Source: Leptolyngbya sp. 'hensonii' (GTDB taxonomy: Bacteria > Cyanobacteriota > Cyanobacteriia > GCF-001939115). From it: 42,419 nt of DNA. The position numbers were made by a program, and so were the translations under genes. The stretch spans positions 65,569 through 107,987 of the forward strand of contig NZ_MQTZ01000004.1 of assembly GCF_001939115.1 (NCBI RefSeq), read 5' to 3'. Of this stretch, positions 1-42,419 are shown piece by piece; positions within the stretch are counted from its first letter, which is position 1; each line of letters opens with the position of its first letter. The notes beneath the pieces are model-generated. The model saw only the letters and a program-made list of their open reading frames with translations. It did no database searches and was not told the origin of the DNA.

Positions 1-971
1 AGCAGCTCATCCGTGCGGTTGGTGGCCTGCTCTAACCTGATCTCCTGAGCGTTTTCATACTGGGGCGTAGGGGCGAAACGGTTGGTCCGCATCGAAACGA
101 TCAACTTCTGAGTCGCCAGTCCCTCCTGACGCAGCTTCTCTGCCAGCCTGCTGGTGTGGGTGGCGATCGCCTGCTTGATTTCCTCCACCTCCGTCACAGG
201 CCGCCCAAAACACCGGGTCACCATCATCCCCTGTCTGGGGTCATGACTGGCCTGGACAGGCAGACAAGACGTGTCCCCCAGTTCCAACACCGTGCGTAAG
301 GTGAGGATACTGAACCGTTTGCGAATCCAGTTGGGGTCAGCCTGCTTCAGATGCAGAGCGGTATAGATGCCCCGATCGCGCAGGGCTTCGGCAATATGGT
401 GACCAATGCCCCACACCTCCTGCACTGCGACCTCAGCCAGAATTCCCTCTAGGTCACTACGAGCCGTCAGGTCTACCACACCACCACTGGCGCGATCGGT
501 TTTGGCCAGGTGGTTGGCAATCTTGGCCAGGGTTTTGGTAGCAGCAATGCCGATCGACAAAGGAATTCCCGTCCACTGGTTCACAGTGGCACGGATCTGT
601 TGCCCATAGTCGAGCAAGTTCTGGCGCTGGAACCCACTCAGATCCAGAAAAGCTTCATCAATGGAATAGACCTCTACCGTGGGGCAGAACTGGCCCAGGG
701 TATACATGACCCGTCTGGACATATCCCGATAGAGGGCTGGATTAGACGAGAAGATGTGCAAGCCCTTCGTTTTAACCAGACCCTTGATGCTGCTGCCCAT
801 GGCCTGCATTTTGATACCCATGGCTTTGGCCTCCGGGGAACGGCTGACCACACAGGCATCGTTCCCGCTCAAAACCACAAGAGGCTGATTTTTGAGGGCA
901 GGATTAAAGACCTTCTCACAGGAGACGAAGAAATTATTGCAATCTGCCAGGGCAATGACTTTAGCTTGCAT
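1..971 (-). CDS. umuC: Y-family DNA polymerase V catalytic subunit UmuC (3' end beyond the window)
   Basis: Error-prone translesion polymerase that copies past damaged template together with UmuD'2. I translated the minus strand from the ATG at 971; it stays open to the left edge (about 323 codons; the family is usually about 420, so the C-terminal tail is missing). The palm motifs are intact: the first acidic site in ADCNNFFVSCEK (about residues 9-20) and the catalytic pair in YSIDEAFLDLSG (about 102-113). The helix-hairpin-helix region (VQEVWGIGHHIAEAL) and the start of the little-finger domain follow. The steric-gate position is Phe where E. coli has Tyr. An AGGTGA ribosome site lies just before the ATG, 13 nt after the umuD stop, so the two genes are one transcript. 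Identity is secure. Confidence 0.93.
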   Translation of the reverse strand, partial: MQAKVIALADCNNFFVSCEKVFNPALKNQPLVVLSGNDACVVSRSPEAKAMGIKMQAMGSSIKGLVKTKGLHIFSSNPALYRDMSRRVMYTLGQFCPTVEVYSIDEAFLDLSGFQRQNLLDYGQQIRATVNQWTGIPLSIGIAATKTLAKIANHLAKTDRASGGVVDLTARSDLEGILAEVAVQEVWGIGHHIAEALRDRGIYTALHLKQADPNWIRKRFSILTLRTVLELGDTSCLPVQASHDPRQGMMVTRCFGRPVTEVEEIKQAIATHTSRLAEKLRQEGLATQKLIVSMRTNRFAPTPQYENAQEIRLEQATNRTDEL

Positions 972-984
972 TGGTCACCTGAGC

Positions 985-1320
985 CTAAACCGTGTGGATG
1001 ATGGCTGTGACCATGCCCCACAGCTCAAAGTCCTGAGCTGCCTCCAGATTCGCCGAACCAGGTTGTAGCAAGTGCCACTGCCCCTCCACCCGATGAATGC
1101 GACGCACCACCAGTTCCCCAGCCAGGGCCGCCACGACCAGTTTCCCCGCAACGGGAGGTAGGGAGCGATCGACCACCAACAGATCCCCATCATGGATGCA
1201 GTCACCCGCCATGCGATCGCCCGCTACCCGCATGAAGAAGGTGGCAGCGGGACGCTTCACCAGCAGGGCATTGAGGTCCAGAGTTGTGACAAGGCCGATA
1301 TCCGGTGCAGGAAAGGACAT
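985..1320 (-). CDS. umuD: UmuD'-like polymerase accessory protein, short form lacking the autocleavage dyad
   Basis: S24/LexA-fold subunit that joins UmuC to form polymerase V. Aligned to E. coli UmuD, the protein begins MSFPAPDIG, exactly where UmuD' begins after cleavage (GFPSPAADY); the 24-residue N-terminal arm is absent. A stop codon lies seven codons upstream of the GTG at 1329 in frame, so the arm cannot be supplied by a longer start. E. coli Ser60 (SGDSM) corresponds to Arg in AGDRM, and Lys97 (TVKKL) to Arg in VVRRI, so self-cleavage is not expected. The Arg codon replacing Ser (1213-1215) lies inside a HIP1 octamer (1213-1220). The GTG at 1329 is an alternative start giving three more residues. 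Being born in the active form, it probably does not depend on RecA-stimulated processing. Confidence 0.88.
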   Translation of the reverse strand: MSFPAPDIGLVTTLDLNALLVKRPAATFFMRVAGDRMAGDCIHDGDLLVVDRSLPPVAGKLVVAALAGELVVRRIHRVEGQWHLLQPGSANLEAAQDFELWGMVTAIIHTV

Positions 1321-1479
1321 GAGGAACACTATAGCAAGAGGCTACCGTCATCCTAGCCTTTTGACAGGCAGACCTATGGGTTCTGCTCCAATCAGCATCG
1401 GGTTATTGATGCCAGAGCATAGTGTTATTCTGGGCTCTGAAAACTGACCAGCCTGAAGTAAACACTTTGAAACTCTGCC

Positions 1480-1983
1480 ATGAAACTCTTCAATCTCGAC
1501 CTGATAACGAACATTATCTTGCCCGGATTGTGGGGGAGTACAGCCTGGAGTATCTTGATTGCTCTCGTTGTGGGAGTCAGCGTTGGAGGCATTATTGGGG
1601 CTATCCGGCGGCGTTTGAAGCAAACCCTCTTACCTGCGATCGCAGGCTCTTTCCTGGGCACGATGTTGCTCGGGATGTTACCTATCCTGTCTGTTCCCGG
1701 AATTGTTGGAGGTGGAGCCTATGGCGGGATTCTGATCCTCTTTATTGCCACCTTTACCGTCCCTGTGGGTGCGATCGGGGGTGCCGTCTCAGGTAGTCTG
1801 TTGGGTACAGAACTGCTCCGGAAGTACGGGCAGAAGCTGGCCCTGATCCTGCTTGCAGGCACCTATAGTTTCATGACCCTGGTGATCTATACCAGTGTGA
1901 CGTTGCATTGCAGCAGACCCAATACGTTGCCCCTGTACTGTTCCCAGGCAGGCTATCCAGAACGCTCCCGGCCAGGTCATTGA
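1480..1983 (+). CDS. small integral membrane protein of unknown function
   Basis: 167 residues with about four hydrophobic segments: roughly 10-40 (ILPGLWGSTAWSILIALVVG), 50-70, 72-108 (glycine-rich) and 118-140. A short basic loop (IRRRLKQ) follows the first. This is the composition of a polytopic inner-membrane protein; I do not recognise a family. The last 28 residues (from HCSRPNT on) are polar and cysteine/proline rich, unlike the rest. Another frame there stays open slightly longer, so a late frameshift is possible. It is divergent from umuDC, about 150 nt away, and convergent with the nuclease gene that ends 40 nt downstream. Confidence 0.6.
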   Translation: MKLFNLDLITNIILPGLWGSTAWSILIALVVGVSVGGIIGAIRRRLKQTLLPAIAGSFLGTMLLGMLPILSVPGIVGGGAYGGILILFIATFTVPVGAIGGAVSGSLLGTELLRKYGQKLALILLAGTYSFMTLVIYTSVTLHCSRPNTLPLYCSQAGYPERSRPGH

Positions 1984-2023
1984 CTTCGCAATGGACAGGG
2001 GAGGGGAGTTCCAATTGACAGAT

Positions 2024-3181
2024 TCAAGTGTTGCTTAAGGATGCAGATGCTTGCTGATTGGGGCTGCTTTTGCTTTTTCGCAGTCTTTGCAAGGAATGCT
2101 CTAAGGCCAGTTCCACAAATGAGCTTAAGGAGTCGGCACGATCGGGTAGTTCCATCGTTTCCAAGTAGAACTGAACTGGCATAGCTAAACCCTTCCAGTA
2201 ACTATGGGTGTATTGCATCCACTTTCGTAATTTCGTGGGTAAGGAAAACTTCCCAGTCTCTATTTCTTCCTTGGTAACAATTAACCAGCTCTTGCGTCCA
2301 TTCTCCACGTATGCGAGACAGGTTACCTGATCATTCACGATCCAAAGCCGCATCATGGCAGTTTTCTTGAAGTTTTCTGACCTGGGTCCTCCCATATTCC
2401 ATTGCCCGTTAACAGTCATGAACGGAAGCCAGAGGAAAATTGCCAACTCATCCCGCTTGTTGTCCCAACCCAGCTCAGCGATCGGGTATTGTTTTGTCCG
2501 TTCAAATCGAGTCCATTTGCCATCAGGCGTTTCAGCAATCTTCAGCTTGTGGTTGCGGGCAAATTCATAGGTCTGATCACGGGTGCGAATAGCCCAATGC
2601 TTTTCCGCATCCGTGCATTTTCCTAACAAATTGACAAATGACCTGGGTGGATCAGGCAGGTCAAGATGGGGCAAAACTTCTGGAGCTGCTGGAATCTCAA
2701 CCTGGAGAACCTCTCCAGGCTCAGGCCACTGCCATAGCATGAATTTGAAACCGGCGTCCCACCTGATGATGCTATAGGTGAATAGAGTCAGGCCAAGCTT
2801 ATGGTATTTCAGTGTCAGTTCTGTCCGAGCACTGTAACTGGGACAGATGGTATAGAGTGCTATGGGTTGGCTGTAGTCAATCTGCTCATCAAAGGGTCTT
2901 TCGTCGATCAGTGCATCGAAGTAGGCAGTAATCTGTTCGACAACATGAGAATCCTGGGTGTTTTTTAACTCAATGATGACCAGTTCCTTGTTAGCTCCCC
3001 TGGCTAGGATGTCGCAGACCCCCTCTCTACAGTTATATTGACTCTTTAAGGGGGTAAGTCCCATCTGGGCCAGAACGGTATGCCAGAAGAACCATTCCAG
3101 GTGTCGCTCAGTCTCAAATTCGGCGACATCTCCATAGACGCGGAGCCTGAGGGTAGTAGGGTTACGATCGTGGTCTGACAT
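2024..3181 (-). CDS. PD-(D/E)XK nuclease-like protein (NucS/DUF91-like N-terminus)
   Basis: 385 residues. The N-terminal half has a restriction-endonuclease-fold signature: a conserved acidic residue in REGVCDILARG (about 52-62), then VIIELKN (about 68-74), the E-x-K strand, and a helix with Q-x-x-x-Y (EQITAYFDAL). This arrangement occurs in DUF91/NucS-type and other PD-(D/E)XK nucleases. The C-terminal half (about 190-360) is mixed, rich in Trp, Lys and Arg, and I could not assign it. The substrate is unknown. It sits alone between convergent and co-directional genes and is not visibly coupled to either. The nuclease fold is moderately certain and the family is not. Confidence 0.6.
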   Translation of the reverse strand: MSDHDRNPTTLRLRVYGDVAEFETERHLEWFFWHTVLAQMGLTPLKSQYNCREGVCDILARGANKELVIIELKNTQDSHVVEQITAYFDALIDERPFDEQIDYSQPIALYTICPSYSARTELTLKYHKLGLTLFTYSIIRWDAGFKFMLWQWPEPGEVLQVEIPAAPEVLPHLDLPDPPRSFVNLLGKCTDAEKHWAIRTRDQTYEFARNHKLKIAETPDGKWTRFERTKQYPIAELGWDNKRDELAIFLWLPFMTVNGQWNMGGPRSENFKKTAMMRLWIVNDQVTCLAYVENGRKSWLIVTKEEIETGKFSLPTKLRKWMQYTHSYWKGLAMPVQFYLETMELPDRADSLSSFVELALEHSLQRLRKSKSSPNQQASASLSNT

Positions 3182-3268
3182 TCAATTATGAACAGGCTGG
3201 GTCTTTCCAGCATCAGTGGGATAGAACTCGATACTTTATTTACCGTTGCAGTCTAGCCCGTTCGGCAA

Positions 3269-3601
3269 TCAACTGCTTTGCAATTGTTCCCAGACAGCCT
3301 CAATAATCACCATCGAGGCATCATCTGGGAAAGTACTATTACAGGCTTGGAGCAGCGCCTGATTCCCCTGCCACAGCCCAAAACTATTGCGGATACCCGT
3401 GCCCCAACCATGATGGAAACGGATCAGGTCCTCGCGAGGAGTGTTACGGACCGTGATTTTATCCTCCTGACTCAGCTCAGCCATAATGCTCTCTACAGCT
3501 TCTTCCAGGGTTTGGGGCCAAGGCTCAGCAGGCATGTCTGTCATCGATCTAATGTCTCTCCAAAACAAGGCTAACTGTCGAAGGCCGGAGGCAGAATGCA
3601 T
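3269..3601 (-). CDS. DUF6794-like small protein
   Basis: 110 residues. The core WPQTLEEAVESIMAELSQ...REDLIRFHHGWGTGIRNSFGLWQGN (about 28-83) resembles the small acidic family usually annotated DUF6794, whose function is unknown. Later Mets (MTDMPAEPW, ATG at 3544) would trim 19 residues and start just before the conserved core; I keep the longer form because the extra N-terminal helix is protein-like. It is transcribed in the same direction as the downstream nuclease-like gene, with an 87-nt gap. Such proteins often sit among immunity-type or accessory genes, but nothing here ties it to a partner. Confidence 0.6.
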   Translation of the reverse strand: MHSASGLRQLALFWRDIRSMTDMPAEPWPQTLEEAVESIMAELSQEDKITVRNTPREDLIRFHHGWGTGIRNSFGLWQGNQALLQACNSTFPDDASMVIIEAVWEQLQSS

Positions 3602-3656
3602 TATTTCTCCTGGCTCCTGAATTCCTCTTAAGTTGTTAGCCCAGAACAGTAGTGCG

Positions 3657-4649
3657 CTAATCCGCTCCTAACACTAATAGTTTAATCTGCGTCAACTGCC
3701 GTCTCAGTTTGGCCCAATCCCGGAATGTCTGGGCCTTCTGCTTGTCCATGGCCGACAGAGATTGTAAGTACCCATTCGTATCGCCAAAGCCAAACCGATA
3801 ATCGACGGTGATCAGTTTCAAGCGCAGGGCCTCCCGCCTCGCCACCTCCTGACTCACCTGAAACTCTCGTCGGGTTTGGTCAAAATCCAACGCTTGGAGC
3901 AACACCTGCTCCCGAATCTTGGCCGCCAGTTCCCCCCGCTGCCGTTCCACTTCAGCGACCTTCACCTGCAAGTCCGCGATCGCAATCGTGCGTTGCTGAG
4001 CAGCAGCATCGCCCCCGATCGCATTCCGAAACAGGGGTAGACCAATGAGGGAGAGAACCTCGTTCACGCCCTGGAGTGGAGTCGTAAAGACATCTAAGAC
4101 ATTCTCCAGAAACCCCCGCTGCTGTTGCTGGCCTGTGGATGATGTGACGGTCTCCAGTTTCAGCCAGGATTGCACCAGCGGTTCAAACACCCCTAGCGCG
4201 ATCGTCTTCTGGTTATTAGCCCTGGCCTCCTCAATCTTGCTGTTGATCACCTCGATCCGACTGTCGATCGCTTGCAAGGCTTGAGACTTCTGAACCGCCA
4301 TCTCCTGCAACGACTTGATACAGGCTTCGGTGGCCTCTAGGCAGGGCAGTTCCCCCAGCATGGCCTTCCAGGCATCATCATTGATGCGAAGCTGGATGAG
4401 AGTGTCCAGCGAATCCCCCGCCGGGTTGAGCGGATTGGGGTTGGTCTGGGGACCGTTCTCGTCCAGAGTGTTCGTTGACTCGGTTTCGGTGGGAGTCGTC
4501 TCGACGGGAACGGAGGTCTGGGGTTTGGGTGGCTGGGGCTTTGGGGGTTGAGCCAGGACGGGACTGGTCAGGAGCCACAACCAGCACCAGCTCCACCATA
4601 AGATTCTGATCGCTCTGACCGGTAAACTTAATCCGCTGAACGTTGCCAT
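3657..4649 (-). CDS. secreted TolC-like coiled-coil protein, last gene of the envelope operon
   Basis: From the ATG at 4649 the protein opens with a clear signal peptide (IRILWWSWCWLWLLTSPVLA, then QPPKPQ). A proline/threonine-rich linker with two PPKPQ units follows, then a long helical region. The C-terminal part (QEVARREALRLKLITVDYRF, then YLQSLSAMDKQKAQTF...LRRQLTQIKLLVLG) has the heptad and loop pattern of TolC-type outer-membrane efflux proteins, so it may be a degenerate TolC half or a periplasmic helical barrel. The frame is open back to 4715, but the signal peptide places the start at MATFSGLS. Its first 272 nt overlap the 3' part of the lipoprotein gene in another frame. Exported location: fairly sure. 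TolC relationship: tentative. Confidence 0.65.
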   Translation of the reverse strand: MATFSGLSLPVRAIRILWWSWCWLWLLTSPVLAQPPKPQPPKPQTSVPVETTPTETESTNTLDENGPQTNPNPLNPAGDSLDTLIQLRINDDAWKAMLGELPCLEATEACIKSLQEMAVQKSQALQAIDSRIEVINSKIEEARANNQKTIALGVFEPLVQSWLKLETVTSSTGQQQQRGFLENVLDVFTTPLQGVNEVLSLIGLPLFRNAIGGDAAAQQRTIAIADLQVKVAEVERQRGELAAKIREQVLLQALDFDQTRREFQVSQEVARREALRLKLITVDYRFGFGDTNGYLQSLSAMDKQKAQTFRDWAKLRRQLTQIKLLVLGAD

Positions 4650-5463
4650 TGTAAGGGCTCCTGATTGCTGAGAGTAAGAGAAGTTGGGCATTGAGCTGCT
4701 GCATCTGGGCATCAAGCTGGGCCAGTTGGAAACTGCGTTCCCGCTCCTGGGCCTGCTGCCGTTGCACCTGGTCCTGGCGTTGCAGCTCCTGGGCCTGGAT
4801 GGAGATCGCCCGTTTGCTCAACTCCAGGGAATGCAGATACTCCTGGTACTGCCGCTCCTGTTGAGCCTGACCCAGTTGGGCTTGGGCCAGAGCCAGGTCC
4901 GCATTGGCCTGATCCACCTCCCGCTGGCGTTGGGCCAGCACCTCCTGCTCATGGGGAATCGTGGCCTCCGGGATTTCATTGGCCGGAAGGGTCTGGAGGA
5001 CATCCAGTTTCCGTTGTTGCTGGGTCAGGTTCCGTTCCGCTGCCTCCACCTTTAGCCTCACCCGATCCACCTCGGCTACTTCCTTCAGAAAGGATGGGGC
5101 AGGCAGAGCCGCCATCTCTGGAATTGTTCTAGGGGGAGGAGGTCCGGGGATAGGAGCCTTCAAGCGATCGACCTGCAACTGTAACTGTTTCTGCTGTCCT
5201 TCCAGTCGTTCCCGGTCGCGGGTGCGATCGGCCAGCATCTGCCCCTCCTGCACCCGGTCCCCCTCCCGCACTTTGAGATCTTCCGGAGCAGTTAGGGTTA
5301 GTTTTAACTTAAACGATCGGCCCCGTTGAGACGACTCTTCCCCCGTCACCAGTTGGCTTGCTGGCAGGGAAGCTGGTGGCTGCTGGGAAATCGCCTCTCC
5401 AGCACAGCCAGACAGCAAGAGCAGCAGTAGACAGAGAATTCCTTTGGACTTGGTGTATAGCAC
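4378..5463 (-). CDS. lipoprotein periplasmic adaptor (HlyD/membrane-fusion type)
   Basis: 361 residues. The N-terminus is a lipoprotein signal with lipobox LLSGC (Cys20). A lipoyl-like half (KLKLTLTAPEDLKVREGDRV, QEGQMLADR, about 53-80) is followed by a long coiled coil with Gln/Arg/Leu heptads (about 82-105 and 130-265). The second lipoyl half is SAIRSPYNGNVQRIKFTGQS (about 271-290). This order (lipoyl, hairpin, lipoyl) defines HlyD/AcrA-type adaptors linking inner-membrane machinery to a TolC-like partner. The normal fold ends near ELVLVV; the remaining roughly 63 residues are Pro/Ser/Arg rich and are encoded by the same DNA as the start of the next gene. It begins 8 nt after the YdjM-like gene, so it belongs to that operon. 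Confidence 0.75.
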   Translation of the reverse strand: MLYTKSKGILCLLLLLLSGCAGEAISQQPPASLPASQLVTGEESSQRGRSFKLKLTLTAPEDLKVREGDRVQEGQMLADRTRDRERLEGQQKQLQLQVDRLKAPIPGPPPPRTIPEMAALPAPSFLKEVAEVDRVRLKVEAAERNLTQQQRKLDVLQTLPANEIPEATIPHEQEVLAQRQREVDQANADLALAQAQLGQAQQERQYQEYLHSLELSKRAISIQAQELQRQDQVQRQQAQERERSFQLAQLDAQMQQLNAQLLLLSAIRSPYNGNVQRIKFTGQSDQNLMVELVLVVAPDQSRPGSTPKAPATQTPDLRSRRDDSHRNRVNEHSGRERSPDQPQSAQPGGGFAGHSHPASHQ

Positions 5464-5470
5464 GTTAAAT

Positions 5471-6493
5471 TCAACCCCTCACCTTGACGATCACCCGACC
5501 CGACAGAATCCAAAAATCCCGCAGCAGCCCCCGCACCTGCTCCGGTCGGGCATGACTTAGCTCCACCCGATTTCCCGTCGCCCGCAGAACCGGGTAAGTC
5601 TGGATCTCCAGGGGAATCTGCACCTCTTCCGTGTCATCCAGCAATAGGGACCCACTCACATCCCCATTGGGAGGCAGCCGCTTCACCCAATCCGATACCG
5701 CAATCTCGCGCAACGTCATCTCCTGCACCTGCAACGATAGCCGTTCCCCCAGCTGGGTTCTGATCCGGGTGGGTCGAATCTGGACATCAGCACCATTGCC
5801 AATCTTGTACAGCCGTCCCGTTCCCTGCTCCTCAGCCACCACATCTGAGGCTGTCGCTTCAATCACCGCAAAACTGCCCGTGATTCGCTGGGACGTGTGG
5901 GTGTGAATGCCCGATACCTCCACCACGATCGTGCGTTCACTGCCATACTTGCGAAACATATCCGCCGCCGTCTCACTGCCCCGCATAAAAAACAGTTCAA
6001 ACTGCTCCGTAATCCCCCCTGCTGAAATCAGATTCACCGACACGACACAGAGGAACAGGGAGACAGCCAGCACCCAGTACTCTGACGGAGACTTGCTCTC
6101 CAGCCTTGCCCTGGGATTCCCCGGAATCACCAGCCGCGCCGGAGAGGGATAAAACGCCGCTACCCCTGCCTTCGTAAAGGCATCACTCAACCAGCCACAG
6201 AAGTGCCCCAGCACCAGGGCCGCCCAGAAGTGCCAGTTTAGCCAGAGCAGCGGTGCCCCCAGTGCTGCCACCGCCCCCGTTGCCAGGAACGAGTGGGTGA
6301 TCGTGCGGTGGGGATAACGGGCCTCAATCCAGTGAGCGATCGGGTACAGTATCCGCCCCATGAAACTCTCAGTTGTGTCGATATCAGGAATTTGGGACCC
6401 GATCGCTGCCGTCAGCAACACAAACGGGTCCGCCGTCGCCAGGGCGATACTGGTCGTCGCTAGGGCGATACTGCAATGGGTCACACTCATCAT
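5471..6493 (-). CDS. YdjM/LexA-binding inner-membrane hydrolase family protein with extra C-terminal domain
   Basis: 340 residues. The N-terminal half carries the YdjM (DUF457) pattern of conserved His/Asp: THCSIALATTS, SQIPDIDTTES, HRTITHSFL and LGHFCGWLSDAFTKAGV, set within hydrophobic helices. These polar residues are thought to form a metal site, giving the label metal-dependent hydrolase. A further membrane segment (YWVLAVSLFLCVVSVNLI, about 138-155) is followed by a roughly 180-residue hydrophilic domain rich in beta strands (ITGSFAVIEATA, GNGADVQIRPTRIRTQLGERL) that I cannot assign and that is probably periplasmic. Its start overlaps the stop of the preceding small gene by 4 nt (ATGA), so translation is likely coupled. 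Confidence 0.75.
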   Translation of the reverse strand: MMSVTHCSIALATTSIALATADPFVLLTAAIGSQIPDIDTTESFMGRILYPIAHWIEARYPHRTITHSFLATGAVAALGAPLLWLNWHFWAALVLGHFCGWLSDAFTKAGVAAFYPSPARLVIPGNPRARLESKSPSEYWVLAVSLFLCVVSVNLISAGGITEQFELFFMRGSETAADMFRKYGSERTIVVEVSGIHTHTSQRITGSFAVIEATASDVVAEEQGTGRLYKIGNGADVQIRPTRIRTQLGERLSLQVQEMTLREIAVSDWVKRLPPNGDVSGSLLLDDTEEVQIPLEIQTYPVLRATGNRVELSHARPEQVRGLLRDFWILSGRVIVKVRG

Positions 6494-6711
6494 CCGGCAA
6501 TCCTCCCCACAACCTCCTGAAATGGCATACTGTTTCCCTCCCCATCAATGAGTTCCAACCCATAGTCACTGGGGCAATCCAGGTTCAAGTCCTGCACCTG
6601 ACAGGTGCAATAGAACTCTGCATGTCCCGTTCTACTCACCCACCACACATTCACCCACTGCTCGGGCGACAATGCATCCGCCTGGTCCGCCCACACCCCA
6701 AAGATGGTCAT
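6490..6711 (-). CDS. 73-residue hypothetical protein, coupled within the envelope operon
   Basis: Small acidic protein with several Trp and Cys residues (WVNVWWVSRTGHAEFYCTCQ, DLNLDCPSDYGLELIDG). No membrane segment or recognised domain. Its reality rests on architecture: its start overlaps the ATPase stop by 4 nt and its stop overlaps the YdjM-like start by 4 nt, so it is translated between two convincing genes. Two Cys in CTC plus one in DCP could bind metal or form disulphides, but that is speculation. Confidence 0.65.
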   Translation of the reverse strand: MTIFGVWADQADALSPEQWVNVWWVSRTGHAEFYCTCQVQDLNLDCPSDYGLELIDGEGNSMPFQEVVGRIAG

Positions 6712-7526
6712 AGTCGGGACCGCTTCCGATTCAGGGAGTAGTAGATCACCCGCAAGGCCACCGCCACCAGCGTCATCACTCCCCCCAGGATGTAGAGACT
6801 GCGATCCCCCAACCCCAACCCCACAAACCGGATCATGCCAATCATCGACACCCCCGCAATCAGAAACGGGGTGCCATCCACATACTGATGATGGTCCGTA
6901 CTCTGCGCCTCCCCTACCCCCAACAGGGCCTCCCGCACTACCCGCTTCGCCAGAGCTGGATTGTTCCCTGCCCGCTGCTGCAAGTCTGCAAACTGACCAG
7001 GGTTAAGCGTCATCCCCTGAGCCATTGCCTCCTGATACATCAGTGTCCGAATCTCATCATCTTTAAGAGGTTGCATTTCTATGCGCGGCATTTTTAAAAA
7101 AATATCTTTCGCCGGGGGAGCCGTGGCCAGCAGCAAAAGCAGCACCCCAGCCCGATGGCAGTCCTCCAGCCAATACCGCAGGGAAGCCGGGAAGCGATGG
7201 GCATCATCAATGATCATCAGGGTTTTGGGGTGGGGCAGATTCAGTAACAGTTCCTTCCGGAGCTGCTCTGCCGTCATCGCCTTAGGCCGTTCATCCTGCG
7301 TCTCGATCGGGATGCCCAACTGCTCACAGATACTGATCAGCGTCTCCTTGGCCGACCCGCTATAGTTGGCGATCGCCACCTGATACTTCATGTCTTTCAG
7401 CAGGTCCGCCACCTTCTGACCCAGCCAGCTCTTACCCGCCCCCGGTTCCCCTAAAACGAGTACAGACTGCTTCGCCTGCAAAGCTGCACTGACCTGCTCA
7501 ATTTCAGCGACCCGCAGTTCCATCAC
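6708..7526 (-). CDS. ExeA/TniB-like AAA ATPase with C-terminal membrane anchor
   Basis: 272 residues. Walker A is GEPGAGKSW (about 27-35), Walker B LMIIDDAHR (about 104-112), followed by the sensor-like LLLATAPPAKD. This is the AAA_22/ExeA-GspA/TniB type of P-loop ATPase. Residues 180-215 look like the small helical lid (LNPGQFADLQQRAGNNPALAKRV). The C-terminus carries two hydrophobic segments (about 222-237 and 245-263) and a basic end, so it is probably anchored in the inner membrane with the ATPase in the cytoplasm. ExeA/GspA use such an ATPase to help place outer-membrane pores; TniB-type proteins serve transposition. The envelope genes downstream favour the former. Two start codons in tandem (7526, 7523) overlap the previous stop. 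Confidence 0.75.
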   Translation of the reverse strand: MMELRVAEIEQVSAALQAKQSVLVLGEPGAGKSWLGQKVADLLKDMKYQVAIANYSGSAKETLISICEQLGIPIETQDERPKAMTAEQLRKELLLNLPHPKTLMIIDDAHRFPASLRYWLEDCHRAGVLLLLLATAPPAKDIFLKMPRIEMQPLKDDEIRTLMYQEAMAQGMTLNPGQFADLQQRAGNNPALAKRVVREALLGVGEAQSTDHHQYVDGTPFLIAGVSMIGMIRFVGLGLGDRSLYILGGVMTLVAVALRVIYYSLNRKRSRL

Positions 7527-8017
7527 GCCGCTGCACTCAGGCCCCGTTGCTTCTTCCAGTTGGCAATAGTCTTGCGGCTACAGGCTTCACCCGTGGACAG
7601 TTCCACATACCTGAGCAGTTGGGGATAGGTTCGGAGTCCCTGCTCCCAGGCTGCATCCAGCAAAGACTCCACCTGCACCCGACGATTCGGAACAGAGGCC
7701 CCGATCGTGCCTGTCTCTGGCAGCGCTGTTGGTAACCCCACCTCCAGGGCTGCATCCTCTCCTGCTACTGTCCCGATCGAGACTACAACTGCCTGAAGAT
7801 CGGTTGCTTCCGGAGCAGGCTGTTCCGATGTATCCTCGATCGGCACGGCTGCCACCGTCACCACGGCTGCCGCTGCTGGTGCCTCTCCCAGAGCCGGTCG
7901 CTTCTCCTGGACCGATCGGAGCGACTCCCGCCAGTCCACCATTGTCTGAAGCAATGCCCGAATCAGGAGTAGACCCAGGCGATTGGCTACGATCGCCAGT
8001 TCCTTGAATTTGTTCAT
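7523..8017 (-). CDS. helix-turn-helix protein with a long Ala/Val/Pro-rich linker
   Basis: 164 residues. The N-terminal 35 residues form a helix (LAIVANRLGLLLIRALLQTMVDW) that could bind a membrane or partner. The middle (about 45-105) is low-complexity Ala/Val/Glu/Pro. The C-terminus (RVQVESLLDAAWEQGL...YVELSTGEACSRKTIANWKKQRGL) reads as a helix-turn-helix, with SRKTIANWKK as a plausible recognition helix. Its stop overlaps the ATPase start, so the two products probably work together, as adaptor and ATPase pairs do. Another minus-frame ORF over the same DNA is rejected because it lacks this domain. Confidence 0.65.
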   Translation of the reverse strand: MNKFKELAIVANRLGLLLIRALLQTMVDWRESLRSVQEKRPALGEAPAAAAVVTVAAVPIEDTSEQPAPEATDLQAVVVSIGTVAGEDAALEVGLPTALPETGTIGASVPNRRVQVESLLDAAWEQGLRTYPQLLRYVELSTGEACSRKTIANWKKQRGLSAAA

Positions 8018-8080
8018 ACCGTTTCATTCACTCGTCTGCCCACTGGTACTGACCAACCGTTGAGCCAGAACAGGTAGAAA

Positions 8081-8305
8081 CTACGGAAACGTTCTCAGAG
8101 AATAGACCCGTTTCCCCGCTTCTAGGCGAGACTGGAGCTGACCATCAATGCAGAGATTTCGAGTTTGCCGTCGCACCTGGGTATAGGAGAGCCCTGACCT
8201 GGCCATGAAGTCTTCACGGGTCAGTTCCTCACCGGGTTGAATGTGTTGGAGGAGGAGCGATCGGGTTTGCTGACCCTGGTCCGTGATGCGATAGAGGATA
8301 TGCAT
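8081..8305 (-). CDS. small winged-helix DNA-binding protein, first gene of the envelope operon
   Basis: 74 residues. The sequence shows a compact wHTH: LLLQHIQPGEELTREDFMARSG (helices 1-2), LSYTQVRRQTRNLCIDG (recognition helix) and LQSRLEAGKRVYSL (wing). No other domain. It is the first gene of the minus-strand run down to 3657, so an autoregulator of that operon is the simplest role. The next gene starts 63 nt away. The fold is fairly sure; the role is inferred from position. Confidence 0.65.
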   Translation of the reverse strand: MHILYRITDQGQQTRSLLLQHIQPGEELTREDFMARSGLSYTQVRRQTRNLCIDGQLQSRLEAGKRVYSLRTFP

Positions 8306-8445
8306 GATGACAAGAATGGAACGCTGATACTATCCCTGCCAAATTCCAGTGAACTGAGGCTTTTGTCATTTGGCGGAAAAGGGTCAGCTATTAGGCAGAA
8401 TATCTAAATTCTCCCTGCCAGAGATAGTTCTAGGGACTTATTTGG
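8306..8445. promoter_or_regulatory. probable promoter region of the envelope operon
   Basis: A 140-bp AT-richer gap between the wHTH start and the WYL stop, and the only sizeable gap upstream of the seven-gene run. The word TCCCTGCCA occurs twice (8333-8341 and 8412-8420), about 79 bp apart, and could be a pair of regulator half-sites. No strong terminator or consensus promoter stands out. Confidence 0.3.
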
Positions 8446-9021
8446 CTAGGATATACTGTACGTGCTACAAAGAACTTCAATTTCCTGAATAATGCGTCCG
8501 CGTACCGCAGCAGGAGAAACAATCTCACAATCCTTGCCGTAACGCATCACTTCCCGGATTAACCAGAAGGTATTGGAAATTTGCCGCACTACCCGCCTGG
8601 TTTGAGGAGGGTCAGTGATCCATTCATTCACTTCATCGATCGCTGTTTTACTGCGATAGGCAAAGGCCAACCCTCCGAAGAGATGGAGTTCCACTGGAAT
8701 TGTCGCCAACCCAGGTCGCCATCCACCTGGAATAGGCGTAATGGCAGCATCGATGATCCGATCGATTCGCAGACACCAGTTATGCATCAGTTCCGACAAA
8801 TCCTGATTTCCCTGCGTTTCCTCACACCAGCAATCCAGGTATTGGCGATCTTCATGAAGGGTGATTTCAGCATAGCGAATCGTAAAGCTCCAGACTCTTG
8901 CGGCGGCATCCTGATAAGACAATTGGAAGGGTTGCTGTCGGTGGATGTACCGCTCCACTTCAAGGGGTAAAGGTAGCGAAGCTGCAACGAAGTGCCACGC
9001 AGCGCTTGAAACCTTGACCAT
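8446..9021 (-). CDS. WYL-domain regulator missing its N-terminal DNA-binding half
   Basis: 191 residues. The body from about residue 22 matches the cyanobacterial WYL regulator pattern: QQPFQLSYQDAAARVWSFT, YAEITLHEDRQYLDCWCEE, HNWCLRIDRIIDAAI, VELHLFGGLAFAYRSK and WLIREVMRYGKDCEIVSP. WYL domains sense ligands such as nucleic acids and normally follow a winged-helix domain, giving proteins of about 300 residues. Here the first 20 residues (SSAAWHFVAASLPLP) are simply the translation of one arm of a 38-bp repeat plus 7 extra codons. The DNA-binding half is therefore gone, and the ATG at 9021 may be fortuitous. It is either a decaying gene or a free-standing WYL domain with a repeat-derived leader. 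Confidence 0.75.
   Translation of the reverse strand: MVKVSSAAWHFVAASLPLPLEVERYIHRQQPFQLSYQDAAARVWSFTIRYAEITLHEDRQYLDCWCEETQGNQDLSELMHNWCLRIDRIIDAAITPIPGGWRPGLATIPVELHLFGGLAFAYRSKTAIDEVNEWITDPPQTRRVVRQISNTFWLIREVMRYGKDCEIVSPAAVRGRIIQEIEVLCSTYSIS
8963..9000 (+). repeat. left arm of a perfect 38-bp inverted repeat
   Basis: The 38 bases here are the exact reverse complement of 9808-9845, and matching stops sharply on both sides. The core reads GGTAGCGAAGCTGCAACGAA. The arm lies inside the 5' end of the WYL gene. The word looks like a dispersed cyanobacterial repeat, so more genomic copies are likely. Confidence 0.95.
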
Positions 9022-9175
9022 GCAGGAGTTTCAGAAAAATTTTCGTGATTTCACCAAAACATCCCAGGGAACACCCGTTTATGGGTAAGTTTGCGAAACT
9101 GAATTGAGGCAGGAGTGGGAGTTCAGCCGTTTCATTTGCAGGTGTCCATCCATCATTTTCGGGCAAGTTTTGATC

Positions 9176-9757
9176 ATGTCCACTGCTCCACCCCTTAAAA
9201 CGCCCAATTGCCAAGTGCGAACTCGTGAGCATTTGCTACCCCAGGAGGTTGAGGCAATGCTCAAAGCGGCTAGAAATGTGGGACGACATGGCAACCGAGA
9301 TGCAACCTTGATCTTGATTGCTTATCGTCATGGGTTGCGGGTTTCTGAACTGGTGGCACTGCGCTGGGAACAAGTAGACTTCAACGGTGGCACGATCTAC
9401 ATCAACCGGTTGAAGCAGGGGGGCAGTTCGATTCATCCCCTCCGAGGACCCGAGTTGCGATCTCTGCGGCAATTGCAACGAGACTATCCAGATTCCCCTT
9501 ATTTGTTGATTTCAGAACGAGGAGCTGCAATGGCAGAAGACACTGCCAGAGGCATTATTGAACGGGCGGGGAAGTTGGCAGAGATTCCCTTCCCAGTTCA
9601 TCCGCATATGTTGCGTCATGCTTGTGGGTTCTACCTCGCTTCTAAAGGACACGACACCAGAGCCATTCAAGCTTATCTCGGACACAAAAATATTCAGCAC
9701 ACCGTGCGTTATACCGAATTAGCACCAAGACGCTTCAAGGACTTCTGGGTGGATTGA
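9176..9757 (+). CDS. small tyrosine recombinase (FimB/FimE-sized)
   Basis: From the ATG at 9176 the product is 193 residues, nearly all catalytic domain, like the FimB/FimE invertases and small Xer-like enzymes. Catalytic residues: first Arg in YRHGLRVSELVALRW, Lys in NRLKQGGSSIH, the HxxR box in HPHMLRHACG, His in YLGHKNIQHT and the nucleophile Tyr in VRYTEL. The frame is open upstream to 9104, but that stretch (SRFICRCPSIIFG) is not protein-like. It is centred between two arms of a 38-bp inverted repeat and has no excisionase or cargo beside it. It could invert or excise the DNA between the repeats, or simply be a resident of a small element. Confidence 0.88.
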   Translation: MSTAPPLKTPNCQVRTREHLLPQEVEAMLKAARNVGRHGNRDATLILIAYRHGLRVSELVALRWEQVDFNGGTIYINRLKQGGSSIHPLRGPELRSLRQLQRDYPDSPYLLISERGAAMAEDTARGIIERAGKLAEIPFPVHPHMLRHACGFYLASKGHDTRAIQAYLGHKNIQHTVRYTELAPRRFKDFWVD

Positions 9758-9807
9758 AAAGTAGAAAATTTTTCTAGGATCTATGATGCTATTGACTTCT
9801 AGCCGCC

Positions 9808-9845
9808 GCGTGGCACTTCGTTGCAGCTTCGCTACCTTTACCCCT
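9808..9845 (-). repeat. right arm of the perfect 38-bp inverted repeat
   Basis: Reverse complement of 8963-9000 over all 38 bases, beginning GCGTGGCACTTCG and ending CTTTACCCCT. It lies 50 bp past the recombinase stop, outside any gene. With the left arm it encloses 807 bp. Confidence 0.95.
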
Positions 9846-10314
9846 ACAAGATGCGTTAACGTAGCGTATCCCTGTCAGACAGGTAAATAACGATCATTGG
9901 AGGAAATAAAAGGTGTTGATTGGATTAAGGAGGGTGCCTCAAAACGTTTGAACCCCCAACTGTTGGTACCAGTCAGGGGTCGCACGAAGTATTCATATTG
10001 AAGTCACCGATTAGGAGTACACAAGGCGGCGAGACGAGCCTAGGAAACTTTCTTCCGCAATGTGTTGTTCGGTATGTAGCCTGGATAACCCGACAAGGGA
10101 ATCCATCCCCTACATGACGACACTTCGCCATGCAAACAAATTTTAACATCTTGGGATCAAGTTGCAAGTCCCAGGCAAGGTTTTTATGTAGATTTTTTGC
10201 AAAAGCGACGACTTCTTTGGTGACTTTCATGCCTCGCAACACACGAAAGTCATTTATTAGGAGTTTGTTCATGACCAGTTCAGTTGGGTCTCTGCCCAAT
10301 CCAGGAGGTGCTAA
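9846..10314. other. intergenic stretch upstream of the primase; possible origin or control region
   Basis: Nearly 470 bp without a convincing gene. It holds a 13-bp palindrome (CCTGTCAGACAGG, 9871-9883) and a GCGTTAACG palindrome just before it. The rest is of mixed composition. A weak minus-strand ORF (9973-10380) runs into the primase 5' end and is not believable. Lying directly upstream of a primase gene in a replicon-like block, the region would be a natural place for an origin, but I see no iteron array. Confidence 0.3.
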
Positions 10315-12129
10315 ATGATCGCACCTGCCTATAAACCAGTTCCTCAACGTTTTGAATTTGTTCGGGAATGGGATGATCAATTTCTTGCCCTATTTCCTCA
10401 CCGAGGCGATTACCTTTGGGCAGAGCACCCAGAGCCAAAGAAAAGACCAGAGTGGAAGACAGAAAGCACTCACCTGCTCACTGATCGCATGATCCAGAAA
10501 GGCGAGTATCTGTATGGTGTCCGCTTCGGCAGTATTACGCAGTACCTCATGGCTGACGTTGATGCTCGCAGTGCTTACCACCCTAACAAGGATCCATTAG
10601 CGATCGCCCGACTTCTGGAGGCACTTGAACCACTAGGGTTGGTCGAGTGCATTATTGTCAGAAGTTCGGATAGCGGTGGGTTGCACCTGTACTTCCCGTT
10701 TGAAGAAGCAGTTCTGTCCTGGGCGATCGCCTTGGTAGCCAAGTCTCTGCTGGAAGGAAAGGGCTTCAAACTACGAGGCGGACAACTTGAAATCTTCCCC
10801 AACCCAAAACCTGCAACTCAATCGCCCATCAACTACAACGGCCACCGTTTGCCACTCCAACAGGGATCCTATCTGCTGAACAAGGACTGGGAGCCAATTT
10901 TCTCCTCTCACCACGCCTTTGTTCAACAATGGGAGTTTGCTGCACGCCGGAACCAGGTGTCTTCCAATAAGGTAGAGCGGCTTGCCAAATCATTGCAGCG
11001 CAAGAGCTACGGAAAGAGGATCAGAACCCGTGGGCGCAAGTATTTGACTGATTTGAACAACGATATTGAGCCTGGCTGGACAAGCTCAGGACAAACCCAA
11101 TTTTTGCTTGGGAAGATCGCAAATCGGGAACGGGTGTTTTATCACGCTTTGTTCGGAGGTGAGCCTTTAGAAGGGCAAGCCTTAGCTGACCAAATTGCTG
11201 AAGTCGCTCAATCTCTCCCCGGGTATCTGGACTTCTGCGGGCACCAGCATGAGATCCATAAGAAGGCAGCAGAGTGGGCACGAGCGGCAGAAGTTCGCTA
11301 CTACCCATACCCTTCTACCAGCAAGAAACTGATGCAGCAGCCCTTAGAAGAACATTCAGGTGACAGCAAACCATCCTGGAACGAACAACAGTCTCAGGCA
11401 GCCAAAGACCGGATCAGACGTGCGGTCGCTGATCAACTGGAAAAGGGTACACTGCCAGCCCAAAAATCAGCGCGTCAGAGGGTACTCAGAACCTATGGAG
11501 TTGGTAACGTCACTTTAAACAAATATCGCGACTTGTGGGATCCTGAACACCTGAAACCCTTGCTGGATGAGGAATACCACCCTCTTGAAGGAAGTTTGGG
11601 CAATTCCGAAAGCTTGAAACCCTTGCTGGATGAGGAATACCACCCTACTAATACCAATAAGCTTATCTCCGACCCTGCTTCTGCACCCTCAGTGCAGGAA
11701 GCAGGTGGAGTTTTTGATCTAGCTGTTGGGGGGTCTGGGGGGTTTTCCACAGGTGAACCTGCTAGAGAGAATGCTCCCTCTCCTTTGGATCCCTCTCACA
11801 CTGGTGAGGCTGAAGTTTCCTTGACTGGACCTGCGTTGGTTCGGCAGATTCTGGCTCAAATTGCTACCAAGAGCCAGCAGTCTAAACAAACTCGTTCTAA
11901 TGATCTGCCTCCTCCTGATGAGCATTATTTCCGTTCAAAGAGCAAACAACTGGAATTGCTGGGTGAGCCGTTATCATCGAGTTCCTCCCCAAATCCAAGT
12001 TCACCACCTAATGTTCTGCTAAATGGTTCTGCTGTGGCGGAGCCTGATTCAGGAGATTCTGAGAACGGTTCTGCGGTAGCTGCCGATTCTAATCCAGAGG
12101 ATATCGGGGATGTGATCGCGCAGGTTTAA
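10315..12129 (+). CDS. archaeo-eukaryotic-type primase (AEP), plasmid or phage-like replication protein
   Basis: 604 residues. The N-terminal third has the three AEP motifs: metal-binding Asp pair in LMADVDARS (D81, D83), nucleotide-binding SSDSGGLHLYF (117-127) and third acidic strand GGQLEIFPN (155-163). These enzymes make primers and often extend them on plasmids, phages and TOTE-type elements. The middle (about 225-345) is helical and basic. From about 430 the protein is low-complexity Ser/Pro/Glu, with a 32-bp direct repeat giving two LKPLLDEEYHP units. No helicase domain is visible. The TAA at 12127 is in frame with 56 more codons that look conserved. ParAB lie a few kb downstream, so this is probably the replication protein of a plasmid or plasmid-like island. 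Confidence 0.75.
   Translation: MIAPAYKPVPQRFEFVREWDDQFLALFPHRGDYLWAEHPEPKKRPEWKTESTHLLTDRMIQKGEYLYGVRFGSITQYLMADVDARSAYHPNKDPLAIARLLEALEPLGLVECIIVRSSDSGGLHLYFPFEEAVLSWAIALVAKSLLEGKGFKLRGGQLEIFPNPKPATQSPINYNGHRLPLQQGSYLLNKDWEPIFSSHHAFVQQWEFAARRNQVSSNKVERLAKSLQRKSYGKRIRTRGRKYLTDLNNDIEPGWTSSGQTQFLLGKIANRERVFYHALFGGEPLEGQALADQIAEVAQSLPGYLDFCGHQHEIHKKAAEWARAAEVRYYPYPSTSKKLMQQPLEEHSGDSKPSWNEQQSQAAKDRIRRAVADQLEKGTLPAQKSARQRVLRTYGVGNVTLNKYRDLWDPEHLKPLLDEEYHPLEGSLGNSESLKPLLDEEYHPTNTNKLISDPASAPSVQEAGGVFDLAVGGSGGFSTGEPARENAPSPLDPSHTGEAEVSLTGPALVRQILAQIATKSQQSKQTRSNDLPPPDEHYFRSKSKQLELLGEPLSSSSSPNPSSPPNVLLNGSAVAEPDSGDSENGSAVAADSNPEDIGDVIAQV
11552..11646 (+). repeat. two 32-bp direct repeats in the primase gene
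   Basis: Identical 32-base copies at 11552-11583 and 11615-11646, offset by 63 bp (21 codons, so in frame). Each encodes KPLLDEEYHP in the low-complexity C-terminal linker. This suggests a recent slippage or duplication that lengthened the linker. Confidence 0.9.
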
Positions 12130-12300
12130 GTGCAGTTTCAATGCCTTGGCTGGACTCCTGCACAGGCGAAAAGTTGGATCGCAGAACAGTTTGGAGGAAG
12201 AAGCCGGTGGCAATTAACTGACGCAGAACTGGTTGACCTGCTGAGGAAGCTTCGAGACTGTGCATCCTTGGAAAAACCAGTAGCCGGAGATTATAGTTGA
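12130..12300 (+). CDS. 56-residue tail in frame after the primase stop (coupled small ORF or severed C-terminus)
   Basis: The codons after the primase TAA stay open in the same frame: GTG directly at 12130, then 55 codons to TGA at 12300. The peptide includes CLGWTPAQAKSWIAEQFGGR and SRWQLTDAELVDLLRKL. I recognise this as the LGWT...GRRSRxxLTDxELxxxL tail that recurs at the C-terminus of cyanobacterial proteins, though I cannot name the domain. It is either a tail cut off by a single nonsense change, a readthrough extension, or a separate peptide made by restart at the GTG touching the stop. The start codon has no independent ribosome site. It was too short for routine gene calling. Confidence 0.6.
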   Translation: MQFQCLGWTPAQAKSWIAEQFGGRSRWQLTDAELVDLLRKLRDCASLEKPVAGDYS

Positions 12301-12369
12301 TTCGTAGCGTTACTTACCTCAGAACAGTTTCTGTATTGATAGCGCAACTCAACTTGAAAGGGGATTGAA

Positions 12370-12696
12370 ATGACTTTTGCTGAATCTCGTACTGACACTG
12401 TTCCAGTTCAGCTTCCCAATGGAGCGATCGTCAAAGTTGAGGTGTCGAAAACTGGCCGGGAGGATGTCAGTTTTGATCCAAAGCAATTTCAGCCAGTGGC
12501 AGATGCGATCGAGGGTGTAGTGCAGATGATTGCAACACCAATCCAAAAAGTAAGACCTAAAAAGGCGACGGTGAAATTTGGTATGGAATTGGCGATCGAG
12601 TCTGGGCAATTGACGGCAATCATTGTCAAAGGTTCTGGCAAGGCTAATCTGGAAATTACATTGGAATGGGAAGCCCCACCTAAGCTTGAATCATGA
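12370..12696 (+). CDS. Trypco1-domain (CU044_2847-like) partner of the trypsin-NACHT protein
   Basis: 108 residues spanning the single trypsin-co-occurring domain 1: PVQLPNGAIVKVEVSKTGRE at the start, a helical middle (FQPVADAIEGVVQMI) and the strand pair VKFGMELAIESGQLTAIIVK...NLEITLEW. Trypco1 proteins are found beside trypsin-like proteases in bacterial conflict systems and are thought to be an accessory or substrate of the protease. The ATG follows a good ribosome site (AAAGGGGAT). The stop overlaps the next start as ATGA, so the pair is translationally coupled. No catalytic residues are expected or seen. Confidence 0.85.
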   Translation: MTFAESRTDTVPVQLPNGAIVKVEVSKTGREDVSFDPKQFQPVADAIEGVVQMIATPIQKVRPKKATVKFGMELAIESGQLTAIIVKGSGKANLEITLEWEAPPKLES

Positions 12697-15600
12697 GCCA
12701 GCTAGAGGATCTGCTACAACAATGCACAGTGAGGTTGACTCTTCCTGGTCGTTTGGGTTGGGGAACAGGCTTCTTTGTGGCTCCCGGATGGATTCTCACT
12801 TGTGCTCATGTGGTTCAAGAAGCAAGAGATGAATCTGTTCAGGTGCGTTGGCAGAAACAGGAGAACTGGGCGCAAACGACAGTGGAGCGGTTGTTAGCTG
12901 ACCCGCTTGATTTAGCCTTACTACGGGTAATAGGTTCTACCGAGGCAAATCAACCTTGCGTGTACTTTGATGAGGAGATTCGCTCCCGCGATCCGCTGTA
13001 TTTATTTGGCTATCCTGACCAGGACTTTCCCAACGGCTGCCCAGTAACATTCAACTGCGAAGGGCTAACAGGGGATGAATCAGCACTAATTAAATTTGCT
13101 TTAGGGCAGGTGCGTCCTGGGATGAGTGGAGCGCCGTTGCTGAATCAGCGGACGGGCAAGGTATGTGGAATGGTGAAATTTACGCGCGATCGCTCCTTTG
13201 ATCTGGGCGGTGGTGCCATTCCGACACAGATGATTCTGGAGCAGTTGCCTGAATTGCGATCGCTTCAGCAGACGTTTCATGGGCACGATCTGCGCTGGGT
13301 AAACCTAATTACATCGCCTGGACCTGACTTTCAGCCCTATAGAGAGGCGGTGATTTACCACTATTCTCAACAGCGTCACCTGTACACTCCAACCGATGCC
13401 CTGTTGTCCTTGGAAGCCCGATCAGTGAAGCGGCAAGCTCAAGACAATGGACGTGAACAGCCGACCCAAGAAACGGTTGAGCAATTTCCAGTGCTGGAGG
13501 GGTTGCGGAAGTATGCGCTTGGAAACCATCGGGAGCACGTGTTGTTGGCAGGGCGACCGGGTTCAGGGAAATCGACCACGTTGCGACAGTTGGCTGTGTC
13601 CTTGGCAGAGGAAGGTCAAGTTCCGGTGCTGGTGCAATTGAAGGGCGATCTCCCAGTACTAGAGGCAATCGCTAGTGAGCTAGAGAAAGGTGATCTATAC
13701 GACTTGGAGCTAAAGGAGATTAAGCGGTTACTTCGACAACAGCAGTTTGTTTTGCTGCTGGATGGAGTGAATGAAATCCCCAATGAGTCCTTGCGCAGAT
13801 CACTCATCCAATTTCGGCAGGATAACCTAACAGTGCCCATGATCTTCACCACGCGAGATTTTCTAGGAGGGGACTTGGGCATTGGCAAGCGGCTGGAGAT
13901 GAAGCCCTTGTCTGAGGAACAAATGCGGGAATTTATCAGCAAGTATTTGCCGGAACAAATGCGGGAATTTATCAGCAAGTACTTGCCGGAACAGGGCGAT
14001 CTCCTATTGGATCAATTGCTCAATCGCCTGCGGGAATTGGCAGAAACACCTTTGCTGTTGAAACTGATGTGTGATGTGGTTGGTCTAGAGATCAACCACA
14101 TTCCCCAAAATCAAGGGGAATTATTCCAGTGGTTCGATCGAGATTACAAGCGCATTAAAAAAGAAATTGAATACGTCTCTGTCTCCGAGAATTTCTGGGA
14201 ATTCAAGTCAGAGATTCTCCGGTATTTGGCATTTTCCATGATTCAAGGAGAGGTGCAAAGTACTGCTCTCCAGAAACAGCTGGAACCCTGGCTAACCATC
14301 CCCAATAGTCGAGCCGCAGGAATTTTGGAAACTTGGCTCCATCAACGGGGAACTGTCGATGCCCCCACGAAGGCAAAGCTGTGGCTCAAAGATTTATGCA
14401 ACCATGATCTTCTTCAGAATGCCGCCAAGCCGGAAGAAATTGAATTTCATCATCAGTTATTCCAGGAATATTATGCGGCAGAATACCTCCTAGATCGATT
14501 GCCAAGTCTGACTGATGAGCAACTGAAGTGGGATTACCTCAACTACTTGAAGTGGACGGAGCCAATAGCGTTGATGCTGGCTCTAGTGAATAGTGAGGTG
14601 CAGGCGCTGCGAGTAGTGCAGCTGGCGCTAGATGTAGATTTGGTGCTGGGGGCAAAACTAGCGGGTGCAGTGAAGCCAATGTTTCAGGAACAAACCGTCA
14701 AATATGTAGAGAAATTAGCAGTACCGGCTTGGTTGAAAAGTCAACTCCTGAGAGAATCGCGATCTCATTATGCGGTTTCTGCCTTATTGGAATTGTTAGA
14801 CCATGCTGATGCTGATGTCTTTATGACAGTAGCGATGATAATAGGCGAGTTTATTCCAGATAGCATTATAGTGGAGTTTTTTTCGAAGGTATTAGACGAA
14901 TGTGATATTCATGGAAGTATGTCAGAAGCATTAAACAATGCTCTTGTAGATGATTTTACAGGTGATTTTACTGATTTTTGGACTCTTTTCGAAACCATAG
15001 AACAATTTGATCCTAAACTTCTTCTTCGCATAGCAACATTGGTAGTAAATCAATTTGAAATGAGCCAAGATAGCTTCTTGGAACTTATCATTCCCCACAT
15101 TTTTAGGCTGATAAAAAATAATGCGATTGATGTAACTTCGGTAAAAATTGTAGAAAAGATGATGAGCCAAATCAGTTTAAACGCTGTCCACTCCGGTCGT
15201 GTCGAATTAATCGAAAGTCTAGGGAAACAAATGGAAGAGAAAGTACTAAACACAATCGATTTAGGCACTTTTCATATGCTTGCCAAACTACTGGAAAGTG
15301 TCAATCCTGATCAGGATTGGGGTTTAGAAAATCTGGCAACGAAGTTTATATCAGAGACTTCTGCTTCTGCTGCTTTACCTAAACTGTTTGAAGAGCCTGG
15401 TTCTCTTATGAGTTATTCAACAATAGACACACGAGTTAGTATTGGCTCAAGTAATTCTATTGATGAATGGATTAAGCTTCTTAGTAGTGTTCAAATTGCT
15501 GTACGTTGGGATGCTGCACAAGTATTAGTCAAGATAGCAGAGAAGCATCCAAATAAGATAGCTAGCTATCTTTCCTATTTCCTTACTCTCATTCCTACCC

Positions 15601-16166
15601 TGTCTGGCAAACAAGCTTTAAAGGTGATCACAGCTACCCAAGTCAACTGCAAGTTTTACAACTATGAAATCTTTCAAGCCCATCTAGCAGCACAGCGAAC
15701 CGAGCGCCAAACTCACCCCAATGGCGATTCAAACGCCATAACTATAAAAACTTTAGAGAGTTTAACTATCATGAGTGACAAAGCACCAATCTTCAATCAG
15801 CAACATGCAACTATTGGCGTGAACTATGCAGCTGAAGGTAGCACCATAGAATTTACTCAGCAAACCAGTTCTTCAGAGCAAACCTTTGAGATTTTGCTCA
15901 CTGACTATCAGCAATTTATTGAGCAACTTCAACAGAAATATCCCACCTTGGCAGACCCAACCACCGTACCTCAAATTATTGAAGTCGAGGCAAAACTCAT
16001 CAAAGCCCAGGATCACCAGCGGTGGCAAAACTTCATCAACCTCAAACGGCTGTGGAATGGCGGCAAAAAAGCAGGTATCAAAGTTGGCGAACATTTTGCC
16101 GAAAACAATGTCTGGGCAAAAGGCGCGATCGCTTTTCTCGAAGGTGTTAGCGAAGATGGGAAATAA
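12693..16166 (+). CDS. trypsin-NACHT (STAND) defence protein
   Basis: 1157 residues. Residues 1-200 are a trypsin-like protease with the full triad: His39 in LTCAHVV, Asp73 in DPLDLALL, Ser145 in RPGMSGAP. A NACHT NTPase follows: Walker A GRPGSGKST (287-295), Walker B FVLLLDGVNE (352-361), and the FHHQLFQEYYAAEYLL helix typical of NACHT ends. Residues about 690-1000 are helical, HEAT-like and visibly AT-richer at DNA level, the usual place for a target-sensing domain. The last 130 residues (from MSDKAPIFNQQ) form a separate module ending in LKRLWNGGKKAGIKVGEHF. Family knowledge: such STAND proteins sense a phage product and then activate the effector, here a protease. A 36-bp tandem duplication lies just after the NTPase core. 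Confidence 0.9.
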   Translation: MSQLEDLLQQCTVRLTLPGRLGWGTGFFVAPGWILTCAHVVQEARDESVQVRWQKQENWAQTTVERLLADPLDLALLRVIGSTEANQPCVYFDEEIRSRDPLYLFGYPDQDFPNGCPVTFNCEGLTGDESALIKFALGQVRPGMSGAPLLNQRTGKVCGMVKFTRDRSFDLGGGAIPTQMILEQLPELRSLQQTFHGHDLRWVNLITSPGPDFQPYREAVIYHYSQQRHLYTPTDALLSLEARSVKRQAQDNGREQPTQETVEQFPVLEGLRKYALGNHREHVLLAGRPGSGKSTTLRQLAVSLAEEGQVPVLVQLKGDLPVLEAIASELEKGDLYDLELKEIKRLLRQQQFVLLLDGVNEIPNESLRRSLIQFRQDNLTVPMIFTTRDFLGGDLGIGKRLEMKPLSEEQMREFISKYLPEQMREFISKYLPEQGDLLLDQLLNRLRELAETPLLLKLMCDVVGLEINHIPQNQGELFQWFDRDYKRIKKEIEYVSVSENFWEFKSEILRYLAFSMIQGEVQSTALQKQLEPWLTIPNSRAAGILETWLHQRGTVDAPTKAKLWLKDLCNHDLLQNAAKPEEIEFHHQLFQEYYAAEYLLDRLPSLTDEQLKWDYLNYLKWTEPIALMLALVNSEVQALRVVQLALDVDLVLGAKLAGAVKPMFQEQTVKYVEKLAVPAWLKSQLLRESRSHYAVSALLELLDHADADVFMTVAMIIGEFIPDSIIVEFFSKVLDECDIHGSMSEALNNALVDDFTGDFTDFWTLFETIEQFDPKLLLRIATLVVNQFEMSQDSFLELIIPHIFRLIKNNAIDVTSVKIVEKMMSQISLNAVHSGRVELIESLGKQMEEKVLNTIDLGTFHMLAKLLESVNPDQDWGLENLATKFISETSASAALPKLFEEPGSLMSYSTIDTRVSIGSSNSIDEWIKLLSSVQIAVRWDAAQVLVKIAEKHPNKIASYLSYFLTLIPTLSGKQALKVITATQVNCKFYNYEIFQAHLAAQRTERQTHPNGDSNAITIKTLESLTIMSDKAPIFNQQHATIGVNYAAEGSTIEFTQQTSSSEQTFEILLTDYQQFIEQLQQKYPTLADPTTVPQIIEVEAKLIKAQDHQRWQNFINLKRLWNGGKKAGIKVGEHFAENNVWAKGAIAFLEGVSEDGK
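13917..13988 (+). repeat. 36-bp tandem duplication inside the NACHT gene
   Basis: Two adjacent 36-base units (13917-13952, 13953-13988) differ at one synonymous base (TAT/TAC) and repeat the 12 residues EQMREFISKYLP in frame. The near identity shows a recent duplication. The single third-position difference shows it is not an assembly artefact of an exact repeat. Confidence 0.93.
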
Positions 16167-16235
16167 CAATCATTGAACTAAAACCATAAACCACCATCAA
16201 ATATTCCTGGCGAATCTGTGGAGCAAGCCTATCAA

Positions 16236-16814
16236 CTATAGACGTTGAAGTTCCAGCAGAATTGCTGCGTAGTCTTCATTTTTCAACTCATTGCTGTGCT
16301 TGTTTGTGACTTCCCGGATAAAAGCTGTTATTCTTTCGGGCTTCCATTTCAGTCGCTTGGTGTAACGTGCGATGACCTGATCGACCAGTTGGTGAGGAAT
16401 AGGATGATCAGCCATCACGTCTTTAAGGGGAGTTGGCTCTTCTAAAAAGGTTGTCAGGACTGGGCGAAGATACCAATCCGCTTGGACCTCATCAAAGGCT
16501 GGGGGTGCTGCTGTGAAGTAAAGTGCATCTAGCTCGTCATCAACCTCCAGCCAGCCAATCATCCTTGCAAGGAATAGCCACTCTTCCTCATCAGCTTCGA
16601 TCGATCTGATACGTTCCGGCTCGATTTCAGCTAAGGGATTGTAGACACCGGCATACCAGGCTAAAGCTTGTTTTTCACAATTAACTTTCCAGTCTTCCTC
16701 TGGAGAAAAACGGGAGCCTGCTTCTACATCGCACTGACGCACCTTAGATGCTTGGGATGCTGAAGGCTTTTTAGCACGGCGCTTAGGCTTTGTAGCTCCA
16801 AATCCTCTTGACAT
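16236..16814 (-). CDS. hypothetical protein divergent from parA
   Basis: From the ATG at 16814 the product is 192 residues, with a basic N-terminus (SRGFGATKPKRRAKKPSAS), an acidic middle (AEIEPERIRSIEADEEEWL, DDELDALYF) and a helical C-terminus (PERITAFIREVTNKHSNE). No motif I recognise. The frame is open to 16847, but the extra 11 residues would reach into the parA control region. It shares a 179-bp divergent promoter region with parA, so it may be a plasmid maintenance or regulatory accessory. Confidence 0.6.
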   Translation of the reverse strand: MSRGFGATKPKRRAKKPSASQASKVRQCDVEAGSRFSPEEDWKVNCEKQALAWYAGVYNPLAEIEPERIRSIEADEEEWLFLARMIGWLEVDDELDALYFTAAPPAFDEVQADWYLRPVLTTFLEEPTPLKDVMADHPIPHQLVDQVIARYTKRLKWKPERITAFIREVTNKHSNELKNEDYAAILLELQRL

Positions 16815-16993
16815 GGTTTCTTCCAAGAACTGCCGACTGGGAAACAATGCTACTACCAGGTAATAGCAAGCTCTCTATTTTGATTACCTCTGTCTCTATC
16901 ATGGCATGTCGTTCAAAATGTCATGCGTTATGCATGTCGCTCGACTATGATTTTTGTGGGATCAGATTTCTCAAAAGGGTATGTGATAGCGCA
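16815..16993. promoter_or_regulatory. divergent control region of parAB with repeated GCATGTCG words
   Basis: 179 bp between the divergent gene and parA. The word GCATGTCG occurs at 16904-16911 and again at 16932-16939, and CATGC-GTTAT-GCATG (16922-16936) is a 5-bp inverted repeat with a 5-nt spacer overlapping the second copy. Grouped short direct and inverted repeats just upstream of parA are typical of ParA/ParB operators or parS-like sites. Confidence 0.5.
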
Positions 16994-17716
16994 ATGGCTC
17001 AAACTCGGATAGGCGTGGCTGCTCGAAAAGGTGGGGTAGGGAAAACGTCGATTGCCTGCGGGCTTGGATCTGTATTGGCGAACCAGGGTAAGCGAGTGCT
17101 GGTTGTTGACTTGGATCCACAATCTAATGCTGCTTACGTGTTGGGAACGGATCCGACTGCACCGGGAACATCTGACCTTTTGTCTGGTGGCACACCTGTG
17201 GCGTTAGAGGCAGCACCAGGACTGTGTGTACTACCGGGTGGACCAGATTTGTCTGGGCACGCTATTCAGTCTCTAGATCCAGAGGATTTAGCGGATGCAG
17301 TAGCAGCTATGGACTATGACGTACTAATCTTTGACTGTCCGCCAGGTGTGGAATATCTGGAGCGGTTGGGACTAGTGGCAGCAGATATTGCCCTGGTTTG
17401 CACCGATGCTCATCCTTTGGCGGTTATGGGTGCTGGACGGGTCATTAATGAGTTGAAGCTACGGCAGCAGAAGGGGCGGCGAGGTGCGAAGCGGTGGGGG
17501 CTGGCACTCAGCCGCATTGATTTGCGGCGCTCAATGGATCAATCGCTCGACCGACAGTTGGAAACTACCTATCCAACGATTGATCGTTTTATTGTTCACC
17601 AGGACTCTGCAGTCTCCTGGGCAGGGGCGGAAAGAGTTCCGCTGATGCAATATGATCCAAACTGTAAGGCTGCAAAAGATTTACAAGCGATCGCGGACTG
17701 GGTATTCAATGGCTAG
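16994..17716 (+). CDS. parA: ParA-family partition ATPase
   Basis: From the ATG at 16994 the product is 240 residues. It has a deviant Walker A (RKGGVGKTS, about 11-19), the ParA signature VVDLDPQSN (about 38-46) and a Walker B-like strand in YDVLIFDCPPG (about 106-116). The frame extends upstream to 16808, but that part is the control region. ParA proteins of this short type lack an N-terminal DNA-binding domain and position cargo DNA by ATP-dependent nucleoid binding. It overlaps parB by 8 nt. Its length and single-domain form fit a small plasmid-type ParA. Confidence 0.92.
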   Translation: MAQTRIGVAARKGGVGKTSIACGLGSVLANQGKRVLVVDLDPQSNAAYVLGTDPTAPGTSDLLSGGTPVALEAAPGLCVLPGGPDLSGHAIQSLDPEDLADAVAAMDYDVLIFDCPPGVEYLERLGLVAADIALVCTDAHPLAVMGAGRVINELKLRQQKGRRGAKRWGLALSRIDLRRSMDQSLDRQLETTYPTIDRFIVHQDSAVSWAGAERVPLMQYDPNCKAAKDLQAIADWVFNG

Positions 17717-18530
17717 AAGACGAAATAGTGCAGATTTGTTTGCTGAAGCGACTGCCACAGCAGATGCTATTCATGAGCAGGACCAGGCGGTTGCTGCCAG
17801 GTCTGAGCAGGAGCGAGTTCAAAAGACAAAACTGCCGTTGGATCAGATTCGAGCGAGAGAAACCGATACTCGCCCCTTAGACCCTCAGCATGTGGCGGCT
17901 CTAGCTGAGTCGATTGCGGCTTTAGGGCTGATTGAACCTCTAGTAGTAGATACAAAGGGGGTGCTGCTGGCGGGTGGACATCGGTTGGCAGCGCTTCAGG
18001 CACTACAGGAAACCAATCCAGAGGTTTACAACCAGCAGTTTTCAGATGGGCAAATCCAGGTTCACATGCTGGCGTTTGATGCTGAACAGGATCCAGAGCG
18101 GGCACTTCAAGTTGAGTTGGCAGAGAACGAAAAGAGGGTAAACTATACCCGCGACCAGATTGAGCGGTTGGCTGAACGATTGCGATCGCTCAACTACCGC
18201 GATGTGCGGGGTCGCCCGAAGGAAGGGGAGAAAGCATTAGGTCCTGCCCTTGCTGTGGCGATCGGGGTTTCGGCTCGTTATGTCCGTAAAGTCTTGAGTG
18301 AACAGAAGCAAGATGGGCAGGATCAGAAAAATAGGAACTCAGTTCCTATTTTCCAAAAGTTGAAGCTTTTGAAGAAAATCGAAGCTGCTTTGGAAGAATT
18401 GAGTGAACTGCCAGAGTCGGAGCAATCTGGACGATCGGAGAAAGCTTTACTCAAGGCACTACCCGCTTTCTTGTCCAATGTAAAAGCCTCTGCTAAGGAT
18501 ATCGAAATCCTGATTCGACAGCAGAAGTAG
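17709..18530 (+). CDS. parB: ParB-family partition/nuclease-fold protein
   Basis: 273 residues from the ATG at 17709, which lies inside the parA 3' end. The N-terminal ParB domain shows IRARETDTRPLDPQHVAALA (about 49-68), ESIAALGLIEPLVV (about 69-82) and the nucleotide-binding box LLAGGHRLAALQAL (about 87-100). The helix-turn-helix follows (ALAVAIGVSARYVRKVL, about 178-194). The C-terminus is helical and probably dimerises (LKLLKKIEAALEELSEL). It binds centromere-like sites and hands the replicon to ParA. The upstream frame to 17652 is rejected because it repeats parA DNA. Confidence 0.92.
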   Translation: MARRRNSADLFAEATATADAIHEQDQAVAARSEQERVQKTKLPLDQIRARETDTRPLDPQHVAALAESIAALGLIEPLVVDTKGVLLAGGHRLAALQALQETNPEVYNQQFSDGQIQVHMLAFDAEQDPERALQVELAENEKRVNYTRDQIERLAERLRSLNYRDVRGRPKEGEKALGPALAVAIGVSARYVRKVLSEQKQDGQDQKNRNSVPIFQKLKLLKKIEAALEELSELPESEQSGRSEKALLKALPAFLSNVKASAKDIEILIRQQK

Positions 18531-18554
18531 GTTTTAGGGCAATGAGATCTACTG

Positions 18555-18597
18555 GGGGAGTACCGTCCCCAATGTATGATTCCCTTTGGTGAGGGAA
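18555..18597 (+). terminator. two short hairpins between parB and the DUF1016 gene
   Basis: GGGGA/TCCCC (18555-18559 with 18566-18570, 6-nt loop) and TTCCC/GGGAA (18580-18584 with 18593-18597, 8-nt loop) stand side by side in an 80-bp gap. No run of T follows, so this may be a weak terminator, or a site controlling the next gene. Confidence 0.35.
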
Positions 18598-18610
18598 CGA
18601 TGATTGGACT

Positions 18611-19657
18611 ATGAGTGAATTACTGCCCAGCGATTACCCAGAATTTCTGCGAAGCCTGAAAGCGAAGATACAGGCGCGCCAGACGAGAGCAATTCTGGCA
18701 GTCAACCGGGAACTGATTGCGTTGTATTGGGAAATTGGGCAGCAGATTGTGGAGCGGCAGGAAACAGCGGGTTGGGGTGATGCCGTGATCACGCAGCTAG
18801 AGCGTGATCTGAAGCGGGAAATGCCTGATTTAGAGGGTTTCTCCCGGCGTAACCTTTACCGGATGCGATCGCTCTATCTCGCCTATCGGGAGCAAAGTGA
18901 GAATGTGCCACAGCTTGTGGCACAAATTCCCTGGGGGCACAACACAGTGCTACTTGAAAAGGTAAAAGACCCAGCAGAGCGGGAATGGTATTTGCAGCAA
19001 ACACTGGAGCAAGGCTGGAGCCGGAACATCCTGATTCATCAAATTGAGAGTAAACTCTATACTCGTCAGGTTAGTCAAACTAAAAGTCACAATTTTGAGC
19101 AAACTTTACCCAGCCCTCAGTCTGAACTGGTAGAGCAGGCACTGAAAGATCCCTATGTCCTAGACTTCCTCACGCTGAAGCAGGGAGCCAAAGAACGGGA
19201 TCTACAAAATGCGCTGCTGGAAAAGCTGCGAGATTTTTTGGTGGAACTGGGCAATGGTTTTGCTTTTATGGGCAGTGAGTACCCCTTGCGAGTCAGTGAT
19301 CAGGATTTCTACCTGGATTTGTTGTTCTATCACTATCGGCTGCGCTGCTTGGTCGCGATCGATTTGAAGATTGGGGAGTTTAAGCCGGAAGACGCAGGAA
19401 AGATGAACTTCTATCTGTCGGCGCTGGATGCTCAAGTGAAACATCCTGACGATCGCCCGTCTGTTGGCATTATTTTGTGTAAATCGAAAGATCGGCTGAT
19501 TGCGGATTATGCTCTAGCGAATTTGAACCGGGCGATCGGGGTTAGTACCTATCAAACTAGAGAACTACCGCCAGAGATCCAAGCAGAGCTACCGACGCTA
19601 GAGCAATTGCAGCAGGCGCTGGAGGTGTCAAAACAGGATGACGCTAGTGATGACTAA
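18611..19657 (+). CDS. DUF1016/YhcG-family PDDEXK nuclease
   Basis: 348 residues. The N-terminal DUF1016 domain includes NRELIALYWEIGQQIVERQ, GFSRRNLYRMRSLYLAYRE and QIPWGHNTVLLEKVKD (about 30-120). The C-terminal domain is the YhcG nuclease: GFAFMGSEYPLRVSDQDFYL, DLLFYHYRLRCLVAIDLK and GKMNFYLSALD, in which the acidic residues and the DLK strand make a PD-(D/E)XK site. This family is common on plasmids and beside restriction and defence genes; its biological substrate is not established. It stands alone between parB and the convergent helicase gene and is probably an independent accessory gene. Confidence 0.9.
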   Translation: MSELLPSDYPEFLRSLKAKIQARQTRAILAVNRELIALYWEIGQQIVERQETAGWGDAVITQLERDLKREMPDLEGFSRRNLYRMRSLYLAYREQSENVPQLVAQIPWGHNTVLLEKVKDPAEREWYLQQTLEQGWSRNILIHQIESKLYTRQVSQTKSHNFEQTLPSPQSELVEQALKDPYVLDFLTLKQGAKERDLQNALLEKLRDFLVELGNGFAFMGSEYPLRVSDQDFYLDLLFYHYRLRCLVAIDLKIGEFKPEDAGKMNFYLSALDAQVKHPDDRPSVGIILCKSKDRLIADYALANLNRAIGVSTYQTRELPPEIQAELPTLEQLQQALEVSKQDDASDD

Positions 19658-19723
19658 GTAGGTAAGGGTGCCCTTTAAACACGTTTGATAAATGGTGTGG
19701 TCATTTAAGCCGAAGAAGCGAAC

Positions 19724-22405
19724 CTACCACCCTTGTAAAAGGTGCTGTTTTCGATCTCTGGCACTCAATACTGTTGCACAAGATTCCCAAGGCACTTTTT
19801 TAACTTGATGGTATTTGAATTCAAAGGGATGTTTTTGTGGCACTGCGTTAATCGTTTGCTTGGCTTCCTCAAGCTTGCCTTGAGCCACTTGAACCCACAC
19901 GTCTTCTAATACATCAGGGATTTGTCCAAAAAGTTGATGAATCGCTTCCAAGCGATCGCTCAGCAGTTCATGTACCCGGTCTTCAACTGAGCCTCGGTAG
20001 CGCATATTATAGATTTGAACGACATCGCGTAACTGTCCGATGCGTTGAATCCGCCCCTTTCGTTGTTCTAGCCGAGTTGGGTTCCAGGGAAGGTCAAGGT
20101 TGATCAGAGTGCCGAGTCGTTGGAGATTGAGTCCTTCGCTAGCCGCATCCGTACCCAATAACAAGCGCATTTCGCCTCGACGCACCATTTGTTTTAGGCT
20201 TTCTCGTTCTTGCCGACTGAAAACGCCATTCACCAGAACGCCAGACTTTTGCCCACCCGCATAAATTCCAATGACTTCTCCTTTAGGAAGGTCGCGGGAA
20301 AGTTGATCGGCTAACCAGCGAACGGAGTCAAAGTACTGAGAGAAGATGATGCAACCTGATTCTAACCAGTCTTCTTCAACAAGCAGGTGGCGAACAACCT
20401 CATATTTGGGGTCATCTTCCTGATTTGCCTCTAGCTTGTCGAGGAACTGCTCTAGTTTGTCCCGTTCAGATGGGGTTAATGATTTGGGTCTATCGTCTGG
20501 AATGGCATCTTCATCGTCTTCTTCCTCAATATCTTCCCAAGCTCCCAGCATACTCTTGGCGGTGTTCATGCCCGCGCAGATGGTGCTACCCACTCGCCGC
20601 AGCAACAGCGTCCTCAGGAAGCCTGATCCCTTCATGCGTTGTCCTAATAGGTCGCAAAACTCTTCTGCGATCGTGTAAGCATCTCTCAAATAAAGCGGCA
20701 GTGAAATCGACTCTTGATTGGTCTCGCCGTATAACTTAACTCTGACTGGCTTGAGATAGGGTTCATTCGTTTCGGGATCAATTGTATTTTCGAGGTAGTC
20801 TCGTGTACGGCGGACGATGTGACGGATGAAGGGATTATGGTGCGGACCAAAGTCTCGTGCGAGTCTACGAATTCGGTCTTTGTCAGGATTTCTCAGCTTA
20901 TTCCAGGAATCACCAGGAACGACCGCAACCTCATCGGCGACTTTGAGTGTGCGGCGGATATTTTTAAAGTCAATGCCCTCGGACGCGGGAGGAAGTGGAT
21001 TGCGAATCCAGCGCCATCGGTCTTGATCATCTTCAGGCAATTCAGCTTGCCCCATTGCCATCAGCAGCGCCTCGTCTGCTCGTCGCCAATTACTCCAGTC
21101 GGTACCCAATACTGCTTCGTTATTGATAGAGAGGACGTTAAGCAAGTCCCAAGCTTCGACGGGATACATTTGAACTGGGGTCGCGGTTGCTAGCAGCAAA
21201 CTTTTGGCGCGAGGGGCGATCGCGCACAGGAAGGAGAGAAGATTGTTGGGTGTCGGTTTTTCAGCTTCACGATCGAGTCCTAAGTTGGCGCGCCGTGCCC
21301 GATGCGCTTCATCAACAATGATGCACTCGTAATTAATCTGTTTCAAATAATTGGCTGCTTCGGACTTGTTGGTGATTAACCCTTGAGAGACGATACCCAC
21401 CCGACGGGGGCATTTTTTAATCCCCATTGCACCAGCAGCAGGATACTCCAGTCCATTTTCATCGACCCACTGTTTACCATTCCAGACCGCGCTTGGCATT
21501 TCTAACAGGTTGAGCATTTCCTCCTGCCATTGCCAGAGCAGCGGTTTGGGCACCAGAATCAGGACGGGTTTATCGCCATAGAGTGCCATGAGCATGGCGG
21601 AAAGGGCGAGCTGCATCGTTTTACCAAGTCCGACCATATCTGCCAGGACAAACCTAGCCCCGTGTGGACTTTTGTGTGCCTCAAATGCCAGGGTGACAAA
21701 GTATTTCTGGTGTGCCCAGAGTCCATACTCTTGACGGTAGACGGGGGTTTCAATGATAGGCGCACCGGGATCAGCCTCTTCGCGCCAGACTTCGACGCTG
21801 GGGAAGACGCTGCGTTGGGACAGGCGACCAATATCTTCAATCACGAAATCAGCCAGGTTGACGGCTAATGGGTGATGCCAAAGCGCATCAAACTCTTCTT
21901 GTACCCACTGAATTGCTTCTGGGGAATTGTCTTCCCACACGAGTTCATAATGCAGTTTCCAGGCATCATAGGTTTCGTTGGTGCTGCCCATGAAGCAGGT
22001 TTTTGCTCCATTTGCTGTTGTGATGACACCGGCTTTGCCATGTACCAGACCAAATTTTTCGCGGGGCAGCACTTTGACTTGCATCTTGCCCGATCGCAAA
22101 AACTGATAAAGTCTGGCAAATCGAGGTTTCGCTTTTTCGTTATAGTTTTCGGGTTCTGCGGCACACCATTCTCGCCGCATAGCATAATTGGCAGCTTTGG
22201 CAGTGTCTACATCTTGAACGTTGAGGTCAGAGTTGCAAATGACGCGGATTTGTCCAGTGATACTCTCAAGACTTTCTCCGGCGACTTCCAGGATGGAGGA
22301 GCGGAAGTAGCCCGCAATGCGATCGTAGGTTTGCGCTCCCTGGAGTCGTTGGTTCAGGAAGGTTTGATCGAGTTTGGTACGACGGGAGGAGAAGCGGTTG
22401 ATCAT
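19724..22405 (-). CDS. SNF2-type helicase with N-terminal phospholipase D-like domain (defence operon)
   Basis: 893 residues from the ATG at 22405; a TTG at 22459 would add 18 and overlap the PIN gene. The N-terminal region is PLD-like, with VHGKAGVITTANGAKTCFMG and GSTNETYDAW matching an HxK...N site. The SF2/SNF2 helicase follows: motif I LADMVGLGKTM, motif II IIVDEAHRARR, motif III LLLATATPVQMYP. Motifs V-VI lie in LGTDAASEGLNLQRLGTLIN and PTRLEQRKGRIQRIGQ. Such PLD-SNF2 fusions accompany DUF1156 methylases in DISARM-related anti-phage clusters and are thought to translocate on or cut unmodified DNA. It is the last gene of the minus-strand operon, after the PIN/AbrB insertion. Confidence 0.9.
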   Translation of the reverse strand: MINRFSSRRTKLDQTFLNQRLQGAQTYDRIAGYFRSSILEVAGESLESITGQIRVICNSDLNVQDVDTAKAANYAMRREWCAAEPENYNEKAKPRFARLYQFLRSGKMQVKVLPREKFGLVHGKAGVITTANGAKTCFMGSTNETYDAWKLHYELVWEDNSPEAIQWVQEEFDALWHHPLAVNLADFVIEDIGRLSQRSVFPSVEVWREEADPGAPIIETPVYRQEYGLWAHQKYFVTLAFEAHKSPHGARFVLADMVGLGKTMQLALSAMLMALYGDKPVLILVPKPLLWQWQEEMLNLLEMPSAVWNGKQWVDENGLEYPAAGAMGIKKCPRRVGIVSQGLITNKSEAANYLKQINYECIIVDEAHRARRANLGLDREAEKPTPNNLLSFLCAIAPRAKSLLLATATPVQMYPVEAWDLLNVLSINNEAVLGTDWSNWRRADEALLMAMGQAELPEDDQDRWRWIRNPLPPASEGIDFKNIRRTLKVADEVAVVPGDSWNKLRNPDKDRIRRLARDFGPHHNPFIRHIVRRTRDYLENTIDPETNEPYLKPVRVKLYGETNQESISLPLYLRDAYTIAEEFCDLLGQRMKGSGFLRTLLLRRVGSTICAGMNTAKSMLGAWEDIEEEDDEDAIPDDRPKSLTPSERDKLEQFLDKLEANQEDDPKYEVVRHLLVEEDWLESGCIIFSQYFDSVRWLADQLSRDLPKGEVIGIYAGGQKSGVLVNGVFSRQERESLKQMVRRGEMRLLLGTDAASEGLNLQRLGTLINLDLPWNPTRLEQRKGRIQRIGQLRDVVQIYNMRYRGSVEDRVHELLSDRLEAIHQLFGQIPDVLEDVWVQVAQGKLEEAKQTINAVPQKHPFEFKYHQVKKVPWESCATVLSARDRKQHLLQGW

Positions 22406-22442
22406 TGCAAACGCAGATAAATGAGGATGAGAGGGCAAAGAT

Positions 22443-22856
22443 CTAGGTAGCTGTGTCAATTATGAGTTGTTTGAATTGCGAGATTGAAACGATGGTTGTA
22501 GATAGCAAGCGTTGAGCTTCGGTGAAGTCTTTATCACCTGTGATAAAAACTTCAGCGTTTGCAGCCAAAGCACAGGCGATAAACTTGGCATCTTTTTGAT
22601 CGCGAGGAAATTCAATTTCAAGATCGACTTCAACTAGCGTTGTTAGGGTCTCTAGCAAGTGGAACCATTGCTGCTTCAGTGCTTCAGATAAACCAAGTCG
22701 TTTTCGGCAAAGAACGGTTTTGTACTCTTCTAAAATTGCAGATGAGACAAGCCACTGATAGGCTTCCTGTTCCAGCACAAATAGAATAACGGCTTCAGGA
22801 TCGCGATCGCGCAACGCTGCTGAAACAAGCACATTGGTATCAATTACAATCTTCAT
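22443..22856 (-). CDS. PIN-domain toxin (putative RNase)
   Basis: 137 residues of the COG1569 PIN type. Acidic active-site residues are visible in KIVIDTNVLVSAAL (Asp6), ILEEYKTVL (Glu), DQKDAKFIACALAANAEVFI (Asp pair) and TGDKDF. PIN toxins cleave RNA and are held in check by a cognate antitoxin. The start overlaps the upstream AbrB-like antitoxin by 4 nt, a typical toxin-antitoxin layout. The pair interrupts the methylase-helicase order of the defence operon. Confidence 0.9.
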   Translation of the reverse strand: MKIVIDTNVLVSAALRDRDPEAVILFVLEQEAYQWLVSSAILEEYKTVLCRKRLGLSEALKQQWFHLLETLTTLVEVDLEIEFPRDQKDAKFIACALAANAEVFITGDKDFTEAQRLLSTTIVSISQFKQLIIDTAT

Positions 22857-23092
22857 TTGCCAGCCCGATAAGCCTCAATTTCAGCGGCAATTTCTGCTTC
22901 GGTGATGGTTTGGGCTTGAGGAAGGGCTTGGGTCTCCTTCAACAGCGCTTTGAAGGCTTGAATGTGCTCTTGACGCTGTGGCTTCAAAACAATCACTTTA
23001 ACTTGAATGCCTTCTGCGAATGCAGATTGATAGGCTGCCGGAATCTCAATCATTCCATTTTTGATTTCTGTCTGAAACTCTACAGCTTCCAT
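22853..23092 (-). CDS. AbrB-like antitoxin of the PIN pair
   Basis: 79 residues. The N-terminus reads as a swapped-hairpin AbrB-type DNA-binding fold (FQTEIKNGMIEIPAAYQSAF, GIQVKVIVLK). The C-terminal helical part (ITEAEIAAEIEAYRAGK) resembles the toxin-wrapping tail of such antitoxins. A strong AAGGAGG ribosome site precedes the ATG by about 9 nt, so this gene can be translated well on its own. Probably autoregulated with the toxin. Identification is mainly by fold pattern and position. Confidence 0.8.
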   Translation of the reverse strand: MEAVEFQTEIKNGMIEIPAAYQSAFAEGIQVKVIVLKPQRQEHIQAFKALLKETQALPQAQTITEAEIAAEIEAYRAGK

Positions 23093-23132
23093 TTTCTTCG
23101 CCTCCTTGATTAGATCTTCAGGTCATCTGCGT

Positions 23133-26018
23133 TCAAACACTGTCATTCTCTAATGTGCCTGCCAGAATTTCGGCGGCTTTGGCATCTACAGACCAATGGT
23201 TCATTTTGAAACCCATTGTGGCAAGGTAGCGGAGGATGTGGATCAAGTTTTTCCGTTGGTTCCAGTAGTCGCGAACTTCGGCGCGGAGCCAGGATTTACC
23301 TTGTTGAGTAGATTCAGTGCGAACGGTTTCGCGGATGGCGAAGAGGGCATTGCGGACGAGAGAGGCACTGAAACCACTGGTTGGATCAGACAGCCCACTC
23401 AGGTTTTTGGTGGTGAATTCGGTGGCGGTTTTGAGGCGGGTCTGGTTCGCTTTGCCGCTTTGCAAGAAGGATTTATAGTCTTTTACGCCAAAGCCGCGAG
23501 CGAGTTCTTGATAGGCTCCGGTGCGGTATTCGCCGTGGCTTTCGATGTCGAGTCCTTTGAGGTAGAAGCGTTCTTCGGGGGTGAGGCTTTTCCAGACGAA
23601 GGTGTCGAAGCCTTTGGGCACGAGGTAATCGCAGGCAATGACGACCGCTTGATCGATAATTTTCTCGATCTCGGATTTCTCGCTACCTTTCTTGCGGGGT
23701 TTGGAGAGTTCGTAGGCGATGTCGATGTCTTCGATGTTTTGATACTGGGTCAACACACGCAGGGCAGCAGCATAGGCAGCAAGCTGGTAGTCAGTATCGC
23801 CAAAGTTGGGGTCTTCTTCGTCTTCGAGTGCCAGCATAGAGGCGAGTTGACGTTTGACTTCCAGTTCCACTTTGGGATAGATCTCGTCGAGGAAGGCGGT
23901 GTCGTCACCGGTTTGTTTGCGGAGGATGAGGAGGACGGTGCCCTGGACGTAGTTGCCTTCTTTGAGGGCAGAACTGGTTTCGGTGGCGATGCACCAGGCA
24001 GCGGTGACGCGCAAGCCCGATGCCCAGAGAATGAGGGCGAGATCTGCCCAGACCCCAGCATCTTGATGGGTGAACATGACGACCTGATAGCCGTTGGCAG
24101 GCATGTGGTTCGCCAGGTTGCGGTAGCATTCCACCATGCTTTTGCGAAAGTCTTCGGCGCGTCCAGTGATCGCAAGGGCACGTTTGCTATCGGAGTACCA
24201 TTTTGGAAACAGCCTAATTAAAGATTTGTCGTACCACGCCAGGAAAAACTCAGATAGCTCATGGTAGTTGATGGCATCGGCATAGGGTGGATCGGTGATC
24301 CAGGCATCTAAAACCGTGTTTAAGGTTCGGGCATCAATGGCGCGAGTTTGGGATGCAGGCAAACTATAGTTTTGAACCTCAAGGCAGTAATCAGATAAAC
24401 CGGATGCTCCTTGCACGCCATATTGAATGTTGGTATTCAATGCCTGATTCGCAAACGTGTTTCTAATCCCGTCTCTGGATGGATCAACACCGCATAACTT
24501 GGAGTTCCTTTCTGCAAAACGACCAACCATCAACAGGCAGGCGACGCCGTTGGTAATAGAAGGAAGTTTCAATAACTCGGAAAAGCAGAGACCAATGATA
24601 AGCAACTGCCTTGCAGAAAATAGGTGATGCCAATGCGTCCAACCTCGTTCACGAATAGGTTGATCGGTGTTGTATCCTGGCTCAATTTGGCGGCTGGGGA
24701 TGTAGCCCTTCTCCTGCCAGGTGGCAAAGCGTTCTTGCAGCAGTGCAATCACTTTCTGTTCCCGCTCCAAATCGCTTGCATCTGGAGCTAAGAAATAGCG
24801 TTTGGTTTGCGTTTTACCTTTGCTGTCAACGTAAGTCTCAATCCAGCGAATGCAGTACAGTCGCTCCTGAAAAACCGCGTTTGGAGGTGGGACAAAATCG
24901 CTTTTTCCCCAGAGCCGCAGCCCGTGTTCCCGTCTGCCGTCGCCGCGAATGATGGCGATCGGTGTTTTCTGCTGGCAATGGGGACAGACTAAATTGGAGT
25001 TGGCAACTGTGCCAGGACTGGCAAGCTGATCCAGATTCAGGCGTTTATCCACTTGCTGTACGGCAATTTCAAACGCTTGCTGATCGGGAATGGGAATGAG
25101 CTTGGCAAACGTGCCCGATCGCTTGCCAATCACCCAGGAGGCAGCCAGGGGAACTTTCCAATGACACTCTGGACAGATCACTTCATTGCAGTAGAAAAAG
25201 GCATCTGCTCGCCAGCCGTGTTCGTTATGCTCAATGCCCCATGCGGTCACCTGGCGATCGACGGCATCTGCCAATTGCTGCTGAGCTTCGGCAATTTGCT
25301 GGCTGATTTCTTCGCCGCCGCCAACAATATTTAATGCTGCCCAAGTGAGCAATGCTGCCACTGGATTTAAATCTGACCCATACGCCTCACACCCTAGACG
25401 AGCTGCTTCAAAAGGAACGCTACCCCCCCCAGCAAAAGCATCGCCGATTCTAGGAATGTGCCCAAACTGGCGTTCTCCGAGCTGCTGCACCAAATCGTTC
25501 AAACTATGAGCATCCGTTTCCAGATAAGCATTAATGTCTCGCCAAGCTGATTCCGAGAGATTGGTAACGTGTTCAGGGCGATCGCAATAATCGAGCTTTT
25601 CATCGTAAGTAAGTCGCCAAAAAACGGTTTTCTGAAGAATTACCTTTTCCTCTTTAGACAAATCCTTCTTCAACGTTGGCTTAATCTTGGAGAGTTCTAA
25701 ATCAAACCACTTTACTCGTTCAGACTCTCGCAGACGAATGAAAAGTTCTTCGGGGGAAATGGGTTTGGATTTGCGCTGCCAAAGTCCCTCATCATCCATC
25801 GTCATGATTTTGAGGAAGATTTCGCGATCGCGCTTGGGGTTATCGGAGGTTGGGAGTAATAACCCAAAGATAACCGCCCGCACCAAAACAAGCGGCTTCC
25901 GTCCCCACCATTTGCCCAATCCCGTTAGTGTTTGCGTCAGGTGTCCAGTTCGCTCTTTGTAGCTTTCCTTTGACAGCTTTGAAACCGGAAATTGCGTCTC
26001 GATAAAGGACTGCGCCAT
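23133..26018 (-). CDS. DUF1156 adenine-specific DNA methylase (anti-phage cluster)
   Basis: 961 residues. It starts with the DUF1156 domain (PVSKLSKESYKERTGHL, GLGKWWGRKPLVLVRAVIFG), includes a SAM site (GDAFAGGGSVPFEAARLG, then GSDLNPVAALL, about 200-227) and the amino-methyltransferase motif TDPPYADAINY (about 575-585). Two CxxC zinc-binding pairs lie at about 277-280 (CPECHW) and 347-350 (CPHCQQ). Such methylases mark host DNA in DISARM-related systems so that the partner helicase/ATPase complex spares it. The stop is 40 nt before the antitoxin start and the gene begins 3 nt after the Uma2 stop. A 341-residue antisense ORF over its 3' half is a codon-bias shadow. Confidence 0.93.
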   Translation of the reverse strand: MAQSFIETQFPVSKLSKESYKERTGHLTQTLTGLGKWWGRKPLVLVRAVIFGLLLPTSDNPKRDREIFLKIMTMDDEGLWQRKSKPISPEELFIRLRESERVKWFDLELSKIKPTLKKDLSKEEKVILQKTVFWRLTYDEKLDYCDRPEHVTNLSESAWRDINAYLETDAHSLNDLVQQLGERQFGHIPRIGDAFAGGGSVPFEAARLGCEAYGSDLNPVAALLTWAALNIVGGGEEISQQIAEAQQQLADAVDRQVTAWGIEHNEHGWRADAFFYCNEVICPECHWKVPLAASWVIGKRSGTFAKLIPIPDQQAFEIAVQQVDKRLNLDQLASPGTVANSNLVCPHCQQKTPIAIIRGDGRREHGLRLWGKSDFVPPPNAVFQERLYCIRWIETYVDSKGKTQTKRYFLAPDASDLEREQKVIALLQERFATWQEKGYIPSRQIEPGYNTDQPIRERGWTHWHHLFSARQLLIIGLCFSELLKLPSITNGVACLLMVGRFAERNSKLCGVDPSRDGIRNTFANQALNTNIQYGVQGASGLSDYCLEVQNYSLPASQTRAIDARTLNTVLDAWITDPPYADAINYHELSEFFLAWYDKSLIRLFPKWYSDSKRALAITGRAEDFRKSMVECYRNLANHMPANGYQVVMFTHQDAGVWADLALILWASGLRVTAAWCIATETSSALKEGNYVQGTVLLILRKQTGDDTAFLDEIYPKVELEVKRQLASMLALEDEEDPNFGDTDYQLAAYAAALRVLTQYQNIEDIDIAYELSKPRKKGSEKSEIEKIIDQAVVIACDYLVPKGFDTFVWKSLTPEERFYLKGLDIESHGEYRTGAYQELARGFGVKDYKSFLQSGKANQTRLKTATEFTTKNLSGLSDPTSGFSASLVRNALFAIRETVRTESTQQGKSWLRAEVRDYWNQRKNLIHILRYLATMGFKMNHWSVDAKAAEILAGTLENDSV

Positions 26019-26021
26019 AGG

Positions 26022-26585
26022 TCAGAAATCCAGTTCTTCAAAGAGTTCTGCCACAGCTAAGGAAAACCCAGGAACGATTTCTTCACCATCCAGCGAGTCT
26101 TCTAAGCGCAACAAGCGATCGGGGCTAGGGCTGTGATACACCAGCACATACTGCTCATCTGGGTGAATTACCCAAACCAATCGCGTCCCGTTGTCAAAAT
26201 ACTCCACGATCTTGTCGTGAATTTCCTCTACGGTGTTGTTAGGCGAAAGAATCTCTACCGCTAAATCGGGCGAACCCTGAAAGTAACCTTTGGGCAACCG
26301 CTTCACGCCTTGAAGCCGCTCTTTGGCAACAAACGACACATCGGGCGATCGCTTGTTCCCTGTTTTCATGGTGAAGGCTGTACTTGAATCGCAGATCACA
26401 CCCAACTTTTGCGATCGTACTAATCCCCCCAAAAAGATAATCAGGTTGCTGGCAATATAGCCATGCTCCATCCCCGAATTGCCCATACTCACCAGTTCCC
26501 CATTCACCAACTCATAGCGCCCATCCTCGGGCAATGCCATGAACTCCTCATCCGTCCAAATTTTTTGCTCAGATGCAACGATCAT
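26022..26585 (-). CDS. Uma2-family (DUF820) PDDEXK nuclease-like protein
   Basis: 187 residues from the ATG at 26585. Characteristic Uma2 blocks: WTDEEFMALPEDGRYELVNG at the N-terminus, SPDVSFVAKERL, GSPDLAVEILSPNNT (the acidic catalytic strand), EEIHDKIVEYFDNGTRLVWV and YHSPSPDRLLRLED. This family is hugely expanded in cyanobacteria and has a restriction-endonuclease fold with no established function. The start overlaps the DUF3780 stop as ATGA and the stop is 3 nt from the methylase, so it is fully embedded in the defence operon. It is not part of the usual gene set there, so either cargo or a recruited effector. Confidence 0.92.
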   Translation of the reverse strand: MIVASEQKIWTDEEFMALPEDGRYELVNGELVSMGNSGMEHGYIASNLIIFLGGLVRSQKLGVICDSSTAFTMKTGNKRSPDVSFVAKERLQGVKRLPKGYFQGSPDLAVEILSPNNTVEEIHDKIVEYFDNGTRLVWVIHPDEQYVLVYHSPSPDRLLRLEDSLDGEEIVPGFSLAVAELFEELDF

Positions 26586-27238
26586 GTCTGACTGCCTCCA
26601 TTGGTAGCTGAGGCGGTTGTCCTTGCCCAAGTTGCCTCATCTTCTCCTAGCTTAAACAAGGGCAGTTCGACTGTCTCAGGGCGATAGTCTGACACTGGAT
26701 TTTCAGTCAGGGCATACCGCACTGCCTTGCGCCACCCCTTCCCGCGCCCCGCGATCGCATGACCTGTGGCCGCATTCGTCATGGTAAACAGCCACCACCG
26801 CTCTTCGGGTGCCAGCCCCAACCAATTCTTCAAGGCAATGGGAATGAGTGCCGGGTCTGCCTCCTCGATCGCCCATGCCAGCAACACTAATTCTTTGCCA
26901 AACAAGCGCAAAATGGGAGTCTGCCCGCCCTTGCCTGCCTTCACCACCCACTGCCCAGACTTTAGCCCCAGAGTCCGCAACCGCTGGTTAAATTCGGCTT
27001 TAACCGGGTCAGCGATCGCCTCCCACTTCTGTCGAGGCAAAATCACCCGCATTTTATTGTCTTCTTGCCCCAAAGCGAAGCTCAGTTCCCGCCGAGCTTC
27101 GCTGTCGTCCCAGGTGAAATGCTCACTGATGAAAACATCATCTTTCTTGTGAGCCGGAATGGTCACCAGAAAATGGTGCTCCGATTCCGTTGGCACAAAG
27201 CCAAATCCTTCTGATTTTTCAATACGAGCTTTAGACAT
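26582..27238 (-). CDS. DUF3780 protein (anti-phage cluster)
   Basis: 218 residues from the ATG at 27238 (MSKARIEKSEGFGF). The sequence follows the DUF3780 family: FGFVPTESEHHFLVTIPAHK, WDDSEARRELSFALGQEDNK, ILPRQKWEAIADPVKAEFNQ, LFGKELVLLAWAIEEADPAL, then GLAPEERWWLFTMTNAATGH and the basic GRGKGWRKAVRYAL. It has no enzyme signature. The family is found almost only beside DUF499 and DUF1156 genes, so it is probably a structural or specificity subunit. Together with its neighbours it identifies the cluster. The gap to the DUF499 stop is 63 nt, the loosest junction between the core genes. Confidence 0.9.
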   Translation of the reverse strand: MSKARIEKSEGFGFVPTESEHHFLVTIPAHKKDDVFISEHFTWDDSEARRELSFALGQEDNKMRVILPRQKWEAIADPVKAEFNQRLRTLGLKSGQWVVKAGKGGQTPILRLFGKELVLLAWAIEEADPALIPIALKNWLGLAPEERWWLFTMTNAATGHAIAGRGKGWRKAVRYALTENPVSDYRPETVELPLFKLGEDEATWARTTASATNGGSQT

Positions 27239-27301
27239 AAATTGCACGAATGCATTTCAGCGTTCTGGGTAGTCCTTATATTATCTTGGCTATCTCCGTT
27301 T

Positions 27302-30300
27302 CTATTGTTTAACTTCATCAGGCTTGACTTCTGTTTTCACCTCTGCTACCCAGTCCAACAAGAGTTGCCCATTGGGAAAGCGGATGGAATCAACCTCAAT
27401 CTCCACTTCTCCTTCTGCCAACAGACCACGCAAGTGGTTAATTGTGCTTTCCAGCTTCTCAGCATCCAGCTTGAGGCGATCGTCGATCGACAGTTCCAGC
27501 CAGTTCTCGCCGCTAATGGTGATGCGCCCACCCGCAACTTCTGCCTGAAATTTCTTCAGCCGTCCCATAAATTCGTAGGCATCTTTCGTCGTGCTGGGAT
27601 GGTGCGGGCGCTTCCAAAGGGCAGGTGCCTCTGGCTGAATTTCGACTGTGGTTTTGCCAGACGGTTCCCAGCGAATATCCCGACGATGTACCTCTGAAGC
27701 CAGTCCGTTTTTTTCAGCGATCGCCAGCACACACACCGTTCCCGGCAGTACTACAAATGGCTCAGCGTAACTACCTCCCGCCGTCTTGGGATCCGATCCA
27801 TCCGTTGTGTAACGAATTGGGGCAGGGGGAGCCGATCGTAATTCCACCATCTTATCGGAGCCGTTTTGGTAACAAACCGACTTCAGGGTAATGCGGTTAT
27901 GCCACGTTCTCGCCTCCCCTGCCTCATGCTCACCTTTAGAATCTACGCACAGGAAAGAAACTGCTAGCTCTTGCGTCTTAAAGCTTTTAGGATCAGCGAC
28001 TCGCTGCGAAGCCGTCGTTGCGGGAGAACCGACCTCGTAGTAAACGGTGTCTCCGTGAACGGCGGTCAGCTTCAGTGTGACCTCACCCGTTTCATCATCC
28101 CGTTGCGCCTCGTACCAGCGAATATCGGTTTGGGCCTTCGGAAATGGTGGCTTCTCCGTATAGCCTCCTTCTTCGCGCCATTGATCCTTTAGAATCAGGC
28201 TGGTTCTGAGTTCATCCAACGCATCCATCCGGTGCCACTGCCACTGCGGATTCATCGCCGCGCGTTTTTTGATCTCCGTCCAGGGCATTGCCTTTTGGGT
28301 AAAGAGCCGAGCTTCACACTTCTTGCGGAAGGAATCGCTGGCAACGTCCTCCGTAAACTTCTGCTTCGCTCTCAACGCTTCCCGAATCTGCTTTTCGCCG
28401 TTATAGTCGTTATCCGTAAAGTTCATTAAGAAGTCGGCGGTGAGCAACCCATCACTGGAGGGATAGGTCAGGGTCGTGAAAGTCTCCCGCATGGCGCTTA
28501 AGAGCCGCAACTGAATGTTGTCCCGAATATCCCTGGCTGCCACGAGTTGAGGGTCATTATCGGGAACCTTCTCAAACTCCATTTCTGTGATGATTGAAGC
28601 GATCGCCTTCAGTTCAGCCGCATTCTCCAGTAGCGACTCCAGCGTGTTGCGGGAGCCAGACAGAAACAGAATCCGGTTTTTGTAGTCCAAATCTTCGTAG
28701 AATTTCACCAGATCACCGGGCAGCCCATTGCCGGAATCCGGTTCACAAACGATCAGCGTCACCCGATCAGACTTGATCGTAATCTCATCTATAGCCGGAA
28801 AAACTGACACATCCTGATAGCAGTCTTTCAGTGAAATTGGCTTGAAAGTGTCTCCCAAAAACGTTCTCAGTTGCTTTAATGAAGATTCGCGGTTAAGCCC
28901 TTCTGCTGTTGTCTTGAGCTTTGCTACCAGGTTCTGGACATTCTTAAAATAAAGCTTGCCTTCGCGATTCGAGTGCAGATACCAGGCTTTAGTTGTCAGC
29001 ACCCCCAAAATATCTTTGGGTAGCTTGGAAACATCTCGACCCGGGGTACATAAGTAAGAAACAATTTCAGACAGAGATAATCCCAGCACGGCATTAGGCA
29101 CATTTGCTAGGGAAGAGACTAAGAGCAACTTGGCAGCATCCTGAGCATCCGTTCCGCCCAAATGAGAGTCCATAATTTCGGCGATCGCCTGTCCACCTGA
29201 GGCAAGATCGTGGCTAATCGCGTTATCCAGATTGGGATTAATTTGAATGATTTCTCCTAAAGTGTCGCGATCGTTGAAATCCAGGTCGTAGGCGTGGATC
29301 AAATGAAGGTGGTCTGCTCGTCCACCTTCCGAATCAAATAGGCGGGCAACCACGACCCGCATCAGCCGAATTAAGCCACGAGTTTGCTGAAACCCAGGAT
29401 TTTCCCGAAAGCGGGCATAGAGATCCCGAATCGCAAAATGAAACGGGTAAGATTCCTTGAGTTGAGTGGCAAAACTGTCGGGAGAAGCATTCGTGATATC
29501 CATTTGCTTAGCATCCCGAACTGCCTGAGCATAGGCACGGGAAACCTGCCAAATTTCATCCTCTTCAGGTAAGTCTTCAAACAGTCGTTTGCGAAGAATG
29601 TGGTAAACCTCATCTGTATTTAGTCCCACTGGCTCCAGGGTGACGGCTCCTCGTCCCACTTCTCCCTTCAGATTTTCCAGGGCACGACTAATTTGCTGGC
29701 TACCGCCTTCATAGGTTGCTTTTAAGTCCGAAATCACCACACAAACATTGGCAAGTTCTTCCTTCCCAACCGCTACCAATAAGTTAGAAATGGCAGTAGT
29801 CGTCACTTTTGATAAATTTGAATCCCCGATCGCCTTTGATTCGGCATTTTCCAAATAGGGCGGCAACTCGTCTAATAGGATCAGAAGTGGCTCTCCTTTG
29901 AGCAGGTTGACCCAGGCGGTCTGTCCTGGAGCCGATAATGGGGAGTAGTAATCCTTAAAGGCTTCTTTTTTGCCTAACTGCTCGGCGATCGCCCCCCAAA
30001 CTCCCAACGGCGCATCACTCTCTCTCCCCGTGAAAGCAACGACCCTCACCGCTCCTAAATGACCACCTTCATAGAGACTGCCCATGACGGTTTGGCGCAA
30101 CTCTGGGTATTTTGCCAATAGCCCTAGCACAATCATGTTGTGTGTTTTACCACCACCCATCGCCTGACTGAGAACAAAAACTCCCTGGTTAGACTGCCCA
30201 TTGAATCGCCGAAACGACTCCCTTAACAGGCGTTTCATCCCCTGTGTCAAATAGTTCTCAGTAAAGAACTCCTCTGGCTTGATTCTGTTTTCAATTAAAT

Positions 30301-30382
30301 CTGTCAAGTCTAAAACGACATCGCGACGGGAGCGATCGAAGACACTCTGACGGGGTTTACAAAGCTGTTTGAGGGTTTTCAT
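27302..30382 (-). CDS. DUF499 large P-loop ATPase (anti-phage cluster)
   Basis: 1026 residues. The N-terminal ATPase has Walker A in SQAMGGGKTHNMIVLGLLAK (about 69-88) and Walker B in LLILLDELPPYLENAES (about 166-182). The family signature region is VLDLTDLIENRIKPEEFFTE. The long remainder is mixed alpha/beta; near the C-terminus the PIRYTTDGSDPKTAGGSY stretch is a chitobiase/beta-hexosaminidase C-terminal-like (CHB_HEX) unit. DUF499 proteins are core members of DISARM-related defence gene arrays and probably remodel or translocate DNA. It is the first large gene of the operon; its ATG overlaps the stop of a short upstream ORF (ATGA). Confidence 0.92.
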   Translation of the reverse strand: MKTLKQLCKPRQSVFDRSRRDVVLDLTDLIENRIKPEEFFTENYLTQGMKRLLRESFRRFNGQSNQGVFVLSQAMGGGKTHNMIVLGLLAKYPELRQTVMGSLYEGGHLGAVRVVAFTGRESDAPLGVWGAIAEQLGKKEAFKDYYSPLSAPGQTAWVNLLKGEPLLILLDELPPYLENAESKAIGDSNLSKVTTTAISNLLVAVGKEELANVCVVISDLKATYEGGSQQISRALENLKGEVGRGAVTLEPVGLNTDEVYHILRKRLFEDLPEEDEIWQVSRAYAQAVRDAKQMDITNASPDSFATQLKESYPFHFAIRDLYARFRENPGFQQTRGLIRLMRVVVARLFDSEGGRADHLHLIHAYDLDFNDRDTLGEIIQINPNLDNAISHDLASGGQAIAEIMDSHLGGTDAQDAAKLLLVSSLANVPNAVLGLSLSEIVSYLCTPGRDVSKLPKDILGVLTTKAWYLHSNREGKLYFKNVQNLVAKLKTTAEGLNRESSLKQLRTFLGDTFKPISLKDCYQDVSVFPAIDEITIKSDRVTLIVCEPDSGNGLPGDLVKFYEDLDYKNRILFLSGSRNTLESLLENAAELKAIASIITEMEFEKVPDNDPQLVAARDIRDNIQLRLLSAMRETFTTLTYPSSDGLLTADFLMNFTDNDYNGEKQIREALRAKQKFTEDVASDSFRKKCEARLFTQKAMPWTEIKKRAAMNPQWQWHRMDALDELRTSLILKDQWREEGGYTEKPPFPKAQTDIRWYEAQRDDETGEVTLKLTAVHGDTVYYEVGSPATTASQRVADPKSFKTQELAVSFLCVDSKGEHEAGEARTWHNRITLKSVCYQNGSDKMVELRSAPPAPIRYTTDGSDPKTAGGSYAEPFVVLPGTVCVLAIAEKNGLASEVHRRDIRWEPSGKTTVEIQPEAPALWKRPHHPSTTKDAYEFMGRLKKFQAEVAGGRITISGENWLELSIDDRLKLDAEKLESTINHLRGLLAEGEVEIEVDSIRFPNGQLLLDWVAEVKTEVKPDEVKQ

Positions 30383-30558
30383 GGGAGTCTAGGGTTTCCA
30401 ATCAAGGCAATATCTGTAGGTAGGACGGGGCTAAGAAAGCGTTTAGAGTTATTGGCGAAACCCACCACAGCACTCGCGACATTCAAATAATCCTGACCAT
30501 CTCTATAGTGATAGCTTTTTGAGCCAAGATTCTCCAAGAGGTATGACAAGAGCTGCAT
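30379..30558 (-). CDS. 59-residue ORF translationally coupled to the DUF499 gene
   Basis: Found by translating the minus strand upstream of DUF499: from the ATG at 30558 it runs 59 codons (MQLLSYLLENLGSKSYHYRD ... LSPVLPTDIALIGNPRLP), with its TGA overlapping the DUF499 ATG as ATGA. The frame stays open 14-16 codons further upstream (GSPLQQRYK) to a TAA but offers no better start. Composition is that of a globular protein and not of random frame. I do not recognise it. It may be a genuine leader gene, or the 3' stump of a larger first gene of the operon lost by deletion. It was below routine length cut-offs. Confidence 0.55.
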   Translation of the reverse strand: MQLLSYLLENLGSKSYHYRDGQDYLNVASAVVGFANNSKRFLSPVLPTDIALIGNPRLP

Positions 30559-30624
30559 CTTGTACCTTTGCTGAAGCGGGGAACCAGTCCCTTGATAAAA
30601 CTTCCTAAATTACCCAATTATTCA

Positions 30625-30924
30625 TCAACTAACCCCTTGATTATTTTGGGCGAGATCCAAAATCACAGTCGTTTGGCGATCGATCAACGCCTGAAGCATA
30701 GAGAGTTGCTGTCCCATCTCGGCGCGCGGCTTTGCCGTTACCGCAAGGGTCGCCTCCCGTCGCTGAATCCTTGCTCTCCAGTCGCGATACTTCTCGCTCC
30801 CTGCCTTGCCCAGATGCTGATTCTTGTACTCAGGGTTCTTGCTGCTTAGCTTGTATGTAGATGTGCTCGCCTTTGGGCGCAGGGCTAATCCAGACGTTGA
30901 TGGAAGCCACACTGCCAGAGCCAC
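30625..30924 (-). CDS. small basic helical protein, upstream of the defence operon
   Basis: 99 residues. From about residue 15 it is rich in Lys, Arg, Glu and Gln: LRPKASTSTYKLSSKNPEYK, SEKYRDWRARIQRREATLAV, MGQQLSMLQALIDRQTTVIL. This is plausible for a small nucleic-acid-binding or accessory plasmid protein. The first dozen residues (ALAVWLPSTSG) are less convincing, and a later start is possible. It is divergent from the tyrosine recombinase at 31187, with the inverted-repeat region between them. No family recognised. Confidence 0.5.
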   Translation of the reverse strand: MALAVWLPSTSGLALRPKASTSTYKLSSKNPEYKNQHLGKAGSEKYRDWRARIQRREATLAVTAKPRAEMGQQLSMLQALIDRQTTVILDLAQNNQGVS

Positions 30925-30989
30925 GAACGGCTTAGATGAGGTGAAGGAGGCGATCGCGCTCCGCTTCCAAATGGGGGCTGACCATTTTT

Positions 30990-31099
30990 TTCTGTCGATC
31001 TAACTACAAATCGACAGAATTATAGGTTCAGTACATTGGCGATCGCCAATTTTGCCTCTCTAAGGATAGTTCTGTCGATGACAATCTAAATCGACAGAA
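30990..31099. repeat. two identical spaced inverted repeats around a HIP1 palindrome
   Basis: Site 1 (30990-31019) and site 2 (31070-31099) each consist of TTCTGTCGAT, 10 unrelated bases, then ATCGACAGAA. The 20 arm bases are identical in both; the two spacers differ. Between them, at 31035-31050, is the 16-bp palindrome ATTGGCGATCGCCAAT. Site centres are 80 bp apart. Placed between a divergent small gene and a tyrosine recombinase, they look like core or accessory sites of that recombinase, or twin operators. Confidence 0.9.
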
Positions 31100-31186
31100 A
31101 CCACCCCCTGTTTACCCAGCAACCACCGAGCGATAAGTTTTCCTTAAGTTCACCCGGTTTCAAAGTCCGGCTCTACCAGAAAATCA

Positions 31187-31966
31187 GTGTTTGAGGGTGA
31201 TACATTAACTTCTTCGTATTTCCTAATGTGGAATTGGCTGAACACCCGTACTGCTTCAGCCGTGAAAATCAACCGCCACGACCAAGCCAAGATCCTCTCG
31301 CCACAGGAGATCGCTTGGTTGTTTGATGGCAGGGTGGGGTTCGTTTCAGATCTGAAGCTATTGCGGTTGCTGATTTGGAGTGGAAAAGAGGAAGGAATGG
31401 AGGCGGGAGCTTCGCTGTTGCCAAGGGCAATCGCCTCCCTGTCGTTGCTCTCTTATATAGAAGGATTGCCGACCGATCGAGATCGGTCGTTGTTTGGCAT
31501 CTGCCTCTACACGACTGCGCGGGTCAATGAGGCATGTTCGTTGCATACCGTTGATGTGTATGGGACAGATGGGCGGGTGCGCGATCGCATTACCTTCCGA
31601 CGCGCCACGACGAAGGGGAAGCAGGAGACGCGATCCGTCCCGGTGTCGCCGGAGTTGAGAGAATTGTTGACGGGGTATCGGAGCGATCGCCCCTATTTGT
31701 TTCCAGGACGGTGGGGGAGAGGGCATATTTGCCCGGAGTCTGCCGATGCTATTTTACGGGCAGCCTTTAAGCGATTGGGGATTGAGGGAGCCAGCACTCA
31801 CAGCTTTCGACGAACGGCAATTACCTGGATGCACAATGAGCGAGTGCCGATCAAGCACATTCAATCAATCTCTGGACACAAGAGCCTATCTGCGTTACAG
31901 CGGTATATCGATGTGACGGAGAAGGATAAGGAGATGGCGATCGCCACACTGAGCTTTCGCTCATAG
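31187..31966 (+). CDS. tyrosine recombinase/integrase
   Basis: 259 residues from GTG at 31187; the N-terminal 30 residues are uncertain. An N-terminal arm with KINRHDQAKILSPQEIAWLF is followed by the catalytic domain: Arg in YTTARVNEACSLHTV, Lys in RRATTKGKQETRSVPV, HxxR in THSFRRTAITWMH, His in SGHKSLSALQRY and Tyr in QRYIDVTEK. All five residues are present, so it should be active. The 260 bp upstream contain the paired inverted repeats, which are candidates for its binding sites. It may integrate or resolve the surrounding element, or act in multimer resolution. Unrelated in sequence detail to the recombinase at 9176. Confidence 0.88.
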   Translation: MFEGDTLTSSYFLMWNWLNTRTASAVKINRHDQAKILSPQEIAWLFDGRVGFVSDLKLLRLLIWSGKEEGMEAGASLLPRAIASLSLLSYIEGLPTDRDRSLFGICLYTTARVNEACSLHTVDVYGTDGRVRDRITFRRATTKGKQETRSVPVSPELRELLTGYRSDRPYLFPGRWGRGHICPESADAILRAAFKRLGIEGASTHSFRRTAITWMHNERVPIKHIQSISGHKSLSALQRYIDVTEKDKEMAIATLSFRS

Positions 31967-32649
31967 TGTATTGCATTAACAAACAACTTTGCTCAAATTT
32001 GCACAAACTTTGTTAAAAATGCCCCAATTCGGCAGGGTTTATCACCAGTGTATGCTGACTTACGTCTGTACAAATTCCCCGAAAGCCTTGCTCGTAATGG
32101 ATAGAATAAATGCTTAATGGTCTCAATCCATCGTAAATCAGTTGGCATGAATCGAGGTGGATGAGGCATGCTTCGTCTACCTCGATTCAGAACATGGGTA
32201 TATGCCACCGTTCCACAGGATTGATATAGAATGTTGCTCTTTGAAAGCACTATAGCAGGGCAATCCCGTAAAATAATTTTGCTGGAGCCGACATGAGAAG
32301 TTTCCTGTGATGACCAAAAGCGCAAGGTTCCCTATGAGCCTAGACGCTTATCAACGGTAGTTGATGTGGCTAGAGATCCTAGTCTGGTAAAGTTCAGCTC
32401 GAACGTTAGCCTGCTGATTCCTCGGTTACGGCGGTAGCTCCAGTGTCTGTCAGAGATTCAAGATTTCAAGACTATCCACATACAGATCCAGATTGATGGC
32501 GGCAACTTATGCGCGTTTTTGTATTGGGTGGCTTCAGGCAGATATTGAGACAGACTAATCTGGATTAGGTAATCTGGGTTGGCTTTGCAGCATGCAGAAA
32601 ATATTGCAAGATCAGGGATATCAAAAACTCAGCCAAGAGTGTCTGGTCA
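31967..32649. other. long intergenic region upstream of the transporter operon
   Basis: About 680 bp with no convincing gene. It contains a hairpin with perfect 10-bp arms (GAATCGAGGT at 32148-32157 and ACCTCGATTC at 32178-32187, 20-nt loop) and AT-rich stretches. A minus-strand ORF at 31993-32325 has no protein-like character. The hairpin could be the remnant of a small mobile element or a regulatory RNA structure; the last 200 bp must hold the transporter promoter. Confidence 0.35.
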
Positions 32650-33519
32650 ATGCAGTTCTTTATTAATGGGCTAGTAACGGGTCTGAATATAGCATTGCTA
32701 TCACTAGCATTTTCTGTCGTTTATCTTTCTAGCCGTATCTTTCATGTCGCATTGGGTGGGGTCTACGTTCTAACTCCCTTTATGGCATGGACAGCTCTTC
32801 AGCATCACCTTGGATGGATGATCTCGATTCCATTTGCCCTGGCTTCGGGAGTTATCCTTTCTCTGGGCTGCGAATGGCTGAACCATTGTTGGCTAGAAAG
32901 AAAGCAGGCAGGGAGTAGTGCCCATACGATCTCATCTCTAGGCATTTATTTGGTCGTAGTGCAGAGTGTTGCCCTAATTTGGGGCAATGATCCAAAAGTT
33001 CTGCGAGATGGGTTAGATCGCATGGTTCAGTTTGGGGCTGCGACAATGACTTTATCTCAGATAATATCAGCGATCGTATCAGCCTTAGTCATGGCTTTGT
33101 TTTATGCGTGGCTGTACCAAAGTGATCGCGGCTTGCAGTTTCGGGCGATGGCTGGAAATCCTAAAGAGCTTGCTTTACGGGGATATAATATTCATCAACT
33201 ACGATTGCTGGCGTTTGGTTTGTCTGGCTTGCTGTGTGCAATCAGTTCTTTGCTGTTTGCCTATGATATTGGTTTTGACCCTAATGCCGGACTAATTACC
33301 GCGCTACTGGCGATTGTCGCGTTTGTAATTGGTGGACAGAACTCCTTTTGGGGGGCTGCTTTGGGCGGCATCTTTCTCGGTATCTTACGTTCAACCACCG
33401 TTTGGTTTTTATCGGCAACTTGGCAGGATGCCATTACTTTTCTGGTATTGGTGGCATTTCTGGTTATGCGTCCCCAAGGTATTCTGGGCAAACGGGCAAG
33501 ATTGGAGGTGGAAGCGTGA
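32650..33519 (+). CDS. branched-chain amino acid-type ABC permease (LivH-like)
   Basis: 289 residues, strongly hydrophobic with about eight membrane segments. The pattern is that of LivH/UrtB inner-membrane permeases: start QFFINGLVTGLNIALLSLAF, RIFHVALGGVYVLTPFMAW, the coupling-loop region DRGLQFRAMAGNPKELALRG (about 159-178) and the closing glycine-rich IGGQNSFWGAALGGIFLGIL. With the next gene it would form the channel of an importer for a neutral or branched amino acid, amide or urea-like solute; specificity cannot be read from sequence. Its stop overlaps the GTG of the next gene (GTGA). It is the first gene of a six-gene operon. Confidence 0.88.
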   Translation: MQFFINGLVTGLNIALLSLAFSVVYLSSRIFHVALGGVYVLTPFMAWTALQHHLGWMISIPFALASGVILSLGCEWLNHCWLERKQAGSSAHTISSLGIYLVVVQSVALIWGNDPKVLRDGLDRMVQFGAATMTLSQIISAIVSALVMALFYAWLYQSDRGLQFRAMAGNPKELALRGYNIHQLRLLAFGLSGLLCAISSLLFAYDIGFDPNAGLITALLAIVAFVIGGQNSFWGAALGGIFLGILRSTTVWFLSATWQDAITFLVLVAFLVMRPQGILGKRARLEVEA

Positions 33520-34412
33520 GCTATCTCTGGCATTTGCTCATCTATCTAGGAGTCTATACTATCGTTGCCGTCAGTCTGAACTTAATTGTGGGGTACTGTG
33601 GCTTGCTGAGCTTAGCTCATGCTAGCTTTTTTGCATTGGGGGGCTACGTCTATGGGCTGGCGACTCTGACTTTGAAATGGGGCTTTGTTGAAGCGACATT
33701 CTTAGCCATTCTGATTGCTGTGGTTTTAAGCCTGATGGTTTCGATTCCGGCTTGGCGATTCAAGGGCAATTTTTTTGTATTGGTGTCGTTGGCGGTGCAA
33801 GCACTGCTATTTGGAGCGTTCTACAACTGGTATGGGGATGCACCGATAGGAACCTTGCAAAATTTGACGAACGGGACGTTTGGCTTATCGGGTGTTTCAA
33901 AACCAGTTCTATTAGGTTGGCAGTTGCAACAGACCTCTAGCATTGTGGGACTGACTTGGTTTCTGACCCTGCTGTGTGTTGGAATTTCTTGGTTGTTGCT
34001 CGGTTCTCCGTGGGGGCGATTGCTGCGATCACTACGAGATGATGAACTCGTCACCCGAGGACTAGGAAAAAATACGCGCTGGCTCAAAACTCAGGCATTT
34101 GCGATTGCCTGCGGTATGGTCGCGCTGGCAGGAGCCATCTTGACCAGCTATATCGGATTCATTGATCCCAGTGCAGCAGCGTTGGATGAATCGATTTTAA
34201 TGCTATCAATGGTGCTAGTTGGCGGAGTCGGCAATTTTCGAGGGCCTTTGGTGGGGGCATTCATTTTGCTGGCAATTCCAGAGATTTTACGATTTGTCCA
34301 GATTCCCGATGCCATCGCAGCGAATGTCCGCTTAATTTTGTACGGAGTCAGTCTACTGCTCGTGATTCACCTCAGACCCGAAGGGGTTGCAGGCAAGTAC
34401 CGCCTAGAGTAG
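33516..34412 (+). CDS. branched-chain amino acid-type ABC permease (LivM-like)
   Basis: 298 residues from the GTG at 33516, which overlaps the previous stop by 4 nt; the open frame further back is an out-of-phase reading of the first permease. LivM features: LNLIVGYCGLLSLAHASFFA and LGGYVYGLATL at the N-terminus, the coupling loop GRLLRSLRDDELVTRGLGKN (about 166-185), then LSMVLVGGVGNFRGPLVGAF, the closing motif of the family. About eight to nine membrane segments. It pairs with the LivH-like permease. Confidence 0.9.
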   Translation: MSYLWHLLIYLGVYTIVAVSLNLIVGYCGLLSLAHASFFALGGYVYGLATLTLKWGFVEATFLAILIAVVLSLMVSIPAWRFKGNFFVLVSLAVQALLFGAFYNWYGDAPIGTLQNLTNGTFGLSGVSKPVLLGWQLQQTSSIVGLTWFLTLLCVGISWLLLGSPWGRLLRSLRDDELVTRGLGKNTRWLKTQAFAIACGMVALAGAILTSYIGFIDPSAAALDESILMLSMVLVGGVGNFRGPLVGAFILLAIPEILRFVQIPDAIAANVRLILYGVSLLLVIHLRPEGVAGKYRLE

Positions 34413-34417
34413 AAGAG

Positions 34418-35986
34418 ATGTTTATGAGCAAATCTGATATCGCCTCTATGGCATTGACCTATGCAAATCATCCTGAAAATAGTGGATCTGTCTTGCTCCA
34501 GATTCGAGGGCTATGCAAATCATTCGGGGGGCAACCTGTCCTCCGCAATGTCTCGGTAACGCTGAATCGGGGCGAAGTGGTGCTGCTGCGGGGTGAGAAC
34601 GGTTCTGGGAAGACGACACTGCTGAATATTCTGACAGGTAATCTGATGCCCGATCGCGGTTCGATGCGACTTTTTACATCGGAAATGCCGATCACCTTTC
34701 AGTTCCCTCAGGCTTGGTGGCAATCCCTCAATCCCTTTGATCCATTTTGTCCAGAGGGGCTGGCAAACTTAGGCTTGAGCCGAACCTGGCAAGATCCTAG
34801 ACTGTTTCCCACAGAAACGCTCCAGGATAATGTGACGATCGCCACACCCAATCAGATGGGAGAACACCCCCAGTTGGCGGTCTTCCAGCCCCAGAAAGTG
34901 CGGTATCAAGAACGGCTTAACCTCAAACAGGCGAGAATGCGACTGGCTCAACTGGGGTTGCAGGGGCGGGAAAAATCGTCCGCTGACCGCATTTCTCTAG
35001 GACAGTCGAAACGAGTGATGATTGCGCGAACCTTGCAGACAGGAGCGCAAATTTTGTTCTTAGATGAGCCGCTGGCAGGACTAGATAGTGCTGGGATGGA
35101 GGAAATTGTCTCGATTCTGCGGCACTTGGTTCAGGAGGAGAACTTGACACTGGTGATTGTTGAGCATCTGTTTAACATTCCGCGAGTTTTAGAAATAGCG
35201 ACGACGGTGTGGACGCTGAAAGACGGAGAAATTAAGGTGGAGTCACCGCTAGCAGTGCGTGAGGAGCTGACACAAGCGAGTGGAGGGATTGAGGACTGGT
35301 TGAACCAGTTGCAGGGGGCAGAGAGATCGCTGCTGCATCTGCCATTACCTGGTGATGCGCAACTGTCGATTTTGCAATCACGGAGCAATTTCACTGGGAC
35401 ATCGGACGTTTCTGCAAATGAGAGCCTGCCTGTGCTGGAGGTGGAGAATCTGCGGATGTCGCGGGGACAACGGGCGGTATTGGGAATGGGGGAGGGGCTG
35501 TCGTTCTGCTTGCGGCGGGGGGATTTGGCGGTGCTGCAAGCGCCGAATGGCTGGGGCAAGACGACGTTGTTGGAGGCGATCGCGGGTTTGATTTCGACGA
35601 CCGAAGGGAGCATCCGTCTCAACGGTCGTATCATTCACCAGCGTCCTGCCTGGGAGCGGGCAAAGCTAGGCTTGGCATTTTTACAGTCTCGAAACAATTT
35701 GTTTCCTGATCTAACGGTGCGAGAAGTCTTCCAGCTTTCTCATGTCAGTCATCCACCCGAGGATACGCGCCGATTTCTCAATCACCAAATGACAGCGCTG
35801 AGCGGAGGGGAACGGCAACGAGTGTTGCTAGCTTGCCTGGACAAAAGAGCGCATTTATATATATGTGATGAACCTTTTCTGGCGCTGGATGCGTCGGGGC
35901 TACAAGCGGTGTGGCAAGCGATTCAGCCACAGCCAAATAGCGCTTGCTTGATTGTTGTACCATCTACTGTGAAGGAGGTTGAGTGA
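34418..35986 (+). CDS. fused double ABC ATPase (LivG- and LivF-like halves in one chain)
   Basis: 522 residues carrying two nucleotide-binding domains, normally two separate proteins (LivG, LivF). Domain 1: Walker A GENGSGKTT, signature ISLGQSKR, Walker B ILFLDEPLAGLD, switch His in VIVEHL. Domain 2: Walker A APNGWGKTT, signature ALSGGERQR, Walker B LYICDEPFLALD. After that, the place of the switch His reads CLIVVPSTVKEVE and the protein ends. The second half therefore lacks its catalytic His, which would leave one competent ATP site and one mainly structural site. Two in-frame ATGs (34418, 34424). It begins 5 nt after the permease stop. Confidence 0.9.
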   Translation: MFMSKSDIASMALTYANHPENSGSVLLQIRGLCKSFGGQPVLRNVSVTLNRGEVVLLRGENGSGKTTLLNILTGNLMPDRGSMRLFTSEMPITFQFPQAWWQSLNPFDPFCPEGLANLGLSRTWQDPRLFPTETLQDNVTIATPNQMGEHPQLAVFQPQKVRYQERLNLKQARMRLAQLGLQGREKSSADRISLGQSKRVMIARTLQTGAQILFLDEPLAGLDSAGMEEIVSILRHLVQEENLTLVIVEHLFNIPRVLEIATTVWTLKDGEIKVESPLAVREELTQASGGIEDWLNQLQGAERSLLHLPLPGDAQLSILQSRSNFTGTSDVSANESLPVLEVENLRMSRGQRAVLGMGEGLSFCLRRGDLAVLQAPNGWGKTTLLEAIAGLISTTEGSIRLNGRIIHQRPAWERAKLGLAFLQSRNNLFPDLTVREVFQLSHVSHPPEDTRRFLNHQMTALSGGERQRVLLACLDKRAHLYICDEPFLALDASGLQAVWQAIQPQPNSACLIVVPSTVKEVE

Positions 35987-37095
35987 TGAAACGTCGGACA
36001 TTTATTCACATGGGGCTGATCGCGGTGCCTGTGGCAGGAGGAATCATTGCCTGCAATCAGACTCCCAATCCGCAACCAACAGAGACAGCATCGCCTCTTA
36101 GCTCCGATCTGATGATTAAGATCGGTAGTATTCTTACCTTAACGGGACCAGCCGCTTTACTAGGGCAAGAAATGCAAAAGGGACAGCAATTGGCTGCTGA
36201 GTATTGGAAATCCAAAGGCGCAAATGTCGAAATTGTCTTTGAAGATAGTAAGAATCAACCCAGGGATGGACTTTCGGCGTTTCAGTCACTCAAAGCAAGA
36301 GGTATTCGTCTGTTTACGGTCAACGGCAGCGGAGTGGCGTTAGCGATCAAGCCTGAGATTAAGGAAAATGAGTCAACTTTATTAGCATTGGCGGCTCATC
36401 CAGGTATTACGGCTCCAGTACAGCCTGGAGTGTTTCGATATTCGACAACAGCAGTTGGAGAAGCGGCGGCTTTGTTTGACTGGATTCAGAAAGCTGGGTC
36501 AACGGGTACGGTGTTGCTCTTTCACTCGGCGGATGATTATGGATTGGCGTTTGCGAATGCGTTGCAAGCCAGTTTGAAGACAGCCAATATTCCAATAGTG
36601 GTGAAACCCTATCGAAGAGAGGATGTGCCGGAGATGCGATCTCTGGTGCAGTCCACAGTGCCACAGGGTTCGTATCTTCCGGTGGTAGTGGGAGTGGGGC
36701 AACCGATGGCACAGGTGATTACGGTGCTAAGGTCAATAGGCTATCAAGGAACGGTTCTTGCCAATATTGGCTATGCTCTTACAGGGGTACAGCAACAGTT
36801 GGGCACACAAGCTGGAAAAATTGCTTACATCGAAATCGATTTACCTCAAAACCCTGACTTGAAAGTGGTTGCAGAGCAATACAAAGCATCTTTTAATCAA
36901 AATATTACTCCTGATGCTTCAATTGGGTTTAATGCAGTGTCAATGATTGTGACAGCAGTACTTAACCTTAACAGTAACGATACAGAAAAGCTGAATAGTG
37001 AATTCCTCAACCAGATCAAAATTTATCTAGACATAAATGATACGAATATTATGAATAATGAAGTGGTAGTAAAGGTGAAGGTTCGTGAAACTTGA
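35986..37095 (+). CDS. lipoprotein substrate-binding protein (LivJ/UrtA-like) of the importer
   Basis: 369 residues from the ATG at 35986, preceded by an AAGGAGGT ribosome site and overlapping the ATPase TGA by one base. The N-terminus MKRRTFIHMGL has a twin-arginine, Tat-like start and a lipobox ending IIAC (Cys near residue 23), so it is probably an exported lipoprotein. The mature part is a periplasmic-binding-protein type I fold: KIGSILTLTGPAALLGQEMQ, VEIVFEDSKNQPRDGLSAF, LALAAHPGITAPVQPGVFRY, and GTVLLFHSADDYGLAFANAL. It would deliver an amino-acid-like solute to the two permeases. The last 60 residues are encoded by AT-rich DNA that continues into the next genes. Confidence 0.9.
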   Translation: MKRRTFIHMGLIAVPVAGGIIACNQTPNPQPTETASPLSSDLMIKIGSILTLTGPAALLGQEMQKGQQLAAEYWKSKGANVEIVFEDSKNQPRDGLSAFQSLKARGIRLFTVNGSGVALAIKPEIKENESTLLALAAHPGITAPVQPGVFRYSTTAVGEAAALFDWIQKAGSTGTVLLFHSADDYGLAFANALQASLKTANIPIVVKPYRREDVPEMRSLVQSTVPQGSYLPVVVGVGQPMAQVITVLRSIGYQGTVLANIGYALTGVQQQLGTQAGKIAYIEIDLPQNPDLKVVAEQYKASFNQNITPDASIGFNAVSMIVTAVLNLNSNDTEKLNSEFLNQIKIYLDINDTNIMNNEVVVKVKVRET

Positions 37096-38164
37096 GACAT
37101 TACTTATTGAACCCACATATATTGAAGTCTTGAACAGTTTGAAAGAGCTATTCGAGAACCTGGGGTATGTTGAAATGCCAGCCACTTCAATTGTTTCACC
37201 ATTTTGGAATACAACGTTTACTCCTTCAAGTTCAGAAGTAATATTCAAATCTTTTGATTTGACTAATAAAGAGTGCTGTTCAATTGTCACTTGTCAACCA
37301 TGCATTCGTCTTAACGATTTACCACTAATTGCAGATGGATGGCACTTGCCAACTTTCCATATGGTTTTTGCATTTCAATTTAACCCCACTAACACATTTA
37401 TTAGTGAGTCGCTGAAGCACTATATTGACTATATAACTAAGATCGTTGGTTGTAGAACCCAAAAACTGTTTTTTACTGTTCCATGCGATGATCACTTTCC
37501 GAATGATGAAACCGTCATTGGATTTGGGAGAGATCTTTTAAAGTATTGCGGCATTGAGGACAGCCAGATAATTTCTTGCCGAGGCTTAGCCAACTATCAG
37601 AAAGGCAGCGTCCTCAGTGAAGACGGTATAACACATAGTACGCTAGGACCAAGAATAGAGGTTTATATTCTTGGTCCTAATGGGAAATTATATGAAATTG
37701 CAACTCTGCTGAATCTCCTTGCAAGTACGGACTCAGGCAATAGCCGTCATATCTTTGGAATTGCATTTGGAGTTGAACGACTTTCAAGTCTTGCAGTCCA
37801 ACATCATAATATTTATTTGATGCCCAAGAATAAGCAGGCAATCAATAGATTGGCAAGTTACGTTTTGCATGAGACTTTTGCACCAACATCCCTTGGACAA
37901 GAAGCCAGTTGTCAAATGCTATATTTGGCTGACACTCTAATATTTACTTCGCCTAGCATTACCAATTATCTTAACGTACAACCTTATAAGAGAGGAAAAA
38001 ATAATAGAGGATTGGTTCATCAATATAGGAAAATCATTAAGCAGCTAAGGGATTTAACGGTGGACACTGGAGTGGAGTGGAATGATATTCTCTCGTTTTT
38101 TTATGATGAGTATTCAATCGCGAAATTTGATATTTGTGATTTTGGCTTATTAAGTAGGTCATGA
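37085..38164 (+). CDS. free-standing alanyl-tRNA synthetase-like (class II) protein
   Basis: 359 residues from GTG 37085, overlapping the binding-protein gene by 11 nt. It aligns along the AlaRS catalytic core: LKELFENLGYVEMPATSIVS (E. coli FLDFFHSKGHQVVASSSLV), CQPCIRLNDLPLIADGW then HLPTFHMVFAFQF (AlaRS SQRCVR...NDL...RHHTFFEMLGNFSF), GLANYQKG and LGPRIEVYI (AlaRS DNFWQMG, GPCTEIFYD), GIAFGVERLSSLAVQ (AlaRS DTGMGLERIAAVL). The motif-2 and motif-3 Arg residues are kept. The Asp of AlaRS VDTGMGLER, which binds the substrate amino group, corresponds to Gly, and Glu of FFEML is lost. No editing domain and no C-Ala domain. It may sense or activate a different amino acid, or have a regulatory role as HisZ does. 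Operon position suggests the ligand is what the importer brings in. Confidence 0.7.
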   Translation: MKLETLLIEPTYIEVLNSLKELFENLGYVEMPATSIVSPFWNTTFTPSSSEVIFKSFDLTNKECCSIVTCQPCIRLNDLPLIADGWHLPTFHMVFAFQFNPTNTFISESLKHYIDYITKIVGCRTQKLFFTVPCDDHFPNDETVIGFGRDLLKYCGIEDSQIISCRGLANYQKGSVLSEDGITHSTLGPRIEVYILGPNGKLYEIATLLNLLASTDSGNSRHIFGIAFGVERLSSLAVQHHNIYLMPKNKQAINRLASYVLHETFAPTSLGQEASCQMLYLADTLIFTSPSITNYLNVQPYKRGKNNRGLVHQYRKIIKQLRDLTVDTGVEWNDILSFFYDEYSIAKFDICDFGLLSRS

Positions 38165-38171
38165 TATTGAC

Positions 38172-39302
38172 ATGAGTGACTTGAATAATTCTCAAAATTT
38201 TCTAGATATCGCATACAGAGTGATTAACTCTTCTTCTGATATTTATGTAGCCTTAGCACGAGAATTAATTCAAATAACGTCAGCAGATTTTTGTTTGCTT
38301 TCCTTATCTGCCAATAGCATTACAGATTTCAAAACTATATATAAGTCTAATATTAGTTCCGAACAAATAGAAAGATATATAAACAGTTTACAAAAAAAAG
38401 TGAATTTTCAATCTAAGAGAGATTTAAACCCTGCTTTTTCTCTTAGAAGTTTTTGGAAAGCAAATGACCGATATAAGCAATCTTTTGCTTTGGTGATAGG
38501 TGCATCACAAAGTGTGAGTATGCAGTTAAAACAAAAACCTTACTACTTAGCTGTTAGTATAGAATCTAAAAGTTCTATTCATTCTGAAGGCTCACTGCTT
38601 GAAATCAGTACAGTTGAATCTTATGTATCTATAACAGCTAAAGAGAGGGATTGTCTAAAGTTTTCAGGGAAGATTAATGCTCAACAGATTTGTATCCCTA
38701 GCTTTTACCAAGATGTTTATCTTTCATCTCTAATGAAAGACATTACCCTTATCGCTGAGTATCACCTTCTGCCTCCGGATCCTATCTCAGCATTGTCTAT
38801 ACCTCTTGGATTTACATATTCTAATAATCTTAAAAATAATGAGTTTGTGACTATTAATTTAGCATGGTTTGGAACTGAAGAGGCCCATGCCATTGATTTA
38901 GATATCAACCTAATTGATTGGGTTGTTCAACTATGTCGATTTGTTTCTCATGAGGTGGTGACAAAGTCGATCGATCGGGAACATCTTTGTTATCTCCTCT
39001 GGGATGTGGATTCACTTACTCGACATGCTGGTTTAACTAAGGGAGAGCGGGAATCACTGGACTTAATCTTACAAGATTATAGTTTTGATGAACTGGCTAG
39101 GCACTTTGGCATTAAAACCATAGATCAAAAGCTTCAAAAACTGCGCGATAAAATAAAACCTCTCTTGAATGCAAACCCAGAGACTCGAAAAAGGCTAGAA
39201 GAATGCAAAATAGATATTAACTCCCGGTTTTTTTCTACAAATTTGGTCAAAAAGGCTCTCATGTGTTCCGAATATTACCGTGGGAATCGGCTGATTGACT
39301 GA
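38172..39302 (+). CDS. GAF-like/helix-turn-helix protein, last gene of the transporter operon
   Basis: 376 residues. The N-terminus looks like a GAF-type sensory fold (VALARELIQITSADFCLLSL, about 27-46). The long middle is beta-rich and unassigned. The C-terminal part (about 285-345: LTKGERESLDLILQDYSFDE, LARHFGIKTIDQKLQKLRDK) has the spacing of a LuxR or sigma-region-4 helix-turn-helix. It starts 7 nt after the AlaRS-like stop, so it is in the same transcript. A transcription factor that reports on the operon ligand is the obvious guess, but the HTH assignment is from pattern only. DNA is very AT-rich for this window, suggesting recent transfer. Confidence 0.55.
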   Translation: MSDLNNSQNFLDIAYRVINSSSDIYVALARELIQITSADFCLLSLSANSITDFKTIYKSNISSEQIERYINSLQKKVNFQSKRDLNPAFSLRSFWKANDRYKQSFALVIGASQSVSMQLKQKPYYLAVSIESKSSIHSEGSLLEISTVESYVSITAKERDCLKFSGKINAQQICIPSFYQDVYLSSLMKDITLIAEYHLLPPDPISALSIPLGFTYSNNLKNNEFVTINLAWFGTEEAHAIDLDINLIDWVVQLCRFVSHEVVTKSIDREHLCYLLWDVDSLTRHAGLTKGERESLDLILQDYSFDELARHFGIKTIDQKLQKLRDKIKPLLNANPETRKRLEECKIDINSRFFSTNLVKKALMCSEYYRGNRLID

Positions 39303-39316
39303 CAAAACTAATCAGC
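39290..39316. terminator. 7-bp hairpin between the HTH gene and the transposase remnant
   Basis: GCTGATT (39290-39296) and AATCAGC (39310-39316) pair across a 13-nt loop that contains the HTH gene stop; the right arm covers the stop of the convergent transposase. It may serve as a bidirectional terminator, or be the end of the inserted element. Confidence 0.4.
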
Positions 39317-39889
39317 GGCGTAGCAGTACGTGTGTATCTTGAACTCGATACGATAGGTACGTTGCTCGTGCTGTTGGCGAGAGGCCATAGCGGGCTCAGG
39401 ATCACGGCTATGGGTAAAACAGACATGGCGAATGAGTGTCCAACCGTTCTCTAGAGCGGCCTTGACCCAATCCCATCCGATGCGAAAATAGCTGTTGCCT
39501 CGAAACCAATGGGGGTCCACCCAGCGACGTTTGCCCGTGGCGACGACCTCGGCACCTTGGGCGGTGACGTAGAGGGTGGCGACGGCCAAGAGAAACCAGA
39601 GGCGGGAGAGGGCACAGAGGTCGCGAATCTCGGATTTTTGGAGATTCCAACCGTTGGATTGGTCATCAAGAAAGGCCTCTTCTATCTCGAATCGTAGGCC
39701 GTATTCCTCGAAGGTTTGCAGGCTGGTGGGTTCATTGCTGGCGATAGCCCAAAACTCACCGTTGACGCTGTTGTAGCCAAAAGCGACATGCACCGGGCCG
39801 TACCACTCGCCTTTGTGGAGCTTCACGGTATGCCAACAGAGCGCCTCTCCTCGCTGGGGTGATTGAAGCGAAGCTGTCATGAGATGCAA
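39308..39889 (-). pseudogene. C-terminal remnant of an IS4/DDE_Tnp_1-type transposase
   Basis: 193 residues equal to the last half of a roughly 400-residue DDE transposase. The third catalytic acid sits in LRFEIEEAFLDDQSNGWNLQ (about 65-84), followed by RLWFLLAVATLYVTAQG, the typical C-terminal helix. The upstream two Asp strands are missing: the reading frame starts at about 39889, only 144 bp before the Tn3 transposase ATG, and the intervening DNA carries no transposase frame. The 5' half was probably removed when the Tn3-type element arrived. Not functional. Confidence 0.8.
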
Positions 39890-40033
39890 TTAGCCCACAA
39901 GCTTTGCTGCGCCTGACTTCTGGCGGCTGAATTTCCCCAGGTATCTGCTTTGTACATCTTCTGAATGATAAGTTTGGATTATCTTCGCTGCCGATGTTTT
40001 ACGCTCTCTGAAGCAGTCATTTAGAGGCGTAGG

Positions 40034-42419
40034 ATGAAGCGAAAGTGGGAGAATGAGGAACTAACTGAGCATTGGAGCATTGATATCTCAGAGAGGGGAC
40101 TGATTGTTCAAAAGAAGGGAGCCAACCGTTTAGGGTTCGCACTGCTGCTGAAGTTCTTTCAATGGAAGGGGCGCTTTCCGGAGAAGAAGAATGAGATTGT
40201 GCGCGTTGTGCAAGAATTTGTTGCTGAGCAATTGGGTATTTCTGCAAGTCTTTACCAGGAATACGACTGGCAAGGAAGAGCCAGTCACTATCATCGAGCA
40301 GAAATTCGCCAATTACTACAGTTTCGTCCCGTTCAGTCGTCGGATTTTGACGAGTTGCGCCAGTGGCTCATGGATGTGGTCTTACTGGAGGAAGTCGATG
40401 TCCGTCGCATTCAACAGTCGCTCTATGAGGAGCTAAAGAACCGTAGGATTGAACCCCCGACTTCTGGTCGTCTCCAACGTCTACTCAATTCAGCCAAGCA
40501 CCAGTTTGAGACACAACTTTGTGTGACCATTAGTGAGCGCATCTCCGTGTCCTGCCGTGAAGCGTTGGATGAATTGACCGGACCTCAAGAAGATTCCTAC
40601 CTCCTAGACCCCCAGGAGGTTCAGCTCAATCAACTGAAGGAAGAGGTGGGGTCTGCCACAGTGAAGAGCCTGGAAGCCGAGTTGTCGAAACTCGAAATTC
40701 TCCAAAGGGTGGGAGTTCCTGACGGTCTGTTTACAAGCCTGTGCGAAAGTATGGTGGAACGATATCGATTGCGGGTTGAGACAGAGACACTGACCGAGTT
40801 GAGACGGCATCCTGAGCCGATGCGATACACTCTGTTGGCGGCATTTTGCTCCTTACGCTTGCAAGAGGTCATCGACAATATCGTTGAGCTTCTGCTGCAA
40901 CTGGTCAATCGACTGGAGCGACGGAGCCGCAAGCGAGTCACCGAAGAAGTGGTCGCCAAAGCGCAAAGTAGCGGTGAGCATGACAAAATCCTTTATCAGA
41001 TCGCTCTGGCAGCCCTGGCTCAACCAGAGGGACTGGTCAAAGATGTGATTTATCCCATTGCAGCAGAAGAGACTTTGGAGAAATTGGTGGACAGTTTAAG
41101 TGGAGGAGGGACATTTCGAGAACGGCTTCATGCTCGCCTACGCACTGCCTATCATCACCATTACCGCCGGATGCTGCCCTTAATTCTCAAGGCGTTGGAG
41201 TTCCGGTGTGATAACCCCCAACTGCAACCCATCCTGGAAGCGCTGCGGCTTTTGAAGGATTATGCGGATACTCCAGCGCGGACTCCTTATGCGGCAGACC
41301 ACTCAGTGCCAATTGAAGGCGTTCTCAGTTCCACCTGGCAGGCGGTAGCGGTCAGCATGGGGGAAAATGGCGAACCTAAAATTGACCGGGTGGCTTATGA
41401 ACTGGGCGTGCTTCAAATGGTGCGGGACAAATTGCGTTGCAAGGAGATCTGGGTAGATGGAGCTAAGCGCTACCGGAATCCGGACGAGGACTTGCCGCAA
41501 GACTTTGAGGCAAAACGCGCAACCTATTATCAGATCTTGCAGCAACCCCTGGAGGTGGAATCCTTCATCGCCAAAATTCAGCAGGACATGGCTCAAGCCT
41601 TGAAGCAATTTAATGCGGGGCTGCCCACCAATTCTAAAGTGGACATTTCCTCAACTCGTGACGGTTGGATTCGCTTGAGTCCCTTGGAGGCACAACCGGA
41701 ACCCGAACAGTTGAGGATGCTGAAGGAGGAACTCCATCGTCGTTGGTCCACAATTCCCTTACTGGACATCCTCAAAGAAACCGAATTTCGACTTGGGTTC
41801 ACGACCCATTTCCGGAGCGCTGCCAGCCGAGAAGCCCTTGACCCTGTTGAGCTACAGAAGCGCCTGTTGTTGTGTCTGTACGCCTTAGGAACCAATCTGG
41901 GCATCAAGCGGATTGCTCCCTCAGATCACGGTGTCGGCTACTTTGATTTGCATTATGTTCGTCGCAAGTTCTTGAGTAAGGCGGCACTCCGGCAGGCGAT
42001 TACTGATGTGGCGGATGCAGTATTCCGTGTCCGGTTGCCGCACATTTGGGGAGATGGCACCACCGCTTGTGCGTCAGACTCCAAGCAGTTTGGGACGTGG
42101 GACCAGAACCTGATGACCGAATGGCACCCGCGCTATCAAGAACGAGGGGTGATGATCTACTGGCATGTAGAAAAGAAGTCAGTTTGCGTTTATTCCCAAC
42201 TCAAGCGCTGTTCCTCCTCGGAGGTGGCCGCCATGATCCAAGGTGTACTGCGCCACTGTACCCAAATGTCGATTGATAAAAACTACGTCGATACGCACGG
42301 TCAAAGTGAAGTTGGCTTTGCCTTTTGCTATCTCCTCGGCTTCCAACTCATGCCGCGCATCAAAGGTATTCAGCAGCAAAAGCTGTATCTACCCGATAAA
42401 GGGCAATCCAAGTCCTACC
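40034..42419 (+). CDS. tnpA: Tn3-family transposase (3' end beyond the window)
   Basis: I translated the plus strand from the ATG at 40034; it stays open to the right edge for 795 codons of an expected roughly 1000. The start is [20 protein letters not shown] with [20 protein letters not shown], the N-terminal DUF4158-type region of TnpA. The catalytic core carries the first Asp in [10 protein letters not shown] and the second in [20 protein letters not shown], then [15 protein letters not shown]; the final Glu lies past the edge. No frameshift or stop in view, so the element may be active. No 38-bp GGGG-type terminal repeat could be identified in the 144 bp upstream. The resolvase or cargo would lie outside the window. 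Confidence 0.93.

Follow-up and report, generated by a model that had tools for sequence, protein, structure and literature searches.

An armless umuD' gene beside umuC in Leptolyngbya sp. 'hensonii' and its probable role in a pre-activated DNA polymerase V

Introduction

In Escherichia coli, cleavage of UmuD delays the action of DNA polymerase V (Pol V) and releases UmuC from the membrane (PMC4552617). RecA-ATP is moreover required as a subunit of the mutasome (PMC6511836), and a further account likewise places it in the active Pol V complex (PMC4374754). Phage P1 HumD is described as an already activated UmuD (PMC7092418); the annotation of humD in the P1 sequence record gives it a LexA site and states that it complements UmuD'. 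In Bacillus, YqjX/YolD serves with YqjW as a small Pol V-like subunit for which there is no proteolytic activation (PMC6511836, PMC12926913). No published report of an armless UmuD lacking the catalytic dyad in a cyanobacterial umuC operon was found in the open-licence literature.

The operon described here lies in a 42,419-nucleotide stretch of the genome of Leptolyngbya sp. 'hensonii' (the window). It resembles that of E. coli Pol V in the fold of UmuD', in the gene order umuD-umuC, and in the catalytic residues, clamp motif, RecA-NT motif and C-tail of UmuC, but it differs in that UmuD' is made directly, without the N-terminal arm and with Ser60 and Lys97 both replaced by Arg, and in that Tyr11 of UmuC is replaced by Phe. 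Arm-bearing cyanobacterial UmuDC systems, for example that on the Synechocystis plasmid pSYSM, are encoded by homologous operons (45–50% identity), but they have a full arm, an AG cleavage site and, in nearly all the umuC-adjacent cases, the GDSM Ser together with the Lys. The Bacillus system offers a parallel in that a small subunit is used without proteolytic activation, although YqjX/YolD has no sequence homology to UmuD.

As argued below, the pair in the window is probably a constitutively pre-activated Pol V, whose UmuD would be made directly as active UmuD'. Cleavage of UmuD is regarded as one of the principal safety catches on SOS mutagenesis in bacteria, and here it would have been removed from an operon-encoded Pol V, so that a chromosomal operon conserved across a lineage would be the natural equivalent of a laboratory UmuD' construct. 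Such an operon would provide a natural test of the purpose of the cleavage step, and of how a cell copes when its only UmuD and Y-family polymerase form a pre-activated Pol V, while the window gene and its relatives together illustrate the fate of a protease dyad after substrate loss.

Results and discussion

The umuD' gene and its start

The umuD'-type gene occupies positions 985–1320 on the minus strand, from an ATG at 1320 to a TAG stop at 985–987, and encodes 111 residues (MSFPAPDIGLVTTLDLN...IIHTV). The product matches the Pfam family Peptidase_S24 (8.5e-15) and the NCBIfam UmuD model NF007621/PRK10276 (2.1e-25; 89 bits, under the 110-bit cut-off). The closest solved structure in a PDB search is E. 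coli UmuD'. An AlphaFold2 model built on 39 homologues, with a mean pLDDT of 84, gave UmuD' 1ay9 as its best PDB match in Foldseek (E 4.5e-8, TM about 0.76). Both the fold and the sequence similarity of the S24/UmuD' family are thus present (Pfam, Foldseek), and the core fold residues of UmuD' are retained.

The ATG at 1320 falls exactly at the UmuD cleavage site. An arm is ruled out by two in-frame stops at 1342–1350 on the minus strand, TAG (1344–1342) and TGA (1350–1348), and the alignment likewise shows that the N-terminal arm with its Ala/Cys-Gly cleavage site is missing. A preliminary description of this DNA had placed a stop seven codons before the GTG at 1329; the TGA is indeed there, but the nearer TAG, five codons 5' of the GTG, had been overlooked. 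This GTG (1327–1329, minus strand) is the sole canonical alternative start between the TAG and the ATG, and would add three residues (MFL) that are neither required nor conserved. The ATG is the likelier start, because every relative belonging to the clade described below likewise has a Met there.

It might be supposed that an arm is still made through a non-canonical start or a frameshift, or is hidden by a sequencing error, and the next four codons of the frame beyond the TAG, which would read PLAI, may be seen as faintly like the arm motif PLY of relatives. However, the two stops fall within 10 codons, the dyad is also lost, and about 15 distinct clade sequences contain no ATG, GTG or TTG from the upstream stop to the Met, so that for these the short form is the only product possible from standard starts. 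A surviving arm is accordingly very hard to credit.

Alignment to E. coli UmuD places Arg36 (CGC, 1213–1215, minus strand, in the context GDRM) at the position of catalytic Ser60, and Arg73 (CGT, 1102–1104, minus strand, in the context VVRRI) at that of catalytic Lys97. The Ser-Lys dyad is therefore absent, and the initial observation of an armless UmuD with both protease residues changed to Arg is upheld by alignment, codons and in-frame stops alike.

The HIP1 octamer GCGATCGC is present at 1213–1220, as had been reported, and overlaps the Arg36 codon. HIP1 occurs 31 times in the window against an expectation of 0.64, and the window gene is the only one in the UmuD set to carry it at the Ser site. 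The further proposal that a single A-to-C step, from AGC to CGC, both removed the Ser and created the octamer finds no support: such a step is unlikely because the Ser60 codon of relatives is TCN in 130 of 132 cases, and the clade has lost the Ser without gaining HIP1. With TCN codons in the relatives and no other UmuD bearing HIP1 at this position, HIP1 was rejected as the cause of the Ser change.

The umuC partner

The gene for umuC begins 13 nt after umuD', in an operon arrangement. Its first 323 of 425 codons lie at positions 3–971 of the window (minus strand), and the remainder, beyond the window edge, is intact (L001 207–1484), so the concern raised at the outset that the 3' end of umuC might be mutated can be set aside. 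The complete 425-residue window protein has the C-tail RYTT...LPIVKA, RYTTNWKELPIVKA, the part of UmuC to which UmuD' binds in E. coli. Equivalents of catalytic Asp6, Asp101 and Glu102 are retained, in agreement with the preliminary description. The clamp motif (QVDLF) and a RecA-NT-like motif, LMEA.DTINQKLGAGTIKYA, of the pattern LM..D.IN.KLGAGTIKYA, are also present, all these motifs being defined as in PMC6511836. The steric-gate residue, Tyr11 in E. coli, is Phe15 in the window protein (927–929, minus strand, computed from the ATG at 971), and a Phe here is common to the whole clade. In E. coli UmuC the change Y11F hardly alters sugar selectivity and leaves lesion bypass approximately as in the wild type, and the variant is more mutagenic (PMC3493448).

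Genome context

The genome (5.94 Mb, 99.98% complete) encodes two S24 proteins, this UmuD and one LexA, and a single RecA; this UmuC is its single Y-family polymerase. The window umuD' is the cell's only UmuD: an arm-bearing homologue with Ser and Lys in the same strain lineage, suggested earlier as a possible sign of decay, was sought, and no arm-bearing UmuD is present in the genome.

This bears on the alternative that the non-catalytic UmuD' is a regulator or partner of other proteins, such as the replicative polymerase, the clamp or RecA, and not a Pol V subunit. E. coli UmuD proteins do bind several partners (PMC5342242), and several genomes of the other cyanobacterial order considered below have UmuDs of both lengths, short and full. 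Against this, umuC lies 13 nt away, or overlaps, in most loci, and the genome of the window offers neither another UmuD with which this one might pair nor another UmuC partner, so that a role outside Pol V appears improbable.

A plasmid location of the operon was considered, on account of a ParA-like ATPase, an integrase and a Tn3 transposase nearby, but was rejected, since genes that we take from their sequence to be gltB/gltD and ndhD lie on the same contig. A ParA-like ATPase, a ParB-like protein, a tyrosine recombinase and a Tn3-family transposase are encoded at 16808–18530, 31187–31966 and 40034–42418 of the window, and are signs of an integrated mobile element. Positions 18611–30382 hold a putative defence island, with a DUF1016/YhcG nuclease, a PLD-SNF2 helicase, a DUF1156 methyltransferase and a DUF499 ATPase. 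A protein with a NucS_C nuclease domain is encoded near umuD'C at 2024–3181 of the window (minus strand), and also at L185 9047–10105 and L189 5232–6113; it was rejected as part of the module, since it recurs near umuD'C in only these two other loci.

Relatives in another cyanobacterial order

Most of the UmuDs that adjoin umuC in cyanobacteria and betaproteobacteria have the arm, the cleavage-site Gly, the Ser and the Lys. A search for short UmuD' proteins, centred on one other cyanobacterial order, found them in about 14 of 65 genomes. These proteins, of some 97–121 residues, start with M-(G/S/A)-FP(V/I)PGDAIEQ, their Met occupies the P1 position of the cleavage site, and Ser60 and Lys97 are lost in all of them (GDM..., QVLRV); in most loci the gene adjoins or overlaps umuC. 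Beyond that order and the genome of the window, no further members were recognised by sequence search in a 386-genome cyanobacterial sample, where matches were judged by identity and frame length and not each by eye. No relative of the window UmuD' was found in viral contigs, and a plasmid collection gave arm-type UmuDs among the matches listed.

In a UmuC tree the window protein joins 12 UmuCs of this clade with support of 100/100, and in a UmuD tree computed after removal of the columns for arm, Ser and Lys the window and the clade group together at 93/93. The window is the first branch of the clade, and its UmuD lies on a long branch. Alignment with UmuD homologues, which the preliminary description had recommended, reveals arm loss and dyad loss to be linked, and in a conserved clade. 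Ser and Lys are both kept in 93 of 99 umuC-adjacent UmuD frames outside the Met-start groups and in 0 of 19 in the clade; Phe occupies the UmuC steric gate in 20 of 20 clade members against 1 of 77 others; and the glycine closing the RecA-NT helix of UmuC is found in 0 of 15 in the branch of the other order as against 72 of 78 elsewhere (GAGT in the window protein), though each of these clade-wide counts represents one evolutionary event and not independent ones. At the umuC C-termini of L138–L178 (e.g. L172 3367–4677), xPDAV replaces GxGT throughout the branch except in the window.

Between close pairs within the clade, dN/dS is mostly 0.08–0.24 for umuD' and 0.08–0.13 for umuC, and the armless, dyad-less UmuD' is maintained there by purifying selection. 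The window umuD' has no near relative, and against distant members, where dS is near saturation, it gives values of 0.40–0.57; because only such distant comparisons exist, the case for constraint on the window gene itself rests on its intactness and kinship.

These results also allow the possibility to be weighed that the window gene is a decaying copy, which lost its arm and dyad as Pol V fell out of use and whose umuC will follow. The change of both protease residues, the long branch of the window UmuD, its dN/dS against distant members and the occurrence of broken module copies in the other order would all suit such a history. On the other hand, umuD' and the whole of umuC are open, every UmuC motif is in place, the core of the UmuD' fold is kept, and the trait is common to a clade under purifying selection; decay is therefore considered unlikely.

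The other order includes some broken copies of short umuD', and so the umuD'C module is sometimes dispensable. Arm-bearing UmuDs are also frequent in genomes of that order, where the short UmuD' might act as their partner. Three copies of short umuD' occur in G428:C3 and several in G449, with fragments in G435, G459 and G464, and such multiple, partly broken copies per genome suggest a mobile module. In one genus, umuD' and umuC are separated by a gap of 570–740 nt (L172 2784–3366, L134, L135, L137, L157), which in L172 contains a DUF4278 gene in the opposite orientation.

Proposed mode of action and control

On the reading preferred here, that of a pre-activated Pol V, translation would begin at the usual cutting point of UmuD, and methionine aminopeptidase would probably trim the Met, which precedes Ser in the window protein and Gly, Ser or Ala in the clade, to leave a near-natural UmuD' N-terminus. 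The UmuD' dimer would then bind UmuC immediately through the conserved UmuC C-tail to give an active polymerase, and the delay, together with the inhibitory or sequestering UmuD2C stage, would for that reason be absent. The membrane release of UmuC that accompanies cleavage in E. coli, like the delay itself, would be missing here or achieved otherwise. Once its substrate had gone, the Ser/Lys dyad would have been free to change. The earlier proposal that no RecA-triggered UmuD cleavage step operates is supported by the lack of an arm and of the dyad beside an intact umuC.

The accompanying proposal, that control would be by transcription only, is not supported. UmuC keeps its RecA-NT motif, the E. 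coli enzyme needs RecA-ATP, and by analogy RecA-ATP would still be expected in the active Pol V complex of the window. The LexA of this genome is of the cleavable type, with its AAGG site, GDSM and TLK intact, and its gene has the box GATACAAGTGTTCT 46 nt upstream. In the region upstream of the operon (1321–1479, minus strand), neither a LexA-box-like site above chance nor a sigma-70-like promoter match was found, the best 14-mer being no better than in shuffled sequence. The 13 nt directly before the ATG, GCTATAGTGTTCC, bear a weak likeness to the lexA-gene box, one base short. Control may come from transcription and from the entry of RecA-ATP into the mutasome via the docking motif of UmuC, perhaps with protein turnover as a third means.

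In the other order, 9 of 16 loci have the 14-mer RRTAYAARTGAACT at -32/-33, where it overlaps a -10-like TATAAA; it is a putative conserved promoter element, and its likeness to the published cyanobacterial LexA box, RGTACNNNDGTWCB (PMC3091678), is at about chance level.

It is tempting to go further and to see a cyanobacterial Pol V lineage that was uncoupled from RecA in steps: RecA-triggered cleavage would have been lost first, in the window and clade together, and the RecA-docking glycine afterwards, in the branch of the other order only, with in addition the Phe gate, which resembles that of the more mutagenic Y11F variant of E. coli. This scenario is speculative and on balance doubtful; if true, it would mean a Pol V working with little or no RecA control.

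Phage HumD and other UmuD variants

In P1 HumD, as in its relatives N15 gp26, HK639 and yong1, the cleavage site likewise coincides exactly with a Met (M-GFPSP), and the window gene shares with the HumD family the trait of being encoded directly as UmuD'. P1 HumD nevertheless keeps Ser and Lys in the present alignment and is phage-borne without an adjacent umuC. HumD-family members are solitary phage genes, whereas the window umuD' has umuC beside it and scores only 48.2 bits with the HumD model NF051876, below the cut-off of 120 bits. In the UmuD tree the HumD group is a lineage separate from the window and clade. The relatives of HumD have lost the dyad stepwise: Ser is Thr in N15; Ser is Thr and Lys is Met in HK639; and Ser is Tyr and Lys is Arg in yong1. 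The arm, and after it the dyad, has therefore been lost on at least two occasions: among phages, where umuC is missing, and in a umuC-containing operon of cyanobacteria.

In L145, L147 and L165 a Met neighbours the cleavage site (M-x-GFPSP), while the dyad shows graded loss (Ser and Lys kept, Ser to Ala, and Ser to Leu); these loci resemble a second arm loss but were not adopted as one, two of the three having possible upstream starts. A group of UmuD paralogues without adjacent umuC (L107, L108, L109, L112) has Gly in place of Ser and Arg in place of Lys, and lacks GFPSP. The umuC-adjacent frames L113, L116, L117, L121, L123, L124 and L125 have candidate starts, lack the GFPSP region and keep Ser and Lys. 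Finally, 12 UmuD paralogues of Synechococcus/Cyanobium type (L004, L010, L011, L077, L080, L084, L087, L088, L095, L098, L099 and L100), mostly without adjacent umuC, keep the arm and AG site but have Ser60 replaced by Ala and Lys97 by Arg; to judge from these residues, they could be cuttable in trans only.

Follow-up and report, generated by a model that had tools for sequence, protein, structure and literature searches.

Double-stranded DNA transfer by Streptomyces TraB and DNA import by the archaeal Ced system both rely on a motor of the FtsK/HerA superfamily, which moves DNA across the envelope without a relaxase. The locus described here is an operon in a 42,419-nucleotide stretch of the genome of Leptolyngbya sp. 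'hensonii', hereafter the window. Its recognizable products are an AAA ATPase (B), a YdjM-family membrane protein (C), an HlyD-like adaptor (E) and an exported helical protein (F). A DNA motor, D, belongs to the full cyanobacterial set but is missing from the window copy. With TraB and Ced the set shares the FtsK/HerA-superfamily motor and the absence of a relaxase, but D matches the NCBIfam model CedD (4.7e-11) far under its cut-off and CedB also weakly, and no partner proteins in common with Ced were seen.

A different likeness is to tripartite export of the HlyD/TolC kind (type I secretion, MacAB-TolC), where an HlyD-like adaptor is likewise encoded together with an exported TolC/OEP-related protein. 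Here, however, the inner-membrane pair is an AAA ATPase and a YdjM protein, the outer-membrane factor probably has one repeat rather than two, and a DNA motor is present in most cyanobacterial relatives, with DNA-binding domains in some. An earlier preliminary description of this DNA had seen no obvious pump. The operon proteins indeed include no ABC, RND or MFS pump, the only such matches being sub-threshold ones to an ATP-binding domain (B) and an adaptor (E); a type I secretion system or RND pump was rejected on this ground.

Type IV secretion is resembled in that the set is plasmid-borne and that D of the relatives matches TrwB-type coupling proteins. The contrast with the cyanobacterial MPF_C type is that there is usually no relaxase on the same replicon and that no VirB8/9/10-type matches occur among the operon proteins. 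Model TIGR00929 found VirB4 over cut-off in 0 of 19 genomes, although cyanobacterial VirB4 may score low with this model; sub-threshold VirB4-like ORFs of about 900-1000 aa lie on contigs without the system, except for one 913 aa ORF on G167:C5. The relaxase search covered two families, PF01076 and PF03432, in the same 19 genomes. Neither occurs on the contig that carries the window (C4), and relaxase and system share a contig only in G064:C2 (an ORF of 255 aa) and G300:C3 (175 aa). The relaxase of the window genome lies with a sub-threshold VirB4-like ORF on contig C43, a candidate for a separate conjugative element. Given the VirB4 result and the lack of a relaxase of the tested families on C4, conjugative type IV secretion was rejected, and the operon is not part of a known conjugation locus, a finding that would have refuted the preliminary description.

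FtsK acting with XerCD finds a parallel in Bacteroidota plasmids, where the membrane ATPase is joined to a tyrosine recombinase, but B is of the AAA_22 type rather than FtsK-like and travels with YdjM. ExeA/GspA likewise has an AAA_22-type ATPase with membrane segments, whereas the operon here has no secretin partner; the assignment was rejected because B matches AAA_22 and related ATPase models only and gives no peptidoglycan-binding domain match. The label 'ExeA-like' first given to B was therefore too loose for a generic AAA_22 protein. In PADLOC 2023, C, E and F have no match up to E 0.01 and B has only marginal ones, and known anti-phage systems were rejected for want of a strong match to the core proteins. 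The gene set is not described in the open-access literature searched. None of the systems tested fits, so that the early remark that no named system has this content stands, and the assembly is new in that its composition matches no described system found.

The operon and its genomic setting

Seven ORFs, overlapping or closely spaced, run along the minus strand from 8305 to 3657 (Table 1), confirming the coherent same-strand operon of the preliminary description. Overlaps of 4 bp occur at each of the g2/g3, g3/g4 and g4/g5 junctions, and E and F (g6/g7) overlap by about 270 bp. D is missing between C and E (g5 and g6), which are separated by 7 bp. From the sequence, F most likely starts at the ATG at 4649, directly ahead of a signal-peptide-like stretch, and the TTG at 4715 is disfavoured.

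Table 1. Operon genes and nearby element genes, in window coordinates.
Feature	Coordinates	Strand	Description
g1	8081..8305	-	74 aa; possible winged-helix regulator; outside conserved core
g2	7523..8017	-	164 aa; C-terminal ~50 residues HTH-like by inspection
B (g3)	6708..7526	-	272 aa; AAA_22 ATPase; Walker motifs (by inspection); two C-terminal membrane segments (hydropathy)
g4	6490..6711	-	73 aa orphan ORF; 4 bp overlap with each neighbour
C (g5)	5471..6493	-	340 aa YdjM-family membrane protein; C-terminal domain beta-rich
E (g6)	4378..5463	-	361 aa HlyD/MFP-like adaptor; LLSGC near N-terminus
F (g7)	3657..4649	-	330 aa exported helical protein; probably a single OEP (half-TolC) repeat; overlaps end of E
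Tyrosine recombinase	9104..9757	+	Phage_integrase 1.9e-40; near operon
ParA-type and ParB-like genes	16808..18530	+	Element backbone; ParA side AAA_31 4.4e-24

Of the family labels, those of B and C hold over cut-off, B matching Pfam AAA_22 at 3.5e-12 and C matching YdjM (PF04307) at 3.7e-21, with 75.8 bits against a cut-off of 29. Residues H6, D37, D39, H62, H67 and D104 of C, all of metal type, are invariant in the family alignment. The labels of E and F stand less well. E matches type_I_hlyD (TIGR01843) at 6.1e-9, yet its 35 bits are far under the curated cut-off of 208.65; its LLSGC motif is lipobox-like as read by eye, and a profile of E finds nothing in the PDB at 0.01. The window copy of F has no Pfam match of its own; a relative matches OEP at 3.5e-5, over cut-off, and OEP was found in 6 of 16 aligned F members at E up to 0.1.

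The AF2 model of F (pLDDT 68) has helices at 123-163, 215-285 and 291-327, that is, a 71-residue helix flanked by helices. This secondary structure and the length of the protein probably fit one OEP repeat, not two. Foldseek returned several outer-membrane factor chains for the model at prob 0.98-1.0, all with E above 0.1, and VIA-align gave a Z of about 8 for TolC/OprM and likewise for BAR domains and SMC coils. In the PDB, a profile of F-like proteins from other phyla matched only coiled-coil-type proteins. The AF2 model of C (pLDDT 83.5) shows membrane helices followed by the beta-rich domain. Its fold search gave no match at E 0.001 or below; it returned a TrmB domain, matched over about 80 residues with probability 1.0, as well as a viral protein of 145 residues whose alignment spans 159 columns. 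The beta-rich domain would most simply be periplasmic, because an HlyD-like segment continues the same chain in two lineages.

The remaining genes, g1, g2 and g4, have no full-length homologue among 26 sampled cyanobacterial loci (see below). They appear to be lineage-specific, apart from the C-terminal domain of g2 and one weak match of g1, to a 110 aa ORF in locus L084. A MarR match of g1 in PHROG is also weak (0.0017). Pfam gives nothing for g2, even at E 5; in Synechococcus elongatus its C-terminal domain is encoded on its own, upstream of B, and in four relatives it is fused to the N-terminus of E (HTH-like fusions onto E: L003, L037, L038, L039). By sequence comparison the conserved core is B, C, E and F, 4 of the 7 operon genes, so that the proposal of a seven-gene unit survives for these widely conserved four and not for the other three.

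The element around the operon carries recombinase and partition genes; the ParB-like label was given by inspection, and Pfam gives no match for that ORF. Just left of the window on C4 are a homologue of G, a secreted repeat protein of the relatives (contig positions 64061-64699, 1.1e-56), and two SNase genes. Of the three SNase genes in the window genome (5.94 Mb), two lie no more than 11 kb from the operon. As these two and the G homologue lie by the operon, the set of the element reads B, C, E, F, G and the SNase, N. G and SNase each have a signal-like N-terminal segment of their own. A PADLOC defence-gene island lies inside the same element. We rejected a plasmid assignment for C4, which has chromosome-like ORFs (resembling gltB, gltD, ndhD and a topoisomerase, named by inspection), no terminal overlap and no tRNA. 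Since the contig carries chromosome-type genes it is probably chromosomal, and the operon probably sits in an integrated element that also encodes recombinases and ParA. The mobile element first suggested is supported, though here it would be in integrated form.

Relatives in Cyanobacteria and on plasmids of other phyla

The cyanobacterial search covered 386 genomes sampled evenly across the phylum. B matched in 28 of them, in 19 of 143 genera. Of 34 places with B, one is the window, 26 had their neighbourhoods examined, and 7 with weak matches (E 1.4e-4 to 1e-3) were left out; the 26 loci were labelled with profiles built from sequences of this analysis. A search of genome contigs with the window ATPase as query found no relative. 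The phylum-sample loci and named plasmid records (for example G125:C4, pNLP3) are not independent, and their counts were not summed.

The neighbourhood comparison, set beforehand as a refuting test of the operon, found that the genes stay together in other genomes. A conserved protein of about 170-300 aa, A, lies ahead of B in 21/26 loci. C is next to B at full length in 19 (one fused) and as fragments in 3 more, an adjacency that exceeds chance. D stands in order within the operon in 15, L051 and L057 having it as two ORFs; E was found in 18 (one fused) and F in 13, and the order B-C-D-E-F is intact in 12. G occurs in nine, one of them a fragment, and is often convergent downstream; SNase N occurs in seven. 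Absences may be overcounted, because the neighbourhoods examined were of limited length and in some cases cut short by the end of the contig. One locus, L055, encodes B, C and E in a single chain. The family identities, the synteny and the fusions are established at the level of sequence. Gene distances in the cyanobacterial loci correlate at r 0.73-0.96, which also mirrors host relatedness and is no proof of a complex. Between the window and L045, divergence is greatest at third codon positions in each of the four shared genes, as expected under purifying selection.

D of the relatives is a protein of about 360 aa, with TrwB_AAD_bind and HerA matched in 16/16 aligned members. Its closest relative in the PDB is DptH (1.6e-21), and in PADLOC it matches mad8 (2.9e-22) and DndH (1.4e-20). 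Two members (L003, L038) show in alignment an inserted, GIY-YIG-like segment of about 110 aa; one of the 16 has a GIY-YIG Pfam match (1.1e-7), and the L003 gene carries that annotation in its record. D was not found on C4, and a copy hidden elsewhere in the window genome was rejected, the search of that genome giving one 22-bit match. Relatives L045, L084 and L085 likewise lack D, and the window copy may be a reduced variant.

An ATPase search of 72,556 plasmids matched 48 records, 46 of them typed non-mobilizable. This figure is weak on its own, because most cyanobacterial plasmids have no relaxase according to PMC8600333. Outside Cyanobacteria, OEP-like and HlyD-like labels come from Pfam, annotation and inspection; eight such regions, searched with the cyanobacterial profiles of A, D, E, F and G, gave no match. 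Plasmids of Methylobacter, Allochromatium and Nitrosococcus have B then C, which in the two Nitrosococcus plasmids viewed are separated by two small genes. Immediately ahead of B, three of the four gammaproteobacterial plasmids viewed encode an exported OEP-like protein. A scan of named genomes gave 27 gamma-type B loci, one in a MAG labelled Verrucomicrobia; an F-like gene is present in 23 and C in 16, some missing partners being contig ends. Next to the gamma B-C pairs the profile search detected no E.

Besides gammaproteobacteria, Thermus, Desulfocapsa and a fusobacterium also have a single-repeat OEP-like gene alongside B and C. C occurs on ten Thermus plasmid records. The operon in the three viewed consists of B, an OEP protein, and C continued by an HlyD-like segment; an SNase gene adjoins it or lies near, and ParA is also nearby. 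In one record the C-HlyD chain is split, the second piece being labelled HlyD family by NCBI. The OEP protein of the one record scanned, 237 aa, has a single OEP match (1.4e-9, profile 92-187). In the Desulfocapsa plasmid a tyrosine recombinase, an OEP-like protein, B and C overlap, and an SNase is on the plasmid. On the Fusobacteria plasmid, B and C are accompanied by an OEP protein (1.8e-4, 21.8 of 22 bits), ParA and SNase. In Bacteroidota a tyrosine recombinase is fused to B in five plasmid records, and Thiospirochaeta has part of such a fusion; all six records are typed non-mobilizable. The recombinase part was confirmed against the PDB (Spirosoma, 3.1e-16) and the B part by profile in five. 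C adjoins the fusion or lies near it, in Flammeovirga as an annotated piece of only 127 aa. No E or F was found by profile in Spirosoma.

A putative envelope-spanning machine and its cargo

Judged by sequence, the genes are one copy of an undescribed, plasmid-carried apparatus that appears to span the envelope and occurs in changed forms on plasmids of several phyla. It is best read as a trans-envelope conduit, driven by the ATPase/YdjM pair and probably acting on plasmid DNA. The fusions (B-C-E, C-E, HTH-like-E, recombinase-B) link the membrane engine to the adaptor and to DNA, and so favour a B/C-powered envelope conduit that handles plasmid DNA. B, on the cytoplasmic face, would drive C or gate through it; the C-terminal domain of C would dock E, whose coiled-coil hairpin would meet F, its single-repeat TolC-like subunits arranged as a ring in the outer membrane. 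Most likely the machine would carry DNA of the element itself, which DNA-binding proteins would engage and which, in the majority of cyanobacterial copies, the HerA/TrwB-like motor D would feed in.

We infer assembly, ATP-driven transport, DNA as cargo and transfer as purpose. An export-type conduit made by E and F together with B and C is more secure than the nature of the cargo, for which the relatives and the fusions suggest DNA. The model as a whole, a relaxase-free plasmid-transfer apparatus with B, C, E and F as envelope machine and the element's own DNA as likeliest cargo, is held tentatively, at somewhat below an even chance, because its DNA role comes from relatives and the window has no motor. 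Doubtful is the more general statement that several diderm phyla have related forms of a relaxase-free transfer system whose inner-membrane engine, an AAA ATPase with YdjM, drives DNA across an HlyD adaptor and a half-TolC ring. Counted for the model were the conserved cyanobacterial order, the correlated distances, the fusions, the HerA/T4CP-like nature of D and the OEP-like partner across phyla, as well as SNase and G near the operon on the same contig and the lack of an ABC, RND or MFS pump. Counted against it were the absence of D from the window, L045, L084 and L085, with none on the contig or convincingly in the genome; the best relatives of D, which include defence and restriction HerA proteins; the missing family match of F and its fold matches, tied with unrelated helical proteins; the coiled-coil-type proteins that alone answered the PDB profile of F-like proteins; the HlyD score far under cut-off; and the failure to find, by profile, E beside the gamma B-C pairs or E and F in Spirosoma.

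The same envelope assembly might instead export a protein or small molecule, for instance secreted G or SNase, and the role of the DNA-binding parts would then be limited to regulation or to anchoring of the plasmid. Proteins and drugs are the usual substrates of HlyD and TolC-like parts, a gene for G frequently follows the operon in convergent orientation, G also lies on C4, and D is dispensable. This is nevertheless unlikely, since G and SNase bear signal-like segments of their own, no ABC, RND or MFS engine is present, a DNA motor lies within the operon in 15/26 loci, and DNA-binding and recombinase domains are fused to parts of the machine. Those recombinase-B fusions and the recombinase overlapping the Desulfocapsa operon are what would be expected if B and C anchored the plasmid to the membrane and coupled it to a tyrosine recombinase for dimer resolution or segregation, like FtsK with XerCD. 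ParA lies nearby in Thermus, Spirosoma, Flavobacterium and Fusobacteria plasmids, and a 14.4 kb Flavobacterium plasmid has little recognizable beyond Rep, ParA, recombinase-B and C. Maintenance of this kind leaves the adaptor, the exported OEP-like protein and the secreted nuclease unexplained, and we regard it as improbable.

An envelope complex for defence or superinfection exclusion, attacking incoming DNA, would account for the resemblance of D to DptH/DndH and mad8, the GIY-YIG insertion, the secreted SNase close by and the defence-gene island on the same element. It is very unlikely, however, in view of the PADLOC results for B, C, E and F and of the window copy without D; moreover, cutting DNA needs no adaptor/OEP conduit.

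If relaxase-free plasmid transfer is the true function, plasmids now typed non-mobilizable would become transmissible, and the apparatus may offer a route for the movement of plasmids without known transfer machinery. Failing DNA transfer, it would be a tripartite exporter of a new type, which no ABC, RND or MFS pump drives. Versions of the gene set are carried by pSYSX, a plasmid of Synechocystis PCC 6803, where the locus is present in two copies, and by plasmids of Thermus thermophilus, so that the machine is testable in tractable strains.

Fusions and insertions among relatives of the operon

The table lists two loci in which the motor domain of the HerA/T4CP-like ATPase is interrupted by an inserted segment. 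Pfam recognizes this segment as GIY-YIG in only one of 16 aligned members, and the record annotation of the L003 protein gives the same assignment. The tyrosine recombinase fusion listed for L090 has counterparts of the same type at four more loci on Bacteroidota plasmids (L093, L097, L099 and L100). The three-part fusion ORF of L055 is probably a reduced or rearranged copy.

Features of the window and of related loci (L numbers)
Location	Coordinates	Feature	Remarks
Window	2024-3181	385 aa protein, downstream of operon	C-terminal-domain match, NucS-like, 4.5e-7
Window	12693-16166	1157 aa protein	N-terminal trypsin-like domain plus STAND/NACHT-type NTPase
Window	19724-30382	PLD_Helicase, DUF1156_MTase, DUF3780 and DUF499 genes	Single block, all one strand; PADLOC matches
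L003	13699-15159	HerA/T4CP-like ATPase	Motor domain with insertion
L038	3729-5147	HerA/T4CP-like ATPase	Motor domain with insertion
L055	11067-13334	Single 755 aa ORF	ATPase, YdjM and HlyD-like parts
L090	21387-22904	Tyrosine recombinase and membrane AAA ATPase in one protein	Bacteroidota plasmid

Copy number on pSYSX

A 24 kb tandem duplication has been published for plasmid pSYSX of Synechocystis PCC 6803 (PMC10899382). The pSYSX locus falls within the duplication, so that this strain carries two copies; tblastn places the locus at two positions.

Candidate defence and conjugation regions

The window block at 19724-30382 is a candidate defence island, for which HmaA/B/C are weaker relatives. 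Elsewhere in the same genome, at about 257-274 kb of contig C43, a PF03432 relaxase lies some 16 kb from a 1008 aa VirB4-like ORF, whose VirB4 score is sub-threshold; this region is a candidate conjugative element, separate from the operon.
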